From: Actinomycetes bacterium
Lineage (GTDB): Bacteria; Actinomycetota; Thermoleophilia; BMS3ABIN01
Direction of reading: 5' to 3'
Assembly: GCA_021787475.1 (NCBI GenBank)
Contig: JAJYLW010000001.1
Span: 62,001-126,000 of the forward strand
Length of the DNA stretch: 64,000 nucleotides
Shown: in pieces, positions 1 through 64,000 of the stretch
Numbering within the stretch: the stretch's first letter is position 1
Layout: each line of letters starts with the position of its first letter
Made by a program: the position numbers and the translations under genes
The notes under the pieces: generated by a model
What the model saw: the letters and a program-made list of their open reading frames with translations, nothing else
What the model was told of the DNA's origin: nothing
The model's database searches: none

Positions 1-530
1 TTCTGCAGCGGCGCCTTGCATTGATCTGTTCTGCCGGTCTGGAGATAAATATAACCGATATTCAGCCAGGCGCGCTGGTTGTTGGGAGCCTGGGCTGCCG
101 CCGCCTGAAGCTCCCTTAAGGCTACCTCCGACATGCCCAGTTGCGAGTAGGCGAATCCCAGGTCGATCGTCACATCCACATCACCGGAATTGGCCGCCAG
201 GTACTTCCGGAACTGGTCAATGGCGTTTTTGAAATTCCTGTTCGCATCATTGACAGTCTGGTTGTTTTGTTCCTGGCTCTGAGCCAGGTCGAGGTACGCC
301 TCACCAAGATTCTTGACCGAAGCGACATCGCCCGGATTTGTCTTCACCTGGGCCGAATATGTATTAATCCGGTTCTGGGCGTCGTTTATTTGCTGCTGTA
401 CGCCCGGGTTGACCGGTTGGGTCGGGGTGTTGCCGCTACCGACGCCGACAAGTTTCGGCACCAGGTACGCCAACCCGATGATAACTATGATACCAGGTAT
501 CAACAGGACCCATTTAATATTATCCTTCAT
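1..530 (-). CDS. TPR-repeat membrane-anchored protein (partial, runs off window)
   Basis: The gene starts at ATG 530-528 and continues past base 1, so only the first 176 codons are visible. Residues about 7-28 form one hydrophobic segment, suggesting an N-terminal anchor. A Gln/Asn/Pro-rich linker follows, then at least three helix-turn-helix repeats of TPR type (segments with NLGEAYLDLAQ, DLGFAYSQLG and NIGYIYLQTGR). The start overlaps the stop of the upstream thioredoxin gene in a TGATG arrangement, implying translational coupling. Its place beside TlpA-type thioredoxin and CcdA suggests a CcmH/NrfG-like assembly factor for cytochrome c maturation. That role is inferred from context; the sequence supports only a TPR scaffold. 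Confidence 0.75.
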   Translation of the reverse strand, partial: MKDNIKWVLLIPGIIVIIGLAYLVPKLVGVGSGNTPTQPVNPGVQQQINDAQNRINTYSAQVKTNPGDVASVKNLGEAYLDLAQSQEQNNQTVNDANRNFKNAIDQFRKYLAANSGDVDVTIDLGFAYSQLGMSEVALRELQAAAAQAPNNQRAWLNIGYIYLQTGRTDQCKAPLQ

Positions 531-1132
531 CAGCTTCTCACCAGTTGCCGGATTAATTGCACTTCCTGGAGTTGTGAATCCGTCCAGTCAAGCGGGCCGA
601 TTATCCGTTTGACCATTGTGCCATTTTTGTCAATGATGAAGCTCTCAGGGTAGCCGGTCGTATGAAACAGGTCGGGCAGCTTTTTGCCTACATCAAGCAA
701 AATAGGAAATGTCAACCCATACCTGTAAGCGAAAGGGGTAACATCGGTGGCGCCGTGGGCGTCGACGCTGGAGGCAAGGATGACAAACGGCTGGCCCTTG
801 AGGCTCTCGTACAGCTTTTCCAGGGAAGGCATCTCCTGCTTGCAGGGGTCGCACCAGGTCGCCCAGACGTTGATCAGCACCACCTTGCCGCGGTAACTGG
901 AAAGGCGGGCAGTACCTCCATTAAGCAGGGGAAGGCTGAAATCAGGAGCGCGGCTGCCTTCCGTGACTGGCGCAGGCACTGTTGACTCATAGTAGAAAAA
1001 AGCGCCGACGGCAATGGCCACAATGGCGACAAAAGCGCCGAGCGCAATGGCGATTTCCGCAAAGGACCAGCCTTCGCCATTTTCCGCGTCCGCAGCCGCA
1101 GAAGAAAGCTCTGTATCTTGTTGACTATCCAT
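530..1132 (-). CDS. TlpA/ResA-type membrane-anchored thiol-disulfide oxidoreductase
   Basis: About 200 residues. After a short acidic N-terminus comes one membrane segment (AEIAIALGAFVAIVAIAVG), then an extracytoplasmic thioredoxin fold. The redox motif WCDPCKQ lies in the usual VLINVWATWC context of the TlpA/ResA family, and a cis-Pro region (TGYPESFIID) is present. Such proteins reduce apocytochrome c or other exported disulfides with electrons from CcdA, whose gene lies just upstream on the same strand. The ATG at 1132 is preferred; an in-frame TTG at 1159 would add nine residues, and neither has a clear ribosome binding site. The stop overlaps the start of the TPR gene. Confidence 0.88.
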   Translation of the reverse strand: MDSQQDTELSSAAADAENGEGWSFAEIAIALGAFVAIVAIAVGAFFYYESTVPAPVTEGSRAPDFSLPLLNGGTARLSSYRGKVVLINVWATWCDPCKQEMPSLEKLYESLKGQPFVILASSVDAHGATDVTPFAYRYGLTFPILLDVGKKLPDLFHTTGYPESFIIDKNGTMVKRIIGPLDWTDSQLQEVQLIRQLVRS

Positions 1133-1315
1133 TAGCCGGAGGCGGAAAAGAGCAGGCAAGCGCGCTTAATTCTTGAGCATCCTTGCATTGTACTTAAATC
1201 ATACTAGCATCAGGCCGGTCCCGCTTCAACAAGAAGGACAGCGTCGGCACGGCGTGCGCCTCCGGGGGCGCAACTTGGCGCGTCGCCCGGTGCGGGCAGC
1301 AAAGCCCGATCCCTC

Positions 1316-2062
1316 TTACAACGAGACATTGGGCAACCATCCCTGCAGCCACCCGGTCAGCACCTCGATCTGGCCCGTGGCCAAGATAATTCCGAATGCG
1401 ATCAGCAGGGCTCCCGACAAGATCTTGAGGACGCTGAAATGCCGCTTGACCACAGAGAAGGTTCCAATCAATTTTGCAAACAGGAAGCCGGAGAGCACAA
1501 ACGGCAGGCCCATCCCGAGCGCATAGACAAACAGCAGGCTGGCGCCGGCGGCCGGGTCCTGGGTGCCGATTGCCAGCATGTAAATCGATCCCAGCAGCGG
1601 CCCCGTGCAGGGTCCGATGCCGATGGAAAAGACCATTCCCGCCAGGACCACGCCAAACAGGCCCATCGGTCGCCGGAACTGGCGCAGGCGCCGCTCCCGC
1701 TGCAGCCATGCCGGCTGAAAAATTCCCAGGGCAAAGATACCGAATACGATCAGGAACACGCCGGCGAAAATCTCCAGTGGCCGGTGATGTACACCGCTTG
1801 AGCTGATGAACGGCGACAGCGACTGCCCCATGCCGCCGGCGATTGCGCCCTGGAGACTGAAAAGCACGACGAACCCGAGGACGAACGCGGAGCTGGCGAC
1901 TGCCACCTTGCGGGACCTCGCCCCCAGTTCGTCAACGCCCACCCCGGAGACATAGGAAAGATAGCCGGGCAATAGCGGCAGCACGCAGGGGGACAGGAAC
2001 GAAACAAGGCCGGCGATAAACGCCCAGAAAAACGCGATGAATGTTACCTCGGTGATCTGCAA
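1316..2062 (-). CDS. ccdA: Cytochrome c biogenesis protein CcdA (thiol electron transporter)
   Basis: A 248-residue polytopic membrane protein with about six transmembrane helices. Both CcdA/DsbD-beta signatures are present: LSPCVLPLLPGYLSYVSG near residue 25 and IGPCTGPLLGS near residue 150. Their cysteines carry electrons from cytoplasmic thioredoxin across the membrane. It lies between lgt (42 bp upstream) and the TlpA-like gene (about 180 bp downstream), all on the minus strand, which fits a reductive pathway feeding cytochrome c maturation. The start appears to be TTG 2062, because no ATG or GTG precedes the first helix. Confidence 0.92.
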   Translation of the reverse strand: MQITEVTFIAFFWAFIAGLVSFLSPCVLPLLPGYLSYVSGVGVDELGARSRKVAVASSAFVLGFVVLFSLQGAIAGGMGQSLSPFISSSGVHHRPLEIFAGVFLIVFGIFALGIFQPAWLQRERRLRQFRRPMGLFGVVLAGMVFSIGIGPCTGPLLGSIYMLAIGTQDPAAGASLLFVYALGMGLPFVLSGFLFAKLIGTFSVVKRHFSVLKILSGALLIAFGIILATGQIEVLTGWLQGWLPNVSL

Positions 2063-2104
2063 TGAAAGCTCGCGCTTGCCAAGCCCGCCTGGCCTGGTGA
2101 CTAG

Positions 2105-2893
2105 TTACGCCGCCAGCCTCTTCGATTCCTTAACGGGCCGCCTCTGCACCCAGACCAGGGCAACCGCCGCGCCCACCGCAGTGGCCAGCGCGAGATATTG
2201 CTGCTGCCACTGTCCCTGCCGGGTGACGCCAGGCATCTCGCCATTGTGAAAGCGGACGAACTCGACCAGGAAGCGCTCGGTGCCGGCCAGCACCAGGTAA
2301 ACGCAGATCATGGCCCAGTCCCGCTTCAGGTAGCGGCGCAGCCAGAGGACAATGCCCAGGATCACAAGCGAGGAAAACGCCTCATAAAGCTCGGTCGGCT
2401 GCACGGATACGCCAGGAGGGGTCGGCGGCGAGCCCTTGGGGAACTGCATCGCCCACGGCAGCGTCGAGGGCCGGCCGTAGTCATCACCGTTAAGGAAGCA
2501 GCCCATCCGGCCAAAAGCGTAGCCAATCGCCATCGCCGGAGCACCGGCGTCAAAGACCTTGGCCCAAGGCAGGCGATAGAGCTTCATCACCAGCAGCGCC
2601 ATCACTACCCCACCGATGAGGCCGCCGTACCAGACCAGTCCGCCGCCACTAAAAATAGCGGAGGCAGGATCGGCTTTAAGCTCATTCATGTTGAGAAGCA
2701 GATAATTTATCTTGCTTCCCAGCAGGCCGCCGATGGCGGCGGCTATCACCAGCCAGTAAATCTTTTCCGGGTCAAGCCCCTTGCGCTTGAACTCAAAATA
2801 GGCGACGATGCCGGCGGCGATAAAGGCGAGCGCCATCATCAGGCCAAAAGTATGGACCGTAAACGGCCCGACAGAAGGAAATTCAGGATACAT
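2105..2893 (-). CDS. lgt: Prolipoprotein diacylglyceryl transferase
   Basis: A 262-residue membrane enzyme that transfers diacylglycerol from phosphatidylglycerol to the lipobox cysteine of prolipoproteins. Several transmembrane helices are visible. The Lgt signature is seen as GRMGCFLNGDDYGRP near residue 140, with the conserved Arg and Asn that bind the phospholipid head group, and the C-terminal ERFLVEFVRFHN block matches the family. Length is typical. It starts at ATG 2893 and lies upstream of ccdA on the same strand, so the group may form an envelope-biogenesis operon. The divergent gene begins 40 bp away. Confidence 0.95.
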   Translation of the reverse strand: MYPEFPSVGPFTVHTFGLMMALAFIAAGIVAYFEFKRKGLDPEKIYWLVIAAAIGGLLGSKINYLLLNMNELKADPASAIFSGGGLVWYGGLIGGVVMALLVMKLYRLPWAKVFDAGAPAMAIGYAFGRMGCFLNGDDYGRPSTLPWAMQFPKGSPPTPPGVSVQPTELYEAFSSLVILGIVLWLRRYLKRDWAMICVYLVLAGTERFLVEFVRFHNGEMPGVTRQGQWQQQYLALATAVGAAVALVWVQRRPVKESKRLAA

Positions 2894-2933
2894 GCAGCAA
2901 ATACCTCATTGGTTTATTTAACCTACAAAGGAA

Positions 2934-4577
2934 ATGATACAACATTACTATGCCTGGAGGGGCGCGGCGCACTATTCCGCAGGGCCGCCCGGGCGCCCTA
3001 CCAATAATCCCGGCGCAAGTTGTATTATTTGCAGAAGACTGTACCGGAGTCAAAAACGCAAACGCTGCCGGGGGGATAAAATCTCTTTAATCTGGTTTTT
3101 AAGGCGAACTGTTAAAAGGCTCAGGAGCAGGCCAGGGCCCAGGCGGGCCCGGGCCTGGCCGTTGGCTCTTCTGCTGGTAGCTTTCTGCGTAGTCCTTGCT
3201 TCCCTGCCGGTGACGGCCGGCGCGTACAATGTTGAGAAACAAAGCCAGCCGCCCACAGGCTCGCTGTCTATCTCTCCAGCAAAAGTTGAAGCAAATGTCA
3301 AGGCCGGCGACAGCGCCAGCAGGGACATTACCTTGACAAACGGCACGGGCGGCGGCCAGACGCTCACGTTCTCGATTCAGGATTTCGAGGGCTCGCCCGA
3401 TCCGTCAAAGGCATTTGTGCTAAAGGGCGATCAGGACGGCAAGTTCAGCGCCCGCCACTGGCTCACTCCGGAGCTGACCAGCATCAACCTCAATCCAGGC
3501 GAGCAGCTGACCTTTCGCGTCAACATATCGGTGCCGTCCGAGGCTGAGCCCGGCGGCCACTACGCCGCATTGATTGTCTCCCCGGCCGGCCAGTCCCCCG
3601 GCCAGCAGCAGGCAACATCCACGGCAGGCTCCAGCGTTTTAACTCTTTTCCTGATCACGGTGGAGGGAAACGTTATCCAGCAAGGGAACCTTGAGCAGCC
3701 CCAAGTTCCAGCCCTGTCAGCAGGCGGACCCATTGACATCGGCCTTGTTTTTGCCAATCAGGGCAATGTCCATCTGAAGCCTCATGGAACGGTGACGGTC
3801 AGCAACATGCTCGGTCAGGACGTCGCCAGGATTGACGCCCCCGAGTGGGTGGTGCTGCCCGATTCGTCGCGGCGGGAAACAGTTTCCTGGGACAGCGGGC
3901 TTCTCTTCGGGCGCTACAGCGTCAAGGCCGTGGTCCAGTACGGTGACGGCAGCACCGCCGTCATGACCGCCTCTTTCTGGGCGTTCTCCTGGTATCTGTT
4001 GTTGGCGCTGCTGGCAGCGATCGTGATTATTATCCTGCTGGTGGTGCGCGTCGTCAGGCGCAGGCGGCGCCGGCTCGAAGCCGGAGCAGCAGTGGCTTCG
4101 CGGGCAGGTCCGCCCGGGAAGGACGTGGCCACGGCTTCTTCAATTCCCGGTGAGCAGCCAGGAGCCAGGGCCGGCGCAGCGGCAACGGCCAGCCCTGCAA
4201 AAGAACAGATGCCGCAAGGCAATCTTCCCGAGGCGGGGCAAGCCGATGCCAGCGCGGAAGCTCAGGAAGCCGGCACATCTGTCGCCGCCAGGGCCGGTGA
4301 GCCGGGCCAGTCGAAAGCAGACACGCATCTGCCGCTCAGAGAAATATTTCCCTCAATGGAGGACAAGCGCATTGTCGACATCACCGACGCGGAGACAAAA
4401 AAACTGATCAGGACCATGATCGATGACCAGATCGGCCTGGCCCGGGCCTACATCGATGGCGGCGACGTGGCCGCGGCGCGGCACGAGCTTAAAGAAGCCA
4501 GGAGCGCCGCCGAGAAGCTTGGCCTGTTTTCCGAGATCGGGCTGATCGACGACATTCTCCGACACGCCCTACCCTGA
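2934..4577 (+). CDS. Exported single-pass membrane protein, Ig-like ectodomain and FimV-like C-terminus
   Basis: A signal-like hydrophobic stretch (WPLALLLVAFCVVLASLPVTA) is followed by a beta-rich ectodomain of about 270 residues. Its layout (SLSISPAKVEANVKAGDSA, then GGHYAALIVSP) resembles the DUF916/Ig-like fold of cell-surface proteins. One transmembrane helix (WYLLLALLAAIVIIILLVV) and an Arg cluster follow, then an Ala/Pro-rich cytoplasmic linker of about 90 residues. The last 50 residues (IGLARAYIDGGDVAAARHEL) look like the FimV C-terminal TPR-like domain. The only in-frame ATG (2934) adds about 60 unlikely residues before the signal peptide, so the true start is uncertain and may be non-ATG. 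Function is unknown; a cell-surface or pilus-linked scaffold is a guess from domain order. Confidence 0.7.
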   Translation: MIQHYYAWRGAAHYSAGPPGRPTNNPGASCIICRRLYRSQKRKRCRGDKISLIWFLRRTVKRLRSRPGPRRARAWPLALLLVAFCVVLASLPVTAGAYNVEKQSQPPTGSLSISPAKVEANVKAGDSASRDITLTNGTGGGQTLTFSIQDFEGSPDPSKAFVLKGDQDGKFSARHWLTPELTSINLNPGEQLTFRVNISVPSEAEPGGHYAALIVSPAGQSPGQQQATSTAGSSVLTLFLITVEGNVIQQGNLEQPQVPALSAGGPIDIGLVFANQGNVHLKPHGTVTVSNMLGQDVARIDAPEWVVLPDSSRRETVSWDSGLLFGRYSVKAVVQYGDGSTAVMTASFWAFSWYLLLALLAAIVIIILLVVRVVRRRRRRLEAGAAVASRAGPPGKDVATASSIPGEQPGARAGAAATASPAKEQMPQGNLPEAGQADASAEAQEAGTSVAARAGEPGQSKADTHLPLREIFPSMEDKRIVDITDAETKKLIRTMIDDQIGLARAYIDGGDVAAARHELKEARSAAEKLGLFSEIGLIDDILRHALP

Positions 4578-4701
4578 CCTTTCCGGCTGCCAGCGATTTT
4601 TCAACCGGATGGGCCGGGTGGAGTGTGCTAACGAACCCCTTCCCCAAGCAGCGGCTTAAGATCCCACCGGTAGGTGCATCCTGCTGCGGCCTCGCCACGA
4701 A

Positions 4702-7506
4702 TTACTTACTGAGACAGGCTCTAAGGGCCTGGCCGGTATAGGAGGATTTCCTGCGGGCCAGCTCTTCCGGCGTGCCGGCGGCAACAACGGCGCCGCCGCC
4801 GTCTCCCCCGCCCGGCCCCAGGTCGATGACATGGTCGGCGCACTTTATCACATCAAGGTTATGCTCAATAACAACAACGGTGTTGCCGGCGTCCACCAGC
4901 CGCTGCAGCACCTCAAGCAGCTTCTCGATATCCGCGAAGTGGAGGCCGGTGGTGGGCTCGTCGAGGATGTAGAGCGTGCGGCCGGTGGCGACCTTGTTCA
5001 ACTCCGCCGACAGCTTCACTCGTTGCGCCTCGCCACCGGAGAGCTGCGTCGCCGGCTGACCCAAGCGAATATAGCCGAGGCCGACGTCCTCCACTGTCTG
5101 AAGGCGGCGGGCAATCTTGGGGATGGCTTCAAAAAATGCCAGCGCCTGGGTGGCGCTCATCTCCAGCACCTCGGCGATGTTCTTCCCCTTGAAGCGCACC
5201 TCCAGCGTCTCACGGTTGTAGCGGCGCCCCTTGCACACCTCGCAGGGAACATAGATATCGGGAAGGAAGTGCATTTCGATTTTGATCGTTCCCTCGCCGC
5301 GGCAGGCCTCGCAACGGCCGCCCCGGACGTTGAAGCTGAAGCGGCCCGGCCGGTATCCCCTCACCCGCGCCTCCTGGGTGTTTGCATACAACTGGCGAAT
5401 GTGGTCAAAAACGCCGGTGTAGGTGGCCGGATTGGAGCGCGGCGTGCGGCCGATCGGAGACTGGTCAATGTTGATCACCTTGTCAAGTTGCTCGGCGCCC
5501 TCGATCCGGTCATGGGCGCCCGGCTCGGTCTTGGCCTGGTACATGCCCGCCGCGAGCGCCCGGTAAAGGACGTCTCCCACCAGCGTTGATTTGCCCGAGC
5601 CTGAGACGCCGGTGACGCAGATTAACCGGCCCAGGGGGATGTCAACGTCGATCGACCTCAGGTTGTGCTCGCGGGCGCCGACGACCGTGATCTTTCCGTT
5701 CCCCTCCGGGCGCCGGGACGGCACGGGGATGCGCCGCTCCCCTCTTAAGAAAGCGCCCGTCAAGCTTTTCGCCGACTCGAGGATCATGTCAAGCGGCCCG
5801 TGCGCAACCAGCTCGCCGCCATGCTCGCCGGCGCCGGGACCCATATCAACGATATAATCGGCGGCACGCATCGTCTCCTCATCATGCTCGACGACGATGA
5901 CGGTGTTCCCCAGGTCGCGCAGCCGCTTGAGGGTGCCGATCAATTTTTTATTGTCGCGCTGATGCAGGCCGATGCTGGGCTCGTCAAGGATATACAGCAC
6001 CCCCACCAGGCTTGAGCCGATCTGGGTCGCCAGGCGGATGCGCTGGCCCTCGCCGCCCGAGAGCGTCCCCGCCATCCGGTCCAGGGCGAGGTAGCCGACG
6101 CCGACATCGTCAAGAAATCGCAGCCGCTCAAGGATCTCCTTGACAATACGCTCCCCGATAAACTGCTCAGTCTCGGACAGCTTCAGTTTCTTCAAGAAAT
6201 GCCGCGATTGGCTCACCGGCATTCGCGTCAGCTCGTAAATATTGACGCCGCCCACCGTCACGGCCAGGCTCTCCGCCTTCAGGCGGGCGCCGTGGCAGAC
6301 CGGGCAGGGTCTGACTGTCATCAGATCAGAGATGCGCTCCCGGACCAGGTTTGACTCGGTCTCCAGGTAGCGCCGCTCCAGGTTGGGAATGATACCTTCT
6401 TCCCGGTATTCGTAGCGCTGCCGGCGCCGGCGGGGCCGGCGCCGCCCCTCCGAAGGCCCGTAAAGAATGAGTCGCCGGTCTTCCTCAGTGAGATCCTTAA
6501 AAGGAATGCTCATGCTGACGCCGTAACGGCGCGCCAGGCGGCGGATTACATGCCTAAAGCCGATGCTCCATGGCAGAATGTTGGCCTGACTCAAGGACTT
6601 GCTCTTGTCGGGGATGAGCAGGCCAACGTCGATCTCCTCCAGGTATCCAAGGCCGGTGCAATGCTCGCAGGCGCCGTAGGGGCTGTTGAACGAGAATATC
6701 CGCGGCGCCAGCTCTGCCAGGCTGACGCCGCAGTTGGGGCAGGCGAACTGCTCCGAGTAAGTGGCAACCTCGCCCCCGCCGGTTTCTATATCAATCAGGC
6801 CGCCGGACAGGGCCGCCGCAGTCTCCACCGAGTCGGACAGCCGGTGGCGGATATCCTCCCTGGCAATCAGCCGGTCGACGACCACAGCGATGTCATGTTT
6901 AAAATTCTTGTCAATGATGATCTCTTCCTCGAGCAGGCGCACCCCGCCGTCAATCTTGACGCGGGTAAAGCCATCGCGGCGGACCGTCTCCAGCAGGTCC
7001 CGGTACTCGCCCTTGCGGCCCCGCACCAGCGGCGCCTGGACCATGAAGCGTGTCCCCGCCGGCATTTCCAGGATCTGATCGACGATCTGCTGCTGCGACT
7101 GGGCGGCGATCGGCCTGCCGCAGTTGGGGCAATGGGGATGGCCGATGCGGGCGTAAAGCAGACGCAGGTAATCGTAAATCTCGGTGACCGTGCCAACCGT
7201 CGACCGGGGGTTCTTGCTGATGGCGCGCTGGTCGATGGAGATCGCCGGCGAGAGTCCTTCGATGCTGTCAACATCCGGCTTCTGCATTTGGCCGAGGAAC
7301 TGGCGGGCGTAAGCGGAAAGAGACTCAACGTAGCGGCGCTGCCCCTCGGCGTAGATGGTGTCAAAGGCCAGCGAGCTCTTGCCGGAGCCGGAGAGCCCAG
7401 TGATGACGATCAGCCTGCCGCGCGGCAGCGTCAGGGAGATGTTCTTCAGGTTGTGCTCGCGGGCTCCGCGAATGATGATCTGGGAATCTTTAGAAGTGTT
7501 GTTCAT
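4702..7506 (-). CDS. uvrA: UvrABC excinuclease subunit A
   Basis: A 934-residue UvrA, the DNA damage sensor and ATPase of nucleotide excision repair. The first ABC half has Walker [11 protein letters not shown] near residue 33, a CPNCG finger and the insertion domain. The second half has [19 protein letters not shown] near residue 630 and the zinc module CEACRGEG...CEVCKG. Both ABC signatures appear ([13 protein letters not shown] and [13 protein letters not shown]). Length is normal and ATG 7506 is clear. In many relatives uvrA sits next to uvrB; here uvrB begins about 26 kb away beyond the accessory island, on the same strand. Confidence 0.97.
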
Positions 7507-7561
7507 CTTGTTTTGCTGATAATCTTTGCAGGAAGAAAAATCAAGCCGCCAAACTTATTAT

Positions 7562-7942
7562 ATGCAAACGCCTACTCCGGAAATTATAGAGGCAATGAGC
7601 AAATTCATTGCCGAGGAGTTTTCTCCCCCGGCGGATCATCCTGTTTGGTTATTACGCCCGCGGAAATGCGGGGCCGGAAAGCGATGTCGACCTGCTGGAG
7701 GTCAAAGACAAACCGGTAAAAACACGGCTGGAAAATGGCGCGTATCCGAACCGCCCTGCAAAAATTCGGCGTACCCGTAGATGTCCTTGTTTGCAGCGAG
7801 GATTACCTTCTCAAGTACAAAGATGTTGGCGGAAACATTATCCACTCAATATTTCACGAAGGCAAAGAGCTCTATGCCCAGAGATGTCCCCGCGAGCAAA
7901 GCGCATGCCGATGCCGCGCGGACGCTACTGGAAAAAGCGAGC
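7562..7942 (+). pseudogene. Decayed MNT-type nucleotidyltransferase plus truncated HEPN partner
   Basis: Three reading frames in succession rebuild one minimal nucleotidyltransferase. ATG 7562 gives a helical start (IIEAMSKFIAEEFSP). A frame change in the C-rich run near 7626 gives RRIILFGYYARGNAGPESDV, which is the NT motif with the usual GS changed to GY and the D-x-D metal ligands kept. A second change near 7735 gives MARIRTALQKFGVPVDVLV and HSIFHEGKELYAQ. The next ATG (7876) begins RDVPASKAHADAARTLLEKA, which looks like the start of a HEPN partner and stops matching near 7940. That is where the recombinase gene ends. These pairs are usually toxin-antitoxin modules; this one is inactive and was probably cut by the element insertion. 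Confidence 0.65.
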
Positions 7943-9517
7943 TCAGCCCCGCTTCTCCCAATAGCTCGCCTTCCCTCTCCCCTGCGCCGCGATAACGCCG
8001 CCCTTCCTGAGCTCGCTTAGCACCACCAAACTTAACTTGTCCGAACTTTCGGACAGGAGATCGTGGAACAAATCGGTATATTCCTTGTCCACGATTTTTC
8101 CATCTTTAACGAGAATCTTTTCAAAGAAAGCTTTATTGTAAAACTTCCTGACGTTATCGCTGGCTGTCTTGTAGCCGAAGCCACACTGTGTGGCGATTTC
8201 CAGAGCAAGATCGAGGGTTTCTCGCAGCTCACCAAATTGCATATCAATTATTTCCATCCGGTTTTGTGATACTGCCATTTCGTCTGCAATTCGGTTCTGT
8301 TCTTTCTTCATAAGCTCCAAGGAAATCGCATCGGCATAATATGCCTTCATGAGCTTCATTTGCTCGTCAGCAAGCTTGCCGATCCTTTTGGCCAGTAATT
8401 GCTTCTCCATAGCATTGGTCGATTGTTTCGATATCAGCTCCTCATCAAAACGCTTCGAGAGCTTCTTGGCCGTCCTTTTTGGCATCTGCACGTTTTCATA
8501 GAGCTCTTCAACCTGGATTTCCATATCAGTCGCAGAAACATGCTTTGTATGGGTGCAGCCCCGGCCTCTTTTGGTTCCGAGGCAAAAGAAGTAAGTATAT
8601 TTGCCTTTTGCGGTATCGATTGAAAATCTAGACCCGCAATCAGCGCAGTAGAGGGTCCCTTTCAGATAATGGTTGTTCTTTCTGGTTCTAACAGCCACCC
8701 CGTGATTTCTGATCTCGTAAATTGATTTCTCTTTCTGAAAGAGCTGGCGGGAGATCAGTGCCTCATGCTTTCCCGGATATTCAATGCCTTTGTATCTGAC
8801 AACGCTCGTATAAAAAGGATTGGTCAGCATGTTTGATACCGTGACATGAGCCATCGTTTTCTTGCTGTTTTTCTTGTTTGTAAGCCCTCGGTCAAAGAGG
8901 AAATCGTTAATGTCATCCAGCGAGAAATCCCCTGTGGCATAAAGATTGAAGGCTTCTTTGATGTGAGGAGCCGTTTCAGGATCAGGAACAACCAACGCAA
9001 TGTTTCTGGTACCTTCCCGGATGTTTTTGTAACCCAGCGGTGCCTGATGAGGCCAGCCGCCCTGCTTTACCTTTTCCAGCATCCCTTTTTGGACTTCCGC
9101 AGCCAGGTTGGAGGAATAAAACTCAGCCACGATGGCGTGGATGCCTTCGACCAGCTTGCCTGATGCCGTGTCCTCGATATTTTCAACGACGGAGACTAAA
9201 CCGACTTTGGCTTTTTGAAGTGTAGCGGTGATCTCGACGTGATCCTTCAGGTTTCTAGCCAGGCGGTCAATCTTGTGAACAACAACGGCGTTAATTGATT
9301 TATCTTCCTTGACCCTCTTTAGCATCTCCTGAAGCATGGGCCGGTGAGCCGACCTGGCCGATTCGCCTCTATCTGTATATTCATCAACCAGCGTCCAGCC
9401 TTTTTCCTGAATGTACTTGGTGCAGGCTTTTCTTTGGGCAGCAATAGAGTAGCCTTCAGACTCATTAGTCTGAGCTTGTTCCTTTGTTGATACTCGTAAA
9501 TAGATAAGGCAGTTCAT
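7943..9517 (-). CDS. Large serine recombinase (site-specific integrase)
   Basis: 524 residues. The N-terminal resolvase domain has the catalytic Ser in YLRVST (about residue 9) and the Arg-bearing VVHKIDRLARNLKD block. A recombinase domain of about 100 residues follows, then a zinc ribbon (CADCGSRF...FFCLGTKRGRGC, near 300-335), a Lys/Glu-rich coiled coil near 370-430, and a C-terminal tail. This is the architecture of phage or ICE integrases that join attP and attB. Its 3' end abuts the broken HEPN fragment, so one attachment junction probably lies near 7930-7945. Start ATG 9517 is 16 bp after the stop of the VOC gene, and GC content is lower than in the flanking uvr genes. It is the best evidence that this part of the island is an integrated element. 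Confidence 0.93.
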   Translation of the reverse strand: MNCLIYLRVSTKEQAQTNESEGYSIAAQRKACTKYIQEKGWTLVDEYTDRGESARSAHRPMLQEMLKRVKEDKSINAVVVHKIDRLARNLKDHVEITATLQKAKVGLVSVVENIEDTASGKLVEGIHAIVAEFYSSNLAAEVQKGMLEKVKQGGWPHQAPLGYKNIREGTRNIALVVPDPETAPHIKEAFNLYATGDFSLDDINDFLFDRGLTNKKNSKKTMAHVTVSNMLTNPFYTSVVRYKGIEYPGKHEALISRQLFQKEKSIYEIRNHGVAVRTRKNNHYLKGTLYCADCGSRFSIDTAKGKYTYFFCLGTKRGRGCTHTKHVSATDMEIQVEELYENVQMPKRTAKKLSKRFDEELISKQSTNAMEKQLLAKRIGKLADEQMKLMKAYYADAISLELMKKEQNRIADEMAVSQNRMEIIDMQFGELRETLDLALEIATQCGFGYKTASDNVRKFYNKAFFEKILVKDGKIVDKEYTDLFHDLLSESSDKLSLVVLSELRKGGVIAAQGRGKASYWEKRG

Positions 9518-9533
9518 TAGTTTTTATATTAGA

Positions 9534-9920
9534 TTATATTTCTGTAGCTGTTGGTTTTGACTGAGAATGCTCGACATACTCAACCACAAGGCCGTCGGGA
9601 TGGCGCACGTGCATATTTCTTCCAGTAGGCACTTCTTTCGGTTCAGAGAGAATCTGTGCTCCGGACTGTTTTAAAAAAAATATAAACTCATCAAGATTAT
9701 CAACCAGAAAAGTCGCATGAGCTTTGCGGAAAGGCTCCAGATTTTCGACTGACCCCGCAACCAAGAGGATGTGGCCTATAGAAGCTATTTCCAACCCGGC
9801 GGCTGAATAGGAAAAACGCAGCCGGCACGTTTGATTGAACAGGTTTTCGTAAAACGCAATTGCTGAGTCCAAGGCGTCCGGTTGCAAGTAAACACGACTG
9901 GAGACGTTAAGAACCTTCAT
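9534..9920 (-). CDS. VOC-family (glyoxalase/bleomycin resistance fold) protein, copy 1
   Basis: 128 residues with the paired beta-alpha-beta-beta-beta units of the vicinal oxygen chelate fold. It has the family-like sequence AIAFYENLFN near residue 21, a central TFLVDNLDEFIFFLKQSGAQI, and the C-terminal HPDGLVVEYVE, whose Glu is a typical metal ligand position. It overlaps the next VOC gene by 4 bp (ATGA) and is clearly paralogous to it, so a tandem duplication or heterodimer is likely. The substrate cannot be told: such proteins act as lyases, dioxygenases or drug-binding proteins. It is carried as cargo directly upstream of the recombinase. Confidence 0.85.
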   Translation of the reverse strand: MKVLNVSSRVYLQPDALDSAIAFYENLFNQTCRLRFSYSAAGLEIASIGHILLVAGSVENLEPFRKAHATFLVDNLDEFIFFLKQSGAQILSEPKEVPTGRNMHVRHPDGLVVEYVEHSQSKPTATEI

Positions 9921-10303
9921 GATCGGTGGCTCCCGTTTTTATCTTCTTCTTTTTGTGAAACTTCAACGTACTCAACAAGCGAGCCATCGGGGTGTTTTGC
10001 CACCAGATTTAAGCCTGTGGGAAGTTGTTTCGGTTCGCTTAATATTTCTGCTCCGTGAGCCAGAAGGCTCTCCTTGAATTCATTAAGTGAGTCAACGATC
10101 AAAATGGTGCGTATTTCTCTGTATGGATTAAGTGCCTCATCACTACCGGCGCAGAGAAAAAACGATCCTACGCTCGCAAGGTCTAATCCTTCGTACTGAA
10201 TCCGAAAGCGGCGCTCTCCGAAAATATCCTCATAAAAAGACAGCATTTCTTCCATTGCCTCGGGAGCGAGATAAATTCTGGTTAGACTTCGAATTGCTTT
10301 CAT
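9917..10303 (-). CDS. VOC-family protein, copy 2
   Basis: 128 residues and the paralogue of the downstream VOC gene. The two share MLSFYEDIFGE/AIAFYENLFN, ILSEPKxxPTG and HPDGxxVEYVE blocks at matching positions. The C-terminus ends in charged residues (QKEEDKNGSHRS). Start ATG 10303 overlaps the stop of the 44-residue ORF (ATGA), and its own stop overlaps the start of copy 1. The chain of overlaps shows that the small ORF, both VOC genes and probably the recombinase are read from one transcript. The specific reaction is unknown. Confidence 0.85.
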   Translation of the reverse strand: MKAIRSLTRIYLAPEAMEEMLSFYEDIFGERRFRIQYEGLDLASVGSFFLCAGSDEALNPYREIRTILIVDSLNEFKESLLAHGAEILSEPKQLPTGLNLVAKHPDGSLVEYVEVSQKEEDKNGSHRS

Positions 10304-10434
10304 TTGTTCTTTCCTTGGTTAAAAAACTCGTCTAATTCTTTTCGAAGCTTCGGGGGTACGGGGCGACAATCGCAATGTTTGGAATGCTCCTTGTGCCAGA
10401 TTAGCCGCTCTTCCCGGGTGGGATTATTGGGCAT
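10300..10434 (-). CDS. Small Cys/His-rich protein (44 aa)
   Basis: An unrecognised 44-residue ORF from ATG 10434 to TGA 10302-10300, within the gap between the PIN toxin and VOC copy 2. The product is charged, with a compact HSKHCDCRP motif in the middle that could bind a metal, and it ends in a Lys/Glu helix. An AGGA sequence seven bases before the ATG could serve as ribosome binding site. Its stop overlaps the next start (ATGA), the main reason to think it is translated. No known family is recognised. Confidence 0.5.
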   Translation of the reverse strand: MPNNPTREERLIWHKEHSKHCDCRPVPPKLRKELDEFFNQGKNK

Positions 10435-10456
10435 CTTGTTTTCCTGGTGCCACTCC

Positions 10457-10885
10457 TTATTTATTTTGCCCACTGGCTTTCTCCAAAAGGTTTAGAAACT
10501 GAGCCGGGGTAATAACATTGATGCCCTCGTATTCTTTCAGATCTAAGAGGTCGCTGTCACCTGAGACAATGTAATCTGCTTTGGCTTTCATCGCACATTC
10601 GAGGATGCGATTGTCCGGCTCGTCATGGGGGATTGCGGAAATCCGTTTGGTGGGTCTTACAACATCTGCCCACTTGGAGATACGACTGGTGTGCAGGTTT
10701 CTATCCTCAGGCCGCCAATGAAACTTTTCTCGGAGGACCCGGTCTATTTCAGCTAAAATGGCCGGTGATGTGAAGAGGTCGTATCTTTTGAAGGGGGCAG
10801 AGGAGAGCCTGATAACAATCTCAGGCTTGCGGCCGCGTAGGAGGGCGGAGATGTATACGTTCGTATCGAGAACGACCCTATACAC
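10457..10885 (-). CDS. PIN-domain toxin (VapC-like)
   Basis: 142 residues with the PIN nuclease acidic set: VVLDTNVYISAL at the N-terminus (first Asp), a Glu in AEIDRVL, DEPDNRILECA and the SGDSDLLDL block. These chelate the metal that cleaves RNA. The LLRGRKPEIVI segment resembles the COG1569 subgroup of PIN proteins. It begins at GTG 10885 and overlaps the antitoxin gene by 8 bp, the standard layout of a toxin-antitoxin pair. It may stabilise the element carrying the recombinase. Confidence 0.88.
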   Translation of the reverse strand: MYRVVLDTNVYISALLRGRKPEIVIRLSSAPFKRYDLFTSPAILAEIDRVLREKFHWRPEDRNLHTSRISKWADVVRPTKRISAIPHDEPDNRILECAMKAKADYIVSGDSDLLDLKEYEGINVITPAQFLNLLEKASGQNK

Positions 10886-11132
10886 CCCTTACCTCGTGAA
10901 TGATCCTTTCAATATCCTTATCTGTCTTGATGCCGAACTTCTTGGCGGTTGCCCGGCCCAGGGCTCTTAGCTCCTGCCATTCTTTTTCTGCCCGCATCTG
11001 CTCGTAGACATCTACCGCTTCTCTAATAAGCTGGCTTTTGTTTATCTTTTCCTCGCTTGCTAACCTATCCACCGTCGCGGCTGTTTCCGGCGGCAGCGAA
11101 AAAGTCATTACTTTCGTGGTTCTTCCCAACAT
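10878..11132 (-). CDS. Ribbon-helix-helix antitoxin
   Basis: About 84 residues. The N-terminal ribbon-helix-helix is clear (TKVMTFSLPPETAATVDRLA, then INKSQLIREAVDVYEQM), followed by a C-terminal segment expected to bind the toxin. A perfect AGGAGG sits 5 bases before ATG 11132; two nearer in-frame starts (11135, 11138) lie too close to it, so 11132 is chosen. The gene leads the probable operon antitoxin, PIN toxin, small ORF, VOC, VOC, recombinase. RHH antitoxins normally repress their own promoter, which here should lie within 11139-11224. Confidence 0.88.
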   Translation of the reverse strand: MLGRTTKVMTFSLPPETAATVDRLASEEKINKSQLIREAVDVYEQMRAEKEWQELRALGRATAKKFGIKTDKDIERIIHEVRGV

Positions 11133-11224
11133 CATCACCTCCTAATTGTTATTACCCAGTATTACACTTTCTGTATCTAAGATAGTCGACAAATCGGTTC
11201 CTGTCAATAGTTTTGTTTACAATC

Positions 11225-11596
11225 TCACTTCCTCTTCCTTAAATCTTCCCTGGCTCTCATCACCGCTTCATAGGACCGGACGATGGATGCCTTCTCCTCG
11301 GTGGTCATATGCGGCACTGCCTTAAACATCATCGTAAAGCCGGGATCGGTGAGCCCCAGGCGTTCCAGCTCGGCATCGACTTTGAGTTCTTCGATTTCTT
11401 CCCAGGTCAGCCCCATTATGTCAGCCCAAGACTTGAGCTTGTCATCAGAGGGGAGGAAGCGGCCCCGTTCGGCATCAGAGATATAGCTGTTGGAGCCGAC
11501 GCCAAGCCGATCGGCCAAATCTTCCTGACCGATGCCCCTCTCAAGGCGGATCTGCTTCATTTTCTTTCCGAAGTGTTTGTTTTTAAATTCTTCCAT
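11225..11596 (-). CDS. XRE-family transcriptional repressor
   Basis: 123 residues. A Cro/C1-type helix-turn-helix occupies about residues 10-70 (MKQIRLERGIGQEDLADRLG, then SYISDAERGRFLPS). A C-terminal helical part with charged ends may mediate dimerisation. The start codon ATG 11596 lies inside a palindromic site TATCG-N9-CGATA, and two more copies lie upstream in the divergent promoter region. Autorepression and control of the plus-strand genes (11802 onward) is therefore very likely. No protease or peptidase domain is present, so induction by self-cleavage is unlikely. Confidence 0.9.
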   Translation of the reverse strand: MEEFKNKHFGKKMKQIRLERGIGQEDLADRLGVGSNSYISDAERGRFLPSDDKLKSWADIMGLTWEEIEELKVDAELERLGLTDPGFTMMFKAVPHMTTEEKASIVRSYEAVMRAREDLRKRK

Positions 11597-11614
11597 ATCG
11601 CTTCATAAACGATA
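11596..11614. promoter_or_regulatory. XRE operator site 1 (TATCG-N9-CGATA)
   Basis: A perfect 5-bp inverted repeat with a 9-bp spacer overlapping the start codon of the XRE gene. Binding here would block its own translation start region or transcription. The spacer sequence differs among the three sites, while the arms and spacing are identical. Confidence 0.7.
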
Positions 11615-11694
11615 CATTAGCCTCAAAAGCCAGTCAAGGGTTTTATTCGTCATCCCTGTTTATCCACAATAAGCGGTATTCTGTACACTTGAAA

Positions 11695-11713
11695 TATCGT
11701 AAGTATACCGATA
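11695..11713. promoter_or_regulatory. XRE operator site 2 (TATCG-N9-CGATA)
   Basis: The same arms and 9-bp spacing as site 1. The symmetry extends to 7 bp on each side (AATATCG/CGATATT, 11693-11715). It is placed centrally in the divergent intergenic region. Confidence 0.72.
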
Positions 11714-11758
11714 TTATTGATTCATCTTCGGCTTATGCCCTTTATTTTTACCCTGGCA

Positions 11759-11777
11759 TATCGAAGATGTAGCGATA
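11759..11777. promoter_or_regulatory. XRE operator site 3 (TATCG-N9-CGATA)
   Basis: The third copy, 25 bp before the ATG of the small plus-strand ORF at 11802, with symmetry extended to 6 bp (ATATCG/CGATAT). It is well placed to repress the rightward genes. Confidence 0.7.
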
Positions 11778-11801
11778 TTTAATAGGTTTGGAGAGACAAA
11801 A

Positions 11802-11987
11802 ATGACAGGAAAGAATGGTAGAGAAATCGACCCCGAGAAGGTCAAATACCAGCTGGATATGCTGGTCACTGCCATTTGGAAAAACGCCGAAGAGCAGCTC
11901 CGGGCCAGGAAGAGGCTCAATCATTCACAGGTTAATGAACCCGCCCACAGTTATTCCACCCGTACCTCACAGAAAGTTACCCCTTAA
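11802..11987 (+). CDS. Small protein of unknown function (61 aa)
   Basis: An unrecognised small ORF with a good ribosome binding site (GGAGAG 8 bases before ATG 11802). The product is hydrophilic with a predicted helix (VKYQLDMLVTAIWKNAEEQL) and a basic tail. It is the first rightward gene behind the three XRE operators, so it is likely controlled by the repressor. Its position before the replication-relaxation gene suggests a small plasmid- or element-type accessory protein; no family is recognised. Confidence 0.5.
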   Translation: MTGKNGREIDPEKVKYQLDMLVTAIWKNAEEQLRARKRLNHSQVNEPAHSYSTRTSQKVTP

Positions 11988-12042
11988 AATGCCTATTGAT
12001 TTCAGATCAAGACCTAAAATCAAGACCCAAATGCTTAAAACC

Positions 12043-12249
12043 GTCAGGGGGAAATTAACCGACTTTGCGGGGCATTTAGCCCGCTTAAGTCGGCGTCGTC
12101 TGTCTTCATTTTGCGGGTCAAAATGAAGCCCGATTGCCCACCCCTTGACACAAGGTTTCCCTCGCTCCGATGTCACTTCGGCGAGGCGCGGGCAGTCTGG
12201 CTTATCAGCCAGACGACGCTCCCTTCGGTCGCTTAATTTCCCCCTTGAC
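12043..12249. other. Multi-hairpin structured element closed by a long inverted repeat (candidate oriT/replication origin or structured RNA)
   Basis: The ends are an inverted repeat of about 16 bp: GTCAGGGGGAAATTAA at 12043-12058 and its complement at 12233-12249 with one extra base. Inside are consecutive stem-loops: 12059-12093 (CCGACTT/AAGTCGG), 12104-12128 (10-bp stem CTTCATTTTG, 5-nt loop), 12143-12155 (CCTTG/CAAGG), 12160-12186 (CCTCG..CCGA with a bulge) and 12195-12214 (8-bp stem GTCTGGCT, 4-nt loop). No convincing gene occupies it. It lies 22 bp before the replication-relaxation gene, where a nick site or origin would be expected. A folded RNA leader is the other possibility. Confidence 0.6.
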
Positions 12250-12271
12250 TTTGAAAGACAAGAAAACAAAT

Positions 12272-13120
12272 ATGAAAACTAGAAATAGAAACAACGTAAA
12301 ACCAATGAGACTGACTCTCAGAGATGTATCAGTCATTTTGAGTGTTTATGAGAACCGGTTCATGAGGCGCGATCAAATTCAGCGGCTTCATTTCCCTGGG
12401 TCATCAGTTCAGGCAACTAGCGCCAGACTAAAGAAGCTCTCCGATCACAAGTTCCTGGACAAGATGCAAAGGCCGGTGATAGGCGGCGCATCTCAGGCCG
12501 TCTACGCTCTAAACAAGCGCGGAGCTGATGTCGTGACCATGAATCTCGACGTAAGCCGCCAGCAGGTTCACTGGAAGCGAGATAACAATCGGGTGGAATG
12601 GCTTTTCATGGAGCATACCTTGGCTGTTTCGGAGTTCAAGGTTTGTCTTGACCTGGCGCTCAGGGGCCGAGAAGCAGAGCTTTATTTCCACCAGCGTGGT
12701 GACAGGTCGCTAATCCGTCGGGTGTCTGACCCCTCGGGCAAAAAGAAATATCTGGTTGTGGCTCCCGATGCTTTCTTTGGCGTCCAGACCGAAAGGGGCA
12801 AACATATCTTCTTTCTTGAGGTTGACATGGGGACAGAAACGCTAAAGCGAATTCAGGAGAAGGTCATTGCCTACAAGAAGTACTGGAAATCAGGAAAATA
12901 TGAGAAGGAATATGGCTTTAATCATTTTCGGGTGCTAACAGTTGCAGAAAGTGAAACGAGGCTGGCAAACCTGATTCAGGCCACAGGAAAAGTTGGCGGC
13001 AAATATATGTTTGTCTTCACAACTTTTGCCGGGCTTCATAATGTCGGCATCTTTGAGCCGATCTGGCTTGCGGCGGTATCTACCATACCCCTGGGGATTA
13101 TTGGTGATGGTTCATCGTGA
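12272..13120 (+). CDS. Replication-relaxation family protein
   Basis: 282 residues from ATG 12272. The N-terminal winged helix (DVSVILSVYENRFMRRDQIQ, then ARLKKLSDHKFLDKMQRPV) and the C-terminal acidic/Lys part (FFLEVDMGTETLKRIQEKV and AYKKYWKSG) match the replication-relaxation (PF13814-type) family. That family is typical of plasmids and integrative elements and is implicated in DNA processing for replication or transfer; its Glu/Lys motif resembles a nuclease-like fold. The hairpin block immediately upstream may be its DNA target. The ribosome binding site is weak. Confidence 0.78.
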   Translation: MKTRNRNNVKPMRLTLRDVSVILSVYENRFMRRDQIQRLHFPGSSVQATSARLKKLSDHKFLDKMQRPVIGGASQAVYALNKRGADVVTMNLDVSRQQVHWKRDNNRVEWLFMEHTLAVSEFKVCLDLALRGREAELYFHQRGDRSLIRRVSDPSGKKKYLVVAPDAFFGVQTERGKHIFFLEVDMGTETLKRIQEKVIAYKKYWKSGKYEKEYGFNHFRVLTVAESETRLANLIQATGKVGGKYMFVFTTFAGLHNVGIFEPIWLAAVSTIPLGIIGDGSS

Positions 13121-13233
13121 AGGTCCAATCGCTCCGAAATCGTTATCCTGCTGGTGCCTTTCCTTTTGACAAGAACGTTGTTAGATAGGATTATTAACCA
13201 GTCAGCTGTTTTAATGGCTCGGGGAGGTCAAGA

Positions 13234-13971
13234 ATCAGCAATAAAATTGAAAAAATCAGCCTACTCCTGGTTGAAAATCAGGAATATTACCTTAAAAGTC
13301 TGCTCGAAAGTCTTCAGACGAGGCCGACCATTGAAGTCGCAGGGTCGGCCACCAACTTTGAAGATGCGAGAGAGCTTATCGAAAAAAACACCTTTGACAT
13401 CCTCTTGACTGATCTGGCTATCCCCCGAAAAAAGTTCGTCTCTTCGGCAACATCCTGGTTTCCGGATACCGATAAGCAGCCGAAAACCGAAATCGGCTTG
13501 AAACTGATAAGCTTCTGCGCTCAAACAAGGCCCGAGGCTAAGATAGTGGTATTAACCGTATCCAATGGATGCGGATATTTTTTAAGAGCTCTAAGAGCCG
13601 GCGCTTATGATTACCTGGTCAAAGATTATATTGACAGTAACTTGGTTCAATGCCTGAGCATCGTTCAAAACGGCGGCCGTCTGCCTTTGCCGCCGCAGCT
13701 AAAAAAGATGCGAGCGCAGTTTGAAAGTGACAGCGCATTTTTGCCTTTCAATCTCACTTCCAAAGAACTTGAAGTCCTTGATCTTTACTCACGAGGCAAA
13801 CGGGACAAAGAGATTGCCAGCCACTTTAATAATTCCCCCAGGACGATACGCCGCATTTTTGAAGAACACTTAAGAGAAAAAATGGGGGTTCGCGAGCGCC
13901 AGGAGATGGTGGTCTTGGCTGTAAAAGAAGGGCTAATTGATCCGCATACTTCCAAGCCAAATGAATTTTGA
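13234..13971 (+). CDS. NarL/LuxR-type response regulator, possible non-canonical start
   Basis: The receiver domain begins KISLLLVENQEYY, has the phospho-acceptor Asp in DILLTDLAIP and the conserved Lys in YDYLVKD. A LuxR helix-turn-helix follows (LTSKELEVLDLYSRGKRDKE, then SPRTIRRIFEEHL). No ATG, GTG or TTG precedes the receiver in frame after the upstream stops at 13186 and 13195. The first standard start (TTG 13405) would remove the first 50 residues including the acidic pocket. A strong GGGGAGG (13221-13227) sits 6 bases before an in-frame ATC (13234), so initiation at ATC or at ATT 13246 is proposed. It overlaps the kinase gene by 11 bp. Confidence 0.75.
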   Translation: MSNKIEKISLLLVENQEYYLKSLLESLQTRPTIEVAGSATNFEDARELIEKNTFDILLTDLAIPRKKFVSSATSWFPDTDKQPKTEIGLKLISFCAQTRPEAKIVVLTVSNGCGYFLRALRAGAYDYLVKDYIDSNLVQCLSIVQNGGRLPLPPQLKKMRAQFESDSAFLPFNLTSKELEVLDLYSRGKRDKEIASHFNNSPRTIRRIFEEHLREKMGVRERQEMVVLAVKEGLIDPHTSKPNEF

Positions 13972-16237
13972 CACCGAAGCAGCCGCTGTAGATAAAAAGA
14001 GCTTGGATGGAACCGGGCTTGTCCTGTATATGCGTCCATTTCTTAAAAGAAATTTTGCCAAAAAAACTCATTCTTTAGAAAACCCGGCTCTCATCGGTGA
14101 AGACGGATCGTGCCGCCGGTACCTTGTGCTTCAAAAGTGGGCCGTCTATTGGCGGTTCGTAATAATCCTTCAAATACCGGTCATGTCGTTCTTTTGCCCG
14201 GAAAGATTAGGATCTGTGGGCTGGGCTCTTGTTGTTTTCGCAGCCGCCGCCTCATACACCGCCATTTACGCATATTTGGCCATGGTGTCAAAGCGTTCGG
14301 GAAACAAATATTTTCATCTGATTGATCTTCTCGTTTGCGCCTCTTTAATGATTCTGGCCCGCGAACCAAAGCTAATCTATATCTCTTCCATGTATGCTTA
14401 TTCAACCCTTATTGCTTTTCCGAAACGCCGCTTTTCCGAGGCATTCGCTACCACATTTTTCTTAAGCTTCGCGTATCTGGGAGCCCAGTGGCTATGGGTG
14501 CAGACACCCCTCCAGCTTCTCGGCTCTCCAAATGAACTGGGCAGTTTCATAATCTTCTATTTTTTCGGCCTCGGCTCTGTCGCTTTTGCCGGGATTCTTG
14601 AGAGGGTCTCAAATCTTGAACTTGCCGGTATTTTAAATAGGGAGCGGATGCTCTTTCGTGCCTGGCTTCATGATGACCTTGGCAGCATCGTTTGCGGCCT
14701 ATGCTTGTGGAGCGAGGGTATTGCCGAGAAAAGCGCAGATGAGATAAAGAAAGCATTAAATCAGCTCTCAGAAGGCACCAGACTGGCAAGCGGCACCATG
14801 AAACGCCTGTTTTCTGATCTTGAATCGTCGGAGAAAGGAAGACTTACTGATAATCTTTCGGAACTGGCGGAAAGCTTTAAGCCAACCGGAGTATCCATCC
14901 TCATTGTTTCAAATGAAAAAAACATCAATCTAGCTCCCGGACTTCAAAGGGAAATCTTTTGCCTGATCCGTGAAGCTGTAAGAAATGCGGCCGCTCATTC
15001 TCTTGCAAAAGAGATAACCATCAAAATCAGCTATCACCGAAAACATTTGATGATCGAAGTCAACGATGAGGGAAGGGGCTTTGGCCCAGATGAGCTTCAC
15101 CAAAAACAAACTGAGGGAAGCCAAGGCATCAAGCTGCTTCAAGAGCGCGCCTCGCGGATTAGCGGCAAAGCAGCGATAGAAAGCATCCCCGGGAAAGGAA
15201 CAAGCGTTAAATTCTCGTTTTCAAAGGTTATGAAAGGAAGTCAGGGAAAACTGCAAAACCGCCTGAAGTTACGAGGAGGCGGAATCTTCTCGCTCCTAAT
15301 CCTTATTCAAACTCTCATGCTGGGCCTGGTTTTGATCCAGATGATGCTCCTGCCGCCGTATCAGAGGTTCTCTGTCGCTGCTCTCATCATCATGGGGGTG
15401 CTCTTCCTGGATTGCATAGCTTGGGTAATATTCCGACTGCGCCTTTACAATGCTTTCCAGAATTTCCCCGTTCTTTTAATTATCAAACAGTCATTATTCG
15501 CGGTTCTCTTTGTCATTGCCCTACAGGCCGGCCTGCCTATTTATTTCAGCTTGTATATCGGAGTAAGTTTTTTAATAAGCAGTCTATTCTTGGGCTTTTT
15601 CGGAAATTCGCTGGCTGGCGGAATATTTGTTCTTGGAACTTTTTTTGCTTACAACTTCGGGCCAAGCACTTTCAATGGCAAAGTTGTCGAAGATTTTATT
15701 ACCTTCAGCACTTCGCTTTGGCTAACAGCGGCTTCGGCAGGGCTTGGAGCCAAATTCCTTTCAAGTCTCGAAGCTCTGAAAGAAAAAACTACCAGAAGCG
15801 CTTCAAGCGAAGAAAAGAATCGCTTGGCCTCGGAAGCCCTTAAGCAACTTGAGGGTCTCCTTGCGAAGTTGACTTCAGAGATACATTCTCTCCAAAAAAG
15901 CATACCAGACAAATCTGCCTTAGATCAAATCAGTGAGAGCAATTTAAATTTAATGAAACAGCTGCGTCTCCAATTGAAGCTGTGGCAATATAATACTGGT
16001 AGTTTTGGAGTATCATCGCCAGTTATAGATAATGGCCTAGTTTTTGTTGAAGGAAATAACCGGATAATTGCAGTTCCATCTGCTGCAGCTTGTTCCAGTA
16101 CTTGTTATGAGGGGCAGGGGAAAGAAACTTGGATACTTGTTATGAGGGGCAGGGGAAAGAAACTTGGATATTTAAAACAGACAGTGATTTTCTTACAAAC
16201 CCAATTCGAACACCCATCATCTTTGTCAATAATATAG
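13961..16237 (+). CDS. Membrane histidine kinase (HisKA_3/NarX type) with second membrane module; 3' end frameshifted
   Basis: About 758 residues as read. The N-terminal part has around six membrane helices, then an H-box (FRAWLHDDLGS) and an ATPase domain with N box EAVRNAAAHS, G1 VNDEGRGFGPDE and G2 GSQGIKLLQER. Unusually, a second block of about six helices and a coiled coil (EALKQLEGLLAKLTSEIHSL) follows, then the first blade of a beta-propeller (SPVIDNGLVFVEGNNRIIAV). A 35-bp tandem duplication at 16100-16169 shifts the frame and ends the protein at 16237 with about 35 non-homologous residues. ATG 13961 overlaps the regulator stop (ATGAATTTTGA). It is most likely the partner of that regulator; its signal is unknown. 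It could represent two fused genes. Confidence 0.75.
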   Translation: MNFDTEAAAVDKKSLDGTGLVLYMRPFLKRNFAKKTHSLENPALIGEDGSCRRYLVLQKWAVYWRFVIILQIPVMSFFCPERLGSVGWALVVFAAAASYTAIYAYLAMVSKRSGNKYFHLIDLLVCASLMILAREPKLIYISSMYAYSTLIAFPKRRFSEAFATTFFLSFAYLGAQWLWVQTPLQLLGSPNELGSFIIFYFFGLGSVAFAGILERVSNLELAGILNRERMLFRAWLHDDLGSIVCGLCLWSEGIAEKSADEIKKALNQLSEGTRLASGTMKRLFSDLESSEKGRLTDNLSELAESFKPTGVSILIVSNEKNINLAPGLQREIFCLIREAVRNAAAHSLAKEITIKISYHRKHLMIEVNDEGRGFGPDELHQKQTEGSQGIKLLQERASRISGKAAIESIPGKGTSVKFSFSKVMKGSQGKLQNRLKLRGGGIFSLLILIQTLMLGLVLIQMMLLPPYQRFSVAALIIMGVLFLDCIAWVIFRLRLYNAFQNFPVLLIIKQSLFAVLFVIALQAGLPIYFSLYIGVSFLISSLFLGFFGNSLAGGIFVLGTFFAYNFGPSTFNGKVVEDFITFSTSLWLTAASAGLGAKFLSSLEALKEKTTRSASSEEKNRLASEALKQLEGLLAKLTSEIHSLQKSIPDKSALDQISESNLNLMKQLRLQLKLWQYNTGSFGVSSPVIDNGLVFVEGNNRIIAVPSAAACSSTCYEGQGKETWILVMRGRGKKLGYLKQTVIFLQTQFEHPSSLSII
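16100..16169 (+). repeat. 35-bp perfect tandem duplication inside a coding region
   Basis: Bases 16100-16134 are repeated exactly at 16135-16169. The unit is not a multiple of three, so the kinase/propeller frame changes. Removing one copy restores a continuous beta-propeller reading (CYEGQGKETWIFKTDSDF). Confidence 0.92.
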
Positions 16238-16658
16238 TTATCTTTGGCGGAGGTGATAATCTATTTGCTCTGGATGCTAATTCTGGTAAAAAAATATGGG
16301 TTTACAAATGTAACGGAAGTGTGAAAGATCCGGTCCTTGGGAACGGAAAGATTATTTTTAATAGTGATGATGGGTACTCCATTCTGTGGACGCGACCACT
16401 GGACAAGAAAACTGGGAAATAAAAATAAATTCCACTACAGTGCCGGCATTTAGTAATAATGTTATTTATATGGGTGTAACAACAAATGATGTCTTCAAAA
16501 CTGCTTATTATCTGGTCGCCATTGATAGTGCAAACGGAAAGGAAATGTGGCGATTTGGAATGAATAAAGAAATTGAATCAACGCCTTATGTTGAAAATAA
16601 TACGGCCTACTTTGGTGATGATGACAATTATTTCTACGCAGTATCTATGCCAGACTAA
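16129..16658 (+). pseudogene. Detached PQQ-like beta-propeller segment of the kinase gene
   Basis: Two frames carry typical PQQ/YncE-like blades: PIIFVNNIVIFGGGDNLFAL followed by DANSGKKIWVYKCNG, then after a second one-base frame change near 16390 VDATTGQENWEIK, YYLVAIDSANGKEMWRFG and TPYVENNTAYFGDDDN. The repeated A-x-D-x-x-x-G-K-x-x-W pattern is diagnostic. Together with the blade at the end of the preceding ORF this was probably the sensing domain of one long protein. With two frame changes the segment is best treated as broken, unless they are assembly errors. Confidence 0.7.
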
Positions 16659-17080
16659 TAACCTATTATCTTTTTATATTTGCTGATTTGGCTAAATGCG
16701 ATCATATTGTTGATTATTAAGAGGATGTAAAAAATAAGCAGAATGCCACCAGGTGCAAATACAAAAACTGAGACCAGACTTATAATCATAAGCAACAAAG
16801 CGCGAGTATAAGATTTTTTTGCATTCGTGAAAGTATCTTTTTTCATTCCCCAACCGGCGAAAATGAAATAAGCCATGAATATTGCCATTAAGAGGTAAAT
16901 AACAAGGAAAGAAGATAGATTTAGCGCGCCACCAAGGAAGTGAAGAATAAATGCTTCTGCTGGTAATGCGACTAACATAAAAATGCCAATTGCGAACGTG
17001 CTATTCCCAGCATTCTTGAAAGATTTTGTTAATTTCTCTGGAACCTTATTGCGGTTCTCGGGCTTAATTTTAGTATCCAT
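16655..17080 (-). CDS. Small four-helix membrane protein of unknown function
   Basis: 141 residues from ATG 17080. About four membrane helices are visible (GNSTFAIGIFMLVALPAEAF, SSFLVIYLLMAIFMAYFIF, ALLLMIISLVSVFVFAPGG, LLIFYILLIINNMIAF), with basic ends. The N-terminal 25 residues are charged and cytoplasmic. It is convergent with the propeller remnant, the stops overlapping by 4 bp, and is AT-rich compared with the host genes, suggesting recent acquisition. No family is recognised. Confidence 0.6.
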   Translation of the reverse strand: MDTKIKPENRNKVPEKLTKSFKNAGNSTFAIGIFMLVALPAEAFILHFLGGALNLSSFLVIYLLMAIFMAYFIFAGWGMKKDTFTNAKKSYTRALLLMIISLVSVFVFAPGGILLIFYILLIINNMIAFSQISKYKKIIGY

Positions 17081-17840
17081 GGAAATCCTCTAATTTAATG
17101 GTAATGCTATAAAACATTGAACATGACAACCATAATGATGTCAATAACTTTGTGAATATCAGTCAATATATGAATTTAAAACTCGGCATAACCTATGACG
17201 GCGCCGACGAGATAGTCGGTTTTTCCTTTTATGATGTCACGCCGAAATCTTCTTTACCGATCCCCAAAGCTGCTTTAGAGTATAGATGTTCGGACACTGG
17301 ATTACAGAGTCCCGCCGGATAGTATGTTCGGGGGCGTCGGGGAATGCGTCCTGGACGAGCGCCAACACTTGCGCAACATCGCAGTAATCTGATGGCAAGC
17401 GCAGCCCTTCCGAAGCGATGATGTGGTTGTCCCTGCTCCCCGGAGGAGCAAAGTTTAAATGAGAAAACCGCTGGGCTCATCGATCAGCACTCCCTGGTTC
17501 CACCCGCTTAAGACTCGCAGCCTGGAAAAATTCCGGACGCCGCCACAGGCGCTCCACAAAGGTAAAATCGCCGCCAAACTCGAGCAGGGAGTTTTCCAGA
17601 CGCTTGATCAGAGCCGCTTCCAGATCGTTAATATGAGCAAATTTGACGGCAACGGGGACGGGAGCGGATTTTGCCCCATGCCGAGTTGAAAGCCGGCCGC
17701 CCGCATTGCCATCAGCCTGAAACGACATTACTATAAGGCCGATGGGTCGCCGGCGGGCGATTTTCCCCCGGACAGGACACCAGGTTTTTATAACGGATAC
17801 CTCAACGAGGCGTGGGGACAGTAACTACCAGGAGTGATCA
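17081..17840. other. Gene-poor decayed stretch between island segments
   Basis: No intact gene is seen. The left part is AT-rich with a short plus-strand fragment from 17171 (MNLKLGITYDGADEIVG, ending after about 50 codons). The middle and right parts hold minus-strand fragments, including a DUF1016 remnant at 17477-17728. The final 40 bp give a plausible gadB leader (CCAGGAG before ATG 17841). Confidence 0.6.
17477..17728 (-). pseudogene. Remnant of a DUF1016 (PDDEXK-like) protein
   Basis: The central part of this 83-codon frame reads INDLEAALIKRLENSLLEFG followed by GDFTFVERLWR. It closely follows the DUF1016/YhcG C-terminal pattern (DLE.ALI..LE.FLLELG.GFAFV.RQ.R) just before the nuclease motif. 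The frame then loses similarity, and the catalytic FYIDLLFYH block is missing. This is inferred to be a fragment left by deletion, typical of an island scar. Confidence 0.5.
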
Positions 17841-19238
17841 ATGCATAAAAAGACAATCGACCACCATGGACGGATCAGCGAAATGCTTACGCCCGCTTTC
17901 GCCCGCGGAGCCATGAAATTGCAAATTCCAAAATACGAGATGCCGGAAGAAGAGATGCTGCCGCAGACGGCCTACTATCTTATCCACGATGAGTTGATGC
18001 TGGACGGAAACGCCCGGCTGAACCTGGCCACATTTGTCAGTACCTGGATGAGCCCGGAAGCCGACCGGCTGATGTCGGAGAGCTACGGCAAGAACATGGC
18101 CGACAAAGATGAATATCCGCAACTGGCGGAGATCGAAGCGCGTTGTGTCAACATGGTCGCCCGCCTCTGGAACTCGCCTGAGGACGAAGAAGCGGTGGGT
18201 ACTTCAACGATCGGCTCCAGCGAGGCGGCCATGCTGGGCGGCATGGCGCTGCTGAAACGATGGCGCCAGCGGCAGGGAAAAAAGGGCAAGGCGGCCAACA
18301 GGCCCAATCTGGTCATGGGTATCAACGTGCAGGTCTGCTGGGAGAAGTTCTGCGTCTACTGGGATGTGGAGCCGCGCTATGTGCCGATGGAACACGGACG
18401 TTACCATTTGGGTGTTGACGAGGCGATTGAACTTTGTGATGAGAACACCATCGCGGTCCTGGCCATCATGGGCAGCACCTATGACGGCAGCTACGAACCG
18501 GTCGGGGAGTTGAGCGCCGCGCTCGACAGGTTGCAGACCGAAAAGGGTCTGGACATTCCGATTCACGTGGATGCCGCCAGCGGCGGTTTTGTCGCCCCCT
18601 TCCTGCAACCGAAGCTGGAGTGGGATTTTCGGGTCTCCCGGGTTCAGTCGATCAACGCCTCCGGCCATAAATATGGCCTGGTCTATCCCGGCGTCGGCTG
18701 GATCGTCTGGCGCAACCAGGAAGTACTTCCTGAGGAGCTCATATTCAAAATCAACTACCTGGGTGGGGAGATGCCCACCTTCTCCCTGAATTTTTCCCGG
18801 CCCGGCAGTCAGGTGGTGGCACAGTATTATAACTTCCTCAGGCTGGGGAAAGACGGATACCGGCGCATCCACCAGGCCAGCCAAGATGTGGCGTCATATC
18901 TTGCCGCCAGGCTCGCCGCCTATCAGGAGTTCGAGCTGATCTCTGATGGCGGCGACATTCCCGTCTTTGCCTTCAGGATGACCGCGGAAGCTGAAAAAGC
19001 TGCAAATTATACGGTCTTCGACATCTCGGAGCGGCTCCGCGATCGTGGCTGGCAAATGCCGGCATACACCTTCCCGAAAAACTGTGAACATGTCGCGGCT
19101 CTGCGCGTGGTAATCAAGGAAGGATTCAACCGCGACCTCGCGGATCTGCTTCTGGGCGACTTCGAACGGCACATGCGCTGGTTCGCCAGGCATCCCGAGC
19201 ACAAGCCCAAGAAATCGGGCCATAGCTTTAGGCACTGA
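17841..19238 (+). CDS. gadB: Glutamate decarboxylase
   Basis: A 465-residue PLP enzyme that converts glutamate to GABA and CO2 and consumes a proton, a common acid-stress function. Family signatures include TSTIGSSEAAMLGG, the HVDAASGGFVAPF Asp block and the PLP-binding Lys in INASGHKYGLVYPG near residue 275. The N-terminus (PKYEMPEEEMLPQTAYYLIH) and length match bacterial GadA/B. A CCAGGAG sequence lies 8 bases before ATG 17841. No gadC antiporter is found in the window. It stands alone among gene remnants, so it was probably acquired or retained as an isolated cargo gene. Confidence 0.96.
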   Translation: MHKKTIDHHGRISEMLTPAFARGAMKLQIPKYEMPEEEMLPQTAYYLIHDELMLDGNARLNLATFVSTWMSPEADRLMSESYGKNMADKDEYPQLAEIEARCVNMVARLWNSPEDEEAVGTSTIGSSEAAMLGGMALLKRWRQRQGKKGKAANRPNLVMGINVQVCWEKFCVYWDVEPRYVPMEHGRYHLGVDEAIELCDENTIAVLAIMGSTYDGSYEPVGELSAALDRLQTEKGLDIPIHVDAASGGFVAPFLQPKLEWDFRVSRVQSINASGHKYGLVYPGVGWIVWRNQEVLPEELIFKINYLGGEMPTFSLNFSRPGSQVVAQYYNFLRLGKDGYRRIHQASQDVASYLAARLAAYQEFELISDGGDIPVFAFRMTAEAEKAANYTVFDISERLRDRGWQMPAYTFPKNCEHVAALRVVIKEGFNRDLADLLLGDFERHMRWFARHPEHKPKKSGHSFRH

Positions 19239-19239
19239 G

Positions 19240-19384
19240 TCTGATCTGCCTGACCATGACGGCGATCCTGCTGCCGGGCGCTCGCCCCGACCGCCGCCAG
19301 CACGATCTGAAACTCGAGTTGGGCCGAAAATCGCCGGCGGGAATTTTTCTTGGTCACAGTTGATCTTCCTTTCCACTTCATTCC
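19240..19384 (-). pseudogene. Fragment of IS3-type transposase OrfA
   Basis: A minus-strand reading from ATG 19384 gives SRRRFSAQLEFQIVLAAVGA. This resembles the helix-turn-helix start of IS3-family OrfA (RRRFSAEFKFQIVLEAL). The reading then drifts out of frame and no OrfB follows. It is probably an insertion sequence scar beside gadB; the match is short. Confidence 0.4.
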
Positions 19385-19425
19385 GAAGTCGAAGCTATCG
19401 CTGTGACCCACTCTAAGCTACTGGT

Positions 19426-19635
19426 TCAGGGGTCGGGTCCCAGATCCAAACCCCGATCGTAGCTGGCCAGATGCGAGCCACACTGCTGCACCGGCGCGGC
19501 CGCGAAACAGTCGGCGAGGTCAAGGCCGTGCTGCGCGTACAGTTCGACCGCCGTGGCAAAGGCCCCCTCTTCCGCGACCGCCAGGCCGGGAGTGTTGAGA
19601 ATAAACAGGAGTTTTTCCGCTATCTGCAAGCGCAA
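19426..19635 (-). pseudogene. C-terminal fragment of a PIN-domain protein
   Basis: The frame gives GLAVAEEGAFATAVELYAQH followed by GLDLADCFAAAPVQQCG and HLASYDRGLDL. This fits the C-terminal half of VapC-like PIN domains (Asp in the DLADCFAAA helix, then the SYDRxxD strand). The N-terminal half with the first catalytic Asp is missing upstream. An inactive toxin remnant is inferred. Confidence 0.5.
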
Positions 19636-19835
19636 CCCTGTAGATGTCTGGTTTCACTGTGTAGTGAGTAATATCTTCAAAAAGTTGCAGACAAATCAGC
19701 GCTGTGATGATATCCTTACACATCATTCCTTTCACGCAAGAATAGGGAATTGTCATTCCGAATGAGCTGAGTGATTGGGGGGGCTGCTTTAGCGCCTGAG
19801 CCAATTGACAATTTCACCGATGCCGAAGCCCGCGA

Positions 19836-20072
19836 GTGGCAGAATTACCCGGGGACGGCCGCAGGGCAAAAGACTTTATGGAATTTGCCACCCGAATTCT
19901 TCGACCATTCCCCGCCGCGATGGAGAATTACGCCGTCATGGGCCGATCTGTCTTTAAGCCGCTGATGAAGCTCGGACTTTATGAAAAGGCCTTCATGGCG
20001 GACCGGACCCCGGCCGCAACGACCCATGTCCCTGTGGGCCGGGGAAAGAAGTATAAGAAGTGTTGTGGGTGA
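19836..20072 (+). pseudogene. Small protein ending in a degenerate SEC-C motif, probably a remnant
   Basis: The 78-codon frame ends THVPVGRGKKYKKCCG, like the SEC-C zinc-binding tail CPCGSGKKYKKCCG, but its first Cys pair is lost. The preceding residues form a helix-rich segment (FATRILRPFPAAMENYAVMG) with no family recognised. SEC-C tails occur on SecA and many small proteins. The loss of half the ligands suggests decay. The rest of 19239-20234 contains only the other remnants listed. Confidence 0.4.
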
Positions 20073-20234
20073 TAGCTCACTGGGTCGCGGGGCTCAGTTT
20101 TTCTGTCCGGGGTGGATGGTAGGGTACACAGAAGCAACTCCGCAGTCAATAAGCAAACGGCGTGATTGCCGGCGGGCAGCGGTGTTGAGTCTGAAAAATT
20201 TCATCAAAAAGTTCCAATCAAAGTGGAGGTAAGT

Positions 20235-21560
20235 ATGGCTGAAAGCTTGACACTGAAAACTTTAAACCATTCAGTCGCAGGACAGGCTGCAGCCTTCCGC
20301 TGTCGCCGCCGGCTCCAGCCGGCTGGCGGCGAAGGTGACAAAGTATTTCCGCCGACGTTTGCGGGTGCTGTGTACGCAATTGAACAGCGGCGGCTACCAG
20401 GGTCAGACACACCGGTCAGTTGTGTATTACTTGATAGCGTGCAAAGTCAAGCGAACCGTATGGAGCTTGCCCTTCAAGAGGCAGTTAATGCCGGAAAAAT
20501 CAAGCTGCCAATAGTAGAAGTGGATTTTTCGGAATACGAGCCAACTGGCGACGTGGGCGCGGATGAGAAAGCCGACCGCCTTATAGAAGCAGTTGGAAAG
20601 ATCACTAGTTTGCAAGTGCCCCATCGCATAGCCGATGCCATCCTCCGGGACAGCGAGCTGGATGGAGTTCGGTTCCGTCAATCGGAAATCGGAAAAGCGT
20701 TAAATGCCATTAGCCTCGCGAATGCCACCCCGCTTTTCGAACTTTGCCCTACAGCGTTACTTTTTGGCATGTGGGATTCCACCGGGCCAAAAGGTGGACT
20801 AGGACCGAAATTCGAACGCGCAGTGGTGTCTGAGATCTCTGGCATTGGTGCTGAATTTGGGATCAAGACGCAGAGCCGTGTTGATCCACTGATCACCAAG
20901 ACGACCGGAATCCCCCTATATCAGAAGATAGGCGGTGGGTGGACTCTCAATGAGAAAGAAGCGTTTAGGAAAGGTGGGAAAGCAGTCAAACTTGGAAAAG
21001 AGGGAAAGACGTCCGAAGCTAACCTCGGCAATGTCACACCAGCGTTCCACAAGTACGGAAAAGGGGCGGAAGGAATTGACCCACTCACAAACGAGCAGGC
21101 TCGCGAAGGGCGAATTGCTCCTGGTGGCGTCACGATTGAGTACGCTGAGCAGGTTACGACGCTTTCCCTGATCTGTCTCCGACGTCTGCACTTTCCGCTC
21201 AATGGCAAAACCGGCGACGCAACCGATAAAGTTGCGCGCACGGTGCTGGCCGCTCTTGGTCTGTGCAGTGCGACACTTGCATTCGAGGCAGGCGTAGGTC
21301 TACGTTCACGTAGTCTTCTATGGCCAGATGGTTCGATGATCTGGGAATTGCTTGAACGTCCAGGCACACCAGCGCGAGAGTTTGAGCTGACCGGCGAGCA
21401 GGCTATCGCGTTGCTTAACGAGACAATCGCCACCGGCAAAAAGAGTGGACTCACTTGGCGCGAAGACCCCGTTACACTCAAGCCCTCAGCGGAACTGCTC
21501 AAGCTGGTGCGCCTCAGTCAACTGCAGGCTACCAAGGAAGGAACGGGAGAGGAAGCGTAA
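20235..21560 (+). CDS. cas7: Type I-G CRISPR Cas7 (Csb1, GSU0053 family)
   Basis: 441 residues from ATG 20235, chosen because GGAGG lies 5 bases upstream. The family pattern of Csb1 is followed: VSCVLLDSVQSQANRMELAL near residue 65, VPHRIADAILRDS, TALLFGMWDSTGPKGGLGPK and the Gly-rich TIEYAEQVTTLSLICLRRL. Cas7 forms the backbone of the Cascade complex along the crRNA spacer. It is the first gene of the cas operon; the stop is one base before the start of csb2. Lysine-rich inserts near residues 235-265 (EAFRKGGKAVKLGKEGKTSE) are in the region where the family loops contact RNA. Confidence 0.92.
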   Translation: MAESLTLKTLNHSVAGQAAAFRCRRRLQPAGGEGDKVFPPTFAGAVYAIEQRRLPGSDTPVSCVLLDSVQSQANRMELALQEAVNAGKIKLPIVEVDFSEYEPTGDVGADEKADRLIEAVGKITSLQVPHRIADAILRDSELDGVRFRQSEIGKALNAISLANATPLFELCPTALLFGMWDSTGPKGGLGPKFERAVVSEISGIGAEFGIKTQSRVDPLITKTTGIPLYQKIGGGWTLNEKEAFRKGGKAVKLGKEGKTSEANLGNVTPAFHKYGKGAEGIDPLTNEQAREGRIAPGGVTIEYAEQVTTLSLICLRRLHFPLNGKTGDATDKVARTVLAALGLCSATLAFEAGVGLRSRSLLWPDGSMIWELLERPGTPAREFELTGEQAIALLNETIATGKKSGLTWREDPVTLKPSAELLKLVRLSQLQATKEGTGEEA

Positions 21561-21561
21561 G

Positions 21562-22812
21562 ATGCTGGCCTTCGGCATCCGCTACCTTAACGGCTTCGTT
21601 GCCGCCGCAGAGCCGGACAATCTGGAGCGCGCAGAGTGGCCACCACATCCGGCCCGCGTTTTCATGGCCCTAGCGGCGGCGCATTTTCAGACCGGCGGAG
21701 AGCTGGATGAACGCGGTGCCTTGTTATGGCTAGAAGGCACAAAGCGCGGTGGAGAGATATCTGCGCCCATGATTGCCGCACCAGAAGGAGCGCGGCGAGA
21801 TATCGTTCAGCAATTTGTACCAGTAAACGACAAAGCGATTTGGAAAAAAGACCCTGCGAAGCCGAAGAAGAAGCCAGCTCCACCCTTGCAGGCTGCTACC
21901 GGAATAATGCGGGAGCGTCAACCACGTGTGTTTCCACGTGTTTGGCTTGATAATGAAACAGTCTATCTCATCTGGCCGAATCTCAATCTACCAGACCTGC
22001 ATCGCGATACTTTAGTACGATTGTGTTCCAAGGTAACACGCATCGGCCACTCCAGTTCGCTGGTGCAAATGTGGATCGCCGAAAATGAAGAGATAAATGA
22101 GCCTAATTGGGTTCCCGACGAAGAGCGCGCACTAACCCATCTGCGTATTCCAGGGCCCGGCACCCTTGACTATCTCGAACAGCTATACAACACAAAGGCT
22201 ATAGAAGACTACGGAGAGCTATTGGTTGCGAAAAAGCAAATAAACGATTTAAAGCTTAAAAAGGCCGCAAAAAAACGGCTTCGTGATGAATACGGTAATC
22301 AACCACCACCTCAACAACGACCCCGGCTTTCCCTTTATCAAGGATATGCTCGACCCGCTCAAGAAGCCGCAACCACGCGTGTGGCGAGTACCGTCTTCGG
22401 TCCCCATTTCCTGGTGTTGCAGCTGCGTGCCAAGCAGGGGCAATATCAGCAGCTCGATCTCACCTCGACGCTGGCCATCGTCGGCCGCTGGCGGGAGGCA
22501 ATCCTGAGTAACAGCAACAGCCTCGCCGAACCGGTCCGTCGAATGCTGAGCGGCCATGATGCCAACGGCGGCCCGGCGGCCGATCCGCACATGGCCTACC
22601 TGCCGCTCGCCTTCGTCGGATACGAACATGCTGACGGCCATCAGCTAGGTATGGGGCTGGTGCTACCCGCCGAACTCTCAGTCGATGATCGACGCCAAGC
22701 TCTGCGTGCAATTGCCTTGGTCAGTGAACTCAGACTTGGTCCCTTGGGGGTTTGGACGCCCAAACCAATGACCGCCTCGCAGCCCCCCTGGAACCTGCGA
22801 GCAGAAACCTAG
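21562..22812 (+). CDS. csb2: Type I-G Cas5-Cas6 fusion (Csb2, GSU0054 family), N-terminal part ending at an in-frame amber codon
   Basis: The 416 residues before TAG 22810-22812 start MLAFGIRYLNGFVAAAEPDN and include WPPHPARVFMALAAAH, both typical of Csb2. The N-terminal Cas5 portion caps the 5' handle of the crRNA and the C-terminal Cas6 portion processes pre-crRNA. The frame stays open on both sides of the TAG, and the Csb2 sequence continues immediately after it for 121 residues. Homologues appear to have Trp at this place (E-T-W-T), so a single TGG to TAG change is inferred. Unless suppressed or reinitiated, the product lacks the end of the Cas6 domain. Confidence 0.85.
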   Translation: MLAFGIRYLNGFVAAAEPDNLERAEWPPHPARVFMALAAAHFQTGGELDERGALLWLEGTKRGGEISAPMIAAPEGARRDIVQQFVPVNDKAIWKKDPAKPKKKPAPPLQAATGIMRERQPRVFPRVWLDNETVYLIWPNLNLPDLHRDTLVRLCSKVTRIGHSSSLVQMWIAENEEINEPNWVPDEERALTHLRIPGPGTLDYLEQLYNTKAIEDYGELLVAKKQINDLKLKKAAKKRLRDEYGNQPPPQQRPRLSLYQGYARPAQEAATTRVASTVFGPHFLVLQLRAKQGQYQQLDLTSTLAIVGRWREAILSNSNSLAEPVRRMLSGHDANGGPAADPHMAYLPLAFVGYEHADGHQLGMGLVLPAELSVDDRRQALRAIALVSELRLGPLGVWTPKPMTASQPPWNLRAET

Positions 22813-22848
22813 ACAGCATATCCAAACGGGGCGACTCAATGGTCAACG

Positions 22849-23178
22849 GTGACACCGATTGTTTTCGATCGTCATCCTAAATCAAAAAACCAATCTCAGA
22901 ACCACCAGGAAACTGTCGCGATGGTTGCCGAGAGCTGTATCCGGATAGGCTTGCCTACGCCACGCGAAGTCATCATCACCCAGGTTTCCGCACATCTTGG
23001 CGTCCCACCATCATTTGTCTTCCCGCGCCTCAAACGTAAGGACGGCAGCGAGCGCCGCCATACTCATGCAATACTTGTATTCGATGAGCCGGTGTGCGGG
23101 CCTGTCCTGATCGGAGCGGGGAGGTTTCGCGGATATGGTGCTTTGCGACCGATGAACCAGGGGCAAAGAGCAGATTGA
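22849..23178 (+). CDS. csb2: C-terminal Cas6 part of Csb2, separated by the amber codon
   Basis: Same frame as the preceding gene. It contains TPIVFDRHPKSK, IGLPTPREVIITQVSAHLGV and the closing Gly-rich loop GPVLIGAGRFRGYG that marks RAMP/Cas6 folds. It could be made by reinitiation at GTG 22849 (36 bp after the stop) or by readthrough. Otherwise it is the dead tail of a pseudogene. It ends TGA 23176-23178, two bases before the cas3 start, so operon spacing is intact. Codon content and frame show little further decay, suggesting the stop is recent or tolerated. Confidence 0.8.
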   Translation: MTPIVFDRHPKSKNQSQNHQETVAMVAESCIRIGLPTPREVIITQVSAHLGVPPSFVFPRLKRKDGSERRHTHAILVFDEPVCGPVLIGAGRFRGYGALRPMNQGQRAD

Positions 23179-23180
23179 TT

Positions 23181-26100
23181 ATGGGTACCCTTCCCTCTTT
23201 CACGGAATACTTCCAAGCTTTATGGTCTCATGAGCCATTTCCCTGGCAACGCTTGCTGGCCGAGCGGCTGACGAAAGGTGAGTGGCCAAGAGCGCTTGAT
23301 TTGCCAACTGCGGCAGGAAAGACAGCGTGCATTGATATTGCAATTTACGCGCTGGCATCACAGGCACAAAAACCTGTTTGGAAACGCACGGCTCCACGAC
23401 GCATCTGGTTCGTGGTAGACCGGCGCATAGTCGTAGACGAGGCATTCGAACGAGCGCGAGCGATTGCGGAGAAATTGCACAAAGCTACTGATGGGCCGCT
23501 GAAATTAGTCTCCGACCAATTGCGCAAAATCAGCGACACTGAGCGGCCGCTTGCTCTGGGAAGACTGCGCGGCGGCGCGTTACGGGACGATGGCTGGGCA
23601 CGATTGCCTTCCCAGCCTGCGGTGATTACTTCCACGGTGGATCAACTGGGATCACGGCTGCTATTTCGTGGCTATGGACCCAGCGCATTGACCTCACCGA
23701 TTTTTGCAGGTCTGGCTGCTCACGACAGCCTAATTCTGCTGGATGAAGCGCATTTGTCTGTGCCTTTCATGCAGACACTGCACGCAGTTGAATGCTACCG
23801 TGGCAAAGACTGGGCAGAACAGCCGATACAGACGCCTTTTGCCTTTTCCATCATGTCCGCGACACCACCACCAGATATTCCTAAATCTGCCGTGTTCCCT
23901 GGTGCCGAAAAGGAAGCGGCACTTGACCATGCTGAACTTGATCGTCGTATCAATGCTTCCAAACCTGCTGAGCTGGTTTTGGTGAAAAACCGAAAGCTAC
24001 CTGAAAAAGATTCGTTTGTTGAATCGGCAGTGGAGCGGGCTACAGCGTTTGTGAAACGGGAAGAAAGGCAGCGAGTCGCTGTTATTGTTAACCGCGTTCG
24101 AACAGCCGAGCTGATAGCTCAAGCGTTAGGCCAACAATGTGCTGACGAATTTGACGTTGTATTGCTAACGGGTCGTCTCCGCCCCTTTGAGCGTGACCAA
24201 CTCATTGCGCGGTGGAAACCGGTGCTCAAAGCCAACCGACCTGAGCAGCCCGAGAAACCCATAGTCCTGATCTCCACCCAGTGCATCGAGGTCGGCGCCG
24301 ATTTCAGTTTTGATGCGCTAGTGACGGAAGCTGCAAGTCTGGACGCCCTGCGTCAGCGTTTCGGACGACTCAACCGGCTGGGCAGAATTGAATCTGCTTC
24401 ATCGGCAATCCTAATCCGCGATGCAGATGCCAAAACGGGTGCGGATGATTTTATTTACGGCACTGCGATGGCGGAGTGTTGGGGCTTGCTACAAAGACTT
24501 GCTGAGCCACATCCATCAGGTAAACACGCGTGCAAAGTGCTTGATTTCGGCATTGCCGCACTCGATTCTCATTTGCAGTCGATTGAGGATCTAATGCCAT
24601 ATATTTCTCCGACACTGGATGCTCCTTTGTTGTTGCCTTCGCACCTAGATCTTCTTTGCCAAACGTCGCCAAAACCTCAAGTAGAACCTGATATCGAGCT
24701 TTATCTTCATGGCGCCGGTCGCGGGACGCCTGAAGTCAGGATTGCATGGCGCGGAGACCTCGATGAGAAAGATACAGAAAGTTGGCTGGAGACGATAGCG
24801 CTATGCCCGCCAAATAGCGCGGAAACAGTTTCCGTTCCGCTTTACCAACTCCGAAAGTGGCTCGCAAATATAACAGATGACGACGACACGGGTGATGTTG
24901 AAGGCGAATATCATACGGACCCGCGGTCAAAGGAACAGATTCGACCGGTGCTGCGATGGCGTGGACGGGAGAGCTCCGTGGATGGCTCTCTTGTATGCAA
25001 AACCGCTTCTCAAATCCTCCCCAACGAATTAGTTATCCTTCCAGCAGTCTATGGGATAAATGGTCTTGCACAATCAGCGCCTGAGCATGTTTTAGGAGAT
25101 CTGAAAATCGACATTTGGGAGCCAAGTCATGCCGGTACCGGCAAACCTGTCGCACTCCGGTTACATCGTACGGTGTTGAAACCCTGGCTTGATTGTCCGC
25201 CTTTGAAAGCATTGATAGAAGTCGCCGAGAGTCCGGCCTGGGAGCGCGAGAACGTGCAAGACGCTATTGATAAAGTGCTCGCCTACCGCCGGGAGGCCGA
25301 AGAAGAAGCATCCGTTCCGCCGGATTGGTGGATCGCGCTCCTGAAGCAGGTTCGCAACGGATGTTTCGAGCAGCATCCAGCTGGTGGCCTAGTATTGAAA
25401 GCCTATAAAACGAAGGCCCAGGAGGAAGTCGAACAGGAAATATTTGCCGACGATGACGACCTGTTATCAGCTGCCGGAAAAGAAATCAGCCACGTCTTAC
25501 ATAGCGCTTCGGTACAACGCGCCGCTCAAAAGCTTCTGAGCCGCTGCCTGCCAGAAGAATTTCATGAACCACTTAAAACCGCAGCTTATTGGCACGACAT
25601 CGGAAAGTTGGATGAACGATTCCAGATCATGCTTCGCGAAGGTGATGAGCTGGCTGTTTTGACAGGTGAACCTCTTGCAAAATCCGTGGCTGTGCCAAGC
25701 TCGCCCCGACGGCGTCGCGCCATTCGAACAGCAAGTAAATTGCCAAAAATTTTCCGACATGAAATGCTGTCATTGCAGCTTACTGAACACTTATTCCCGA
25801 ATGTTGACAATGATACGCCTAACGATCTGATGTTGCACGCGATTACCAGCCATCACGGATACGGAAGACCTTTTGCGCCTATAAGTCTCGATGAAGAACC
25901 GTTGCCTATTCAAGGAGTACACGGTGGGGTTGCTATCGAAGTTGAAAATCAGGAACGTGCATCTTGGCCTGCGGCACATACATTTAAATCTGGTATTTCC
26001 GAACGGTTCTGGCGTTTAAACCGACGTTATGGCTGGTGGGGATTGGCTTACTTGGAAGCAATCCTGCGATTGAGTGACTGGTATGGCAGTCAGTGGGTTT

Positions 26101-27311
26101 TTGACAAGGCGCCAGAGGAGGAAGAAGCTGGATCGAAATCATCACCTTCAAGAGTCATTCGCGATAATGGCAATTCTTTAGTTCTTGAAGGCATTGATGG
26201 TTCGATTCCTCTTGGTTTTCTTGCTGCTGTCGGGACATTGGTTGTGCTTCATGAATCAGGTCATCATGAATCGCGTCTTCATTGGCATCGCGGCGTGACA
26301 TGGAAACCTGTTCTGACAAACTTACTAACATTTAATCAAGAAGAATTAGCAAAAATTATTGCTGATGCTTTACATGGTTCGTCTGTAACAAGTCAAGCGC
26401 AAGCAAATCTTAAAAGCGCACGAATCCAGATGGACAAGAAAAAAACTGAAATTACAAAACAAATTAAATTGATAAAAAGCCGAAAACTTCGCGGCCAGGA
26501 ACGTGAAGAAGCAATGGAAGAAACAGTTAAACCTCTTGAAAGTGATTACAAGCTACTACGTACAAAGTGGCTCAGTGCCTTACGCGACGCTGTCCCTCGA
26601 CCAGAGCTTGCACTCGGGAAACACATTGATTGTAATCGCGAAGAGTATCGTGAGCATTGCAGGATGTTCCTAAAGGACGCGTGTTGGAACAGCAGGGAAC
26701 CGCTCGACCTAATGGTAGCGTTTGCAAGTGATGTAATTCTGCATGAGAACAATCTTAAGAGAAAGCAGGGTATGGTTTTGCCAATGCAATTTTGCTTTAT
26801 TAAGGGAGCCAGTCAACAGTTTTTCCTTGATACTGTGCGCCAACTCATGGAACAAGTAAGACTGGAAAAGATTGCAGATGCCCTTTTTAAAATGTGGACG
26901 TACGAAGACGAAAAGCTATCTTTGAGATGGGATCCTATTGAAGCCCGACGTTACGCTTTAATGGATATAAACCCTTCGAACATTTGCGCTCGTACAGTTT
27001 GGATGGCAAATTTGCTTGCCTATCGCGCACTTGTTTTATTTCCCTCTGCACCGACGCTCTGTGGTCTATCTAGCGTCGGATGGCGAATCGACAGAGGTAC
27101 CAAAAAAACTGATTTTAACTGGGCCTTATGGAAACAGCCAATTGGCCCTGACGAGGTTCGATCGATTCAAGTATTATCAGAACTCTATCAAAAAGAGCCG
27201 GATCGTAATTCATTAAGAGCCATGGGAATTGAAGCAGTTTTCGGGCACAAAAAGTTATGCTTGGAAAGTCGAGCACTAACTTCAGCCCTGCAGTTGAAGT
27301 ATAATTATTGA
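23181..27311 (+). CDS. cas3: Type I-G Cas3 helicase-nuclease with C-terminal HD and fused Cas8-like extension
   Basis: 1376 residues from ATG 23181. The SF2 helicase part comes first: DLPTAAGKTACID near residue 32, LILLDEAHL near 185, STQCIEVGADFSFD and QRFGRLNRLG near 390. The HD nuclease is C-terminal to it (TAAYWHDIGKLDERF near 804, ITSHHGYGRPF near 890), the order known for type I-G. A further 370 residues include IPLGFLAAVGTLVVL near 1010, a Lys-rich coiled coil near 1080-1130, and LSLRWDPIEARRYALMDINP near 1249. This tail resembles the Cas8-like large-subunit or Cas3-extension proteins of type I-G. No separate csx17 gene exists here, so target recognition and degradation may lie on one chain. 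Codons become more AT-rich in the tail. Confidence 0.93.
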   Translation: MGTLPSFTEYFQALWSHEPFPWQRLLAERLTKGEWPRALDLPTAAGKTACIDIAIYALASQAQKPVWKRTAPRRIWFVVDRRIVVDEAFERARAIAEKLHKATDGPLKLVSDQLRKISDTERPLALGRLRGGALRDDGWARLPSQPAVITSTVDQLGSRLLFRGYGPSALTSPIFAGLAAHDSLILLDEAHLSVPFMQTLHAVECYRGKDWAEQPIQTPFAFSIMSATPPPDIPKSAVFPGAEKEAALDHAELDRRINASKPAELVLVKNRKLPEKDSFVESAVERATAFVKREERQRVAVIVNRVRTAELIAQALGQQCADEFDVVLLTGRLRPFERDQLIARWKPVLKANRPEQPEKPIVLISTQCIEVGADFSFDALVTEAASLDALRQRFGRLNRLGRIESASSAILIRDADAKTGADDFIYGTAMAECWGLLQRLAEPHPSGKHACKVLDFGIAALDSHLQSIEDLMPYISPTLDAPLLLPSHLDLLCQTSPKPQVEPDIELYLHGAGRGTPEVRIAWRGDLDEKDTESWLETIALCPPNSAETVSVPLYQLRKWLANITDDDDTGDVEGEYHTDPRSKEQIRPVLRWRGRESSVDGSLVCKTASQILPNELVILPAVYGINGLAQSAPEHVLGDLKIDIWEPSHAGTGKPVALRLHRTVLKPWLDCPPLKALIEVAESPAWERENVQDAIDKVLAYRREAEEEASVPPDWWIALLKQVRNGCFEQHPAGGLVLKAYKTKAQEEVEQEIFADDDDLLSAAGKEISHVLHSASVQRAAQKLLSRCLPEEFHEPLKTAAYWHDIGKLDERFQIMLREGDELAVLTGEPLAKSVAVPSSPRRRRAIRTASKLPKIFRHEMLSLQLTEHLFPNVDNDTPNDLMLHAITSHHGYGRPFAPISLDEEPLPIQGVHGGVAIEVENQERASWPAAHTFKSGISERFWRLNRRYGWWGLAYLEAILRLSDWYGSQWVFDKAPEEEEAGSKSSPSRVIRDNGNSLVLEGIDGSIPLGFLAAVGTLVVLHESGHHESRLHWHRGVTWKPVLTNLLTFNQEELAKIIADALHGSSVTSQAQANLKSARIQMDKKKTEITKQIKLIKSRKLRGQEREEAMEETVKPLESDYKLLRTKWLSALRDAVPRPELALGKHIDCNREEYREHCRMFLKDACWNSREPLDLMVAFASDVILHENNLKRKQGMVLPMQFCFIKGASQQFFLDTVRQLMEQVRLEKIADALFKMWTYEDEKLSLRWDPIEARRYALMDINPSNICARTVWMANLLAYRALVLFPSAPTLCGLSSVGWRIDRGTKKTDFNWALWKQPIGPDEVRSIQVLSELYQKEPDRNSLRAMGIEAVFGHKKLCLESRALTSALQLKYNY

Positions 27312-27450
27312 TTTTCAAGTTCGGTCCAGTTGTTATTCGGAGCCACGCGCTCCCCGTTCCTTGACAACTAAATAAACTCCTCTCCTCAAGTTAATTCAGC
27401 TTGCGCCGATTGTCTTTCGGTCAATTCTTTATTCGACCGGAGATGGTTAC

Positions 27451-29434
<1,984 letters not shown>

Positions 29435-29643
29435 ATCCGTCCTTCAATTACTGCCGAATTGACTCGAGCGCTTATATGCCGGAAGCGGTATCGTTGACCC
29501 CTCGAAACAGCGTCTGAATGAGGGTTTATGGTTTAAAAAGGACCGACATCAAAAGAGGAATGAGTGTTGTTTTAAATCGTAAAGCTGACTTCTCGAATAA
29601 TACCCTTAAAAACAGCTTAAATATAGGCTATATTGGAGGGGTT
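29435..29643 (+). promoter_or_regulatory. CRISPR leader region
   Basis: 209 bp of non-coding DNA between cas2 and the first repeat. The last 80 bp are AT-rich with several A/T runs, as is usual for leaders that carry the array promoter and integration signals. No gene is visible. The direction is inferred from the cas2 side and from the degenerate repeat at the far end. Confidence 0.6.
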
Positions 29644-31340
29644 ATTTCCATGGCAGAAATGCCATGGCCTCATTGAAGCTCCCCGTTGGCCGCTGCGGCC
29701 TCTGCGTCGTGGAGGTGATTTCCATGGCAGAAATGCCATGGCCTCATTGAAGCTCGATTCCTCGATTCCTCGATTCCTCGGGGATTTCCATGGCAGAAAT
29801 GCCATGGCCTCATTGAAGCTGGAGCATTATGATGATCTGGTAGGGGGTGAGGAGATTTCCATGGCAGAAATGCCATGGCCTCATTGAAGCTACCACTTTG
29901 CCGGGGGAGGCAATCCCGTCGCCGAATTTCCATGGCAGAAATGCCATGGCCTCATTGAAGCGGCTCTTATGGGGTTCATTACCGCCCTCATCGCCGTATT
30001 TCCATGGCAGAAATGCCATGGCCTCATTGAAGCTCTCCCCAATAATTCTATCTTATATTTTTTATTTTGATTTCCATGGCAGAAATGCCATGGCCTCATT
30101 GAAGCGGCGACACTCCTGCAAATTGAGGCTGATTCTTGGGGAGATTTCCATGGCAGAAATGCCATGGCCTCATTGAAGCGCAGGCAAGGCGCGATCTGTA
30201 TACATCTCTGTCCGTTATTTCCATGGCAGAAATGCCATGGCCTCATTGAAGCCAGGATGAACACGCGCGGCACAAACAGCACGCGCAGCATTTCCATGGC
30301 AGAAATGCCATGGCCTCATTGAAGCTCTTACTATCAGATCGTCGATGCCCTTAACATGCAGAATTTCCATGGCAGAAATGCCATGGCCTCATTGAAGCAG
30401 TCAAGACGCCCTCATCGAGGTCGTCCTGTATTCAATTTCCATGGCAGAAATGCCATGGCCTCATTGAAGCTTTTTCACCACGGCGTCATGGACGTGTGCA
30501 GAGAGGATTTCCATGGCAGAAATGCCATGGCCTCATTGAAGCATCAGAAGCCCAACCATCGGAACCCTTACCAGAGAAATTTCCATGGCAGAAATGCCAT
30601 GGCCTCATTGAAGCGGCCGGGACAATCAGGGTAATCGGCAAAGGTGGTAAAATTTCCATGGCAGAAATGCCATGGCCTCATTGAAGCGTATTACCGTTCG
30701 CGGGGGCCATAATTAGCATATACCATTTCCATGGCAGAAATGCCATGGCCTCATTGAAGCTGGTGATACATAACCTTGTTGGCCGCTTGGGCCGCGCATT
30801 TCCATGGCAGAAATGCCATGGCCTCATTGAAGCTGCGGACCCGCTGGAAAGCATAACATTCTCTCCAGATTTCCATGGCAGAAATGCCATGGCCTCATTG
30901 AAGCAAGAAAATTGGCGATAGTTATAGTGGTTTGGTCACGATTTCCATGGCAGAAATGCCATGGCCTCATTGAAGCTTCTCCAGTCTGGGCGGCGGCGTG
31001 GAGCGCTGGCGCTATTTCCATGGCAGAAATGCCATGGCCTCATTGAAGCCGGCGTTAATCCCGGGATTGATAAATTTTTAAATTGTATTTCCATGGCAGA
31101 AATGCCATGGCCTCATTGAAGCCCTACTAGGTCATCATAATTTTCCAAGACACCCTTCAAAATTTCCATGGCAGAAATGCCATGGCCTCATTGAAGCAAG
31201 AAAATTGGCGATAGTTATAGTGGTTTGGTCACGATTTCCATGACAGAAATGCCATGGCCTCATTGAAGCTTATCAACTCCGGCTATGTCGGCCAACCGTT
31301 TCGCATTTCCATGGCAGAAATGCCATGGCCTCATTGAAGC
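29644..31340 (+). CRISPR. CRISPR array, 24 repeats of 36 bp and 23 spacers
   Basis: Repeats start ATTTCC and end CTCATTGAAGC. The first is 29644-29679, the last 31305-31340. All look identical except repeat 23 (31234-31269), which has G to A at position 10. Spacers are 35-39 bp, except spacer 2 (29754-29783), which is 30 bp and built of a TCGATTCC unit. Spacer 18 (30905-30940) and spacer 22 (31198-31233) are identical, so 22 spacers are distinct. The repeat contains a perfect 8-bp hairpin CCATGGCA-GAAA-TGCCATGG with a GNRA-type loop, which would be the Cas6 processing structure. The array follows the cas genes and ends 130 bp before the toxin-antitoxin pair. Confidence 0.98.
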
Positions 31341-31349
31341 CATTTTAGA

Positions 31350-31368
31350 TTCTCCGCTTCGCGGAGAA
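31350..31368. terminator. Hairpin after the CRISPR array
   Basis: A perfect 8-bp stem TTCTCCGC/GCGGAGAA with a 3-nt loop, 10 bp past the last repeat. No U-tract follows on either strand, so it may be only a weak terminator or an RNA-stabilising hairpin. Confidence 0.4.
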
Positions 31369-31471
31369 AAACATAAGAAATATTTTTTGCCTGGCGCCAC
31401 TTAGCAGCCGCTCCTCGGAGCAGCCGAGGATTGAAACTGAAAAAAGCCAAAGCTGTGATGAACACCGGCTA

Positions 31472-31747
31472 CTACCGCTCTTCCCTGGTATGCCAGAGCC
31501 GGAGCACGAACATGGTGAATCCCTGAATCTCGTAACGCAGCTCATATTGGCCCACTGAAATCCGGCGAACCTCGCGCGGTTCAAACTCTTCCAATTTTTC
31601 GCCGAGGCGCGGGTGCGCCATCAGATTCCGGGGCGCAGCCGCCAGGATGATGACCGTATGAGCTGCAGCTTGCCTGTCCACGGGAGCCAGGAATTCATAA
31701 AGTCTGACCAGATCAGATAAAGCCTTGCCCGTCCACTTAAGTTCCAT
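31472..31747 (-). CDS. ParE/RelE-superfamily toxin
   Basis: 91 residues from ATG 31747. It begins MELKWTGKALSDLVRLYEFL and continues with DRQAAAHTVIILAAAPRNLM. The HPRLGEKLEEFEPREVRRIS and YELRYEIQGFTMFVLRLWHT blocks are typical of ParE toxins, which target gyrase. The start overlaps the antitoxin stop (TGATG). It lies between the array and the pif1-like gene, pointing to the uvrB side on the minus strand. Confidence 0.9.
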   Translation of the reverse strand: MELKWTGKALSDLVRLYEFLAPVDRQAAAHTVIILAAAPRNLMAHPRLGEKLEEFEPREVRRISVGQYELRYEIQGFTMFVLRLWHTREER

Positions 31748-32007
31748 CAACGCGGCGGTTTACGCGGCTTGTCAGTTTCCAGACTTTCGGCCCACGCCTG
31801 AACAGCCTGATGATCAATGACGCGGCCGGCGTCGACATCAGCGAGGGCTTCCAGCGTGAGCCGGCTGCGTTCTTCCTCCTGCTCAATCCAGGCAGACAGC
31901 GCCTGTTTCACCACCCAGCCGCGCGAACGCTCCAGGCGGGCAGCCATCTGATCAATCTTTTCTGCCAAGGGCAGAGGGACATGGGCGGTAAGCACTTTGG
32001 TTTTCAT
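31747..32007 (-). CDS. Ribbon-helix-helix (CopG-type) antitoxin
   Basis: 86 residues from ATG 32007. The N-terminal KVLTAHVPLPLAEKIDQMAA and SRGWVVKQALSAWIEQEEE form the RHH fold. The C-terminus is charged and Pro/Arg-rich and should wrap the toxin. AGGAGG lies about 8 bases upstream. A large inverted repeat at 32025-32061 covers the promoter and is the expected autoregulatory site. Confidence 0.9.
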   Translation of the reverse strand: MKTKVLTAHVPLPLAEKIDQMAARLERSRGWVVKQALSAWIEQEEERSRLTLEALADVDAGRVIDHQAVQAWAESLETDKPRKPPR

Positions 32008-32024
32008 GAGGAGCACCTCCTTTA

Positions 32025-32061
32025 TTGATCAATCTTAATCATAATAAATAAGATTGATTAA
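32025..32061. promoter_or_regulatory. Inverted-repeat operator of the ParE-type toxin-antitoxin operon
   Basis: Arms TTGATCAATCTTA (32025-32037) and TAAGATTGATTAA (32049-32061) are complementary at 12 of 13 positions, around an 11-bp AT-rich centre. It lies 18 bp upstream of the antitoxin ATG, as expected for RHH autorepression. Confidence 0.75.
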
Positions 32062-32124
32062 TTCAACACTTATGCTTCGGAGTTGCCTCCCGTAGCAGCC
32101 AGGGACCGAAACAGCCAGTGTTTT

Positions 32125-33696
32125 CTACTCTTCCTCCCCCACCACCTCAATTTTCAGCATTCGGTCGAGGCGGAAGGTGCGGTCGGCCTGCCTTTCCTGA
32201 CAATAGGCTCTTAGACCAATGAATGATTTGCCGCGGTATTCCATCTCCTCCACAAAGTAAGGCTTTATTTGCCGCCGGGATTTGGTGTCATCGGGCTTCA
32301 GGTAGGTTAGCTTGAGCAGCAAACCCTCAGCGATAGCCCGCTCCACAAGCTTGACCTTGCCGGCCAGCGGCAGTTGCGTGTCCGACCGGCAATATTGATA
32401 ACTGGTAATAAATTTGACAACGCGCCAGTCAAGCCAGATATGTGACTTATTGATCGGCGCCTTGATGTAGACCCCCTCGAGCGTGCGGCAGCGCGACAGC
32501 GCCACATAGAGCTGCCCCGGCGCGAACGTCCCGCGGCCGATATCGACGACGACCGCGTCAAAGGTCTTGCCCTGGCTCTTGTGAATGGTGACAGCCCAGG
32601 CCAGTTTGACCGGATACTGGGTAAATTTGCCGATGGCCTCGGACGCGACCGCCTTGGCTTTGTCGTCCCATATGAAACGGAAGCGGCTCCAGGTGACCGG
32701 CTCGACCCGCTCGATGTTGCCACCGGACAGCTTGACATGAAGCGCCTCATCATCGATGCCCCGAAGAACGGCCATGCTGCCATTGACCCAGCGCCCGCCT
32801 GCATCGTTATTCAGCAGCATCACATGGGCGCCCTTCTTGAGCTTCAGCCGCAGGTCTGCCGGAGCGCTCTTCTGGTCAAAATCGCCCTTCACGGAGGCTT
32901 TAAAAGTATATGTCTTCCCTTTTAGCCGCGCCAGTTGCTGCTCGTTGCGTTCCAGCGCCATGGCGTTGGTGGTAGTCAGGTGGATGGCGTTTTCTGGCCA
33001 TTCCTCTTCATGTGGCGCCAGGCGGGCGTTGATCATGCCGATCTGCTTATCGGTGATGCTGCGGTTGCGAACGCCGTTCAGCAGGCCGATGAAGAAATCA
33101 TCTGTCTGGCGATAGACCTTCTCCAGTTCGATCAGCTCGAACAGAGTGTCGCGGAATACGTCTGAGTCGAAGAAATATTCACTCGCGTAGCGCCTCGCCA
33201 GGACTTCCTTGTCATTGCGGGTCAGAACCGGCGGCAACTGATAAAGGTCGCCGATGAATATCATCTGGATGCCGCCAAACGGAGCGCTTTTCTTCCTGCC
33301 GTTTTTTCTTAAAAACAGGTCAACCAGATCAAGCAGGTCGGCCCTGACCATTGAGATTTCGTCAATGATGATGGCATCCAGCTCCTTGTAAAGCGGATCT
33401 TTCACCGCCTTTATCTTTTCAGCCGTCACGCCGGGACGGAAGCGGAAAAAGGAGTGGATGGTCTGACCGGCGACATTCACCGCCGCAACGCCTGTCGGCG
33501 CCAGGACCGCTATCTTCTTGCCGGTGACCGAACGGAAGTGCTCAAGCAGCGTAGATTTGCCGGTGCCTGCCCTGCCGGTGATGAGGATGTTGCCACTGGA
33601 GCTCTCCATCTTATCGAACGCCTGGAGAAACTGCGGATTGAGATCGAGCGCCTTCAATGCCGTTTCTGATTTTTGTTGTTTCTGCTCTGTAGACAT
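32125..33696 (-). CDS. PIF1-family helicase with C-terminal WYL domain
   Basis: 523 residues. SF1B motifs: GRAGTGKSTLLEHF (Walker A, about 39), APTGVAAVN (Ia), AIIIDEISMVRADLLD (II), GDLYQLPPV (III), AVTIHKSQGKTFDAVVVDIG (V) and YVALSRCR (VI). The last 75 residues (LKLTYLKPDDTKSRRQIKPY and RTFRLDRM) are a WYL domain, which may sense a ligand or nucleic acid. PIF1 helicases unwind G-quadruplexes and R-loops. ATG 33696 is used because an AGGGAG site precedes it and it begins 13 bp after the uvrB stop. This makes a uvrB-pif1 operon and suggests a repair role. Confidence 0.9.
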   Translation of the reverse strand: MSTEQKQQKSETALKALDLNPQFLQAFDKMESSSGNILITGRAGTGKSTLLEHFRSVTGKKIAVLAPTGVAAVNVAGQTIHSFFRFRPGVTAEKIKAVKDPLYKELDAIIIDEISMVRADLLDLVDLFLRKNGRKKSAPFGGIQMIFIGDLYQLPPVLTRNDKEVLARRYASEYFFDSDVFRDTLFELIELEKVYRQTDDFFIGLLNGVRNRSITDKQIGMINARLAPHEEEWPENAIHLTTTNAMALERNEQQLARLKGKTYTFKASVKGDFDQKSAPADLRLKLKKGAHVMLLNNDAGGRWVNGSMAVLRGIDDEALHVKLSGGNIERVEPVTWSRFRFIWDDKAKAVASEAIGKFTQYPVKLAWAVTIHKSQGKTFDAVVVDIGRGTFAPGQLYVALSRCRTLEGVYIKAPINKSHIWLDWRVVKFITSYQYCRSDTQLPLAGKVKLVERAIAEGLLLKLTYLKPDDTKSRRQIKPYFVEEMEYRGKSFIGLRAYCQERQADRTFRLDRMLKIEVVGEEE

Positions 33697-33709
33697 TTTT
33701 CTCCCTGGT

Positions 33710-35701
33710 TTACCGCTTCGCCGCCGCCTTCCGCCGCGCCAGCTCCTTGATCTGGTCGCGCAGCTTGGCAGCGTATTCAAACTTGAGCTCCTCGGCCGCC
33801 GCGAACATCTCTTCTTCCAGGGCGGCGATGGCCTCGTCGATCTCGCGGTTGCTCATTTTCCTGGCGGCGTAACGGAGGCGTTTGGCCTTGTAGGGCACGG
33901 CCGGCTCGCCGAGCATCGAGCTCATGTCGGAGACCCCTTTGACAATGGTCCTGGGCGTGATGCCATGCTCCCGGTTGTACTGCATCTGGATGCCGCGGCG
34001 GCGGTTCGTCTCGCCGATTGCCTTTGTCATCGCCTGCGTCATCTTGTCGGCGTACATAATCACCTTGCCGTGGACGTTGCGGGCGGCGCGGCCGATAGTC
34101 TGGATCAGGGCGATCTCGCCGCGGAGGAACCCTTCCTTGTCGGCATCGAGGATGGCCACCAGGGTCACCTCGGGCAGGTCGAGGCCCTCGCGCAGCAGGT
34201 TGACGCCGACGAGGACGTCAAACTCGCCAAGGCGCAGGTCGCGGACGATCTGGATCCGCTCCAGCGTGTCGATGTCCGAGTGCAGATAGCGGACCTTAAA
34301 GCCGCTTTCGAGAAGGTAGTCGGTCAGGTCCTCTGCCATCTTTTTGGTCAGGGTGGTGACCAGCACCCGCTGGCGCGCCTCCACCCGGCGGCGGACTTCG
34401 TTCATCAGGTCATCGATCTGATGCTCCGTTGGCCGCACTTCTACTTCCGGATCAATGAGGCCGGTGGGCCGGATCACCTGCTCGACAACCTGGGTGCTGT
34501 GGCCGAGCTCCCAGGGGCCCGGCGTGGCGCTGACGCAGACCAGCTGTGGCACCCGCTCCAGGAACTCCTTGAACTTAAGCGGCCGGTTGTCCAGCGCCGA
34601 GGGCAACCGGAAGCCGTAGTCAACAAGCGTCTGCTTGCGGGCGCGGTCGCCATTGTACATTCCGTTTATTTGCGGAACGGTGTTGTGGGACTCGTCCAGG
34701 AAGCAGACAAAATCGGCCGGGAAGAACGATAGCAGCGTGTTGGGCGGCTCCCCGGGGCCGCGGTCGTCGAGGATGCGCGAGTAGTTCTCGATGCCAGCGC
34801 AGTAACCGGTCTCGCGCAGCATCTCCATATCGTAGCGTGTGCGCATCAGCAGCCGGTGCGCTTCCAGTTCCTTGCCCTGTAACTTTAGCTCCGCCAGCCG
34901 CGCCTGCAGCTCTTTTTCAACTTCGATGACAGCCCGCGCGATTGTGCCGGGTGAAGTGACAAAGTGGGTTGCGGGATAAATGGCGACCTCCCCAAGCTCC
35001 TCGAGGATCTCGCCGCTGAGCGGCTCCAGCCGCTGGATGCGCTCGACCTCGTCGCCGAAAAACTGGATACGGAGGATTGTATCCTCGTAGGCGGCGTGCA
35101 CTTCGAGCACGTCGCCGCGGAGGCGGAACTGGCCGCGGCTGAAATCAAAATCAGCACGGCTGTACATGATGTCAACCAGGCTCCGTGCCACCGCCTCCAG
35201 GCCCGGCTCCTCGCCCACCCTGAGAAAGACCATCTTCGCCAGGTACTCTTCCGGCGAGCCAAGGCCGTAGATGCAGGAGACGCTGGCGACGATGACCACG
35301 TCGCGGCGCGACAGCAAGGCGCTGGTTGAGGCGTGCCGGAGGCGGTCGATCTCCTGGTTGATAGAAGTGTCTTTCTCAATATAGGTGTCGGTGGCGGGCA
35401 GGTAGGCCTCCGGCTGGTAGTAGTCGTAGTAGCTGACGAAGTACTCGACGGCGTTGTCCGGCAGGAATTCCTTCAGCTCATTGCAGAGCTGCGCCGCCAG
35501 CGTTTTATTATGCGCCATGATCAGGGCCGGTCGGCCGGCGTCGGCGATGACGTTGGCCATCGTGAATGTCTTGCCGGAGCCGGTGACGCCGAGAAGCGTC
35601 TGGCAGAAATCGCCGCGCTTCAGGCCGGCGGCCAAAGCGGCGATCGCCTGCGGCTGGTCGCCGGTGGGTTTGTAACTGGCGTTTAGCTTAAATGATGACA
35701 T
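33710..35701 (-). CDS. uvrB: UvrABC excinuclease subunit B
   Basis: 663 residues. Walker [17 protein letters not shown], the beta-hairpin [24 protein letters not shown]-box [10 protein letters not shown], helicase motif [11 protein letters not shown] and a C-terminal UvrC-binding coiled coil ([20 protein letters not shown]) are all present. UvrB verifies damage found by UvrA and recruits UvrC. It follows the transglycosylase gene by 34 bp on the same strand. uvrA lies on the other side of the accessory island. Confidence 0.97.
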
Positions 35702-35735
35702 TCTGTAAGTTCTGTTTCCCTGGCCATCCTGGAGG

Positions 35736-36314
35736 TCATTGCAGCTCGTCCGCGTAGGCGCGCCGGTAAATATCTTTTACCTTATCCACGTTTTCGACGT
35801 ACTCGCGGGTCTCCTGGTAAGGAATGTCGGTGACCGAGTCAAACGGCCGGCCGGAGGCCCTCGCGGCCGCCACCCACTTGTCCACGTTGTCAGCGCCGCC
35901 GTTGTAAGCGGCCAGCGCCAGCGCCTCGGAGCCGCCGTAGCGTCCTAACAAATAGCTAAGATACCAGCAGCCAAAACGAATATTTACGTCCGGCTGCTTC
36001 AGGTCAGCCGCGCTCGGCGGCGGCTCGCCCGTCTTCGCGGCAACCCAGGCCGCCGTGGCCGGCATCAGCTGCATCAACCCGACGGCTCCGGAGGCGGAAG
36101 TCGTGCCCTCCTTGAACCGGCTCTCCTGATAGATGACCGCCGCCACCAAATAGGGATCAAGATGGTTGCGCCCGGCTTCCTGCCTGATTTCGGCAGCGTG
36201 ATTAAGTGGATACCACCAGCGGGCGTACCATCCCGGCATGGACAGTTGTAGCGCCGCAAACCCTGCCGCCAGCAGCAACAGCATGGAAAGGACGATGAAC
36301 AGTCGCTTTATCAA
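35736..36314 (-). CDS. Membrane-anchored lytic transglycosylase (SLT family)
   Basis: 192 residues starting at TTG 36314, right after the coaE stop. An N-terminal membrane helix ([18 protein letters not shown]) exports the enzyme. The SLT domain has the catalytic Glu in [30 protein letters not shown], and [15 protein letters not shown]. It cleaves peptidoglycan glycan strands to 1,6-anhydro ends, for wall remodelling or insertion of large complexes. The coaE-SLT order next to uvrB looks like one operon. Confidence 0.9.
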
Positions 36315-36315
36315 C

Positions 36316-36939
36316 CTACTGCTTTCCGCCGGGCTGAAACCGTTCGACCAGACCCTGGACGAATTCTTCCATTTGCCGCAGCGAACCAATGTTCTCAAAA
36401 ACGATGTGCGCCCGGCTGCGTTTTTCCGTTTCCGGAAGCTGACGGGAAGAGCGCCGCTCAAAATCGGCGCCGCTCCGGCGGCCGGCGGCGCGGGCGCGGC
36501 GGACCGCAACGGGCGCGGTTATCAGGACTACCCCGTCAAAAAGGTCTTCCATGCCGGATTCAAACAGCAACGGCATCTCGACTGCCGCCAGCGGCGCGCT
36601 CGCGACACGAGGATCCTCGAACCAGCCGGCGATGCGGCTGCGCACCGGCGGAAACATGATCTCTTCCAGTGCCCGCAGCTTCGCCTCGTCGCCGAAAACG
36701 GCGGCAGCCAGCTGCCGGCGTCCTTCCTCTCCCGCCGCCGGCGGACCGATGCCGAGCCGCGCGGCCACCTGCTCCTTGACCTCGCTTTGCTCAAGCAGGC
36801 CGTGAACGATGCTGTCGGCGTCAAGGCAGGGGACGCCCCGGGCCACCAGCATCGACATGGCTGATGATTTGCCAGAGCCGATCCCGCCTGTAAGAGCGAG
36901 GCGGACAGGACCGCGATGTTGTTTTTTTGACAGGGTCAA
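36316..36939 (-). CDS. coaE: Dephospho-CoA kinase
   Basis: 207 residues. The P-loop LALTGGIGSGKSSAMSML, the LDADSIVHGLL CoA-binding block and PLLFESGMEDLFDGVVLITA are characteristic. It catalyses the last step of coenzyme A synthesis. The start is TTG 36939 with a GGGAGGG site upstream. Its stop TAG shows that the organism uses UAG as a normal terminator. It is followed after one base by the transglycosylase start. Confidence 0.93.
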   Translation of the reverse strand: MTLSKKQHRGPVRLALTGGIGSGKSSAMSMLVARGVPCLDADSIVHGLLEQSEVKEQVAARLGIGPPAAGEEGRRQLAAAVFGDEAKLRALEEIMFPPVRSRIAGWFEDPRVASAPLAAVEMPLLFESGMEDLFDGVVLITAPVAVRRARAAGRRSGADFERRSSRQLPETEKRSRAHIVFENIGSLRQMEEFVQGLVERFQPGGKQ

Positions 36940-37072
36940 TGCACTTTTCCCTCCTGGCCCTCCCCGAGGAGGTTTTCCAGACCGACTTTAAGCGAATCAG
37001 GCGGCGGTGCCAAGTGGGAAAAACGGCCTCGTCAAATTCCTTTGGATTAACCTCAGGCGAAGCAGCCCGCGG

Positions 37073-38506
37073 TCAGGCAGACTGCTTCAGCGTTTTAATC
37101 TTGTGGCGGCAGAGATTGACAAGCGAGCGGGGGTCAAATGCCTCCAGCTCCGTTTCCCAGGCTCCCGGTGGGTTTTTTGCGAAGCTGCGGCCGGCATTGC
37201 GATATTCGCGGATGGCGCACTTCGAGTTTCCGTTCTGCTCGAACAGGCTTGCCAGATGAAAATAGGCAAGGCTGAAGTCAGGATCAAGGTAAAGAGCGCG
37301 GCGGAAATCCTCAAGGGCCGCCGCCAGTTCGCCCCTTTTTTCGTGTGCAATCCCGAGCAGGAAATAAGCCTCTGCATCGGCGATGTCCCGGTCCAGACCC
37401 TGCTTGATCAAATTCGCCGCCTGCTCGAACTCGCCGGCGTCGATATGGCGCCTGGCCCTTTCCTTTACCTCTTCCGGCGGCGGGCCGGCGGGCCTGCATT
37501 CGTGCCTATGGGTCTCGCTCTCCCGCCGGCCGGGTAGCTCCGTGGGACCGGCTCTCCCGCTCAAGCGGCGGTCGCCGGGGCCGCGCCGGTCCCGCCGGAC
37601 CCCTGGCGGCAACCCGGCATTGCGCAGGCGCCGGTCCGGGATGAAGAGGCGCCCGTCTTCCTCACCGGCGCCAGGTTTCCGGTAAATGAATGTGCTTCCC
37701 ATCTCCACCAGGCCGTATTTGGTTGACATTTGCCAGAGAGTCTCGGAATGGCCGAGGAAAAGGTAGCCGCCTGAATTTATAATATCATAAAAATGCTCTA
37801 TGACAAATTTGGCCGTCTCACGGTTAAAATAAATGATGACATTACGGCAGAAAACGGCGTCACAGCCGGCGCGGCTCTCGACCGGCAACGGATCCCCAAC
37901 GAGGTTGTGGCGCTGAAACCGTACCAGCCGCCTGACATCGTCAATTACCCGAAAACCACCGTCTTCGGAATAAAAGTAGCGGCGCCGGTGCAGACGGTCA
38001 ACGCCGGTGATCTTGCGCTCCGGGTACCAGCCCCGGATTGCCTGGCTCAGCGCGGCTTCGTTCAAGTCGGTGGCAAGTACCCGGATGTCCCAGGAGTCAG
38101 CCCCGGGGAGCACATCGAGCAGGGTCATGGCGACCGAGTAGGGCTCCTCGCCGGTAGAGCAGCCGGCGCACCAGATGCGAAGCAGGCGCCGATCATCATT
38201 GCGCCGGGCCAGCTCCGGAATGACATATTGGCGCAGGGCGTCAAACTGGGGCTGGTTGCGAAAAAACTGCGTCTCCTGCACGGACAGGTACTCGACCAGC
38301 CGGCTCAACTCGTTGCCGCCGCCGGCGCCATTGATAAAATCATAATACTTGCCCAGATCGGGGGCGCCGACGATGCTGGCCCGGTGCGCCAGGCCGGACT
38401 TTAAAACCTCGGCTTTGTCAACTGAGAAATTAATGCCGCTGGCCTGCCTGATCATGCGACTGAAGCGGCCAAAATCCGCAGCAGTCAGTTCGTACCGGCT
38501 AGACAT
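37073..38506 (-). CDS. cheR: CheR-type methyltransferase with C-terminal TPR (WspC-like)
   Basis: 477 residues. The N-terminal helical domain and SAM-binding fold carry LSVQETQFFRNQPQFDAL, IWCAGCSTGEEPYSVAM and DAVFCRNVIIYFNRETAKF, the markers of receptor glutamate methyltransferases. After a Pro/Arg-rich linker come TPR units near 350-460 (DAEAYFLLGIAHEKRGELAA and FSLAYFHLASLFEQNGNSK). CheR-TPR proteins are typical of alternative chemosensory systems such as Wsp. It is the last gene of a six-gene cluster on the minus strand, and should methylate the receptor encoded at 43689. Confidence 0.93.
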   Translation of the reverse strand: MSSRYELTAADFGRFSRMIRQASGINFSVDKAEVLKSGLAHRASIVGAPDLGKYYDFINGAGGGNELSRLVEYLSVQETQFFRNQPQFDALRQYVIPELARRNDDRRLLRIWCAGCSTGEEPYSVAMTLLDVLPGADSWDIRVLATDLNEAALSQAIRGWYPERKITGVDRLHRRRYFYSEDGGFRVIDDVRRLVRFQRHNLVGDPLPVESRAGCDAVFCRNVIIYFNRETAKFVIEHFYDIINSGGYLFLGHSETLWQMSTKYGLVEMGSTFIYRKPGAGEEDGRLFIPDRRLRNAGLPPGVRRDRRGPGDRRLSGRAGPTELPGRRESETHRHECRPAGPPPEEVKERARRHIDAGEFEQAANLIKQGLDRDIADAEAYFLLGIAHEKRGELAAALEDFRRALYLDPDFSLAYFHLASLFEQNGNSKCAIREYRNAGRSFAKNPPGAWETELEAFDPRSLVNLCRHKIKTLKQSA

Positions 38507-38568
38507 GGGCGTCTCCGTCAGCGCCTGCCGGCAAACGAGGCGGCCACTCCGGCTTCTTTTTTGATGTG

Positions 38569-40077
38569 CTAGGCATCACCGGCGCTCACGACCCGGTTTT
38601 TGCCCGCCTTCTTCCCCTCATATAAAGCGGCGTCGGCCGCCTGCACAAGGCTGGCGCCGCCGGCCTTTTTTGACTGCGCCAAACCGGCCACACCCAGGCT
38701 CAGGGTGACAGCGCCGCCGCCGGGCAAATTAAAATCATGGGCCTCCACTGCCTCGCGGATGCGCTCGGCCACGTCAACCGCCTGCCCCACGCCGGTCTGG
38801 GGCAACAGCACCGCGATTTCTTCGCCGCCATAGCGGGCGACAATATCGATGTCCCTCACCTCGCGCGTGATCACTCCCGCCAGAGCGGTTAATACTTCAT
38901 CTCCCGTCTGATGCCCAAATGAATCGTTAACCATCTTGAATGAATCAATGTCGGCCATAATCAGGGACATGTCGCTGTCGTAACGGCCGGCGCGGTTGAA
39001 TTCCTGCTCCAGCAGTTCGTAAAAATGGCGATGATTGTAAAGATGTGTCAACCCGTCCGTGATGGCCAGGCGGCGCGCGCCTTCGTGGAGGCGGGCGTTG
39101 TCAACGAGCAGGCCGGCGGGGTTTTCGATGATCTTGAGCAGCCGTTGAGTCGATTCCAGAAATGCGTCTGTCCGGGGGCTGGTGAGGACGAGCACGGCAA
39201 TCGTCTCGGCGCGGGCCTTCAGCGGAATCACCAGCATCGATTTGATGCCGTCCAGCTCCGGACGCTCACCCTTCAGAAAAACAGGGTCTGCGTCAACCTC
39301 GACGGCCAACTGGTCCGCGCTTGCGCCCGGCCGCAGATACTGCGCCGCCGCCCCGGTTGCCTGCCGGCGCGCCTCCTCAAAATAGGAAGCCCCCACGGCG
39401 CAATGAACGTGGATGAAAAACCGCAGCTCGTTGGTCAGCGCAATCGCGCAGATATCGCAATCGGTCACCTTCGCAATCAGAGTCAGGACCGAATCAATCG
39501 TCACGGCGCAATCCTCGCTAAGAGTGTTCAGCTTGCTGATCTCGTTGATCAAGGTGGCCTCGTAAAGCTTCCGGTCCAGCAGGTCGTTTACGCGCGAGAG
39601 CACATCCACCTCCTGCTCACCCGGGGCAGGCCGGTTGGGCATCGGGCAACGCGGCCCCGCCCCCCCTGCGTCCGGACCGCTTTTTTCGAGCAGATCGTGA
39701 ACCGCGTCGGCAAGGCCGGCCAGTTGGAAGTCTTTGGCAACGTAGAGGTCGGCGCCGGTTTTCAGCCCCCAGAATTTGTCAGTCTCCTGCGTCTTGCTTG
39801 TCAGCATGATGACGGGGATATGCGCGGTGCGGTAATCATCCCTGAGCAGGCGGCAGACCTGGTAACCGTTCATTTTTGGCATCTCGATATCGAGCACTAC
39901 CAGATCCGGGTTCTCCTGAAATGCCCGCCCGGCCGCTTCAATGCCGTCGCCGGCAATGATGACGTCAAAGCCTTCGCGACCCAAGACTGTCATGATTATC
40001 CGCTGCTGGGTGGGGCTGTCTTCCGCAACCAGGATGCGGTAGGGATTCTTCTTTTGTTCCAGTGAAGCAACTTGCAT
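38569..40077 (-). CDS. REC-GAF-GGDEF diguanylate cyclase response regulator (WspR-like output)
   Basis: 502 residues. The receiver has ILVAEDSPTQQRI and the phospho-Asp in LVVLDIEMPKMNGY. A GAF-like sensor is near 170-330. The C-terminal GGDEF domain has active site RYGGEEIAVLL and, exactly five residues before it, an RxxD inhibitory site (RDID). It should make c-di-GMP when phosphorylated by the CheA at 41258. It lies between cheR and cheB, with 20 bp to cheB. The cluster has no stand-alone CheY, so this is probably the system output instead of flagellar control. Confidence 0.93.
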   Translation of the reverse strand: MQVASLEQKKNPYRILVAEDSPTQQRIIMTVLGREGFDVIIAGDGIEAAGRAFQENPDLVVLDIEMPKMNGYQVCRLLRDDYRTAHIPVIMLTSKTQETDKFWGLKTGADLYVAKDFQLAGLADAVHDLLEKSGPDAGGAGPRCPMPNRPAPGEQEVDVLSRVNDLLDRKLYEATLINEISKLNTLSEDCAVTIDSVLTLIAKVTDCDICAIALTNELRFFIHVHCAVGASYFEEARRQATGAAAQYLRPGASADQLAVEVDADPVFLKGERPELDGIKSMLVIPLKARAETIAVLVLTSPRTDAFLESTQRLLKIIENPAGLLVDNARLHEGARRLAITDGLTHLYNHRHFYELLEQEFNRAGRYDSDMSLIMADIDSFKMVNDSFGHQTGDEVLTALAGVITREVRDIDIVARYGGEEIAVLLPQTGVGQAVDVAERIREAVEAHDFNLPGGGAVTLSLGVAGLAQSKKAGGASLVQAADAALYEGKKAGKNRVVSAGDA

Positions 40078-40096
40078 ATCAGGGGTAAAGTATTTT

Positions 40097-41254
40097 TTAC
40101 CCTCCCTCTGAGCCTATCCCAAAGGGAGGCGGAGACATTATTTCCCCGCCAGAGAGGGGCGGAAATGAATCCTTCCCTCCCTGAAAAAAATATCCGCAAA
40201 TGGCGGAGCCAATTTCCGGCAGGGGCACGACTTCCTCCACCACGCCAAGCTTGATGGCCTCCTTTGCCATGCCAAAGATGACAGATGTCTGCTCATCCTG
40301 GGCCAGCGTGTGGCCGCCGCTCTCAAAGATGGCCCGCATGCCGCGGGCGCCGTCGTTGCCCATCCCGGTGAGAATCAGGCCAAGTGCGCCCCGGCCGTAT
40401 GCCCTGGCCACCGACTCCATCAGCACATCCGCCGAAGGTTTGTGCGGGCCGGGGGCATCCTTGTCAACCAGCGCGATCCGCTGCTCTATCGTAACCGTCA
40501 TATGAATGGAATCAGGCGCAATGATCACCTCGCCGGGCCGGATGGAATCGCCATTCTCGCCTTTTTTCACTTTCAGGCGGCAGCTGCCGTTCAGCCACTC
40601 AACCAGCCCATCCGTAAAGCCCTCGGCAATATGCTGCACGGCGACGATGCCGGCCGGCAGTTCCGGCGGCAGCGAGGCGAGGATCATCTGCAGGGCCTGC
40701 GGCCCGCCGGTGGACGAGCCGATCGCCACCAGCTTGACCCTGACGGAGCCAGGCACCGGCAAAGGTTCACCCGGCCGCCTTGTCAAACTGGCCCGCGGAT
40801 GGGTGATTACCTGCACGCGGGAAAGCTGTTTTACCTTGTTTCGAATACTAGCCGCAGCCGCGTCAAACTCTTCCACAGAACCGGCGGCCGGCTTGCAGAT
40901 CACATCGACAGCGCCCGCCCCCAGCGCCCGGGCAACATTGGCCGAACCGGCCTTTGACACCACCGAGCTGACAACCAGGATGGGAACTGGTGTGTAAGCC
41001 ATGATCTGCTCAATGGCGGTGATGCCGTCCATAACCGGCATCTCGACGTCCATTGTCACCAGGTCGGGCTTCAGCCGCGCCGCCTCGCGGACGGCCTCGC
41101 GTCCGTTGGCCGCCACGCCGACCACGGTGATTCCGGGGTCCGCCTCCAGCACGCGCCTGAGCATTAGCCGGACTGTGGCCGAATCATCGGCCACCAGCAC
41201 CCGGACGGCTGCCGCCATTTTTGCCGCCCCAGCCGTAGTTACGCCTGCATCCAT
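40097..41254 (-). CDS. cheB: CheB methylesterase/glutamine deamidase response regulator
   Basis: 385 residues with an N-terminal receiver (VLVADDSATVRLMLRRVL, phospho-Asp in MDVEMPVMDGI). The C-terminal esterase has its catalytic Ser in AIGSSTGGPQAL, His in VQHIAEGFTDGL and Asp in ILTGMGNDGARGM. It removes methyl groups from chemoreceptors for adaptation. It starts 3 bp after the CheA stop, so translation is coupled. Several upstream in-frame residues (MDAGVTTAGAAKMAAAVR) leave the exact start slightly uncertain. Confidence 0.95.
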   Translation of the reverse strand: MDAGVTTAGAAKMAAAVRVLVADDSATVRLMLRRVLEADPGITVVGVAANGREAVREAARLKPDLVTMDVEMPVMDGITAIEQIMAYTPVPILVVSSVVSKAGSANVARALGAGAVDVICKPAAGSVEEFDAAAASIRNKVKQLSRVQVITHPRASLTRRPGEPLPVPGSVRVKLVAIGSSTGGPQALQMILASLPPELPAGIVAVQHIAEGFTDGLVEWLNGSCRLKVKKGENGDSIRPGEVIIAPDSIHMTVTIEQRIALVDKDAPGPHKPSADVLMESVARAYGRGALGLILTGMGNDGARGMRAIFESGGHTLAQDEQTSVIFGMAKEAIKLGVVEEVVPLPEIGSAICGYFFQGGKDSFPPLSGGEIMSPPPFGIGSEGG

Positions 41255-41257
41255 ATC

Positions 41258-43624
41258 TCAGGCAACAAGGCGTTTGACGGTATCAAGGAGGTTCTGCTGA
41301 TCGAAACTTCCTTTTGCCACGTAAGCGTTTGCGCCGGCTTCAACGCCGCGGCGTCTGTCTTCATCGCTGTGCCTGGAAGTGACCATAACAATCGGGATGT
41401 CCATGGTTTCATTATTCCGGCGAATCGCCGCGGTGAGGCTGACCCCATCCATGCCGGGCATTTCCACATCGGTGACTATGCAGTCCACCGGCCGCTCAAG
41501 CAGGCGCGCCAGGGCGTCATTTCCGTCTACGGCGGTCCTCACCTCAAATCCGGCCATCTCGAGAATGTTCCGCTCCAGCTCGCGCACCACCAGCGAGTCC
41601 TCCACCACCAGCACTGCTGGCCTGGCCGCGGAGACGTCCGCCCCGGTTTCCCGCTCCGCCGGTCGGGGGCCCTGCTTGCCGTCCTTGACGTCCCGCACCA
41701 TCGCGCTCGCGTTTAAAACCAGCACCGCCTCGCCGTCACCCATTATCGTCACCCCCGCCACATACGGCATCCGGGGCAGGAACCCGCCCAGCGGCTTGAC
41801 CACGATCTCCTGCTGCCCGACCAGTTTTTCCACTTCGAAACCAAGGAGGAAGCCTTCGGCCGCCGCCACAACAACCTGAATCCTGCCGCCGCTGCGGGCG
41901 GCCGTCTCGCCTCCAAGAAACTGCGTCAGATCGACAAGGGGTATGGCGCTCCCCCGAAGCAGAAAACCGGGATGATTGCCGAGAGACTGCAGGTCCTGCT
42001 CCCGGACGGCCACCAGTTCCTGGATTGACGCCAACGGGAGGATAAAACGGCGCCCCCCGGTCTCCACCAGCATGCCGTCGATCACCGCCAGCGTCACCGG
42101 CAATGATACCAGAAAGCGGGCGCCTGCTCCAGGCGCCGACTCAACCAGCACCGATCCTTCTATCTCCTCAATGTTATTCTTGACCACGTCCAGGCCGACA
42201 CCGCGGCCGGAAAGCGTCGTCACCGATTCGGCAGTGGAAAAACCCGGACGAAAGATAAGCCTGAGCGCATCCTCGGAGCTTATCTCCCGCCCCCGCTCCA
42301 ACAGTCCCTTCCGCACGGCAGTCGCCTTGATCTTTTCCGGGTTGATGCCGGCGCCGTCATCGGCAATCTCGATCTCGACCCTGTCGCCGCGCTGGGCGGC
42401 GCTTAAGCGGATCAGCCCCTGCTCGGGCTTGCCTTGCGCCGCCCTGTCAACCGGTAGCTCAATGCCATGGTCGACCGAGTTGCGGATGATATGCATGAGC
42501 GGATCGGCTATTTGCTCCAGGATGCGCTTGTCCATCTCCGTTTTTTCGCCGGCGATCTCCAGGCTCACTTTTTTGCCGCAGGCGCCGGCCGCATCGCGCA
42601 CAACCCGCGGGTAAATGGCGAAAATCGAGGAAAGCGGCAGCATGCGCACGCGCATCGCCCGCTCCTGAAGGTCGTCGAGCGCAACACGGCGCGCAACCGT
42701 ATTTTCCTTCAGGCCGGCTGCGGCCGCCCCCAGCCGGGTCACGGCCGCATCAAACTCACTCTCGATCCTGTTAACCTGTTGCCTGATTTGATCAGGCGGC
42801 TGCCCGCCGGCGGCGCTTTTTTTGGCAAGCCGGCGGGAGAGCGCGGCAAATGCGCTCTGAAGCTCAGCCGTCTGCTTGTAGATGCCGCTAAATTCCCGCG
42901 ACCGGTCTTCAGCGCCCGCTTGATTGACAAGAATCTCTCCCATCCGGTTGAGGAGGTTATCAAGTTTGTTGATGCTAACACGGATGGTGGACTCTGACTG
43001 GGTGGCCGGCGCGGCTGCCTTGGCGACCTGCAGCCCGGCCAGCGCTTTTGCGGTTCCGGATTCCGGGGGCGGTGGTGCTGCGCCGGTCCCGGCGACCATC
43101 AGCTCCGGACGGCCAAGGGCGCGCCGACGGCCCTCTTCTGCGTCCGGCTTCGGTGCAGCGGCCGCTTCATCTTTCTTTTGCACCTCGCCGTCCTCCTTAC
43201 CGGCGGCTGCCACCGCCGGGTTGCCTCCCGGAGCGGCGCCAATCTCGGTGAGGCGGCCGAGCAATCCCGATACGTCGGCGGAGGCGGCGGGAGCGTTGAG
43301 ACCCTCTCCCGGGAGCAGTTCTTCAATCCGGTCGAGCGACTCCAGGAGAAGATCGGCTACTTCGCCGCCCATCTGCACCTGTCCCTTCTGAACCGTCTCG
43401 AGAATACTCTCGACGCGATGAGCCAGCTCCCGGATCGCCTCCAGGCCCATCATTCCGGCGGAGCCTTTCAGCGTATGCGCCTCGCGAAACAGCTTCTTTA
43501 AAAGCTCCTGGTTTCCGGGCGCCGCCTCGAGCGCCATCAGGCCGCTGCTGAGCGTCTGCAATCGCTCCAGCGCCTCGGCTCTGAAGGTCTGAATGAACTC
43601 ATTGTCATCCGTCCAGCTGTTCAT
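41258..43624 (-). CDS. cheA: Hybrid CheA histidine kinase with C-terminal receiver (WspE-like)
   Basis: 788 residues. The Hpt domain has the phospho-His in REAHTLKGSAGMMG near residue 49. A long Ala/Pro/Glu-rich linker replaces a visible P2 domain. The dimerisation helices, the ATPase (HIIRNSVDHGIE, IADDGAGI, GRGVGLDVV), a CheW-like regulatory domain and a C-terminal receiver (VVEDSLVVRELE, phospho-Asp in CIVTDVEMPGMDG) follow. The fused receiver is usual in Wsp and other non-flagellar pathways. It is flanked by the receptor gene upstream and cheB downstream. Confidence 0.95.
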   Translation of the reverse strand: MNSWTDDNEFIQTFRAEALERLQTLSSGLMALEAAPGNQELLKKLFREAHTLKGSAGMMGLEAIRELAHRVESILETVQKGQVQMGGEVADLLLESLDRIEELLPGEGLNAPAASADVSGLLGRLTEIGAAPGGNPAVAAAGKEDGEVQKKDEAAAAPKPDAEEGRRRALGRPELMVAGTGAAPPPPESGTAKALAGLQVAKAAAPATQSESTIRVSINKLDNLLNRMGEILVNQAGAEDRSREFSGIYKQTAELQSAFAALSRRLAKKSAAGGQPPDQIRQQVNRIESEFDAAVTRLGAAAAGLKENTVARRVALDDLQERAMRVRMLPLSSIFAIYPRVVRDAAGACGKKVSLEIAGEKTEMDKRILEQIADPLMHIIRNSVDHGIELPVDRAAQGKPEQGLIRLSAAQRGDRVEIEIADDGAGINPEKIKATAVRKGLLERGREISSEDALRLIFRPGFSTAESVTTLSGRGVGLDVVKNNIEEIEGSVLVESAPGAGARFLVSLPVTLAVIDGMLVETGGRRFILPLASIQELVAVREQDLQSLGNHPGFLLRGSAIPLVDLTQFLGGETAARSGGRIQVVVAAAEGFLLGFEVEKLVGQQEIVVKPLGGFLPRMPYVAGVTIMGDGEAVLVLNASAMVRDVKDGKQGPRPAERETGADVSAARPAVLVVEDSLVVRELERNILEMAGFEVRTAVDGNDALARLLERPVDCIVTDVEMPGMDGVSLTAAIRRNNETMDIPIVMVTSRHSDEDRRRGVEAGANAYVAKGSFDQQNLLDTVKRLVA

Positions 43625-43688
43625 AGTTTAAAAAACGGCATCCGTCAGCAATTCAGCCGGCGCACCGGGGCTGCCCGCCCCCCCGCCG

Positions 43689-45353
43689 CTATTCAAGCCT
43701 GAATTCGGCGATGGCTTCCCGCAGCTCGGCCGCATATTTGCTCAGGCGCTCCGTCGCTTCCTGGGTCTGCCTGGCACTGGCGGCCTGCTGGCGGCTGGCG
43801 TCGGAGATGTTTGTCATCGCCACCACTACCTGCTCGCTGGCGCTCTTCTGCTGCTGGGTCGCCACCGATATCTCCTTGGCGGCAGCGGTATTGTCGGCGA
43901 CCACTGACATGATGCTTTCCAGCGAGCGGCCGGCGTTACCGGCCAGCTCGACGCCCTGCTCCACTTCCTTGGCGCTCTCTTCGGTCGCCATGATCGTGCT
44001 GTTTGTTTCCGCCTGAATTTCATTAATGAGCGCTTTGATCTTGTCGGTGGCGCCCACGCTTTCTTCCGCCAGACGCCGGATCTCGCTCGCCACCACGGCA
44101 AAGCCGCGGCCCTGCTCGCCGGCGCGCGCCGCTTCGACGGCTGCGTTTAGCGCCAGCAGGTTGGTCTGGTCGGCAATGTTGTTGATAATCTCCAGGATTG
44201 TGCCAATATGCTGGGACTTCTCGCCCAGGGCGAGCGTTTTTTCCGCTACCTTGCCGACCTTTTCGTTGATCGTTTGCATGCCTTCAATGGTAGCCGTCAC
44301 GGCGGCTTGCCCCTCGCCGGCGTGCGCCAGCGTCTCTTCAGCCACGCGCGCTACCGACTCTGCTGTTTCCGCTATCTGCTTGGCCGTGCCGGCAAGCTCT
44401 TCGATTGTCGCCGTTGTCTCGGTCACAGCCGCCGCCTGTTCCGAAGAGGCACTCACTTGCTGTTCGATGGCCGCCCGGATCTCGCCCGATGCGACCGCGG
44501 TCCGCTCCCCCATCTCCTTGATCTTGGCGCTCAGGTTGCCCAGTCCATCCGTCATCTCGTTGAAGCTCCCCGCCAGGATTCCCAGCTCATCGCCCGACTT
44601 AAGCTCGACGCGTTGGGTAAGATCGCCAGCGGCGATCCTGCCGATAGCGGCGACAACGTTTTTCAGCGGCCTGGTGATCGCAACCCGGAGCGTCACGATC
44701 AGGCTGATGACCACGAATGCCAGCGTTCCCAGCAGGAACAGAATTATCTGGAGTTTGGTAGAAGATATGCTGCCATCCACCTGCTGCATTGAGGTTGAAA
44801 CGATCACGGCGCCGCGCATGCTGTTGCTGCTACCGTGGCAACCCTGGCAGGCGGTTTCGTTAGGGAGAGGGTGAATCTCGGTTAACACGCGGCCGCTCGC
44901 GCTCCCCTCGTAATAAACGGCCGGCTCGCCGGTGGTTAGCGCCTGGTTCAGCTTCTGCGCCATCAGGCCGGTGACATGGCCCGAGCCGCTGAAGACTTCG
45001 GAGCCGTCAGTCCTGACGATCATGACCCGGTTCAGATCGCCGATGCCATTCAAATCCTGAAGCGCCTTGACAGTAAAATCCGGCTTCCCAGCCAGCATGC
45101 TTGTCTTGATGCCGTTGGCAATCAGTTGACTGGCGACGTGATTGTTGTTTTCTTGCTGCGCAATCAGGTTATCTTGTTCCTGCCTGATATTTATGACGGC
45201 GAAGGCGCTTAACCCCAGCACCAACAATAAAGTCACCAGCCCCAGAATCTTGGCCTCCACGCTTCTCCTGAAAATATTCCTGATCCCGTTACCGCTGTCG
45301 GCTCTGCCGAGATTGCCTCTGCCAAGCGGCGGCGCGCTGCTTTCAATTGCCAT
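43689..45353 (-). CDS. Methyl-accepting chemoreceptor with periplasmic haem c-type motif
   Basis: 554 residues. Membrane helix 1 ([16 protein letters not shown]) and helix 2 ([18 protein letters not shown]) bracket an extracytoplasmic domain of about 150 residues of DUF3365-like style. It holds one CxxCH motif (CQGCH near 171), consistent with covalent haem. A HAMP domain and a long signalling coiled coil with the conserved tip ([20 protein letters not shown]) follow. A bound haem would let the receptor read redox state or a gas such as NO or O2. Its start overlaps the end of cheW. CcdA and TlpA at 0.5-2 kb could supply haem attachment capacity. Confidence 0.9.
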
Positions 45354-45912
45354 TTTTGCCCCCCGGTTGAAGACTTTGGCCCTGACCTGAATTATTGCTC
45401 ATCACGCTTGTGAAACGGGCTTTTTCAACAAGTTTGTCGATATCAAGAACTCCCGCCAGCTTCCCTTTCAAGCCGACCTGGGCAACAATGATCTCACGCA
45501 ACCGCTCATTCAACGTCCGCAAAGACTGCTCCAGTGAAGTGGCGGGCGGATTTTCGACGCCTGTCACTTCTTCAACCAGGAGCCCCAGCGTCGCGGCCGA
45601 AGCTTCGACTACCACGATTCTGTCTTGCGGCCCGATCTGAAGAGGCGGATGATCGAGCAGCACTGCCATATCAGCCACTGCCAGAATCGATCCGCGCAAG
45701 TTAATCAGGCCGCGGATGTACGGCGGCGACCCCGGCAGCCAGGTCATCCGAGGCACCCTGATAACCTCTTGCACTTTGTCAATCTCCACAGCGAAACATT
45801 CACCGCAAATAAGCATGACAATCAAGGAGGCCGACTCCAGGGCTTGTCCCGTCAGCGCGGCCAAATCTGCTTCCGGCGGCTCCGGTTCAGTTTTTTTGTT
45901 CAGCGCTTCCAT
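45343..45912 (-). CDS. cheW: CheW-type coupling protein
   Basis: 189 residues. The CheW double beta-barrel is evident from [39 protein letters not shown] and [15 protein letters not shown]. The ends are low-complexity (acidic N-terminus, Gln/Gly/Asn C-terminus). It links the receptor to the CheA. It is the first gene of the cluster and overlaps the receptor gene by 11 bp. The 174-bp upstream region also holds the rpsA terminator, so the cluster promoter should lie between 45913 and about 46026. Confidence 0.92.
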
Positions 45913-46026
45913 ACGGACAACGTTTGTAATAATACTCCCGATTGCTGATAGATCGGCGGCAAACGATTTTTGCTTAAGCGGATGGTGGAAGTAGATGGCG
46001 ACGGGAAAGGCTCAGCTCTCGGTCAC

Positions 46027-46056
46027 AAAAAAAGCGCCCCGCCGCAGGCGGAGCGC
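46027..46056 (-). terminator. Rho-independent terminator of rpsA
   Basis: Read on the minus strand, a 10-bp GC-rich stem (GCGCTCCGCC with one G-T pair) with a 3-nt loop is followed by seven T. It ends about 30 bp after the rpsA stop and separates rpsA from the chemosensory cluster. Confidence 0.9.
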
Positions 46057-46086
46057 ATCATTCTCACATTGACTTTAAGAAACTTA

Positions 46087-47523
46087 TTAGTCTTCTGCTT
46101 TCTCCTGATCCGGTTCCTCTTCAGCAACATCTTTTTTGCCGCCGGCTGCCTCTGCCCCGTCAGCGGCCTCTTCGGCCAGGCTCAGCTCGGGCGTTTGACC
46201 TTCCTGGCCCTCGCTGTCTTCCGGCTCAGGCGCGCCGGCAACGGACGGCGCTTCTTCCGAAAAAACCTCGTCGCTTAATCCCAGACTGGGAACCTCTTCG
46301 GCGACAAACTCCTTTTCATCCTCCTCCGGTTGGCGCTCCTCAGATTCAGCTGCGGCTTCTGCCGGCGTGGCGGCTGCCGCTTCCTCAGCCCCGGCGCCTT
46401 CCTCAGCCTCCTCGTTGAGGCGCTTGATGCTCAGCGAGAGACGGCGGCGCTGCCCGTCAATCTCAATAATCTTTACCTCGACCTCATCGCCAACCGCGAC
46501 AACTTCTTCAGGTTTCTCGACATGATGAGCGGCCAGCTCCGAGATATGAACCAGTCCCTCGATGCCTTCGCTGATCTGGACAAAAGCGCCGAAGCTGACA
46601 AGCTTGGTGACTTTGCCCTTGATGATATCGCCTACCTGATGCGCATCGACAAGCCCTTTCCAGGGGTCCTCGCGCGTCTGTTTCAAGCCGAGGGAGACGC
46701 GCTGGCGGTTGCGGTCAATGTCAAGCACCTTGACCGAGACCTCCTGGCCGATTGACAGCACCTCGGAGGGATGGTTGACATGCCCCCAGGAGAGCTCGGA
46801 AATGTGAATCAGGCCGTCGATGCCCTCCAGATCAACAAAAGCGCCAAAGTCAACAATGTTGGAGATCATGCCCTTGATGCTGTCGCCGGGCTTGAGGTTG
46901 TCAAGAATCTGCTCGCGAACCTCCTTGCGTTCCTCCTCCAGCACCGCCCGCCGCGACAGCACCACGTTATTGCGGTTGCGGTTAAGCTCGATCACCTTGC
47001 AATTCAGCGTCTGGCCCAGATACTCATCGAGGTTCTGGATGCGGCGGATATCCACCAGCGATGCCGGCAGGAAACCGCGCACGCCGAGATCGAGAATAAG
47101 GCCGCCCTTGACGACCTCGATAACCGTGCCGTCGATGGTGCCGCCGGAGCGCTCGACTTCCTCGATCCGTTTCCAGGCCTGCTCAAAGCGGGCCCGCTTC
47201 TTGGAAAGGATAAGCCGCCCCTCGGCATCCTCCTTCTGCATGACAAGAGCGTCGATCCTGTCACCGACGCTCACCTCTTCATCGGGGCTGACCGACTTGC
47301 GGAGGGAGAGCTCGCCGGCCGGGATGACGCCTTCCGATTTGTAACCTATGTCGACCAGGATCTCATCCTTGTCAACGCGGACAACTTCGCCGCTGACAAT
47401 GTCTCCCTCCTGGAAGATGTTGATTGTAACATCGTAGTTAGGCTCCTCCTTGCCGTCTACGAGTTTGATCAGTCCGTCGCTCCCTTCAACGATTACGACT
47501 TCCTCTTCGTTTTGATCTTGCAT
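46087..47523 (-). CDS. rpsA: 30S ribosomal protein S1
   Basis: 478 residues with four S1 RNA-binding domains in tandem (GDIVSGEVVRVDKDEILVDI, GTIDGTVIEVVKGGLILDLG, GDSIKGMISNIVDFGAFVDL, GDIIKGKVTKLVSFGAFVQI). A long acidic, Ala/Glu-rich tail follows from about 375. Four domains plus a disordered tail is the layout of actinobacterial and related Gram-positive S1, rather than the six-domain proteobacterial form. It unwinds mRNA for initiation. It ends at a strong terminator and begins at ATG 47523. Confidence 0.95.
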   Translation of the reverse strand: MQDQNEEEVVIVEGSDGLIKLVDGKEEPNYDVTINIFQEGDIVSGEVVRVDKDEILVDIGYKSEGVIPAGELSLRKSVSPDEEVSVGDRIDALVMQKEDAEGRLILSKKRARFEQAWKRIEEVERSGGTIDGTVIEVVKGGLILDLGVRGFLPASLVDIRRIQNLDEYLGQTLNCKVIELNRNRNNVVLSRRAVLEEERKEVREQILDNLKPGDSIKGMISNIVDFGAFVDLEGIDGLIHISELSWGHVNHPSEVLSIGQEVSVKVLDIDRNRQRVSLGLKQTREDPWKGLVDAHQVGDIIKGKVTKLVSFGAFVQISEGIEGLVHISELAAHHVEKPEEVVAVGDEVEVKIIEIDGQRRRLSLSIKRLNEEAEEGAGAEEAAAATPAEAAAESEERQPEEDEKEFVAEEVPSLGLSDEVFSEEAPSVAGAPEPEDSEGQEGQTPELSLAEEAADGAEAAGGKKDVAEEEPDQEKAED

Positions 47524-47789
47524 GTATCTCCCGAATTCCTTTCTGCATAAAAATTGGCGCGCAGTCGCAGCATACTTTGCGTGCCAAGGCCATTATACAT
47601 AAGCGGGAATGATAACGGAAGCAAGCAAAGAAAGAAAAGTCTTTCCCTCCACTTGCGCGCTCCCGCATCCCGGAAAGCTGATTCAGAAATTTCCCTGGAG
47701 ATTATCCCGGTAGGTAATTTGTGACGAGACCGAGCAGGATACGCTTGCTGGGAACCTGCCGGGATAGGCCCCCAGAATGAGATAGATTT

Positions 47790-50384
47790 TTAATGGGACG
47801 CATTCTTGGCCGCCAACCAAGTCTCCCCGATGCCAACGTCAACCTCAAGCGGCGGCTCAAGAATCCAGGCGCCGCACATTTCCCGGCGGGCGAGCCCGGC
47901 CACGGCCTCAACTGCTGCCGCCGGCGCCTCGAAAACCAGTTCGTCATGGACTTGAAGCACGAGGAGGGCGGAAGGCTGCTCCCCGGCCAGAGCCTTGTGA
48001 CAGTTGATCATCGCCACTTTCATGATATCGGCGGCGCTTCCCTGAATGACCGTGTTGACGGCGAGGCGCTCGCCCAGGCTGCGCAGGCGGCCGTCGCTGG
48101 CGGCGAGCTCCGGCACCGGCCGGCGCCGCCCCAGCATGGTGCAGACATAGCCATCCCTGAGCCCCTGCTCAATGATGCGGGTGCGCAGTTCGGCCACCTG
48201 CGGGAAGCGGGCCAGGTAGGCTTCGATGTAACCGGCCGCTTCCTCCTGGGAAATGCCCAGTTGCTCGGAGAGGCCGAAAGCGCTGATGCCATACATTATC
48301 CCGAAATTGACCGCCTTGGCGCGGGAGCGCTGAGCCGGCGTAACTTCCGCGGGGCTGACGCCAAACACTTCGACGGCAGTGTCCCGGTGGACATCCTCGC
48401 CGGCGGCAAACGCCCTGCTTAGCTTGTCTTCGCCGGACAGATGCGCCATGATGCGCAGCTCCACCTGGGAATAATCGGCGGCGATCAGGAGCCGTCCCGG
48501 AGCCGCGGTGAAACAATCGCGGATTCTTTCGCCCAACGCCGTGCGGATGGGAATATTTTGCAGATTGGGATTGCTCGAGGACAGCCGCCCCGTCGCCGTC
48601 ACGGTCTGGTTGAATGTCGTATGGATGCGCCCGCCAGCGTCGGCCATCTGCGGCAGCGCCTGCAAATATGTGCCGTAAAGCTTTGCCAGTTCGCGGTAGG
48701 TTTCCAGCTTCCCGACCACGGGGTGCAGCCCGCGCAGATTCTTAAGCACGGAAGCGTCGGTTGAATATCCTTTCTTTGTCTTCTTTGCCGGCGGCAGCTT
48801 CAGCTTCTCAAAAAGAACAGCCGCCAGTTGCTGAGGAGAATCGACGTTGAAGTCCGCGCCCGTCAGCGAGCGAATCTCGCCGCCCAGCTTTCCGATCTGG
48901 CCGGAAACCTTGGCCGCCAGATCGCCGAGGCGGTCCAGGTCAATCCTGACGCCGGTGTTTTCCATCTCGGCAAGAATGTCAACAAGTGGCATCTCGACGG
49001 AGGCAAACAGGCCTTGAAGGCGTTTCTCCTGAAGCTGCCGCTGCTGCCAGCGGGCCAGGTAAAAAACCTGTGCGGCGTAGCGCGCCAGCGTCACCTCTCC
49101 CGGACGACCGCCGTCAACTTCAAGGCGAATGCCGGCGGCGGCGGCAAGCTGGTCCGGCTTGTATGTCTTGGCCGCCGGATTAAGCAGATAGGCGGCCACG
49201 GCCGTGTCATGAGAGCAACGAAGCCCGGTTCCGGGCAAGAGCGCGAGCAAGCTTTTAAAATCATGGCCGAAAAGCCGTGCGCCCTGCCGCCGCGGGGCCC
49301 CGCCCAGCGCCGCCGCGTCCGCCTTTTTTCCGCTGGCCAGCAGCACCGCATCACCGCCGGCGAAACAAGTGATGCGCACCTCGCCGCCCCGGTGATCCCA
49401 GGCGATCGAGGCCGGCGCCGGCTCCGCCAGCGCCGCCGCGATTTCCGGAAACTCCACCCGTCTGAGACATAACCTGGCGGTATCAGCCGGCGCTTCAAGC
49501 ATCCCGATTTCCTCGAGCCGCCTGAGCAGCGTATTGAATTCCAGCTGCGCCAACACCTGGCGCAGCCGGTCCCTGTCGGGGCGCCCGGGTCTGAGCCGGC
49601 CCGCCTCGGCCGCCAGCGGCACCTCGTCATTTAAAACCGCCAGCTCCCGGGAAAGGAGGGCTCGGTCCCGGTGCTTCTCCAGCAGCTCCCGTTTTTTTCC
49701 TTTTAATTCAGACATGTGGTCAAAAAGATTCTGAAGCGTGCCGTACTGCGCCAGCAGAGCGGCGGCAGTCTTGTCACCGATGCCGGGAACGCCAGGGATG
49801 TTGTCGGAAGCATCCCCCTTAAGGCCGATAAAATCAGGGATGCGGCCGGGACTGACGCCGAAGCGCTCCTCGACCGCCGTCTCATCATATATCTTGACCT
49901 CCGATATGCCCTTGGTGTTGGTCATGACATAAACGTCTCCGCCCACCAACTGCAGTGCGTCACGGTCGGCAGTGACAACCACCACCCTCTCCGCCTGGCT
50001 GCGGGCGTCGCGCACCAGCGTGGCGAGGATATCGTCGGCCTCGTATCCTTGCTTTTTCAGGCTCTCAAAACCAAACGCCGTCACCAGTTCGTCGAAGTGC
50101 CCAAACTGCCGGGAGAGGTTGTCCGGCATCGGCTTGCGATGAGCCTTGTAGTCCTCAAAATCGTCATGGCGGAAGACTTTTTTGCCCGCGTCCCAGGCAA
50201 CGATGACGCCAGCGGGCCGAAAATCGGTGATGACCTTGACCAGCATCGCGGCAAAACCGTAAAGCGCATTCGTGGGCAGGCCGGCGCTGGTGGAGATAGT
50301 CTCCGGCAGCGCGTAGAAAGCGCGGTAGGCAAGACTGTTGCCGTCAATTAAAAAAAATGCGCCGGTAACGTCGGTCTCGGACAT
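47790..50384 (-). CDS. polA: DNA polymerase I
   Basis: About 864 residues. The 5' nuclease domain has FLIDGNSLAYRAFYALPE, YEADDILATLV and GLKGDASDNIPGVPGIGDKT. The central 3'-5' exonuclease region lacks the Asp-x-Glu metal motif and is probably inactive, as in Taq and many Gram-positive PolI. The polymerase domain has motif A ADYSQVELRIMAHLSG, the O-helix RSRAKAVNFGIMYGIS and motif C LQVHDELVFEAP. It fills gaps in excision repair and lagging-strand processing. ATG 50384 or GTG 50387 are both possible starts. Confidence 0.96.
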   Translation of the reverse strand: MSETDVTGAFFLIDGNSLAYRAFYALPETISTSAGLPTNALYGFAAMLVKVITDFRPAGVIVAWDAGKKVFRHDDFEDYKAHRKPMPDNLSRQFGHFDELVTAFGFESLKKQGYEADDILATLVRDARSQAERVVVVTADRDALQLVGGDVYVMTNTKGISEVKIYDETAVEERFGVSPGRIPDFIGLKGDASDNIPGVPGIGDKTAAALLAQYGTLQNLFDHMSELKGKKRELLEKHRDRALLSRELAVLNDEVPLAAEAGRLRPGRPDRDRLRQVLAQLEFNTLLRRLEEIGMLEAPADTARLCLRRVEFPEIAAALAEPAPASIAWDHRGGEVRITCFAGGDAVLLASGKKADAAALGGAPRRQGARLFGHDFKSLLALLPGTGLRCSHDTAVAAYLLNPAAKTYKPDQLAAAAGIRLEVDGGRPGEVTLARYAAQVFYLARWQQRQLQEKRLQGLFASVEMPLVDILAEMENTGVRIDLDRLGDLAAKVSGQIGKLGGEIRSLTGADFNVDSPQQLAAVLFEKLKLPPAKKTKKGYSTDASVLKNLRGLHPVVGKLETYRELAKLYGTYLQALPQMADAGGRIHTTFNQTVTATGRLSSSNPNLQNIPIRTALGERIRDCFTAAPGRLLIAADYSQVELRIMAHLSGEDKLSRAFAAGEDVHRDTAVEVFGVSPAEVTPAQRSRAKAVNFGIMYGISAFGLSEQLGISQEEAAGYIEAYLARFPQVAELRTRIIEQGLRDGYVCTMLGRRRPVPELAASDGRLRSLGERLAVNTVIQGSAADIMKVAMINCHKALAGEQPSALLVLQVHDELVFEAPAAAVEAVAGLARREMCGAWILEPPLEVDVGIGETWLAAKNASH

Positions 50385-50435
50385 CACCTGAAATCTCCGG
50401 ATTCAATGTTAAAGCAGGGAACTTGTCCTTCTTCT

Positions 50436-50514
50436 CGTTTAACGTTTAACGCCTCGTTGTTTAACGTGACAGAGAGGAGTTTGCGTGAAACGGGAACGTC
50501 AAACGTGAAACGTT
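50436..50514. repeat. Intergenic cluster of AACGTGAAACG/CGTTTAACG words
   Basis: The gap between polA and gpsA holds repeated words: CGTTTAACGTTTAACG at 50436-50451 and CGTGAAACG at 50484-50492 and 50504-50512. The same words occur in the der-plsY gap and, as an exact inverted repeat, in the ispH-plsC gap. Confidence 0.6.
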
Positions 50515-51536
50515 CATTCGACATTGGGTCTGCGGGACATCAGCTCGGTGACGGCCGCGCGTGCTTCTTTCCCCTCGAGGACAGCGCACACCTGCTCCGT
50601 TATCGGCATTTCGACATCCGCGTGCCGGGCCAGCTCGCGCACCGAGGGGGCGCTGGCGATTCCCTCCGCCACCATGCCGATCTCCGCCTCGGCCTCCGCC
50701 GCGCTGCGGCCGCGGGCGATCAATTCACCGGCGAGGCGGTTGCGGCTGTGGCGGCTGGTGCAGGTGGCGATCAGGTCGCCCATCCCCGCCAGGCCGGAGA
50801 AGGTTGCCGGCGCCGCCCCCAGGCTCATTCCCAGGCGGGCCATCTCCGCCAGCCCGCGCGTTATCAGGCTCGCTTTGGCGTTGTCGCCAAAGCCCATGCC
50901 GTCGCTCATGCCGGCGGCCAGCGCGATCACGTTCTTGACCGCCCCGCACAGCTCCACCCCGGCGAGATCATTGTTGACATAAACGCGAAAGCTGCCGGTT
51001 GTCAACAATTGCTGCAAACGCCGGGCAAGGCCCTCCTCCTGTGCGGCCACGGTTGTGGCCGTGGGAACATCTGCGACAACTTCTTCGGCATGGTTCGGGC
51101 CCGACAGCACCGCCACCCGTGACGCGGCGGTTTCGCCGAGCTCCTCGCCGAGCACAACTGACAAGCGTTTGAGCGTCACCGGCTCCAGGCCTTTGACAAG
51201 GCTGAGCACAACCGCGTCCGGGGCAATCGCCGGGGCGGCCGCGCGAACGACGTCGCGGAAGGCGCGGCTGGGAACAGCCAGCGCCACCAGGGCGGCCTCC
51301 GCCAGCGCGCCGCCGGCCAGGGTGGAAGCGGCAAGGTTAACGGGCAGCTCAATGCCGCCCAGATAGTCAGGGTTGCGATGGGCGCGGTTAATTGCCCTGG
51401 CCTGCTCCTGCCGACGGCAGACAAGTTCTGTCCGGGCGCCAGCGCGTGCGAGCAGCCGGGCAAAGGCTGTTCCCCAGCTACCGCCGCCGATTACGGCCGC
51501 GCCAAGCTCCAAGATAGGCGGAAGCTTGCTGTTCAT
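50514..51536 (-). CDS. gpsA: NAD(P)-dependent glycerol-3-phosphate dehydrogenase
   Basis: 340 residues from ATG 51536. The dinucleotide motif is AVIGGGSWGTAFARLLA; LSGPNHAEEVV, ELCGAVKNVIALAAGMSDG and SGLAGMGDLIATCTS complete the family pattern. It makes sn-glycerol-3-phosphate, the backbone for phospholipids. The start overlaps the plsY stop (ATGA), so the two enzymes that make and acylate glycerol-3-phosphate are translationally coupled. Confidence 0.96.
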   Translation of the reverse strand: MNSKLPPILELGAAVIGGGSWGTAFARLLARAGARTELVCRRQEQARAINRAHRNPDYLGGIELPVNLAASTLAGGALAEAALVALAVPSRAFRDVVRAAAPAIAPDAVVLSLVKGLEPVTLKRLSVVLGEELGETAASRVAVLSGPNHAEEVVADVPTATTVAAQEEGLARRLQQLLTTGSFRVYVNNDLAGVELCGAVKNVIALAAGMSDGMGFGDNAKASLITRGLAEMARLGMSLGAAPATFSGLAGMGDLIATCTSRHSRNRLAGELIARGRSAAEAEAEIGMVAEGIASAPSVRELARHADVEMPITEQVCAVLEGKEARAAVTELMSRRPNVE

Positions 51537-52192
51537 CTTTCCTGCCCGCCCGGCCGGGGCAGCGTTCCGGAGCCGCGGCGCCGCCGTTTGTTCCACGGAA
51601 AGGCGACCTTGCTCTCCTCTCCCCTAGCCAGCCGCCTGATGTTTGACCGGTGGGCGTAGATGACGATAGCGCTTGCCAGCAGGGCAAAGACAACATATGG
51701 CCGCGGCTGGCCGGTGAAGACGGCCAGCGCGCTGAAACAGACGGCAGCCAGCAGCGAGGCAACAGACACAATCCTTGTTAACAACAACGCCGCCCAGAAT
51801 GCGGCAAACAATACCACAAAAATAATTGGCATCAAAGCAATAATGGCGCCGCCGCCCACAGCTACCCCTTTCCCTCCCCTGCCTCTGAGGAAAATTGACC
51901 AGGTGTGACCGGCGATGGCGGCGCCGGCGGCAAGGACGGCGACCAGGGCGGCGCTATCGCCCGGCGCCAGCCAGTGCGCCAGGAAGACCGGCATAAACCC
52001 CTTGGCGGTGTCGCCGGCGTAAACCAGCACGCCGGCAGTCTTGCCGACCACGCGAAATACGTTTGTCGTGCCGACGTTGCCGCTGCCGGACTTGCGCACG
52101 TCAACGTGATAGATGCCTTTGCCGATCACCAGGGCAAAAGGGATCGACCCCAGTAAATATGAACCAAATATAAAAACCAGAGCGAGAGTCAC
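51533..52192 (-). CDS. plsY: Acyl-phosphate:glycerol-3-phosphate acyltransferase
   Basis: 219 residues, several membrane helices. The three PlsY motifs are visible: GSIPFALVIGKG, SGSGNVGTTNVFRVVG near 45 and GHTWSIFLRGRGGKGVA near 105. It makes lysophosphatidate from acyl-phosphate. GTG 52192 is preferred because GAGG lies 5 bases upstream; the farther GTG at 52222 adds ten residues. The C-terminal tail is very basic (NKRRRRGSG). Confidence 0.94.
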   Translation of the reverse strand: MTLALVFIFGSYLLGSIPFALVIGKGIYHVDVRKSGSGNVGTTNVFRVVGKTAGVLVYAGDTAKGFMPVFLAHWLAPGDSAALVAVLAAGAAIAGHTWSIFLRGRGGKGVAVGGGAIIALMPIIFVVLFAAFWAALLLTRIVSVASLLAAVCFSALAVFTGQPRPYVVFALLASAIVIYAHRSNIRRLARGEESKVAFPWNKRRRRGSGTLPRPGGQER

Positions 52193-52208
52193 AATTACCT
52201 CAAGACGA

Positions 52209-52236
52209 TAAACGCGAAACACGAAACGCGAAACGC
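52209..52236. repeat. Intergenic AAACGCG/CGAAACG words
   Basis: A short run of AAACGCGAAACACGAAACGCG type lies between der and plsY. It is related to the words in the polA-gpsA and ispH-plsC gaps. Confidence 0.45.
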
Positions 52237-52240
52237 TTTC

Positions 52241-53551
52241 TTAACCCCGTTGCCCCCTGAATTGTATTACAAGCGGACAGCCGTGATAACCAAACTGCTT
52301 CCGCAAGGCGTTCTCGATATAGGAGGCATAGGGCCGCGTCACCAGGCTTTTGTTGTTGACCTGCACGACAAGGCGCGGCGGTGCTGTTTGCGGCTGGCTG
52401 ATGTAGTAAAGCCTGAGTTGCCTGCCGCGCACCCGCGGCGGCGCATGCGCCCCTGTAATTTTTTGCATAAATTTATTCAGTCCGGAAGTGGACAGATGAG
52501 CGATGTAGAGTTCGTGCAAATGTTTTACCAGAGGCAAGATCGCCGCCGCCCCCGCGCCGGTAACCGCCGAAGTGGCCAGACAGGGAGGCTTCAGAACCGT
52601 CTTGACAGCCAACAGTTCGCGGACGGCTTTCTCCTCCGGCCGGACCAGATCGCGTTTGTTAAGAAGGAGGGCGGTGGCGCATTTGCTTCTGGCAGCACGG
52701 CTGATGATGGTGAAGTCGTAATCGGTAAGCCCCAAAGTGGAGTCGGCAACAACCAGCGCCACCTGCGCTTTCTCAAGCGCGGCCAATGCCCGCACGCGGC
52801 TGAAGTATTCGACATCCTCTCTTATTTTTCCAGGCCGGCGCAGGCCGGCGGTATCAATGAAACGGAAGACATCGCCGTCGCTTCTCAGCAACGTGTCAAT
52901 GCTGTCGCGGGTCGTTCCCGGCTCGGCGGAGACGATCACCCGCTCCTGGCCCAGCAGCCTGTTCAGCAGCGATGATTTTCCGGCATTTGGCCGCCCGACA
53001 ATTGCGACGCTGATTTCCTTCTCCTCCGTCGCCGTCATCTCCCCGCCCCGCTCTTTGAGCCTGCCGCAAATCAGGTCAAGCAGGTCGCCGCTGCCCGTTC
53101 CGTGCAGGGCGCTCACCGGCACCGGGTCGCCCAGTCCCAATGAGTGAAATTCATGAATCAGGTTAACATTGTCAAAATCATCAATCTTGTTGACCACCAG
53201 CAGAGCCGGCTTTTTGCTGCGGCGGATGATCTGCGCCAAATCCTCATCGCCGGGGCCGGGGCCGGCGGCGCCGTCAACGACCAGCAGCGTCAAAACCGCC
53301 CCATCAAGGGCCGCCTCCGCCTGGGCCCGCACCTGCCGCGCCAGCCAGCGGCTGTCGCCAGTATCAACGCCGCCGGTGTCAACGATCATAAAAGAGCGCC
53401 CGCTCCACTGAGCCTCAATCTCCTTGCGGTCACGGGTAACGCCCGCCTGTCTGTGCACTACCGCCTCCCGGCGGCCGGCCAGGCGGTTCACCAGCGTCGA
53501 CTTGCCCACGTTGGGATAGCCGGTAACAACGACTTTGGGAAGATTCGTCAT
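52241..53551 (-). CDS. der: Ribosome biogenesis GTPase Der (EngA)
   Basis: 436 residues with two G domains in tandem: first GYPNVGKSTLVNRLAG with DTGG and NKID, second GRPNAGKSSLLNRLLG near 190 with DTAG and NKRD. A C-terminal KH-like domain follows. Der assists late 50S assembly. It lies upstream of plsY by about 50 bp and follows the DUF512 gene by 33 bp. That order (DUF512-der-plsY-gpsA) is common in Gram-positive lineages. Confidence 0.96.
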   Translation of the reverse strand: MTNLPKVVVTGYPNVGKSTLVNRLAGRREAVVHRQAGVTRDRKEIEAQWSGRSFMIVDTGGVDTGDSRWLARQVRAQAEAALDGAVLTLLVVDGAAGPGPGDEDLAQIIRRSKKPALLVVNKIDDFDNVNLIHEFHSLGLGDPVPVSALHGTGSGDLLDLICGRLKERGGEMTATEEKEISVAIVGRPNAGKSSLLNRLLGQERVIVSAEPGTTRDSIDTLLRSDGDVFRFIDTAGLRRPGKIREDVEYFSRVRALAALEKAQVALVVADSTLGLTDYDFTIISRAARSKCATALLLNKRDLVRPEEKAVRELLAVKTVLKPPCLATSAVTGAGAAAILPLVKHLHELYIAHLSTSGLNKFMQKITGAHAPPRVRGRQLRLYYISQPQTAPPRLVVQVNNKSLVTRPYASYIENALRKQFGYHGCPLVIQFRGQRG

Positions 53552-53584
53552 ACATGAAGTCTAACAGGAAGGCTCGTTTAAGTT

Positions 53585-54907
53585 TCAGAGCACAAGCGAC
53601 TTGCAATACAGGACATTCCTTAGCTCTTCCAGCGTCATATCATCTAGAAAACGTTTTCCGGAACTATCCAGGCATGAGGCAGGAATCAAGAGCATGTCAT
53701 CGCCGGTCAGGCCTGATTCTCTTGCGGCCCTGGCGACATCCCGGCCGCCCAGCAGCCCGGTAACGGTTACGTGCGCCCCGAACAGGCGGTTCTCCACCGC
53801 CAGCGGCCGGAAACTGCCGCCGGTAAGCCGGGTCAGTTTGCCGCAGGCAAACTCGGCCAGCGGCGCCGCCAGCCGGCCGGCCAGAAGAAAGACGCGCCCG
53901 GGCGGCAACCCCGCCAGAAACAACTTCTCCGCCAGCTCGGGCAAGTTGTCAATAAAACCGGCGGCGATGCCTATTCCGTTTTCATAATGGGGGAAATCAT
54001 CGTAGCTTTCCGCCGGCGGAAGCGGTAGCCCGGCTTTGAGATAAAGTTCATCGGCAGCATAAACAAACCCAATGCCGCGCTCGCTGCGAAAAGGTTTCTG
54101 CCATGAATCGGCTGATACAATAATATGGCGGCAATCGGCCGGGGTTGCCGGCCTGAGGTCCGGGCCGGCGGATTCTTTCCCGCCGCACCCGGCCGCCAGC
54201 GCCACGGGCACGATCGCGACGCTGGCCACGCCTCGAAAATCGCGGGCCAGCTCTTTGACCGTGCGCTCAAGCACGGCGCCGTCGTTGACCCCGGGGCAAA
54301 GAACCACCTGCGCATGTATTTTTATGCCGGCTTCACCGAGCTCGTTCAGCCTGTCCAGGCCGGCGGCGGCCGCAGCCGGGGAACATCCCATCAGCCGGCC
54401 TCGCACCGGCGCATCGGTCGCGTGCACTGACACGTAAAGGGGGCTGAGCCGTTGTGTTTTTATGCGCAAAAGTTCCCGGGAGCCGAGGCCGTTCAGAGTA
54501 ATAAAATTCCCGTGCAGGAACGACAGGCGGTAATCATCATCTTTCAGGTAGAGCGCCCCGCGCATTCCCTGCGGCAGCTGATCGACAAAACAAAACCGGC
54601 AATGGTTGTTGCAGGTACGGACGCCGTCAAAAAGGGCGCCGCCAAACACGATCCCGGGATCATCCGCAGGGTCAACGTCCAGCTTCAGCTTAAGGGGCCG
54701 GGCGGCGCGCTCAATCCCGAGCTCGTTCACGCCGGGCTCAAGGAGAAACTGGTAATCAATGACATCCTGAAGGCGGCCGCCGCCCAGGCTCCGGATTATA
54801 TCCCCGGGCTCAAGCCCCGCCGTGGCGGCGGCGGAGCCGGGCCGCACGGCTTTGATCCTGCCGCCCGGTGTTGCCTTCCCGGCAACGCGGCTTTCGCTTG
54901 GGTTCAT
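53585..54907 (-). CDS. DUF512 family protein (PDZ plus radical-SAM-like)
   Basis: 440 residues. An N-terminal PDZ-like domain (GRIKAVRPGSAAATAGLEPG) precedes a TIM-barrel-like core whose CNNHCRFCF motif near residue 98 is a CxxxCxxC iron-sulphur site. VSVHATDAPVRGRLMG, KIHAQVVLCPGVNDGAVLE and the C-terminal DUF512 block (RVFLLAGRLAAPLAEFACG) follow the family. Its reaction is not established; linkage with der suggests a role near ribosome assembly. The upstream gap 54908-55109 is divergent with the protease gene and should hold both promoters. Confidence 0.9.
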   Translation of the reverse strand: MNPSESRVAGKATPGGRIKAVRPGSAAATAGLEPGDIIRSLGGGRLQDVIDYQFLLEPGVNELGIERAARPLKLKLDVDPADDPGIVFGGALFDGVRTCNNHCRFCFVDQLPQGMRGALYLKDDDYRLSFLHGNFITLNGLGSRELLRIKTQRLSPLYVSVHATDAPVRGRLMGCSPAAAAAGLDRLNELGEAGIKIHAQVVLCPGVNDGAVLERTVKELARDFRGVASVAIVPVALAAGCGGKESAGPDLRPATPADCRHIIVSADSWQKPFRSERGIGFVYAADELYLKAGLPLPPAESYDDFPHYENGIGIAAGFIDNLPELAEKLFLAGLPPGRVFLLAGRLAAPLAEFACGKLTRLTGGSFRPLAVENRLFGAHVTVTGLLGGRDVARAARESGLTGDDMLLIPASCLDSSGKRFLDDMTLEELRNVLYCKSLVL

Positions 54908-55109
54908 GAGAAAATTCTATCAGAGGGCGCGGACCGGAGAATCAAGATATGCTTGGATGGCTGTCACTTTCGCCGATGCATATAATGGGAAGTGGCGGGA
55001 CCGTGCCTTCGCTTTCCTCACGAAAGAAATGTAACAAGAGCGGACCCGGCCGGACATACGCAGAAGGAATGTATGATCGACAGGTAAAATCTTCGACTGA
55101 AAAGCATCA

Positions 55110-58043
55110 ATGAGTAAAAAAGAAGAAAGAGGCGGCGGAACGAGAATCTGCCCGCTTGTCAAGAAAAGCCTGGCGATCGCGGGCCTTCTCTTCCTGCTGT
55201 TATTTTCTTTGACTACAAAAACGCTTCTTGCTTCAAGGAGCGGGCCGGGCTCCGTTTTGCTTCCCCAGGGAAGATCAGAAATCGCCGCGCAGGGAACAGA
55301 TCAGGGCAGGCTTGCCGGCTCGACGCCGGTGAAGCTGGCCGTAATCCTGAAGCTGCGGAACCGGCAGAATCTCGACTCGCTGATCGCGGCCCAAAACACG
55401 CCCGGCTCGCCTTCCTATCATAAATTCCTGACGCCGGCGCAGTTCTTGAGCGCCTACGGCCCCACGCAACAGGACGACGATGCCGTGGCCGCCTTCCTTG
55501 CCGGCTACGGCTTTAGCGTTAAGAAGACTGCCAACAGGCAACTGCTAATCGCCCAGGGGACCGCCGCCGAGGCCGGGCAGGCGTTTCAGACAGAGCTTCA
55601 TGCCTACAACGTTGATGGCAAGCAGGAATATGCCAACAAAAGCTCGCCCCAGGTTCCCGCAAGCCTGTCCGGCGTGATCAAGACGGTGCAGGGGCTGGAC
55701 TCAAAGAAGCTTAACTCAAACCTTAAATCCGGCCAGGCAGGCAGCGCCGCCTCGGCAATGACTGCCGTCCCCGGCTACAGCCCCGACCAGATCTCGACGG
55801 CGTACGATTACCCGAACCTGCATGGCTATAGCGGCGGCGGCAGGACAATCGCGGTGGCGACCGCCGGCGACTTTTCCAATTCCGACATTTCCGCCTTTGA
55901 AAACCAGTTTGGCTACCAGCCGGCGTCGCTGAGCCGCGTCTTTTGCGATGTGCAAAGCCAGGGGTGCGGCGGGCCAAACCAGAGCCCTGGCGTCGATGAT
56001 CCTGAGACCACCCTGGACGTGGAATGGTCCACGTCCCTGGCGCCCGGCGCCGGCGAGCTAGTTTACATCGCGCCTGCTCAAAACGGGGCCGTTTCCACGG
56101 CGGATCTGACCGATGAATACAACCAGATCGTCAGCGACAACTCGGCCGACGTCGTCACCTCCTCCTGGGGGGGCTGCGAAGACAGTAACACGGCCGGCCA
56201 AGACGACGGCATTTTCGCCCAGGGAGCGGCGCAGGGTCAGACATGGCTGATCGCCAGCGGCGATGACGGCTCCAATTGTGATCCGAATGGCAGTTTCGGC
56301 GTCGATTATCCGGCTTCGTCACCCTACGTCACGGCTATGGGCGGCACCACCCTCAACCTGGACGGATCGAACAACATATCAAGCGAAACCGCCTGGGGCG
56401 GTTCCGGTGGCGGCACTTCCGGGATTGAGCTGCGCCCTTCCTGGGAGTACGGCTCTTCCTTTTTTGCCAACGGCATGCGCTGGACGCCTGATCTGGCCAT
56501 GGACGGCGATCCCAACACCGGCATGAGCATCTACTATACCGGACCAAACGCCAGGTTTTCCGGCTGGGGACAAGCGGCGGGCACCAGCATCGACGCCCCC
56601 TTTGCGTCAGCTCTGGCGGCGGAAATCGGTCAATACGGAAACAAGCGGCTGGGCATCTTTGCGGCTCCGGTTAACAGGCTGGCCAACTCGTCGTACCATT
56701 CGACATTTTTCCACGACATCACCGCGGGCAGCAATGGCTTCTACGCCGCCGGACCGGGTTGGGATCCGGCGACCGGCTGGGGAAGCCCGGACGGCTACCT
56801 GTTGATGCTGAATTATAAAAACATGGTTGTCAGAAATTATTTCTGGACCTGGTATGACAGCATCTCCATGAGGGACTGGGTGCTGATGGCTAACCCGGCC
56901 GGCTCGGGACAAAATTTCAGCTTTGGCCTCTCCATTGGCAACAGGTCAGAGGCCCTGGCCAGCAATTTCGGCCTCGGCCCCGGCACCGTTCCCCCAGGCG
57001 GCTCCCTGACGGCGATCTATCCGGGGCTGATGGGGGGTCCCGTGAAAGCCGGTTCAATAACAGGAAACAAGGCAATCGTCAGCCAAAGAAGCCTGCTGGG
57101 CAACTCGTTTGAAGAAGTGCTGGGCACCGACGCCGGCAAGCTTTCCAACCACTTCTACTGGACATGGTACGACGAGCAGAGTCCGGGGATGACCAACTGG
57201 GTGCTTATTTCCAATCCTGGCCAAGACCACTCTGGCAATTCCCAGGGCACTGTTACGGCAACAATCAAGATAGCCGGACTGCCGGTCTGGTCGGGAGCCA
57301 TCGCTCCGGGAGCCAACGCGACGCCGACTTTTCCGGGGAGAATGGGCGGCCCGGTCGAGGTCGTCTCCAGCGGTGACGTGATGGCGTCTCAGCGGGTGTT
57401 GTCGAATTACGGCTCCGCCTTTAACGAGGTGCCCGGCATTCCCGCCGCAGAGCTCACAGACCATTACTACTGGACCTGGTATGACATGCAGTCGCCCGGA
57501 GCCAGGAACTGGGTGCTCATTGCCAATCCCAACCCGAATCCCGTTACGGCTCATATCAGGATCGCCGGCGCTGTCCGCTGGAGTGGCGCCCTCGCTCCGG
57601 GTCAGATCGTCACCCCTACTTTCCCCGGAATCATGGGTGGGCCGGTTGAGGTCTGGGCTGATTCCGGCAGCGAGATAATCGCCACCCAGAGAAGCATTTT
57701 CGGACCTTCCTTCGAGGAGGTGCCCGGCCTGGCCGCATCGCAAACCGGAGGCTTCTCGGCCCTTTCAAATGACTACAACTGGACATGGTATGACCAGCAG
57801 AGCCCCGGCATGAGCAACTGGGTGCTTGTCGCCAATCCAAACGCAAGCCCGGTCACCGCCACGATCAGGATAGGCGGCTTCACGGCCACCTACGGCATTC
57901 CCCCCGGCGGAAACATCACCCCCACCTTCTCCGGCAGGATGGGAGGCCCGGTTGAGGTTACGGCCACCGGCAACGTGATCGCCTCGCAGCGGGTGCTTTA
58001 CAACGGTTTCTTCAATGAGGTGCTGGGGGAGGTGCTACGGTAG
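55110..58043 (+). CDS. Secreted S53 (sedolisin/kumamolisin-type) serine-carboxyl peptidase with four C-terminal repeats
   Basis: 977 residues. A signal peptide (LAIAGLLFLLLFSLTTKTLL) and a pro-domain of about 170 residues precede the catalytic domain. That domain has Glu and Asp in DDPETTLDVEWS, the oxyanion Asp in IASGDDGSN and the catalytic Ser in GTSIDAPFASALAAE. These enzymes work at acid pH outside the cell. After about residue 575 come four repeats of about 104 residues, each starting like FYWTWYDEQSPGMTNWVL and ending TPTFPGRMGGPVEVxxxG..ASQRVL. They begin near 56836, 57150, 57465 and 57771. The repeats look like a beta-rich surface-binding region of unknown target. The stop is TAG. 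Confidence 0.92.
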   Translation: MSKKEERGGGTRICPLVKKSLAIAGLLFLLLFSLTTKTLLASRSGPGSVLLPQGRSEIAAQGTDQGRLAGSTPVKLAVILKLRNRQNLDSLIAAQNTPGSPSYHKFLTPAQFLSAYGPTQQDDDAVAAFLAGYGFSVKKTANRQLLIAQGTAAEAGQAFQTELHAYNVDGKQEYANKSSPQVPASLSGVIKTVQGLDSKKLNSNLKSGQAGSAASAMTAVPGYSPDQISTAYDYPNLHGYSGGGRTIAVATAGDFSNSDISAFENQFGYQPASLSRVFCDVQSQGCGGPNQSPGVDDPETTLDVEWSTSLAPGAGELVYIAPAQNGAVSTADLTDEYNQIVSDNSADVVTSSWGGCEDSNTAGQDDGIFAQGAAQGQTWLIASGDDGSNCDPNGSFGVDYPASSPYVTAMGGTTLNLDGSNNISSETAWGGSGGGTSGIELRPSWEYGSSFFANGMRWTPDLAMDGDPNTGMSIYYTGPNARFSGWGQAAGTSIDAPFASALAAEIGQYGNKRLGIFAAPVNRLANSSYHSTFFHDITAGSNGFYAAGPGWDPATGWGSPDGYLLMLNYKNMVVRNYFWTWYDSISMRDWVLMANPAGSGQNFSFGLSIGNRSEALASNFGLGPGTVPPGGSLTAIYPGLMGGPVKAGSITGNKAIVSQRSLLGNSFEEVLGTDAGKLSNHFYWTWYDEQSPGMTNWVLISNPGQDHSGNSQGTVTATIKIAGLPVWSGAIAPGANATPTFPGRMGGPVEVVSSGDVMASQRVLSNYGSAFNEVPGIPAAELTDHYYWTWYDMQSPGARNWVLIANPNPNPVTAHIRIAGAVRWSGALAPGQIVTPTFPGIMGGPVEVWADSGSEIIATQRSIFGPSFEEVPGLAASQTGGFSALSNDYNWTWYDQQSPGMSNWVLVANPNASPVTATIRIGGFTATYGIPPGGNITPTFSGRMGGPVEVTATGNVIASQRVLYNGFFNEVLGEVLR

Positions 58044-58045
58044 AT

Positions 58046-58119
58046 GGCAGGCTTTAGCCTGCCTTCGGGAGGGCTTATCTACGCACACGCCCTCGCCTGC
58101 ACAGGCTGAAAGCCTGTGC
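58046..58119. repeat. Two short palindromes after the protease gene
   Basis: Hairpins GGCAGGCT/AGCCTGCC (58046-58063) and GCACAGGCT/AGCCTGTGC (58099-58119) share the AGCCTG core. They resemble dispersed REP-like palindromes and could also act as a transcription end. Confidence 0.55.
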
Positions 58120-58252
58120 CCACCGCTGGGGCTGTGCCTGCCGAGTTTAAATCCCCGCCGCCGGTAAATAATAAAGAAGAAAGATCTTGTTCCTGAATCC
58201 CGGAGTCACCCCTGACGGTAACCCCGGCTTTGAAAGCCTGCTTGACAAAATC

Positions 58253-59014
58253 ATGGCCGGCACAAAGAGCAAACAAGCCGTAATTATCCGTCCGCCGGAT
58301 AGTATTTACCAGGCTCACGGCGAGATCGAGAATGGCAGCTTCGCGGGCCGCTGGCATTTTTCTTTCGAGGAGTACCACGAGCGGGAATACACCCACTTTG
58401 GCACCCTCCGCGTTTTTAACGACGACACGCTGTCGCCGGGAGCGACCTGGCCGCTGCACCCTCATCGCAATATCGAAGTGGTGACGTACTGCGCCGGCGG
58501 CGAGTTCCGCCATGCCGATGAAAATGGCGTTGGCAGCATTCTCCAGAAGGGATGGGTTTTGCATACAACTATCGGCCGCGGCATGTGGCATGCGGAAATC
58601 AACAACCGCCGCGACCAGCCGATGAGATTCATTCAGATGTGGTTCATGCCCAGAGAGCACAATCTCGAGCCGGCTCAGCAAATGCTTAAAGTCAACAAAG
58701 ACCAGCGCCGGAATATCATGTTGCCGCTGGTCTCGAATGACGATGAAGAGGCGCTGCCGATTGCTTCCGATGCGCACGTCTATTCATCTTTCCTTGAAAG
58801 CGGCCGCGATGCAGGCTATGAGCTGGGGGTGGGACAGGGCGCATATATTTATGTGGTGGAAGGGGGACCGGTCCGCCTGAACGGTCACTCCCTGCCCGAG
58901 CTGGGCGCAGCTAAAATTTTCGGTGGTCTGGAAGTGAGGGTGGAAGCTGAAAATGACGCGGAGCTGCTGCTGGTGGGCGTGCCGCTGGCAGTGGGACACC
59001 ACTATGGAATTTAA
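58253..59014 (+). CDS. Pirin family protein
   Basis: About 253 residues with the bicupin pirin fold. The metal site is formed by HPHRNIEVVTYC and the following GMWHAEINN segment, near 65-130, and FIQMWFMPREH follows. Pirins can act as quercetinase-like dioxygenases or redox-linked regulators; the substrate is not evident. The start is uncertain: an in-frame TTG 58187 would add 22 residues and neither start has a strong ribosome binding site. It is convergent with ispH. Confidence 0.88.
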   Translation: MAGTKSKQAVIIRPPDSIYQAHGEIENGSFAGRWHFSFEEYHEREYTHFGTLRVFNDDTLSPGATWPLHPHRNIEVVTYCAGGEFRHADENGVGSILQKGWVLHTTIGRGMWHAEINNRRDQPMRFIQMWFMPREHNLEPAQQMLKVNKDQRRNIMLPLVSNDDEEALPIASDAHVYSSFLESGRDAGYELGVGQGAYIYVVEGGPVRLNGHSLPELGAAKIFGGLEVRVEAENDAELLLVGVPLAVGHHYGI

Positions 59015-59203
59015 TGCGGAGTGCGGATTCTGAATTGCGAAATGAAAAACCCAAAATTTAAACTGATCATACAGTTTATTCAGGAAACTGCTCGGGACTT
59101 GCTCGCTCTGCCTAAGTCCGGCGGGCTCCGCGGCGTCGGACGGCGATCACCTATCTTACATTTCTCCAGTGATCCCAATCGTCGAACTGGATAATCAGTA
59201 AAT

Positions 59204-60034
59204 TTAAACGGTTAATGTGGCAATCAGGCGTTTCGCTTCTTCCATCTGCTCCGGAGGGGTGGAGGCGCCGGCGGTGATGGCCACGGTGCCGGCTTCCTCA
59301 AACCAGCCGGCTTCGAGTTCGCTCACTTCCTCAATGTGAAAGGTCCGTTGCTGAACTTCCCGGCATAGTTTTGCCAATCTGGCGGTATTGGCGCTGTTGC
59401 GGCCGCCGATAATGATAACGGCATCTGCCAGGAGCGCCAATTCGAGCGCCTCCTCCTGACATTTCCGGGTGGCGTTGCATATGGTGTTGTAAACCAGCAG
59501 CTCGCGGCAGGCGGGCGCCAGCCGCCCCGCCAGCGCCGACAGGTTGGCGCTCGCCTGGGTGGTCTGCACGACCACGCCAACCTTTTTCCCGCGAACCCGG
59601 GCCAGATCAAGCTCCTCCGCCCTTTCAACCACGATGGCGCCGGCGCCGGCGTTGGCGATCAGCGCCACGACTTCGGGATGCTCATGCTCACCCAGTATCA
59701 CAGGCAGATACCGCCGCTCTTTCAGGGAAGACGCCTTCTGCTGGGCTACCTTGACATAAGGACAGGTTGCGTCAACGATCTTAAGCCCCCGGGCTTCAGC
59801 CTCGGCGGCAACCTGGGGCGTCACTCCGTGCGTCCTGAAAATGATGGTGCCGGCCGCGCCGGCCAGCGAATCGACCGAAGATACCCCTGTCGCAGCCAGC
59901 TCCCTGACCACGCCCGGATTGTGGATGATCGGGCCGAGGGTATGGACCGGCCCCTCAGATCCCCTCGCCGCCTCGCAGGCAATTTTCAGCGCCCGCTGCA
60001 CGCCATAACAATAACCGCCGTGTTTGGATACCAA
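59204..60034 (-). CDS. ispH: 4-hydroxy-3-methylbut-2-enyl diphosphate reductase
   Basis: 276 residues. The three cluster cysteines are seen in HGGYCYGV, DATCPYVKVAQ and YNTICNATRKCQ, with the substrate residues in LGPIIHNPGVV, GEHEHPEVVAL and GGRNSANTARLA. It catalyses the last MEP pathway step, to IPP and DMAPP. The start at TTG 60034 seems short by a few residues (family proteins begin with a strand just before KHGG). An earlier unusual start is therefore possible. It is downstream of plsC on the same strand; the 59015-59203 gap to pirin shows nothing clear. Confidence 0.95.
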   Translation of the reverse strand: MVSKHGGYCYGVQRALKIACEAARGSEGPVHTLGPIIHNPGVVRELAATGVSSVDSLAGAAGTIIFRTHGVTPQVAAEAEARGLKIVDATCPYVKVAQQKASSLKERRYLPVILGEHEHPEVVALIANAGAGAIVVERAEELDLARVRGKKVGVVVQTTQASANLSALAGRLAPACRELLVYNTICNATRKCQEEALELALLADAVIIIGGRNSANTARLAKLCREVQQRTFHIEEVSELEAGWFEEAGTVAITAGASTPPEQMEEAKRLIATLTV

Positions 60035-60076
60035 TATTTTTACGGGACACCCGCTTCCGTTGTATCACAGACCCGA

Positions 60077-60135
60077 TTTAACGTTTCACGTTGAAGGTTT
60101 CACGTAAAACCTTTTTCACCGCGTGAAACGTTAAA
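60077..60135. repeat. 14-bp perfect inverted repeat between ispH and plsC
   Basis: TTTAACGTTTCACG (60077-60090) is exactly complementary to CGTGAAACGTTAAA (60122-60135). A further partial copy lies between the arms and another AACGTGAAACGG follows. It belongs to the same word family as 50436-50514. Confidence 0.7.
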
Positions 60136-60170
60136 CGTGAAACGGCTTTTCTTGTTTCCGGCGAGGTAAT

Positions 60171-60767
60171 TTAAAGCGAGGCAATCGCGTTCATGATGCG
60201 GTTGCCCGCCTCGCGGTAGGCGCGGCCCCGGGATAAGCCAGCCGTATCAAAATCTACCGGTTTGCCAACGCTGATCGTGATCCGTGCCAGGCCCGGCTTA
60301 AAGCCGCGCATCACGCGCTCGTCACCGCGAATGCGCACGGGGATCACGGCGACGCCCGGCTCCAGCGCAAGCATGCCCACGCCCGGCTGGGCTTCGCCCA
60401 GGACGCCTTCACGCTGCCTGGTTCCCTCCGGAAACATGCCGACGGTATAACCTTGCCTGAGCAGCTCGCGGGCGTGGCGGACGGCCTCCCGGTCAGACTG
60501 CCCGCGGCGCACCGGGAAGGCGCCCAGCTTTGTAATCAGCCATCCCAGGCCGGGCACTCGCCAGAGCTCGGCCTTGGCCATCCAGCGAATCTGGCCGGGA
60601 AAGGCAATCCCGACCAGGCACGGGTCCAGATTGCTGGCGTGGCTTGAGGCGATCACGGCCGGCCCCCGCCGGGGCCAGTTTTCGGCGCCGCTGATTCTGA
60701 TGCGGTAAAGAAGAGTCAGCGGCGTGGTCAAGATAATGCGGACAATTGCATAGATAAAGGAAGACAT
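60171..60767 (-). CDS. plsC: 1-acyl-sn-glycerol-3-phosphate acyltransferase
   Basis: 198 residues. The HX4D motif is SSHASNLDP near residue 42, and the substrate motif is FPEGTRQREG near 114. A hydrophobic N-terminus gives membrane association. It converts lysophosphatidate to phosphatidate, completing the path served by GpsA and PlsY in this window. It is 21 bp downstream of cmk, within the aroA-cmk-plsC-ispH set. Confidence 0.93.
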   Translation of the reverse strand: MSSFIYAIVRIILTTPLTLLYRIRISGAENWPRRGPAVIASSHASNLDPCLVGIAFPGQIRWMAKAELWRVPGLGWLITKLGAFPVRRGQSDREAVRHARELLRQGYTVGMFPEGTRQREGVLGEAQPGVGMLALEPGVAVIPVRIRGDERVMRGFKPGLARITISVGKPVDFDTAGLSRGRAYREAGNRIMNAIASL

Positions 60768-60788
60768 AAACCGAATAGTTTCGAGCTT

Positions 60789-61454
60789 TTATTTTAACTG
60801 TTTTTCTACTATCCCGGAAACTCTGTCAACAACCTGCTCGATTGTCATATTGGTGGTGTCGATGATGACAGCGCCGGCGGCGGCTTTCAGCGGCGCCAAC
60901 TCGCGGCGGGAGTCGTAATCGTCGCGGGCGGCGATATCCCGCTCCATCTGCTCCTGGGAGACCTCAACCCCCTTTTGGGCAAGCTCCAGGCGGCGGCGGC
61001 GGGCGCGCTCCCGGTTGGCCGCCGTCAGGAAGATCTTGACGTCGGCGCCGGGGCAGACAACGGTGCCGATGTCACGGCCGTCCATGACAACGTCGCCAGC
61101 GGCCGCGATCGACCGCTGCTTTTCCACCAGGGCTTCGCGCACGGAGCGGTGGGCTGATACTTCAGAAACGCAGGCGGAGACGTCCCGCCCGCGGATTTCC
61201 TCCGTCACATCCCGGCAGCCGGCAAACACCTGTGGCGACCCGTCTGGGCCAGGCTGAAAACCGATCTCGGCATTGCGGGCCAGCAGGCCAAGCTCTTCCC
61301 CGTCGGCGGGCGCGATCCCCTGTTCTAATGCCAGCAGCGTCACGGCGCGGTACATGGCGCCGGTATCCAGGTATGTCCAGTCGTGGCGGCCGGCAATCAG
61401 CCTGGAGATGGTGCTCTTGCCGGCCCCGGCCGGCCCGTCAATGGCGACAATCAT
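60789..61454 (-). CDS. cmk: Cytidylate kinase
   Basis: 221 residues from ATG 61454, chosen because the family begins directly with the P-loop strand (MIVAIDGPAGAGKSTISR). DGRDIGTVVCPGADVKIFLT and RRRRLELAQKG complete the pattern. It phosphorylates CMP and dCMP. An in-frame TTG 61481 overlapping the aroA stop would add nine residues. The position after aroA is a well-known bacterial order. Confidence 0.95.
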   Translation of the reverse strand: MIVAIDGPAGAGKSTISRLIAGRHDWTYLDTGAMYRAVTLLALEQGIAPADGEELGLLARNAEIGFQPGPDGSPQVFAGCRDVTEEIRGRDVSACVSEVSAHRSVREALVEKQRSIAAAGDVVMDGRDIGTVVCPGADVKIFLTAANRERARRRRLELAQKGVEVSQEQMERDIAARDDYDSRRELAPLKAAAGAVIIDTTNMTIEQVVDRVSGIVEKQLK

Positions 61455-61477
61455 GGTTCCAGTTCCGAGTTCCGAGT

Positions 61478-62776
61478 TCAATTCATCAGGCCCATCAGCC
61501 CCTCGCGAAAATGCGGGTATGAGACCGATACGCAGTCAAACCCCTGCACGCTGACGCCCCCCCGTGAAGCGGCGCCGGCCACCGCTCCCAGCATCGCCAA
61601 ACGGTGGTCGCCCAGGCTCTTGAATTTGCCGCCCCGTGGCCGTCTGCCGGCCGCGCCGCGCACAATAAAGCCGCCCGGGAAGGCCTCGATGTCAACCCCG
61701 ATCCCGGCAAGATTGTCAACGATGCCGCGGATGCGATCCGACTCCTTCAGCTGCAGTTCGCCCGCGCCGCTGACAATCGTCTCTCCTTTCGCAAACGCGC
61801 CGGCGAGCGCCACCAGGGGAAGCTCATCAATGACGCGGCCGGAGATCTCCCCCGGAACCTTGACGCCTTTCAGCCGGGCTGCGCTCACATGAAGATCATT
61901 TACCGGCTCTCCGCCTGCCCGGGGCGCCGGCTTCCTGGTTATGTCTGCTCCCATTTCTTCCATGATATCAAGCAGGCCCGTCCGGGTCGGATTGACGCCA
62001 ACGGCGGGCAGCACGACCTCCGAGCCCGGGATTATGGTGGCGGCGACAATAAAAAATGCTGCTGAGGAAAAATCAGCCGGCACGTCAACCGCTTTCAGGC
62101 GCAGCCTTTCCGCCGGGTAAATCCGGGTGACAAGTCCCTGCTTCTCGACCCGCGCCCCCGCCGCTGCCAGCATGATCTCGGTATGGTCGCGGCAGGCGGA
62201 TGGCTCTCTCACGATAGTCGGGCCGTCTCCGTAAAGACCGGCCAGCAGCACTGCGGATTTGACCTGGGCGCTGGCCACCGGCAGATTGTAATCGATTGCC
62301 CGCACCCTGCCGCCGCAAACCCTGAGCGGCGCAAACCCGCGGCCCAGCGCTTCAATGTCAACGCCCATCAATTTAAGCGGCGCGACAATGCGGTCCATCG
62401 GCCGGCGCCTGAGGCTGGCGTCGCCATCAAGCAAGAAGCAGCCGTCCTGCCCGGCCAGCACTCCCGGCAGCAGCCGCATGGTTGTGCCAGAGTTGCGTGC
62501 GTCGATCGCGGTTTTGGGGAATTTTAGGCCCCGCAGGCCAGCGCCGAGAAGAACCAGGCGTCCCTGCTCCAACCGCTCAACCTTTACGCCGCAAGCCTCA
62601 ATTGCAGCGAGCGTGGCCGCCGTATCATCAGAACCGAGAAAATTGCGTATTTCTACCGGAGCATCGCAAATTGAGCCAATGATTGCGGCCCGGTGAGAAA
62701 TGGACTTGTCAGCCGGCAGCGGAAGCGTTCCGCGCAGCCTTTCGACAGGAGGAAATAATGCGCTGCCGCCCGGCAT
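61478..62776 (-). CDS. aroA: 3-phosphoshikimate 1-carboxyvinyltransferase (EPSP synthase)
   Basis: 432 residues. LPADKSISHRAAIIGSI, DARNSGTTMRLLPGVL, RDHTEIMLAAAGA and LGDHRLAMLGAVAG mark the enzyme, which makes EPSP in the shikimate pathway. The second block carries Gly at the inhibitor-relevant loop (the RNSGTT region), as in many Gram-positive sequences. The ATG follows the tyrA TAA with no gap, so translation is coupled. Confidence 0.96.
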   Translation of the reverse strand: MPGGSALFPPVERLRGTLPLPADKSISHRAAIIGSICDAPVEIRNFLGSDDTAATLAAIEACGVKVERLEQGRLVLLGAGLRGLKFPKTAIDARNSGTTMRLLPGVLAGQDGCFLLDGDASLRRRPMDRIVAPLKLMGVDIEALGRGFAPLRVCGGRVRAIDYNLPVASAQVKSAVLLAGLYGDGPTIVREPSACRDHTEIMLAAAGARVEKQGLVTRIYPAERLRLKAVDVPADFSSAAFFIVAATIIPGSEVVLPAVGVNPTRTGLLDIMEEMGADITRKPAPRAGGEPVNDLHVSAARLKGVKVPGEISGRVIDELPLVALAGAFAKGETIVSGAGELQLKESDRIRGIVDNLAGIGVDIEAFPGGFIVRGAAGRRPRGGKFKSLGDHRLAMLGAVAGAASRGGVSVQGFDCVSVSYPHFREGLMGLMN

Positions 62777-63901
62777 TTAGCCGGCCTCAGCGCTTGAAAA
62801 CGGTACCCGGACGGCGTCATAGCCAAGTTCTTTCAAGATCCCGACCGCGCGCTGGCCCGTCTCGTCACCGGAAACAACCAGCGAAAGGACGCCGCCCTGC
62901 TCGATGCTGATCCGGTGAAAAGCCAGGTCATCGATATTAATGCCGGCATTTCCCAAAGCCACGGTGACGCTGCTTAACACGCCGGGCCGGTCGGGAACCG
63001 GCACCTTGACAACGAACAGATCCGCGGGCTCGAGGTACCCAGCCTCCAGCATCCGGTCGCGGTTGGCGGCTGCCGCGGCGATTGTCTGCTCGACGAAATT
63101 TACATCGTCGTCGTCAAGCGCGTCAGCGAAACGGCCGACGCCGCGGGCATGCTCTCTGAGGACTTCCGCCAGCCACCGCCGGTTCTCGATGAAAATGTCG
63201 GTCCAGACGCCGGAATTGCTCCCCGCTACTCGCGTCAAGTCACGGAAGCTTGGCCCCGCCGACAGGAGCGCCTCGCGCCCGTCCAGGTTCACGCTGCCGG
63301 CCTGGTTCATGGCGGCGTTGGCAAGCACGTGCGGCAAATGGCTGACCAGCGCCATTATCCGGTCGTGCGCGTCGGGATCAATCGCGGTCGGGCGGGCGCC
63401 AATGCCGGTGAGGAAACCGTGCAGCCGCTCATAGTTGGAAGGGTCAATTCCCCCGCCGGAGGTTAGAAAGTAAGTCGCTTTGTCAAAAAGATCCTCGCGG
63501 GCGTTGGCGACTCCGGCGGTCTCGGAACCACAAACAGGGTGGCCGCCAATAAACCGCTTTTCCTCTTCGGGCGTCAGCGCCGCCATCAGGCTGGATTTTG
63601 TGCTGCCCATATCAGTGACGATGCATCCCGGCCCTGCCGCCAGCGCCCGGCGGGCAATCTCAAGGACGGTCCTGACCGGCGTCGCCACGAAACAGAGGTC
63701 GGCCGCTTCGGCCGCCTCTTCGACGCTCGAAGCCTGGTCGGTGATGGCGCCCAGCTCCAGCGCCTGGCCAAGCGTCCGCCGGCTGCGGCTGTAGCCGAAA
63801 ACCCTCTCCACTCCGAGCCGCTCGCGGGCGGCCAGTCCCATTGAGCCCCCCATCAGGCCAACACCAAGGATAGCAATGGTGGTATTGGAAAAATCCGGCA
63901 T
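62777..63901 (-). CDS. tyrA: Prephenate dehydrogenase with C-terminal ACT domain
   Basis: 374 residues. The NAD motif is AILGVGLMGGSMGLAARE. The active-site block is GGHPVCGSETAGV near residue 118, and VSHLPHVLANAAMNQA follows. Residues about 300-374 (VKVPVPDRPGVLSSVTVALG) form an ACT domain, probably for feedback control by tyrosine. It makes 4-hydroxyphenylpyruvate. It is coupled to aroA and follows a probable DAHP synthase gene. Confidence 0.95.
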   Translation of the reverse strand: MPDFSNTTIAILGVGLMGGSMGLAARERLGVERVFGYSRSRRTLGQALELGAITDQASSVEEAAEAADLCFVATPVRTVLEIARRALAAGPGCIVTDMGSTKSSLMAALTPEEEKRFIGGHPVCGSETAGVANAREDLFDKATYFLTSGGGIDPSNYERLHGFLTGIGARPTAIDPDAHDRIMALVSHLPHVLANAAMNQAGSVNLDGREALLSAGPSFRDLTRVAGSNSGVWTDIFIENRRWLAEVLREHARGVGRFADALDDDDVNFVEQTIAAAAANRDRMLEAGYLEPADLFVVKVPVPDRPGVLSSVTVALGNAGINIDDLAFHRISIEQGGVLSLVVSGDETGQRAVGILKELGYDAVRVPFSSAEAG

Positions 63902-63916
63902 GGAAACGGAAAGTTG

Positions 63917-64000
63917 CTATGACATCCGGCGGCCGCTCATCTCTACATAGCGGCGGATCTCAGCGGCGTAGGCGGCAAATTCGCCCACGGGCAACGACTG
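63917..64000 (-). CDS. C-terminal end of probable DAHP synthase (partial)
   Basis: Only 27 codons are visible before the TAG at 63919-63917: QSLPVGEFAAYAAEIRRYVE, then a short basic end. This resembles the closing helix of AroF-type 3-deoxy-7-phosphoheptulonate synthases (QSLTPEEF.xLM.xlr.ia...GR). Position directly before tyrA and aroA supports it. The identification rests on a short segment. Confidence 0.5.
   Translation of the reverse strand, partial: QSLPVGEFAAYAAEIRRYVEMSGRRMS

What the first reader, a model, noticed from the sequence alone, without database searches (positions are those of the whole stretch)
21562..23178. In-frame amber codon splits the Cas5-Cas6 protein Csb2 of a type I-G CRISPR system
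The reading frame is continuous from 21562 to 23178 except for TAG at 22810-22812, and Csb2 sequence resumes directly after it, up to the Gly-rich Cas6 loop. Flanking residues (E-T-stop-T-A) suggest a Trp codon TGG changed to TAG. A GTG 36 bp downstream (22849) could restart translation and give a split Cas6. Either crRNA processing is lost, or the organism tolerates the break by readthrough or by two polypeptides. TAG is a normal stop elsewhere here (coaE, the S53 protease, the gene at 63917), which argues against recoding.
Basis: partly seen in the sequence, partly recalled or inferred. Interest (0 to 1): 0.8.

Follow-up and report, generated by a model that had tools for sequence, protein, structure and literature searches.

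The report
CRISPR guide-processing gene broken by stop
The gene for the enzyme that cuts CRISPR transcripts into single guides carries one stop codon in this assembly, where 78 of 79 relatives encode tryptophan, so the system is most likely recently disabled (or the base is misread): ordinary decay of one gene, not a new mechanism.

Summary
The csb2 frame (21562-23178) is open except for TAG at 22810-22812, and the 121 codons after it are genuine Csb2: family TIGR02165 at 1e-23, and 58-72% identical to the ten nearest relatives. In 79 aligned relatives that position is Trp in 78 and Tyr in one. None of them stops there. The stop falls between the two RRM halves of the Cas6 domain, so the product would lack His502, the counterpart of the catalytic His503 shown in Thioalkalivibrio Csb2, and the Gly-rich loop.

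Recoding is unlikely. The genome has release factor 1, 46 tRNA-like genes of which none reads UAG, and other genes that end in TAG. No stimulating structure is predicted after the stop. The GTG restart has no ribosome site and would drop a beta-strand. No second csb2 or Pfam Cas6 was found in the genome.

The rest of the operon and 24 near-perfect repeats are intact, and every invariant residue after the stop is kept. That fits a recent loss, or a wrong base, which only reads can decide. The effector module was swapped horizontally onto the genus's own cas4-cas1, cas2 and array. Low interest.

The parts
20235..21560 (+). csb1 (Cas7g), intact
   Evidence: PF09617 9.4e-55, TIGR02570
21562..23178 (+). 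csb2 (Cas5-Cas6 fusion), interrupted by one TAG
22810..22812 (+). In-frame TAG in place of a conserved Trp codon (residue 417)
   Evidence: Trp in 78 and Tyr in 1 of 79 aligned relatives
22849..23178 (+). Frame that a GTG restart would give (109 aa); judged unlikely to be used
   Evidence: no Shine-Dalgarno-like sequence before it
23065..23067 (+). Codon of His502, likely the catalytic histidine, after the stop
   Evidence: invariant in 79 relatives; His503 of Thioalkalivibrio Csb2 is catalytic (PMC9638904)
23181..27311 (+). cas3 (helicase and HD) fused to the Cas3-extension / Cas8g-like domain
   Evidence: TIGR02621 3.6e-207, NF049934 6.8e-53; PADLOC Cas8g 1.3e-60
27451..29142 (+). cas4-cas1 fusion, intact, resident type of the genus
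   Evidence: NF049935 1.5e-240; 87-88% identical in G013 and G014
29144..29434 (+). cas2
   Evidence: PF09827, PADLOC Cas2g
29644..31340 (+). CRISPR array: 24 repeats of 36 bases (23 perfect), 23 spacers, one spacer present twice

Best explanation
A horizontally acquired type I-G effector module (csb1, csb2, cas3) sits in front of the resident cas4-cas1, cas2 and array. Its csb2 has recently taken a nonsense mutation at a conserved Trp codon in the Cas6 domain. Translation stops after 416 residues: the Cas5 domain and the first RRM half of Cas6 are made; the second RRM half, with the catalytic His502 and the Gly-rich loop, is not. Pre-crRNA should then not be cut or held at its 3' hairpin, so no Cascade is expected and interference is off, although the spacer-acquisition genes and the array remain. 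Shown: the stop, the Trp in relatives, the intact rest, no UAG-reading tRNA found, no other csb2 or Pfam Cas6 found. Inferred: that the base is real, that the mutation is recent, and the loss of processing.
For: Trp in 78 of 79 aligned relatives and none split there; only stop inside Csb2 among 24 genomes with Csb2 in a phylum sample; 46 tRNA-like genes without a CUA anticodon; release factor 1 present; other genes end in TAG; no second csb2 or PF10040 Cas6; catalytic His lies after the stop and the C-terminal domain does the cutting in Thioalkalivibrio (PMC9638904); all invariant residues after the stop kept, which fits a young mutation.
Against: An undecayed tail, whole neighbouring cas genes and a near-perfect array are equally what a working gene with a wrong base in the assembly would show. 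No reads, no second assembly of the species and no RNA data were available.
Confidence: 0.6

Rival explanations
1. Assembly or consensus error, or a minority allele of a mixed population: the real gene has a sense codon there and Csb2 is whole and working.
For: A single base change explains the break; tail, neighbouring cas genes and array show no decay; the genome is a draft of 36 contigs.
Against: No direct evidence of an error at this site; nonsense mutations in single cas genes are ordinary.
Confidence: 0.28
2. The stop is read through often enough by near-cognate tRNAs to give some full-length Csb2, so that the system works at a low level.
For: The tail is as conserved as in working relatives, with all invariant residues kept.
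Against: No UAG-reading tRNA; release factor 1 present; the RNA after the stop folds less well than shuffles (z +1.57); no relative has a stop there.
Confidence: 0.08
3. Two polypeptides: Csb2 1-416 and a peptide restarted at GTG 22849 together form a split Cas6.
For: The break lies between the two RRM halves of the model and an in-frame GTG follows at 36 bases.
Against: No ribosome-binding sequence before the GTG; the restart would drop strand 424-429; none of 79 relatives is split there.
Confidence: 0.03

Closest known systems
Type I-G (formerly I-U) CRISPR-Cas of Thioalkalivibrio sulfidiphilus (PMC9638904)
   Same: csb1, csb2, cas3, cas4-cas1; 36-base repeat with a hairpin and an 8-base 3' handle; Csb2 with a C-terminal Cas6 domain and a catalytic His near its end
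   Different: Here csb2 is interrupted by TAG, and the large subunit is a Cas3-extension / Cas8g-like domain fused to Cas3 instead of a separate Cas8g
Type I-G loci with csb1-csb2-cas3-Cas3-extension in many phyla, e.g. L158 (Acidobacteria RI_231), L099 (Myxococcota SKYG55)
   Same: Effector genes 51-60% identical in the same order; L158 has the same Cas3 fusion
   Different: Their csb2 is whole; their Cas4-Cas1, where held, is only about 45% identical
Type I-G loci of the same genus (G013, G014)
   Same: Identical repeat and 87-88% identical Cas4-Cas1
   Different: Different effector genes: separate cas3 and csx17-like genes, Csb2 only 21-24% identical and whole
Type I-G locus on the Methylomagnum ishizawai plasmid pRS11DPr1 (L075)
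   Same: A csb2 whose annotated product no longer ends in the normal Cas6 tail
   Different: Several broken cas genes there; a single stop in an otherwise whole operon here

Membership tests
Type I-G CRISPR-Cas | Csb1 (Cas7g) and Csb2 (Cas5-Cas6) proteins | tested here: met
   TIGR02570 5.6e-16 and PF09617 9.4e-55; TIGR02165 in two consecutive pieces
Type I-G CRISPR-Cas | Cas3g and fused Cas4g-Cas1g, Cas2 | tested here: met
   TIGR02621 3.6e-207, NF049935 1.5e-240, Cas2g
Type I-G CRISPR-Cas | Cas8g large subunit | tested here: inconclusive
   PADLOC Cas8g 1.3e-60 and NCBIfam Cas3-extension 6.8e-53 on the end of Cas3; no separate Csx17-type gene in the operon
Type I-G CRISPR-Cas | Repeat with hairpin and 8-base handle | tested here: met
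   8-pair hairpin followed by 12 bases ending in ATTGAAGC; the same layout in other type I-G loci
Working Csb2 (Cas5-Cas6) | Continuous frame through the Cas6 domain | tested here: not met
   TAG at 22810-22812
Working Csb2 (Cas5-Cas6) | Catalytic His and Gly-rich loop present in the frame | tested here: met
   His502, Gly513, Gly518, Gly520, Gly524, Gly526 kept, but after the stop
Natural split Csb2 with separate Cas6 | Relatives that end at this position with a Cas6 gene following | tested here: not met
   0 of 79 aligned relatives; 0 of 23 other genomes with Csb2 in the phylum sample have an internal stop
Amber recoding (suppressor tRNA or reassigned TAG) | tRNA with anticodon CUA, or loss of release factor 1 | tested here: not met
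   46 tRNA-like genes, none with CUA; release factor 1 at 491 bits; draft genome, so a missed gene is possible
Working Csb2 (Cas5-Cas6) | Cuts pre-crRNA | not testable with these tools
   Needs RNA or protein data

The most novel reading that the evidence does not exclude
A type I-G system that runs with a stop codon in its Cas6 domain, by readthrough or by a two-piece Cas6, so that the supply of guides is held low by translation.
Probability: 0.06. Interest if true: 0.6.

Novelty: new member of a known kind. Interest (0 to 1): 0.2.

Why it matters
If real, the locus is a snapshot of early CRISPR loss: one base stops guide production while the spacer-acquisition genes and the array are still whole. 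It also warns that annotation by family hits would call this a complete type I-G system. If the base is wrong, the locus is an ordinary working system. In either case the mosaic of foreign effector genes on a resident array is the more lasting observation.

Tried and rejected
First relatives scan with one protein found nothing; repeated with an alignment. First family alignment took the wrong strand for some loci; redone. The plain alignment put the stop three columns off the Trp because the first set of relatives lacks a 3-residue stretch; relatives of 44-56% identity have that stretch and settle the register. Natural split: rejected. Suppressor tRNA: rejected. Other CRISPR systems supplying Cas6: three further Cas1 genes exist in the genome; two sit near a family B DNA polymerase (casposon-like) and the third lies at a contig end beside housekeeping genes, none with visible cas genes. 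Codon-usage score of the tail was uninformative, since the cas genes score low throughout; four large 'extensions' in that table have the lengths and positions of neighbouring genes in the same frame. Three spacers gave no exact match in viral contigs. Solved-structure search by sequence gave nothing; by fold, the model of moderate confidence (mean pLDDT 68) matched Cas6 structures. Paper search for similar broken cas6 cases gave nothing to the point.

Full report
Observation. The window is G000:C33:62001-126000 of a 1.84 Mb draft genome (36 contigs, 98.7% complete). The csb2 frame runs from ATG 21562 to TGA 23178 with a single TAG at 22810-22812. The part before and the part after match consecutive parts of the same models: TIGR02165 1-345 and 375-492, PADLOC Cas56g 1-323 and 325-429. 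The search of whole genomes reports one match with '1 TAG' inside.

What stood there. The first relatives, about 30-39% identical, all have Trp at or next to this place. A second scan of species genomes found 80 relatives in many phyla, the closest 56% identical. In 79 of them codon 417 aligns with Trp in 78 and Tyr in one; the eightieth (L117) was left out because its match runs past a stop six residues before the match ends. The nearest relatives share the flanks closely, e.g. LRPET-W-TAHPEGATHWSTVTP against LRAET-stop-TAYPNGATQWSTVTP. So TAG replaces a Trp codon, one base change away. In the phylum sample 24 of 397 genomes carry Csb2 and only this one has a stop inside.

State of the tail. 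The ten nearest relatives are 58-72% identical after the stop and 42-54% before it, and the tail positions found invariant in all 79 (Trp427, Pro432, His502, Gly513, Gly518, Gly520, Arg521, Gly524, Gly526) are all kept. The tail has not decayed. The mutation is therefore recent, or not real, or translation continues past it.

Where it cuts. A predicted model of the read-through protein (mean pLDDT 68) has the Cas5 part first and a Cas6-like part after about residue 260; by fold it matches Cas6 structures such as 3i4h and 3pkm. By its order of strands and helices the stop falls between the first (about 279-402) and second (about 424-530) RRM halves of Cas6. In Thioalkalivibrio Csb2 the C-terminal domain alone cuts pre-crRNA, H503A abolishes cutting, and the N-terminal domain alone binds none of the RNAs (PMC9638904). 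His502 here, near the C-terminus as there, is invariant and lies after the stop. The 416-residue product is thus expected not to process guides (inference).

Could it be tolerated? The genome encodes release factor 1 (491 bits). Of 46 tRNA-like genes, 44 have sense anticodons by ARAGORN and two weak ones show no CUA anticodon by eye. Among long open frames of the window six end in TAG: csb2, the broken gene at 13937, and four that have no long continuation. The 60-80 nt around and after the stop fold less well than shuffles (z = +1.57). The GTG at 22849 has no Shine-Dalgarno-like sequence before it and begins after the strand 424-429. No PF10040 Cas6 and no second csb2 were found. Three further Cas1 genes are not accompanied by other cas genes; two lie near a family B DNA polymerase. 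Cas6e, Cas6f and other special families were not searched one by one.

The rest of the locus. csb1, cas3 with a fused Cas3-extension (Cas8g-like), cas4-cas1 and cas2 are open frames with strong family matches. The array has 24 repeats, 23 of them perfect, and one spacer twice. The repeat folds into an 8-pair hairpin followed by 12 nt, which fits the published cut 4 nt after the stem and an 8-nt handle, here ATTGAAGC.

Origin. In the same genus G013 and G014 have the same repeat and 87-88% identical Cas4-Cas1, and DNA similarity with them begins at 27336-27349, just after cas3. Before that point the effector genes show no DNA similarity: their Csb2 are 21-24% identical to this one, whereas Csb1, Csb2 and Cas3 of an Acidobacteria genome (L158) and a Myxococcota genome (L099) are 51-60% identical. 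A remnant of the SEC-C gene found upstream of the G013 operon remains at about 20011-20121 here. So a foreign effector module appears to have replaced the resident one between about 20.1 and 27.3 kb while adaptation genes and repeats stayed. Whether the foreign Csb2 reads the resident repeat well is unknown; type I-G repeats in the fetched loci share the layout and mostly the end ATTGAAGC but vary in the stem.

Judgement. Most likely a recent nonsense mutation that ends guide processing (0.6); a wrong base or minority allele is the main rival (0.28); readthrough (0.08) and a split enzyme (0.03) are not excluded but have no positive support. Reads would decide between the first two at once. Loss of single cas genes is ordinary (general knowledge); interest is low.

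Noticed in passing
window 20121-27336; L051, L052: The effector genes look foreign (nearest relatives in Acidobacteria and Myxococcota) while cas4-cas1, cas2 and the repeat are those of the genus: a module swap with sharp edges, in which two unrelated Csb2 types (21-24% identical) serve the same repeat.
   Followed up: partly
window 23181-27311; L106, L146, L158, L160, L170, L176: Cas3 is fused to the Cas3-extension / Cas8g-like protein in one frame of 1376 aa; most relatives have two genes, at least six other loci have the same fusion.
   Followed up: yes
L183 2037-10573 (G000:C24); L184 9180-16233 (G000:C13): Two related clusters elsewhere in the genome pair a Cas1 with an N-terminal zinc-finger-like stretch and a family B DNA polymerase of about 1010 aa, with shared small genes: casposon-like. 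Ends and target-site duplications were not resolved; a third solo Cas1 lies in L185 310-1893.
   Followed up: partly
L049 101-174 minus (G000:C24:40395-40468): A tRNA-like gene with an unusual anticodon arm (no anticodon called by ARAGORN) lies inside one casposon-like cluster.
   Followed up: partly
window 13937-16658: A histidine kinase-like gene with a PQQ-repeat-like end is broken: an exact 35-base tandem duplication at 16099-16168 shifts the frame, and a second frame break follows near 16380.
   Followed up: no
window about 19881-20121: Decayed remnant of a SEC-C motif gene that is whole upstream of the G013 CRISPR operon.
   Followed up: partly
window 30905-30940 and 31198-31233: The same spacer occurs twice in the array, 293 bases apart.
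   Followed up: no
L094 (G012:C3:142-177): A genome of the same genus without a csb2 or Cas1 match keeps one copy of the repeat near a contig end, with a changed 3' end: a possible trace of a lost locus or of a cut contig.
   Followed up: no
L075 7777-15025 (Methylomagnum ishizawai plasmid): A type I-G locus with shortened cas7, a csb2 with an altered tail and cas3 in pieces: a clearly decayed relative.
   Followed up: partly

Follow-up and report, generated by a model that had tools for sequence, protein, structure and literature searches.

The window, the whole 64,000-nucleotide stretch that was analysed, belongs to an actinobacterial MAG of 1.84 Mb (98.7% complete). On its reverse strand six genes, with intergenic gaps of -11 to 64 nt, are transcribed in the order CheW, chemoreceptor (MCP), CheA with a C-terminal receiver, CheB, a REC-GAF-GGDEF protein and CheR-TPR. 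Genes and sites referred to below are:

37073..45912, minus strand: six-gene chemosensory operon cheW-mcp-cheA/REC-cheB-dgc-cheR/TPR (ORFs and Pfam; gene order common to 12 family genomes)
46034..46056, minus strand: intrinsic-terminator-like hairpin 3' of rpsA (consensus match only)
45343..45912, minus strand: CheW coupling protein, 189 aa, sole CheW of the operon (PF01584, 3.7e-28)
43689..45353, minus strand: MCP, 554 aa, with TM1, extracytoplasmic haem-c sensor, TM2, HAMP and 40H-length signalling domain; the genome's only MCP
45096..45098, minus strand: Met86 of the MCP, putative axial haem ligand, in an invariant SML motif and aligned to a Met of GSU0582
44835..44849, minus strand: CQGCH haem-c attachment motif, MCP aa 169-173, invariant in 13 sequences
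41258..43624, minus strand: CheA hybrid kinase (Hpt-dimer-HATPase-CheW-REC), 788 aa, with H50 and D719; the genome's only CheA
40097..41254, minus strand: CheB methylesterase with REC (Pfam)
38569..40077, minus strand: REC-GAF-GGDEF diguanylate cyclase (DGC), 502 aa (Pfam)
39889..39891, minus strand: REC phospho-acceptor Asp63 of the DGC
39130..39501, minus strand: GAF domain of the DGC (PF01590, 5.8e-10), conserved among relatives
38845..38856, minus strand: RDID inhibitory (I-) site of the DGC, R408-D411; R[DE]xD conserved among relatives
38815..38829, minus strand: GGEEI active-site motif, DGC aa 417-421
37073..38506, minus strand: CheR methyltransferase fused to TPR, 477 aa (PF01739, 3.9e-57, plus TPR families)

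Pfam matches were all well over the cut-off: CheR plus TPRs; Response_reg, GAF and GGDEF; Response_reg and CheB_methylest; and, in CheA, Hpt, H-kinase_dim, HATPase_c, CheW and Response_reg. The MCP matched HAMP, MCPsignal and Mcp40H-20_sensor far past the cut-off. The gene set and domain fusions named in a preliminary description of this DNA (CheR-TPR, CheA-REC, CheB, REC-GAF-GGDEF, MCP and CheW, with no CheY) are thus borne out by the ORFs and their Pfam matches. All catalytic and phospho-accepting key residues were found in the operon proteins, including the CheA Hpt histidine H50 (in HTLKG) and its receiver aspartate D719, D69 and GSSTGG of CheB, and the CheR motif CAGCSTGEE. The flanking genes are housekeeping genes, rpsA/polA upstream and coaE, SLT (lytic transglycosylase) and uvrB downstream. 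The hairpin between rpsA and cheW suggests, from its match to the terminator consensus, that the operon has its own promoter. ORF and Pfam reading identified no CheY or flagellar genes within the operon or its flanks, and no single-domain REC gene inside the operon.

The CxxCH motif of the MCP, which the preliminary description had placed in the periplasm, lies between both TM segments, in a region with sequence matches to two haem-c sensor domains of known structure, 3b42 and 3b47, from Geobacter GSU0935 and GSU0582 (3e-6 and 5e-6). A chance origin was ruled out, since CxxCH appeared in 0 of 20,000 shuffles of the MCP. In Foldseek searches with the predicted sensor fold, 3b42/3b47 ranked at the top (E 1e-9 to 9e-7), ahead of WalK sCache domains; model confidence was moderate (pLDDT 76.8) and the rmsd was high against 3b42/3b47, which are domain-swapped. 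A CxxCH in an extracytoplasmic Cache/PAS-like domain, the hallmark of sCache_heme/Tll0287-like sensors, is thus present in the MCP, and by sequence and predicted fold its sensor is related to GSU0582/GSU0935 (sCache_heme). Neither CxxCH nor SML varies among the 13 receptor sequences that span the sensor, while the rest of the domain drifts to 40% identity; loss of CxxCH in relatives, which would have refuted the earlier proposal, was not seen. The genome also encodes the System II haem-c (cytochrome c) maturation proteins ResB/CcsA. From these features we infer that the sensor is loaded with haem c, with Met86 as a candidate axial ligand. In the GSU0582/GSU0935 sensors the haem carries an axial Met proposed to leave upon oxidation; both have been proposed to sense redox potential, with midpoints of -156 and -251 mV, and oxidised GSU0582 binds NO tightly (PMC8396549). 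This fold has been assigned to sCache_heme in a 2026 preprint, which reports that signalling-fused members behave as sensors of NO, not of oxygen (PMC12889525).

The signalling domain of the MCP has two symmetric 14-residue insertions relative to E. coli Tar/Tap (36H) and equals WspA in length; these 28 residues over the 36H hairpin place it in class 40H. At the output end, GGEEI at aa 417-421 and the RxxD site at R408-D411 agree with the catalytic and inhibitory motifs described earlier. The specificity aspartate of the DGC is canonical, in GHQTGD (GHxxGD). Hypr cGAMP enzymes have Ser/Thr at this position together with GGDE[F/Y] (PMC6456294). Since the DGC has the canonical Asp and GGEEI instead, cGAMP was rejected as its product and c-di-GMP is predicted. 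The GAF domain is a possible second input.

The identical six-gene order was found in 12 relatives; in one the operon is spread across two contigs, and in another the contig stops within the DGC gene. Wherever a relative's sequence reaches far enough, the DGC is part of the operon. Members of the same genus mostly retain rpsA and coaE as neighbours, and in other genera the operon lies at different sites, so it is the operon and not its neighbourhood that is conserved. Among 19 family genomes, 13 have a single MCP (PF00015; that of G010 is split on two contigs) and 14 a single CheA (PF02895), the difference being due to G002, in which a contig end truncates the MCP; the remaining 5 lack both. 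Flagellin and FlhA were matched in control genomes but in none of the 19, which rules out flagellar chemotaxis and upholds a non-flagellar function; a nearby flagellar operon with CheY, which would also have refuted the earlier proposal, was likewise not found in the flanks. Searches of 199 genomes from the class and 396 from the phylum gave the sensor domain in no other family; the sole match outside the family (L050) proved to be no MCP but a haem-c histidine kinase. The named relatives in which the sensor occurs are MAGs of Actinobacteria that carry the label Thermoleophilia, Actinomycetes or Gaiellales, together with one unclassified record. As the deposited taxon labels disagree, we claim no lineage below the phylum, but the pathway does lie outside the Proteobacteria, as was first proposed. 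The host lineage is a deep-branching, non-flagellated actinobacterial one that carries one chemotaxis-type operon.

The operon was compared with four known systems. 1) GSU0582 and GSU0935 of Geobacter sulfurreducens have a homologous extracytoplasmic haem-c sensor (Mcp40H-20_sensor), HAMP and a class 40H signalling domain (PMC8396549). We found no report that their genes lie in a cheA-DGC operon, whereas the actinobacterial genomes have no MCP other than the haem receptor, which keeps a fixed place next to CheA and a DGC. 2) The Esn system of G. sulfurreducens (EsnA MCP, EsnB CheW, EsnC CheA, EsnD DGC) likewise ties a class 40H MCP, CheW and CheA to a c-di-GMP-making REC-GGDEF protein and to redox physiology (PMC5585712, PMC6456294). 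However, its genes are scattered, and EsnA has a cytoplasmic GAF domain but no periplasmic domain, hence no haem input. 3) Wsp (WspA-F, WspR) shares the 40H-type MCP, CheA-REC, CheB, CheR-TPR, a REC-GGDEF output and the lack of CheY (PMC8846402), but has two CheW proteins (WspB, WspD) against one in the operon of the window and its relatives, a different gene order, a non-haem 4HB sensor and no GAF domain in WspR. 4) ACF systems also combine CheR-TPR with a multidomain response regulator, a pairing that is their signature (PMC3447774). They are rare in Actinobacteria (six species; PMC10746217), and CheR-TPR is reported to be almost absent from Gram-positives. GSU0582/GSU0935 for the input and Esn for the MCP-CheA-DGC logic are better precedents than Wsp. 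The operon is a new combination of known modules, joining the Geobacter haem-c receptor family and Esn/Wsp logic in a flagellum-less actinobacterial host; within the partial literature covered, no description of it was found.

Trees were built with references from three wsp operons in plasmid records, recognised by gene content. In the REC tree, which left out CheA receivers, the DGC receiver grouped with PleD/REC-GAF-GGDEF receivers (92/94) and WspR stood separate. Nor did the GGDEF domain group with WspR, to whose GGDEF domain it is 42-44% identical. With both domains placed away from WspR, orthology of the DGC to the Wsp output enzyme was rejected. A CheA tree including WspE, other CheA-REC systems and flagellar CheAs separated the haem-operon CheAs (100/99) from WspE (100/100) and placed them outside the flagellar-type group. 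Branches were long, and neither a clade joining haem-operon and Wsp CheAs (lnL 4.6 worse, p-AU 0.077) nor one joining them with flagellar CheAs (p-AU 0.073) was rejected. The likeness to Wsp in the preliminary description therefore stands as one of logic, given the Wsp-type CheA-REC, CheB and CheR-TPR and a DGC in place of CheY, but not as one of descent, against which the single CheW, the gene order, the GAF domain and the DGC trees all speak; for CheA, kinship with Wsp is neither established nor excluded. The operon appears to work like Wsp, with at least the output enzyme independently recruited.

A target for the c-di-GMP may be sought in the type IV pili. The genome encodes PilB and PilT, and PilB carries an MshEN domain (1.5e-19), a known c-di-GMP-binding module. 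A c-di-GMP-I riboswitch (Rfam RF01051; 59.0 bits against a gathering threshold of 35) lies directly 5' of the pilin gene. In 13 genomes such a riboswitch lies no more than about 5 kb from pilB, and in the four relatives read off a pilin ORF follows right 3' of it. Pilus-locus copies read have U (here) or A (most relatives) before GGCAAACC, position 20 in our numbering, whereas c-di-GMP-selective aptamers have G, so that the ligand preference of the pilin riboswitch is uncertain; according to a review, a G20A riboswitch mutant binds cGAMP (PMC7288161). PilB-MshEN and the riboswitch make the type IV pili a likely target of the pathway, although the 14 GGDEF domains in the genome mean that the link between this DGC and the pili is not specific.

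The sensor family of the MCP recurs (36-40% identity) on a hybrid histidine kinase, which adjoins a REC-HD-GYP protein in 15 of 16 genomes (that of the window and 14 of 15 relatives). A third protein has a CxxCH-bearing N-terminal region followed by HAMP, HisKA, receivers and a GGDEF domain without a recognisable GGDEF motif. Judging from gene content, haem-c input appears to be wired to both c-di-GMP synthesis and breakdown, and the hybrid kinase with its REC-HD-GYP phosphodiesterase suggests an opposing arm in a haem-controlled push-pull on c-di-GMP.

On balance we favour, with fair but far from full confidence, a stand-alone non-flagellar chemosensory pathway that converts an extracytoplasmic haem-c signal into c-di-GMP. 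The membrane receptor would hold its haem-c sCache/PAS-like domain outside the cell, where a redox change of the haem or a diatomic gas (e.g. NO) may alter its axial ligation, putatively by Met86, and send a conformational signal through HAMP, as judged from GSU0582/GSU0935. The 40H hairpin, CheW and hybrid CheA, whose architecture is seen in the operon, could then form a signalling array with adaptation set by CheR-TPR and CheB. By analogy with Wsp, CheA would pass phosphate to Asp63 of the REC-GAF-GGDEF protein, its own receiver serving as sink or relay, and the activated GGDEF domain is predicted from its residues to make c-di-GMP within the limit set by the RxxD I-site. The c-di-GMP may act mainly on the type IV pili, where the PilB MshEN domain and the riboswitch 5' of pilin are in place to receive it, and the sister haem-c hybrid kinase beside the REC-HD-GYP phosphodiesterase would probably form the opposing arm. 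The pathway thus probably turns outside redox state or gas into a switch for surface pili, not swimming. The full push-pull, with receptor array to DGC and hybrid kinase to HD-GYP setting pilus assembly by extracellular redox or NO and the DGC recruited independently of Wsp, is put forward tentatively, as a model with the odds still against it.

Several other readings were weighed. The pathway could control type IV pilus motility directly, in a Tfp-like manner, through the CheA receiver or a CheY-like regulator encoded elsewhere, leaving the DGC as a side branch. Pili with PilT in the absence of flagella, and a CheA with its own receiver, would suit this, yet the constancy of the DGC in the operon, the lack of a single-domain REC gene there and the ACF signature of CheR-TPR with a multidomain regulator (PMC3447774) make it unlikely. 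A receptor that responds to contact with surfaces or to the state of the membrane, its haem being structural or vestigial, also seems improbable. WspA does sense surfaces even with its periplasmic domain swapped out (PMC8846402) and the operon follows Wsp-like logic, but CxxCH and SML stay invariant in a sensor that otherwise drifts, and this sensor is found on two further kinase architectures in the genome. Least probable of all is horizontal transfer of a genuine Wsp system from Proteobacteria: the protein set is equal minus one CheW, the GGDEF domain is 42-44% identical to that of WspR and the CheA tree leaves room for it, but the grouping of both DGC domains, the altered gene order, the single CheW and the inserted GAF domain make such a transfer very doubtful.

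A sub-variant compatible with the haem-c to c-di-GMP pathway has the receptor respond to nitric oxide instead of redox potential. The behaviour of signalling-fused sCache_heme domains (PMC12889525) and the tight NO binding of oxidised GSU0582 (PMC8396549) point to NO, whereas the proposed redox role of GSU0582/GSU0935, at their midpoints of -156 and -251 mV, points the other way, and the anaerobic subsurface life presumed from the MAG sources suits redox at least equally; we regard NO as a possible signal, though less likely than not.

If the favoured haem-c to c-di-GMP pathway is correct, one operon would hold a complete route from extracytoplasmic haem c to c-di-GMP in hosts that lack flagella and have just one chemoreceptor. 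It would offer a simple natural system for what haem-c chemoreceptors report, a question still open in Geobacter, where many receptors and several che clusters overlap. It would also widen the range of CheR-TPR/ACF-like c-di-GMP chemosensing to include an actinobacterial lineage without flagella, and suggest that evolution linked chemosensory arrays to diguanylate cyclases on more than one occasion. One relative, Gaiellales SURF_19, has been noted for its dissimilatory sulfur genes (PMC7596348).

A haem-c sensor related to that of the window's chemoreceptor occurs on a histidine kinase outside the organism's family, and two further proteins of the window's own genome (G000) carry CxxCH sensors of their own:

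L050 (Nitrospirae bacterium JdFR-81) 3277-5067, plus strand: histidine kinase with related haem-c sensor
L072 (G000:C24) 3943-6893, minus strand: haem-c (CQKCH) hybrid histidine kinase, adjoining a REC-HD-GYP protein
L073 (G000:C31) 6794-9631, minus strand: 945 aa protein with CLQCH N-terminal sensor region, HAMP, HisKA, two receivers and GGDEF domain

Since the Nitrospirae kinase retains the SML motif together with CRRCH, its sequence suggests that the Met of SML is a general feature of this haem-c sensor subfamily. The CQKCH kinase/REC-HD-GYP pair was kept in 14 of the 15 relatives examined. Most relatives have a further HAMP kinase-like ORF (approximately 530 aa) just upstream. The GGDEF domain of the 945 aa protein has no recognisable GGDEF motif.

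A type IV pilin gene of G000 lies directly 3' of a riboswitch:

L071 3493-3575 (G000:C10:101492-101574), minus strand: c-di-GMP-I riboswitch

Position 20 (our numbering), the base preceding GGCAAACC, is U in this copy; in relatives, the copies at the pilus locus have A or U there. Because of this base, the pilin riboswitch may not be strictly selective for c-di-GMP.

Other loci in the window were as follows, the first two read by eye:

1316-2062, minus strand: CcdA-type thiol-disulfide/cytochrome c biogenesis membrane protein-like ORF
7943-9517, minus strand: large serine-recombinase-like ORF
29641-31340, plus strand: CRISPR array, Rfam CRISPR-DR16 type (23 repeat matches)

The recombinase-like ORF, possibly marking an integrated element, is close to a uvrA-like gene (4702-7506). 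ORFs at 23094-29142 accompany the CRISPR array, and that at 27451-29142 looks, from its sequence, like a Cas4-Cas1 fusion.
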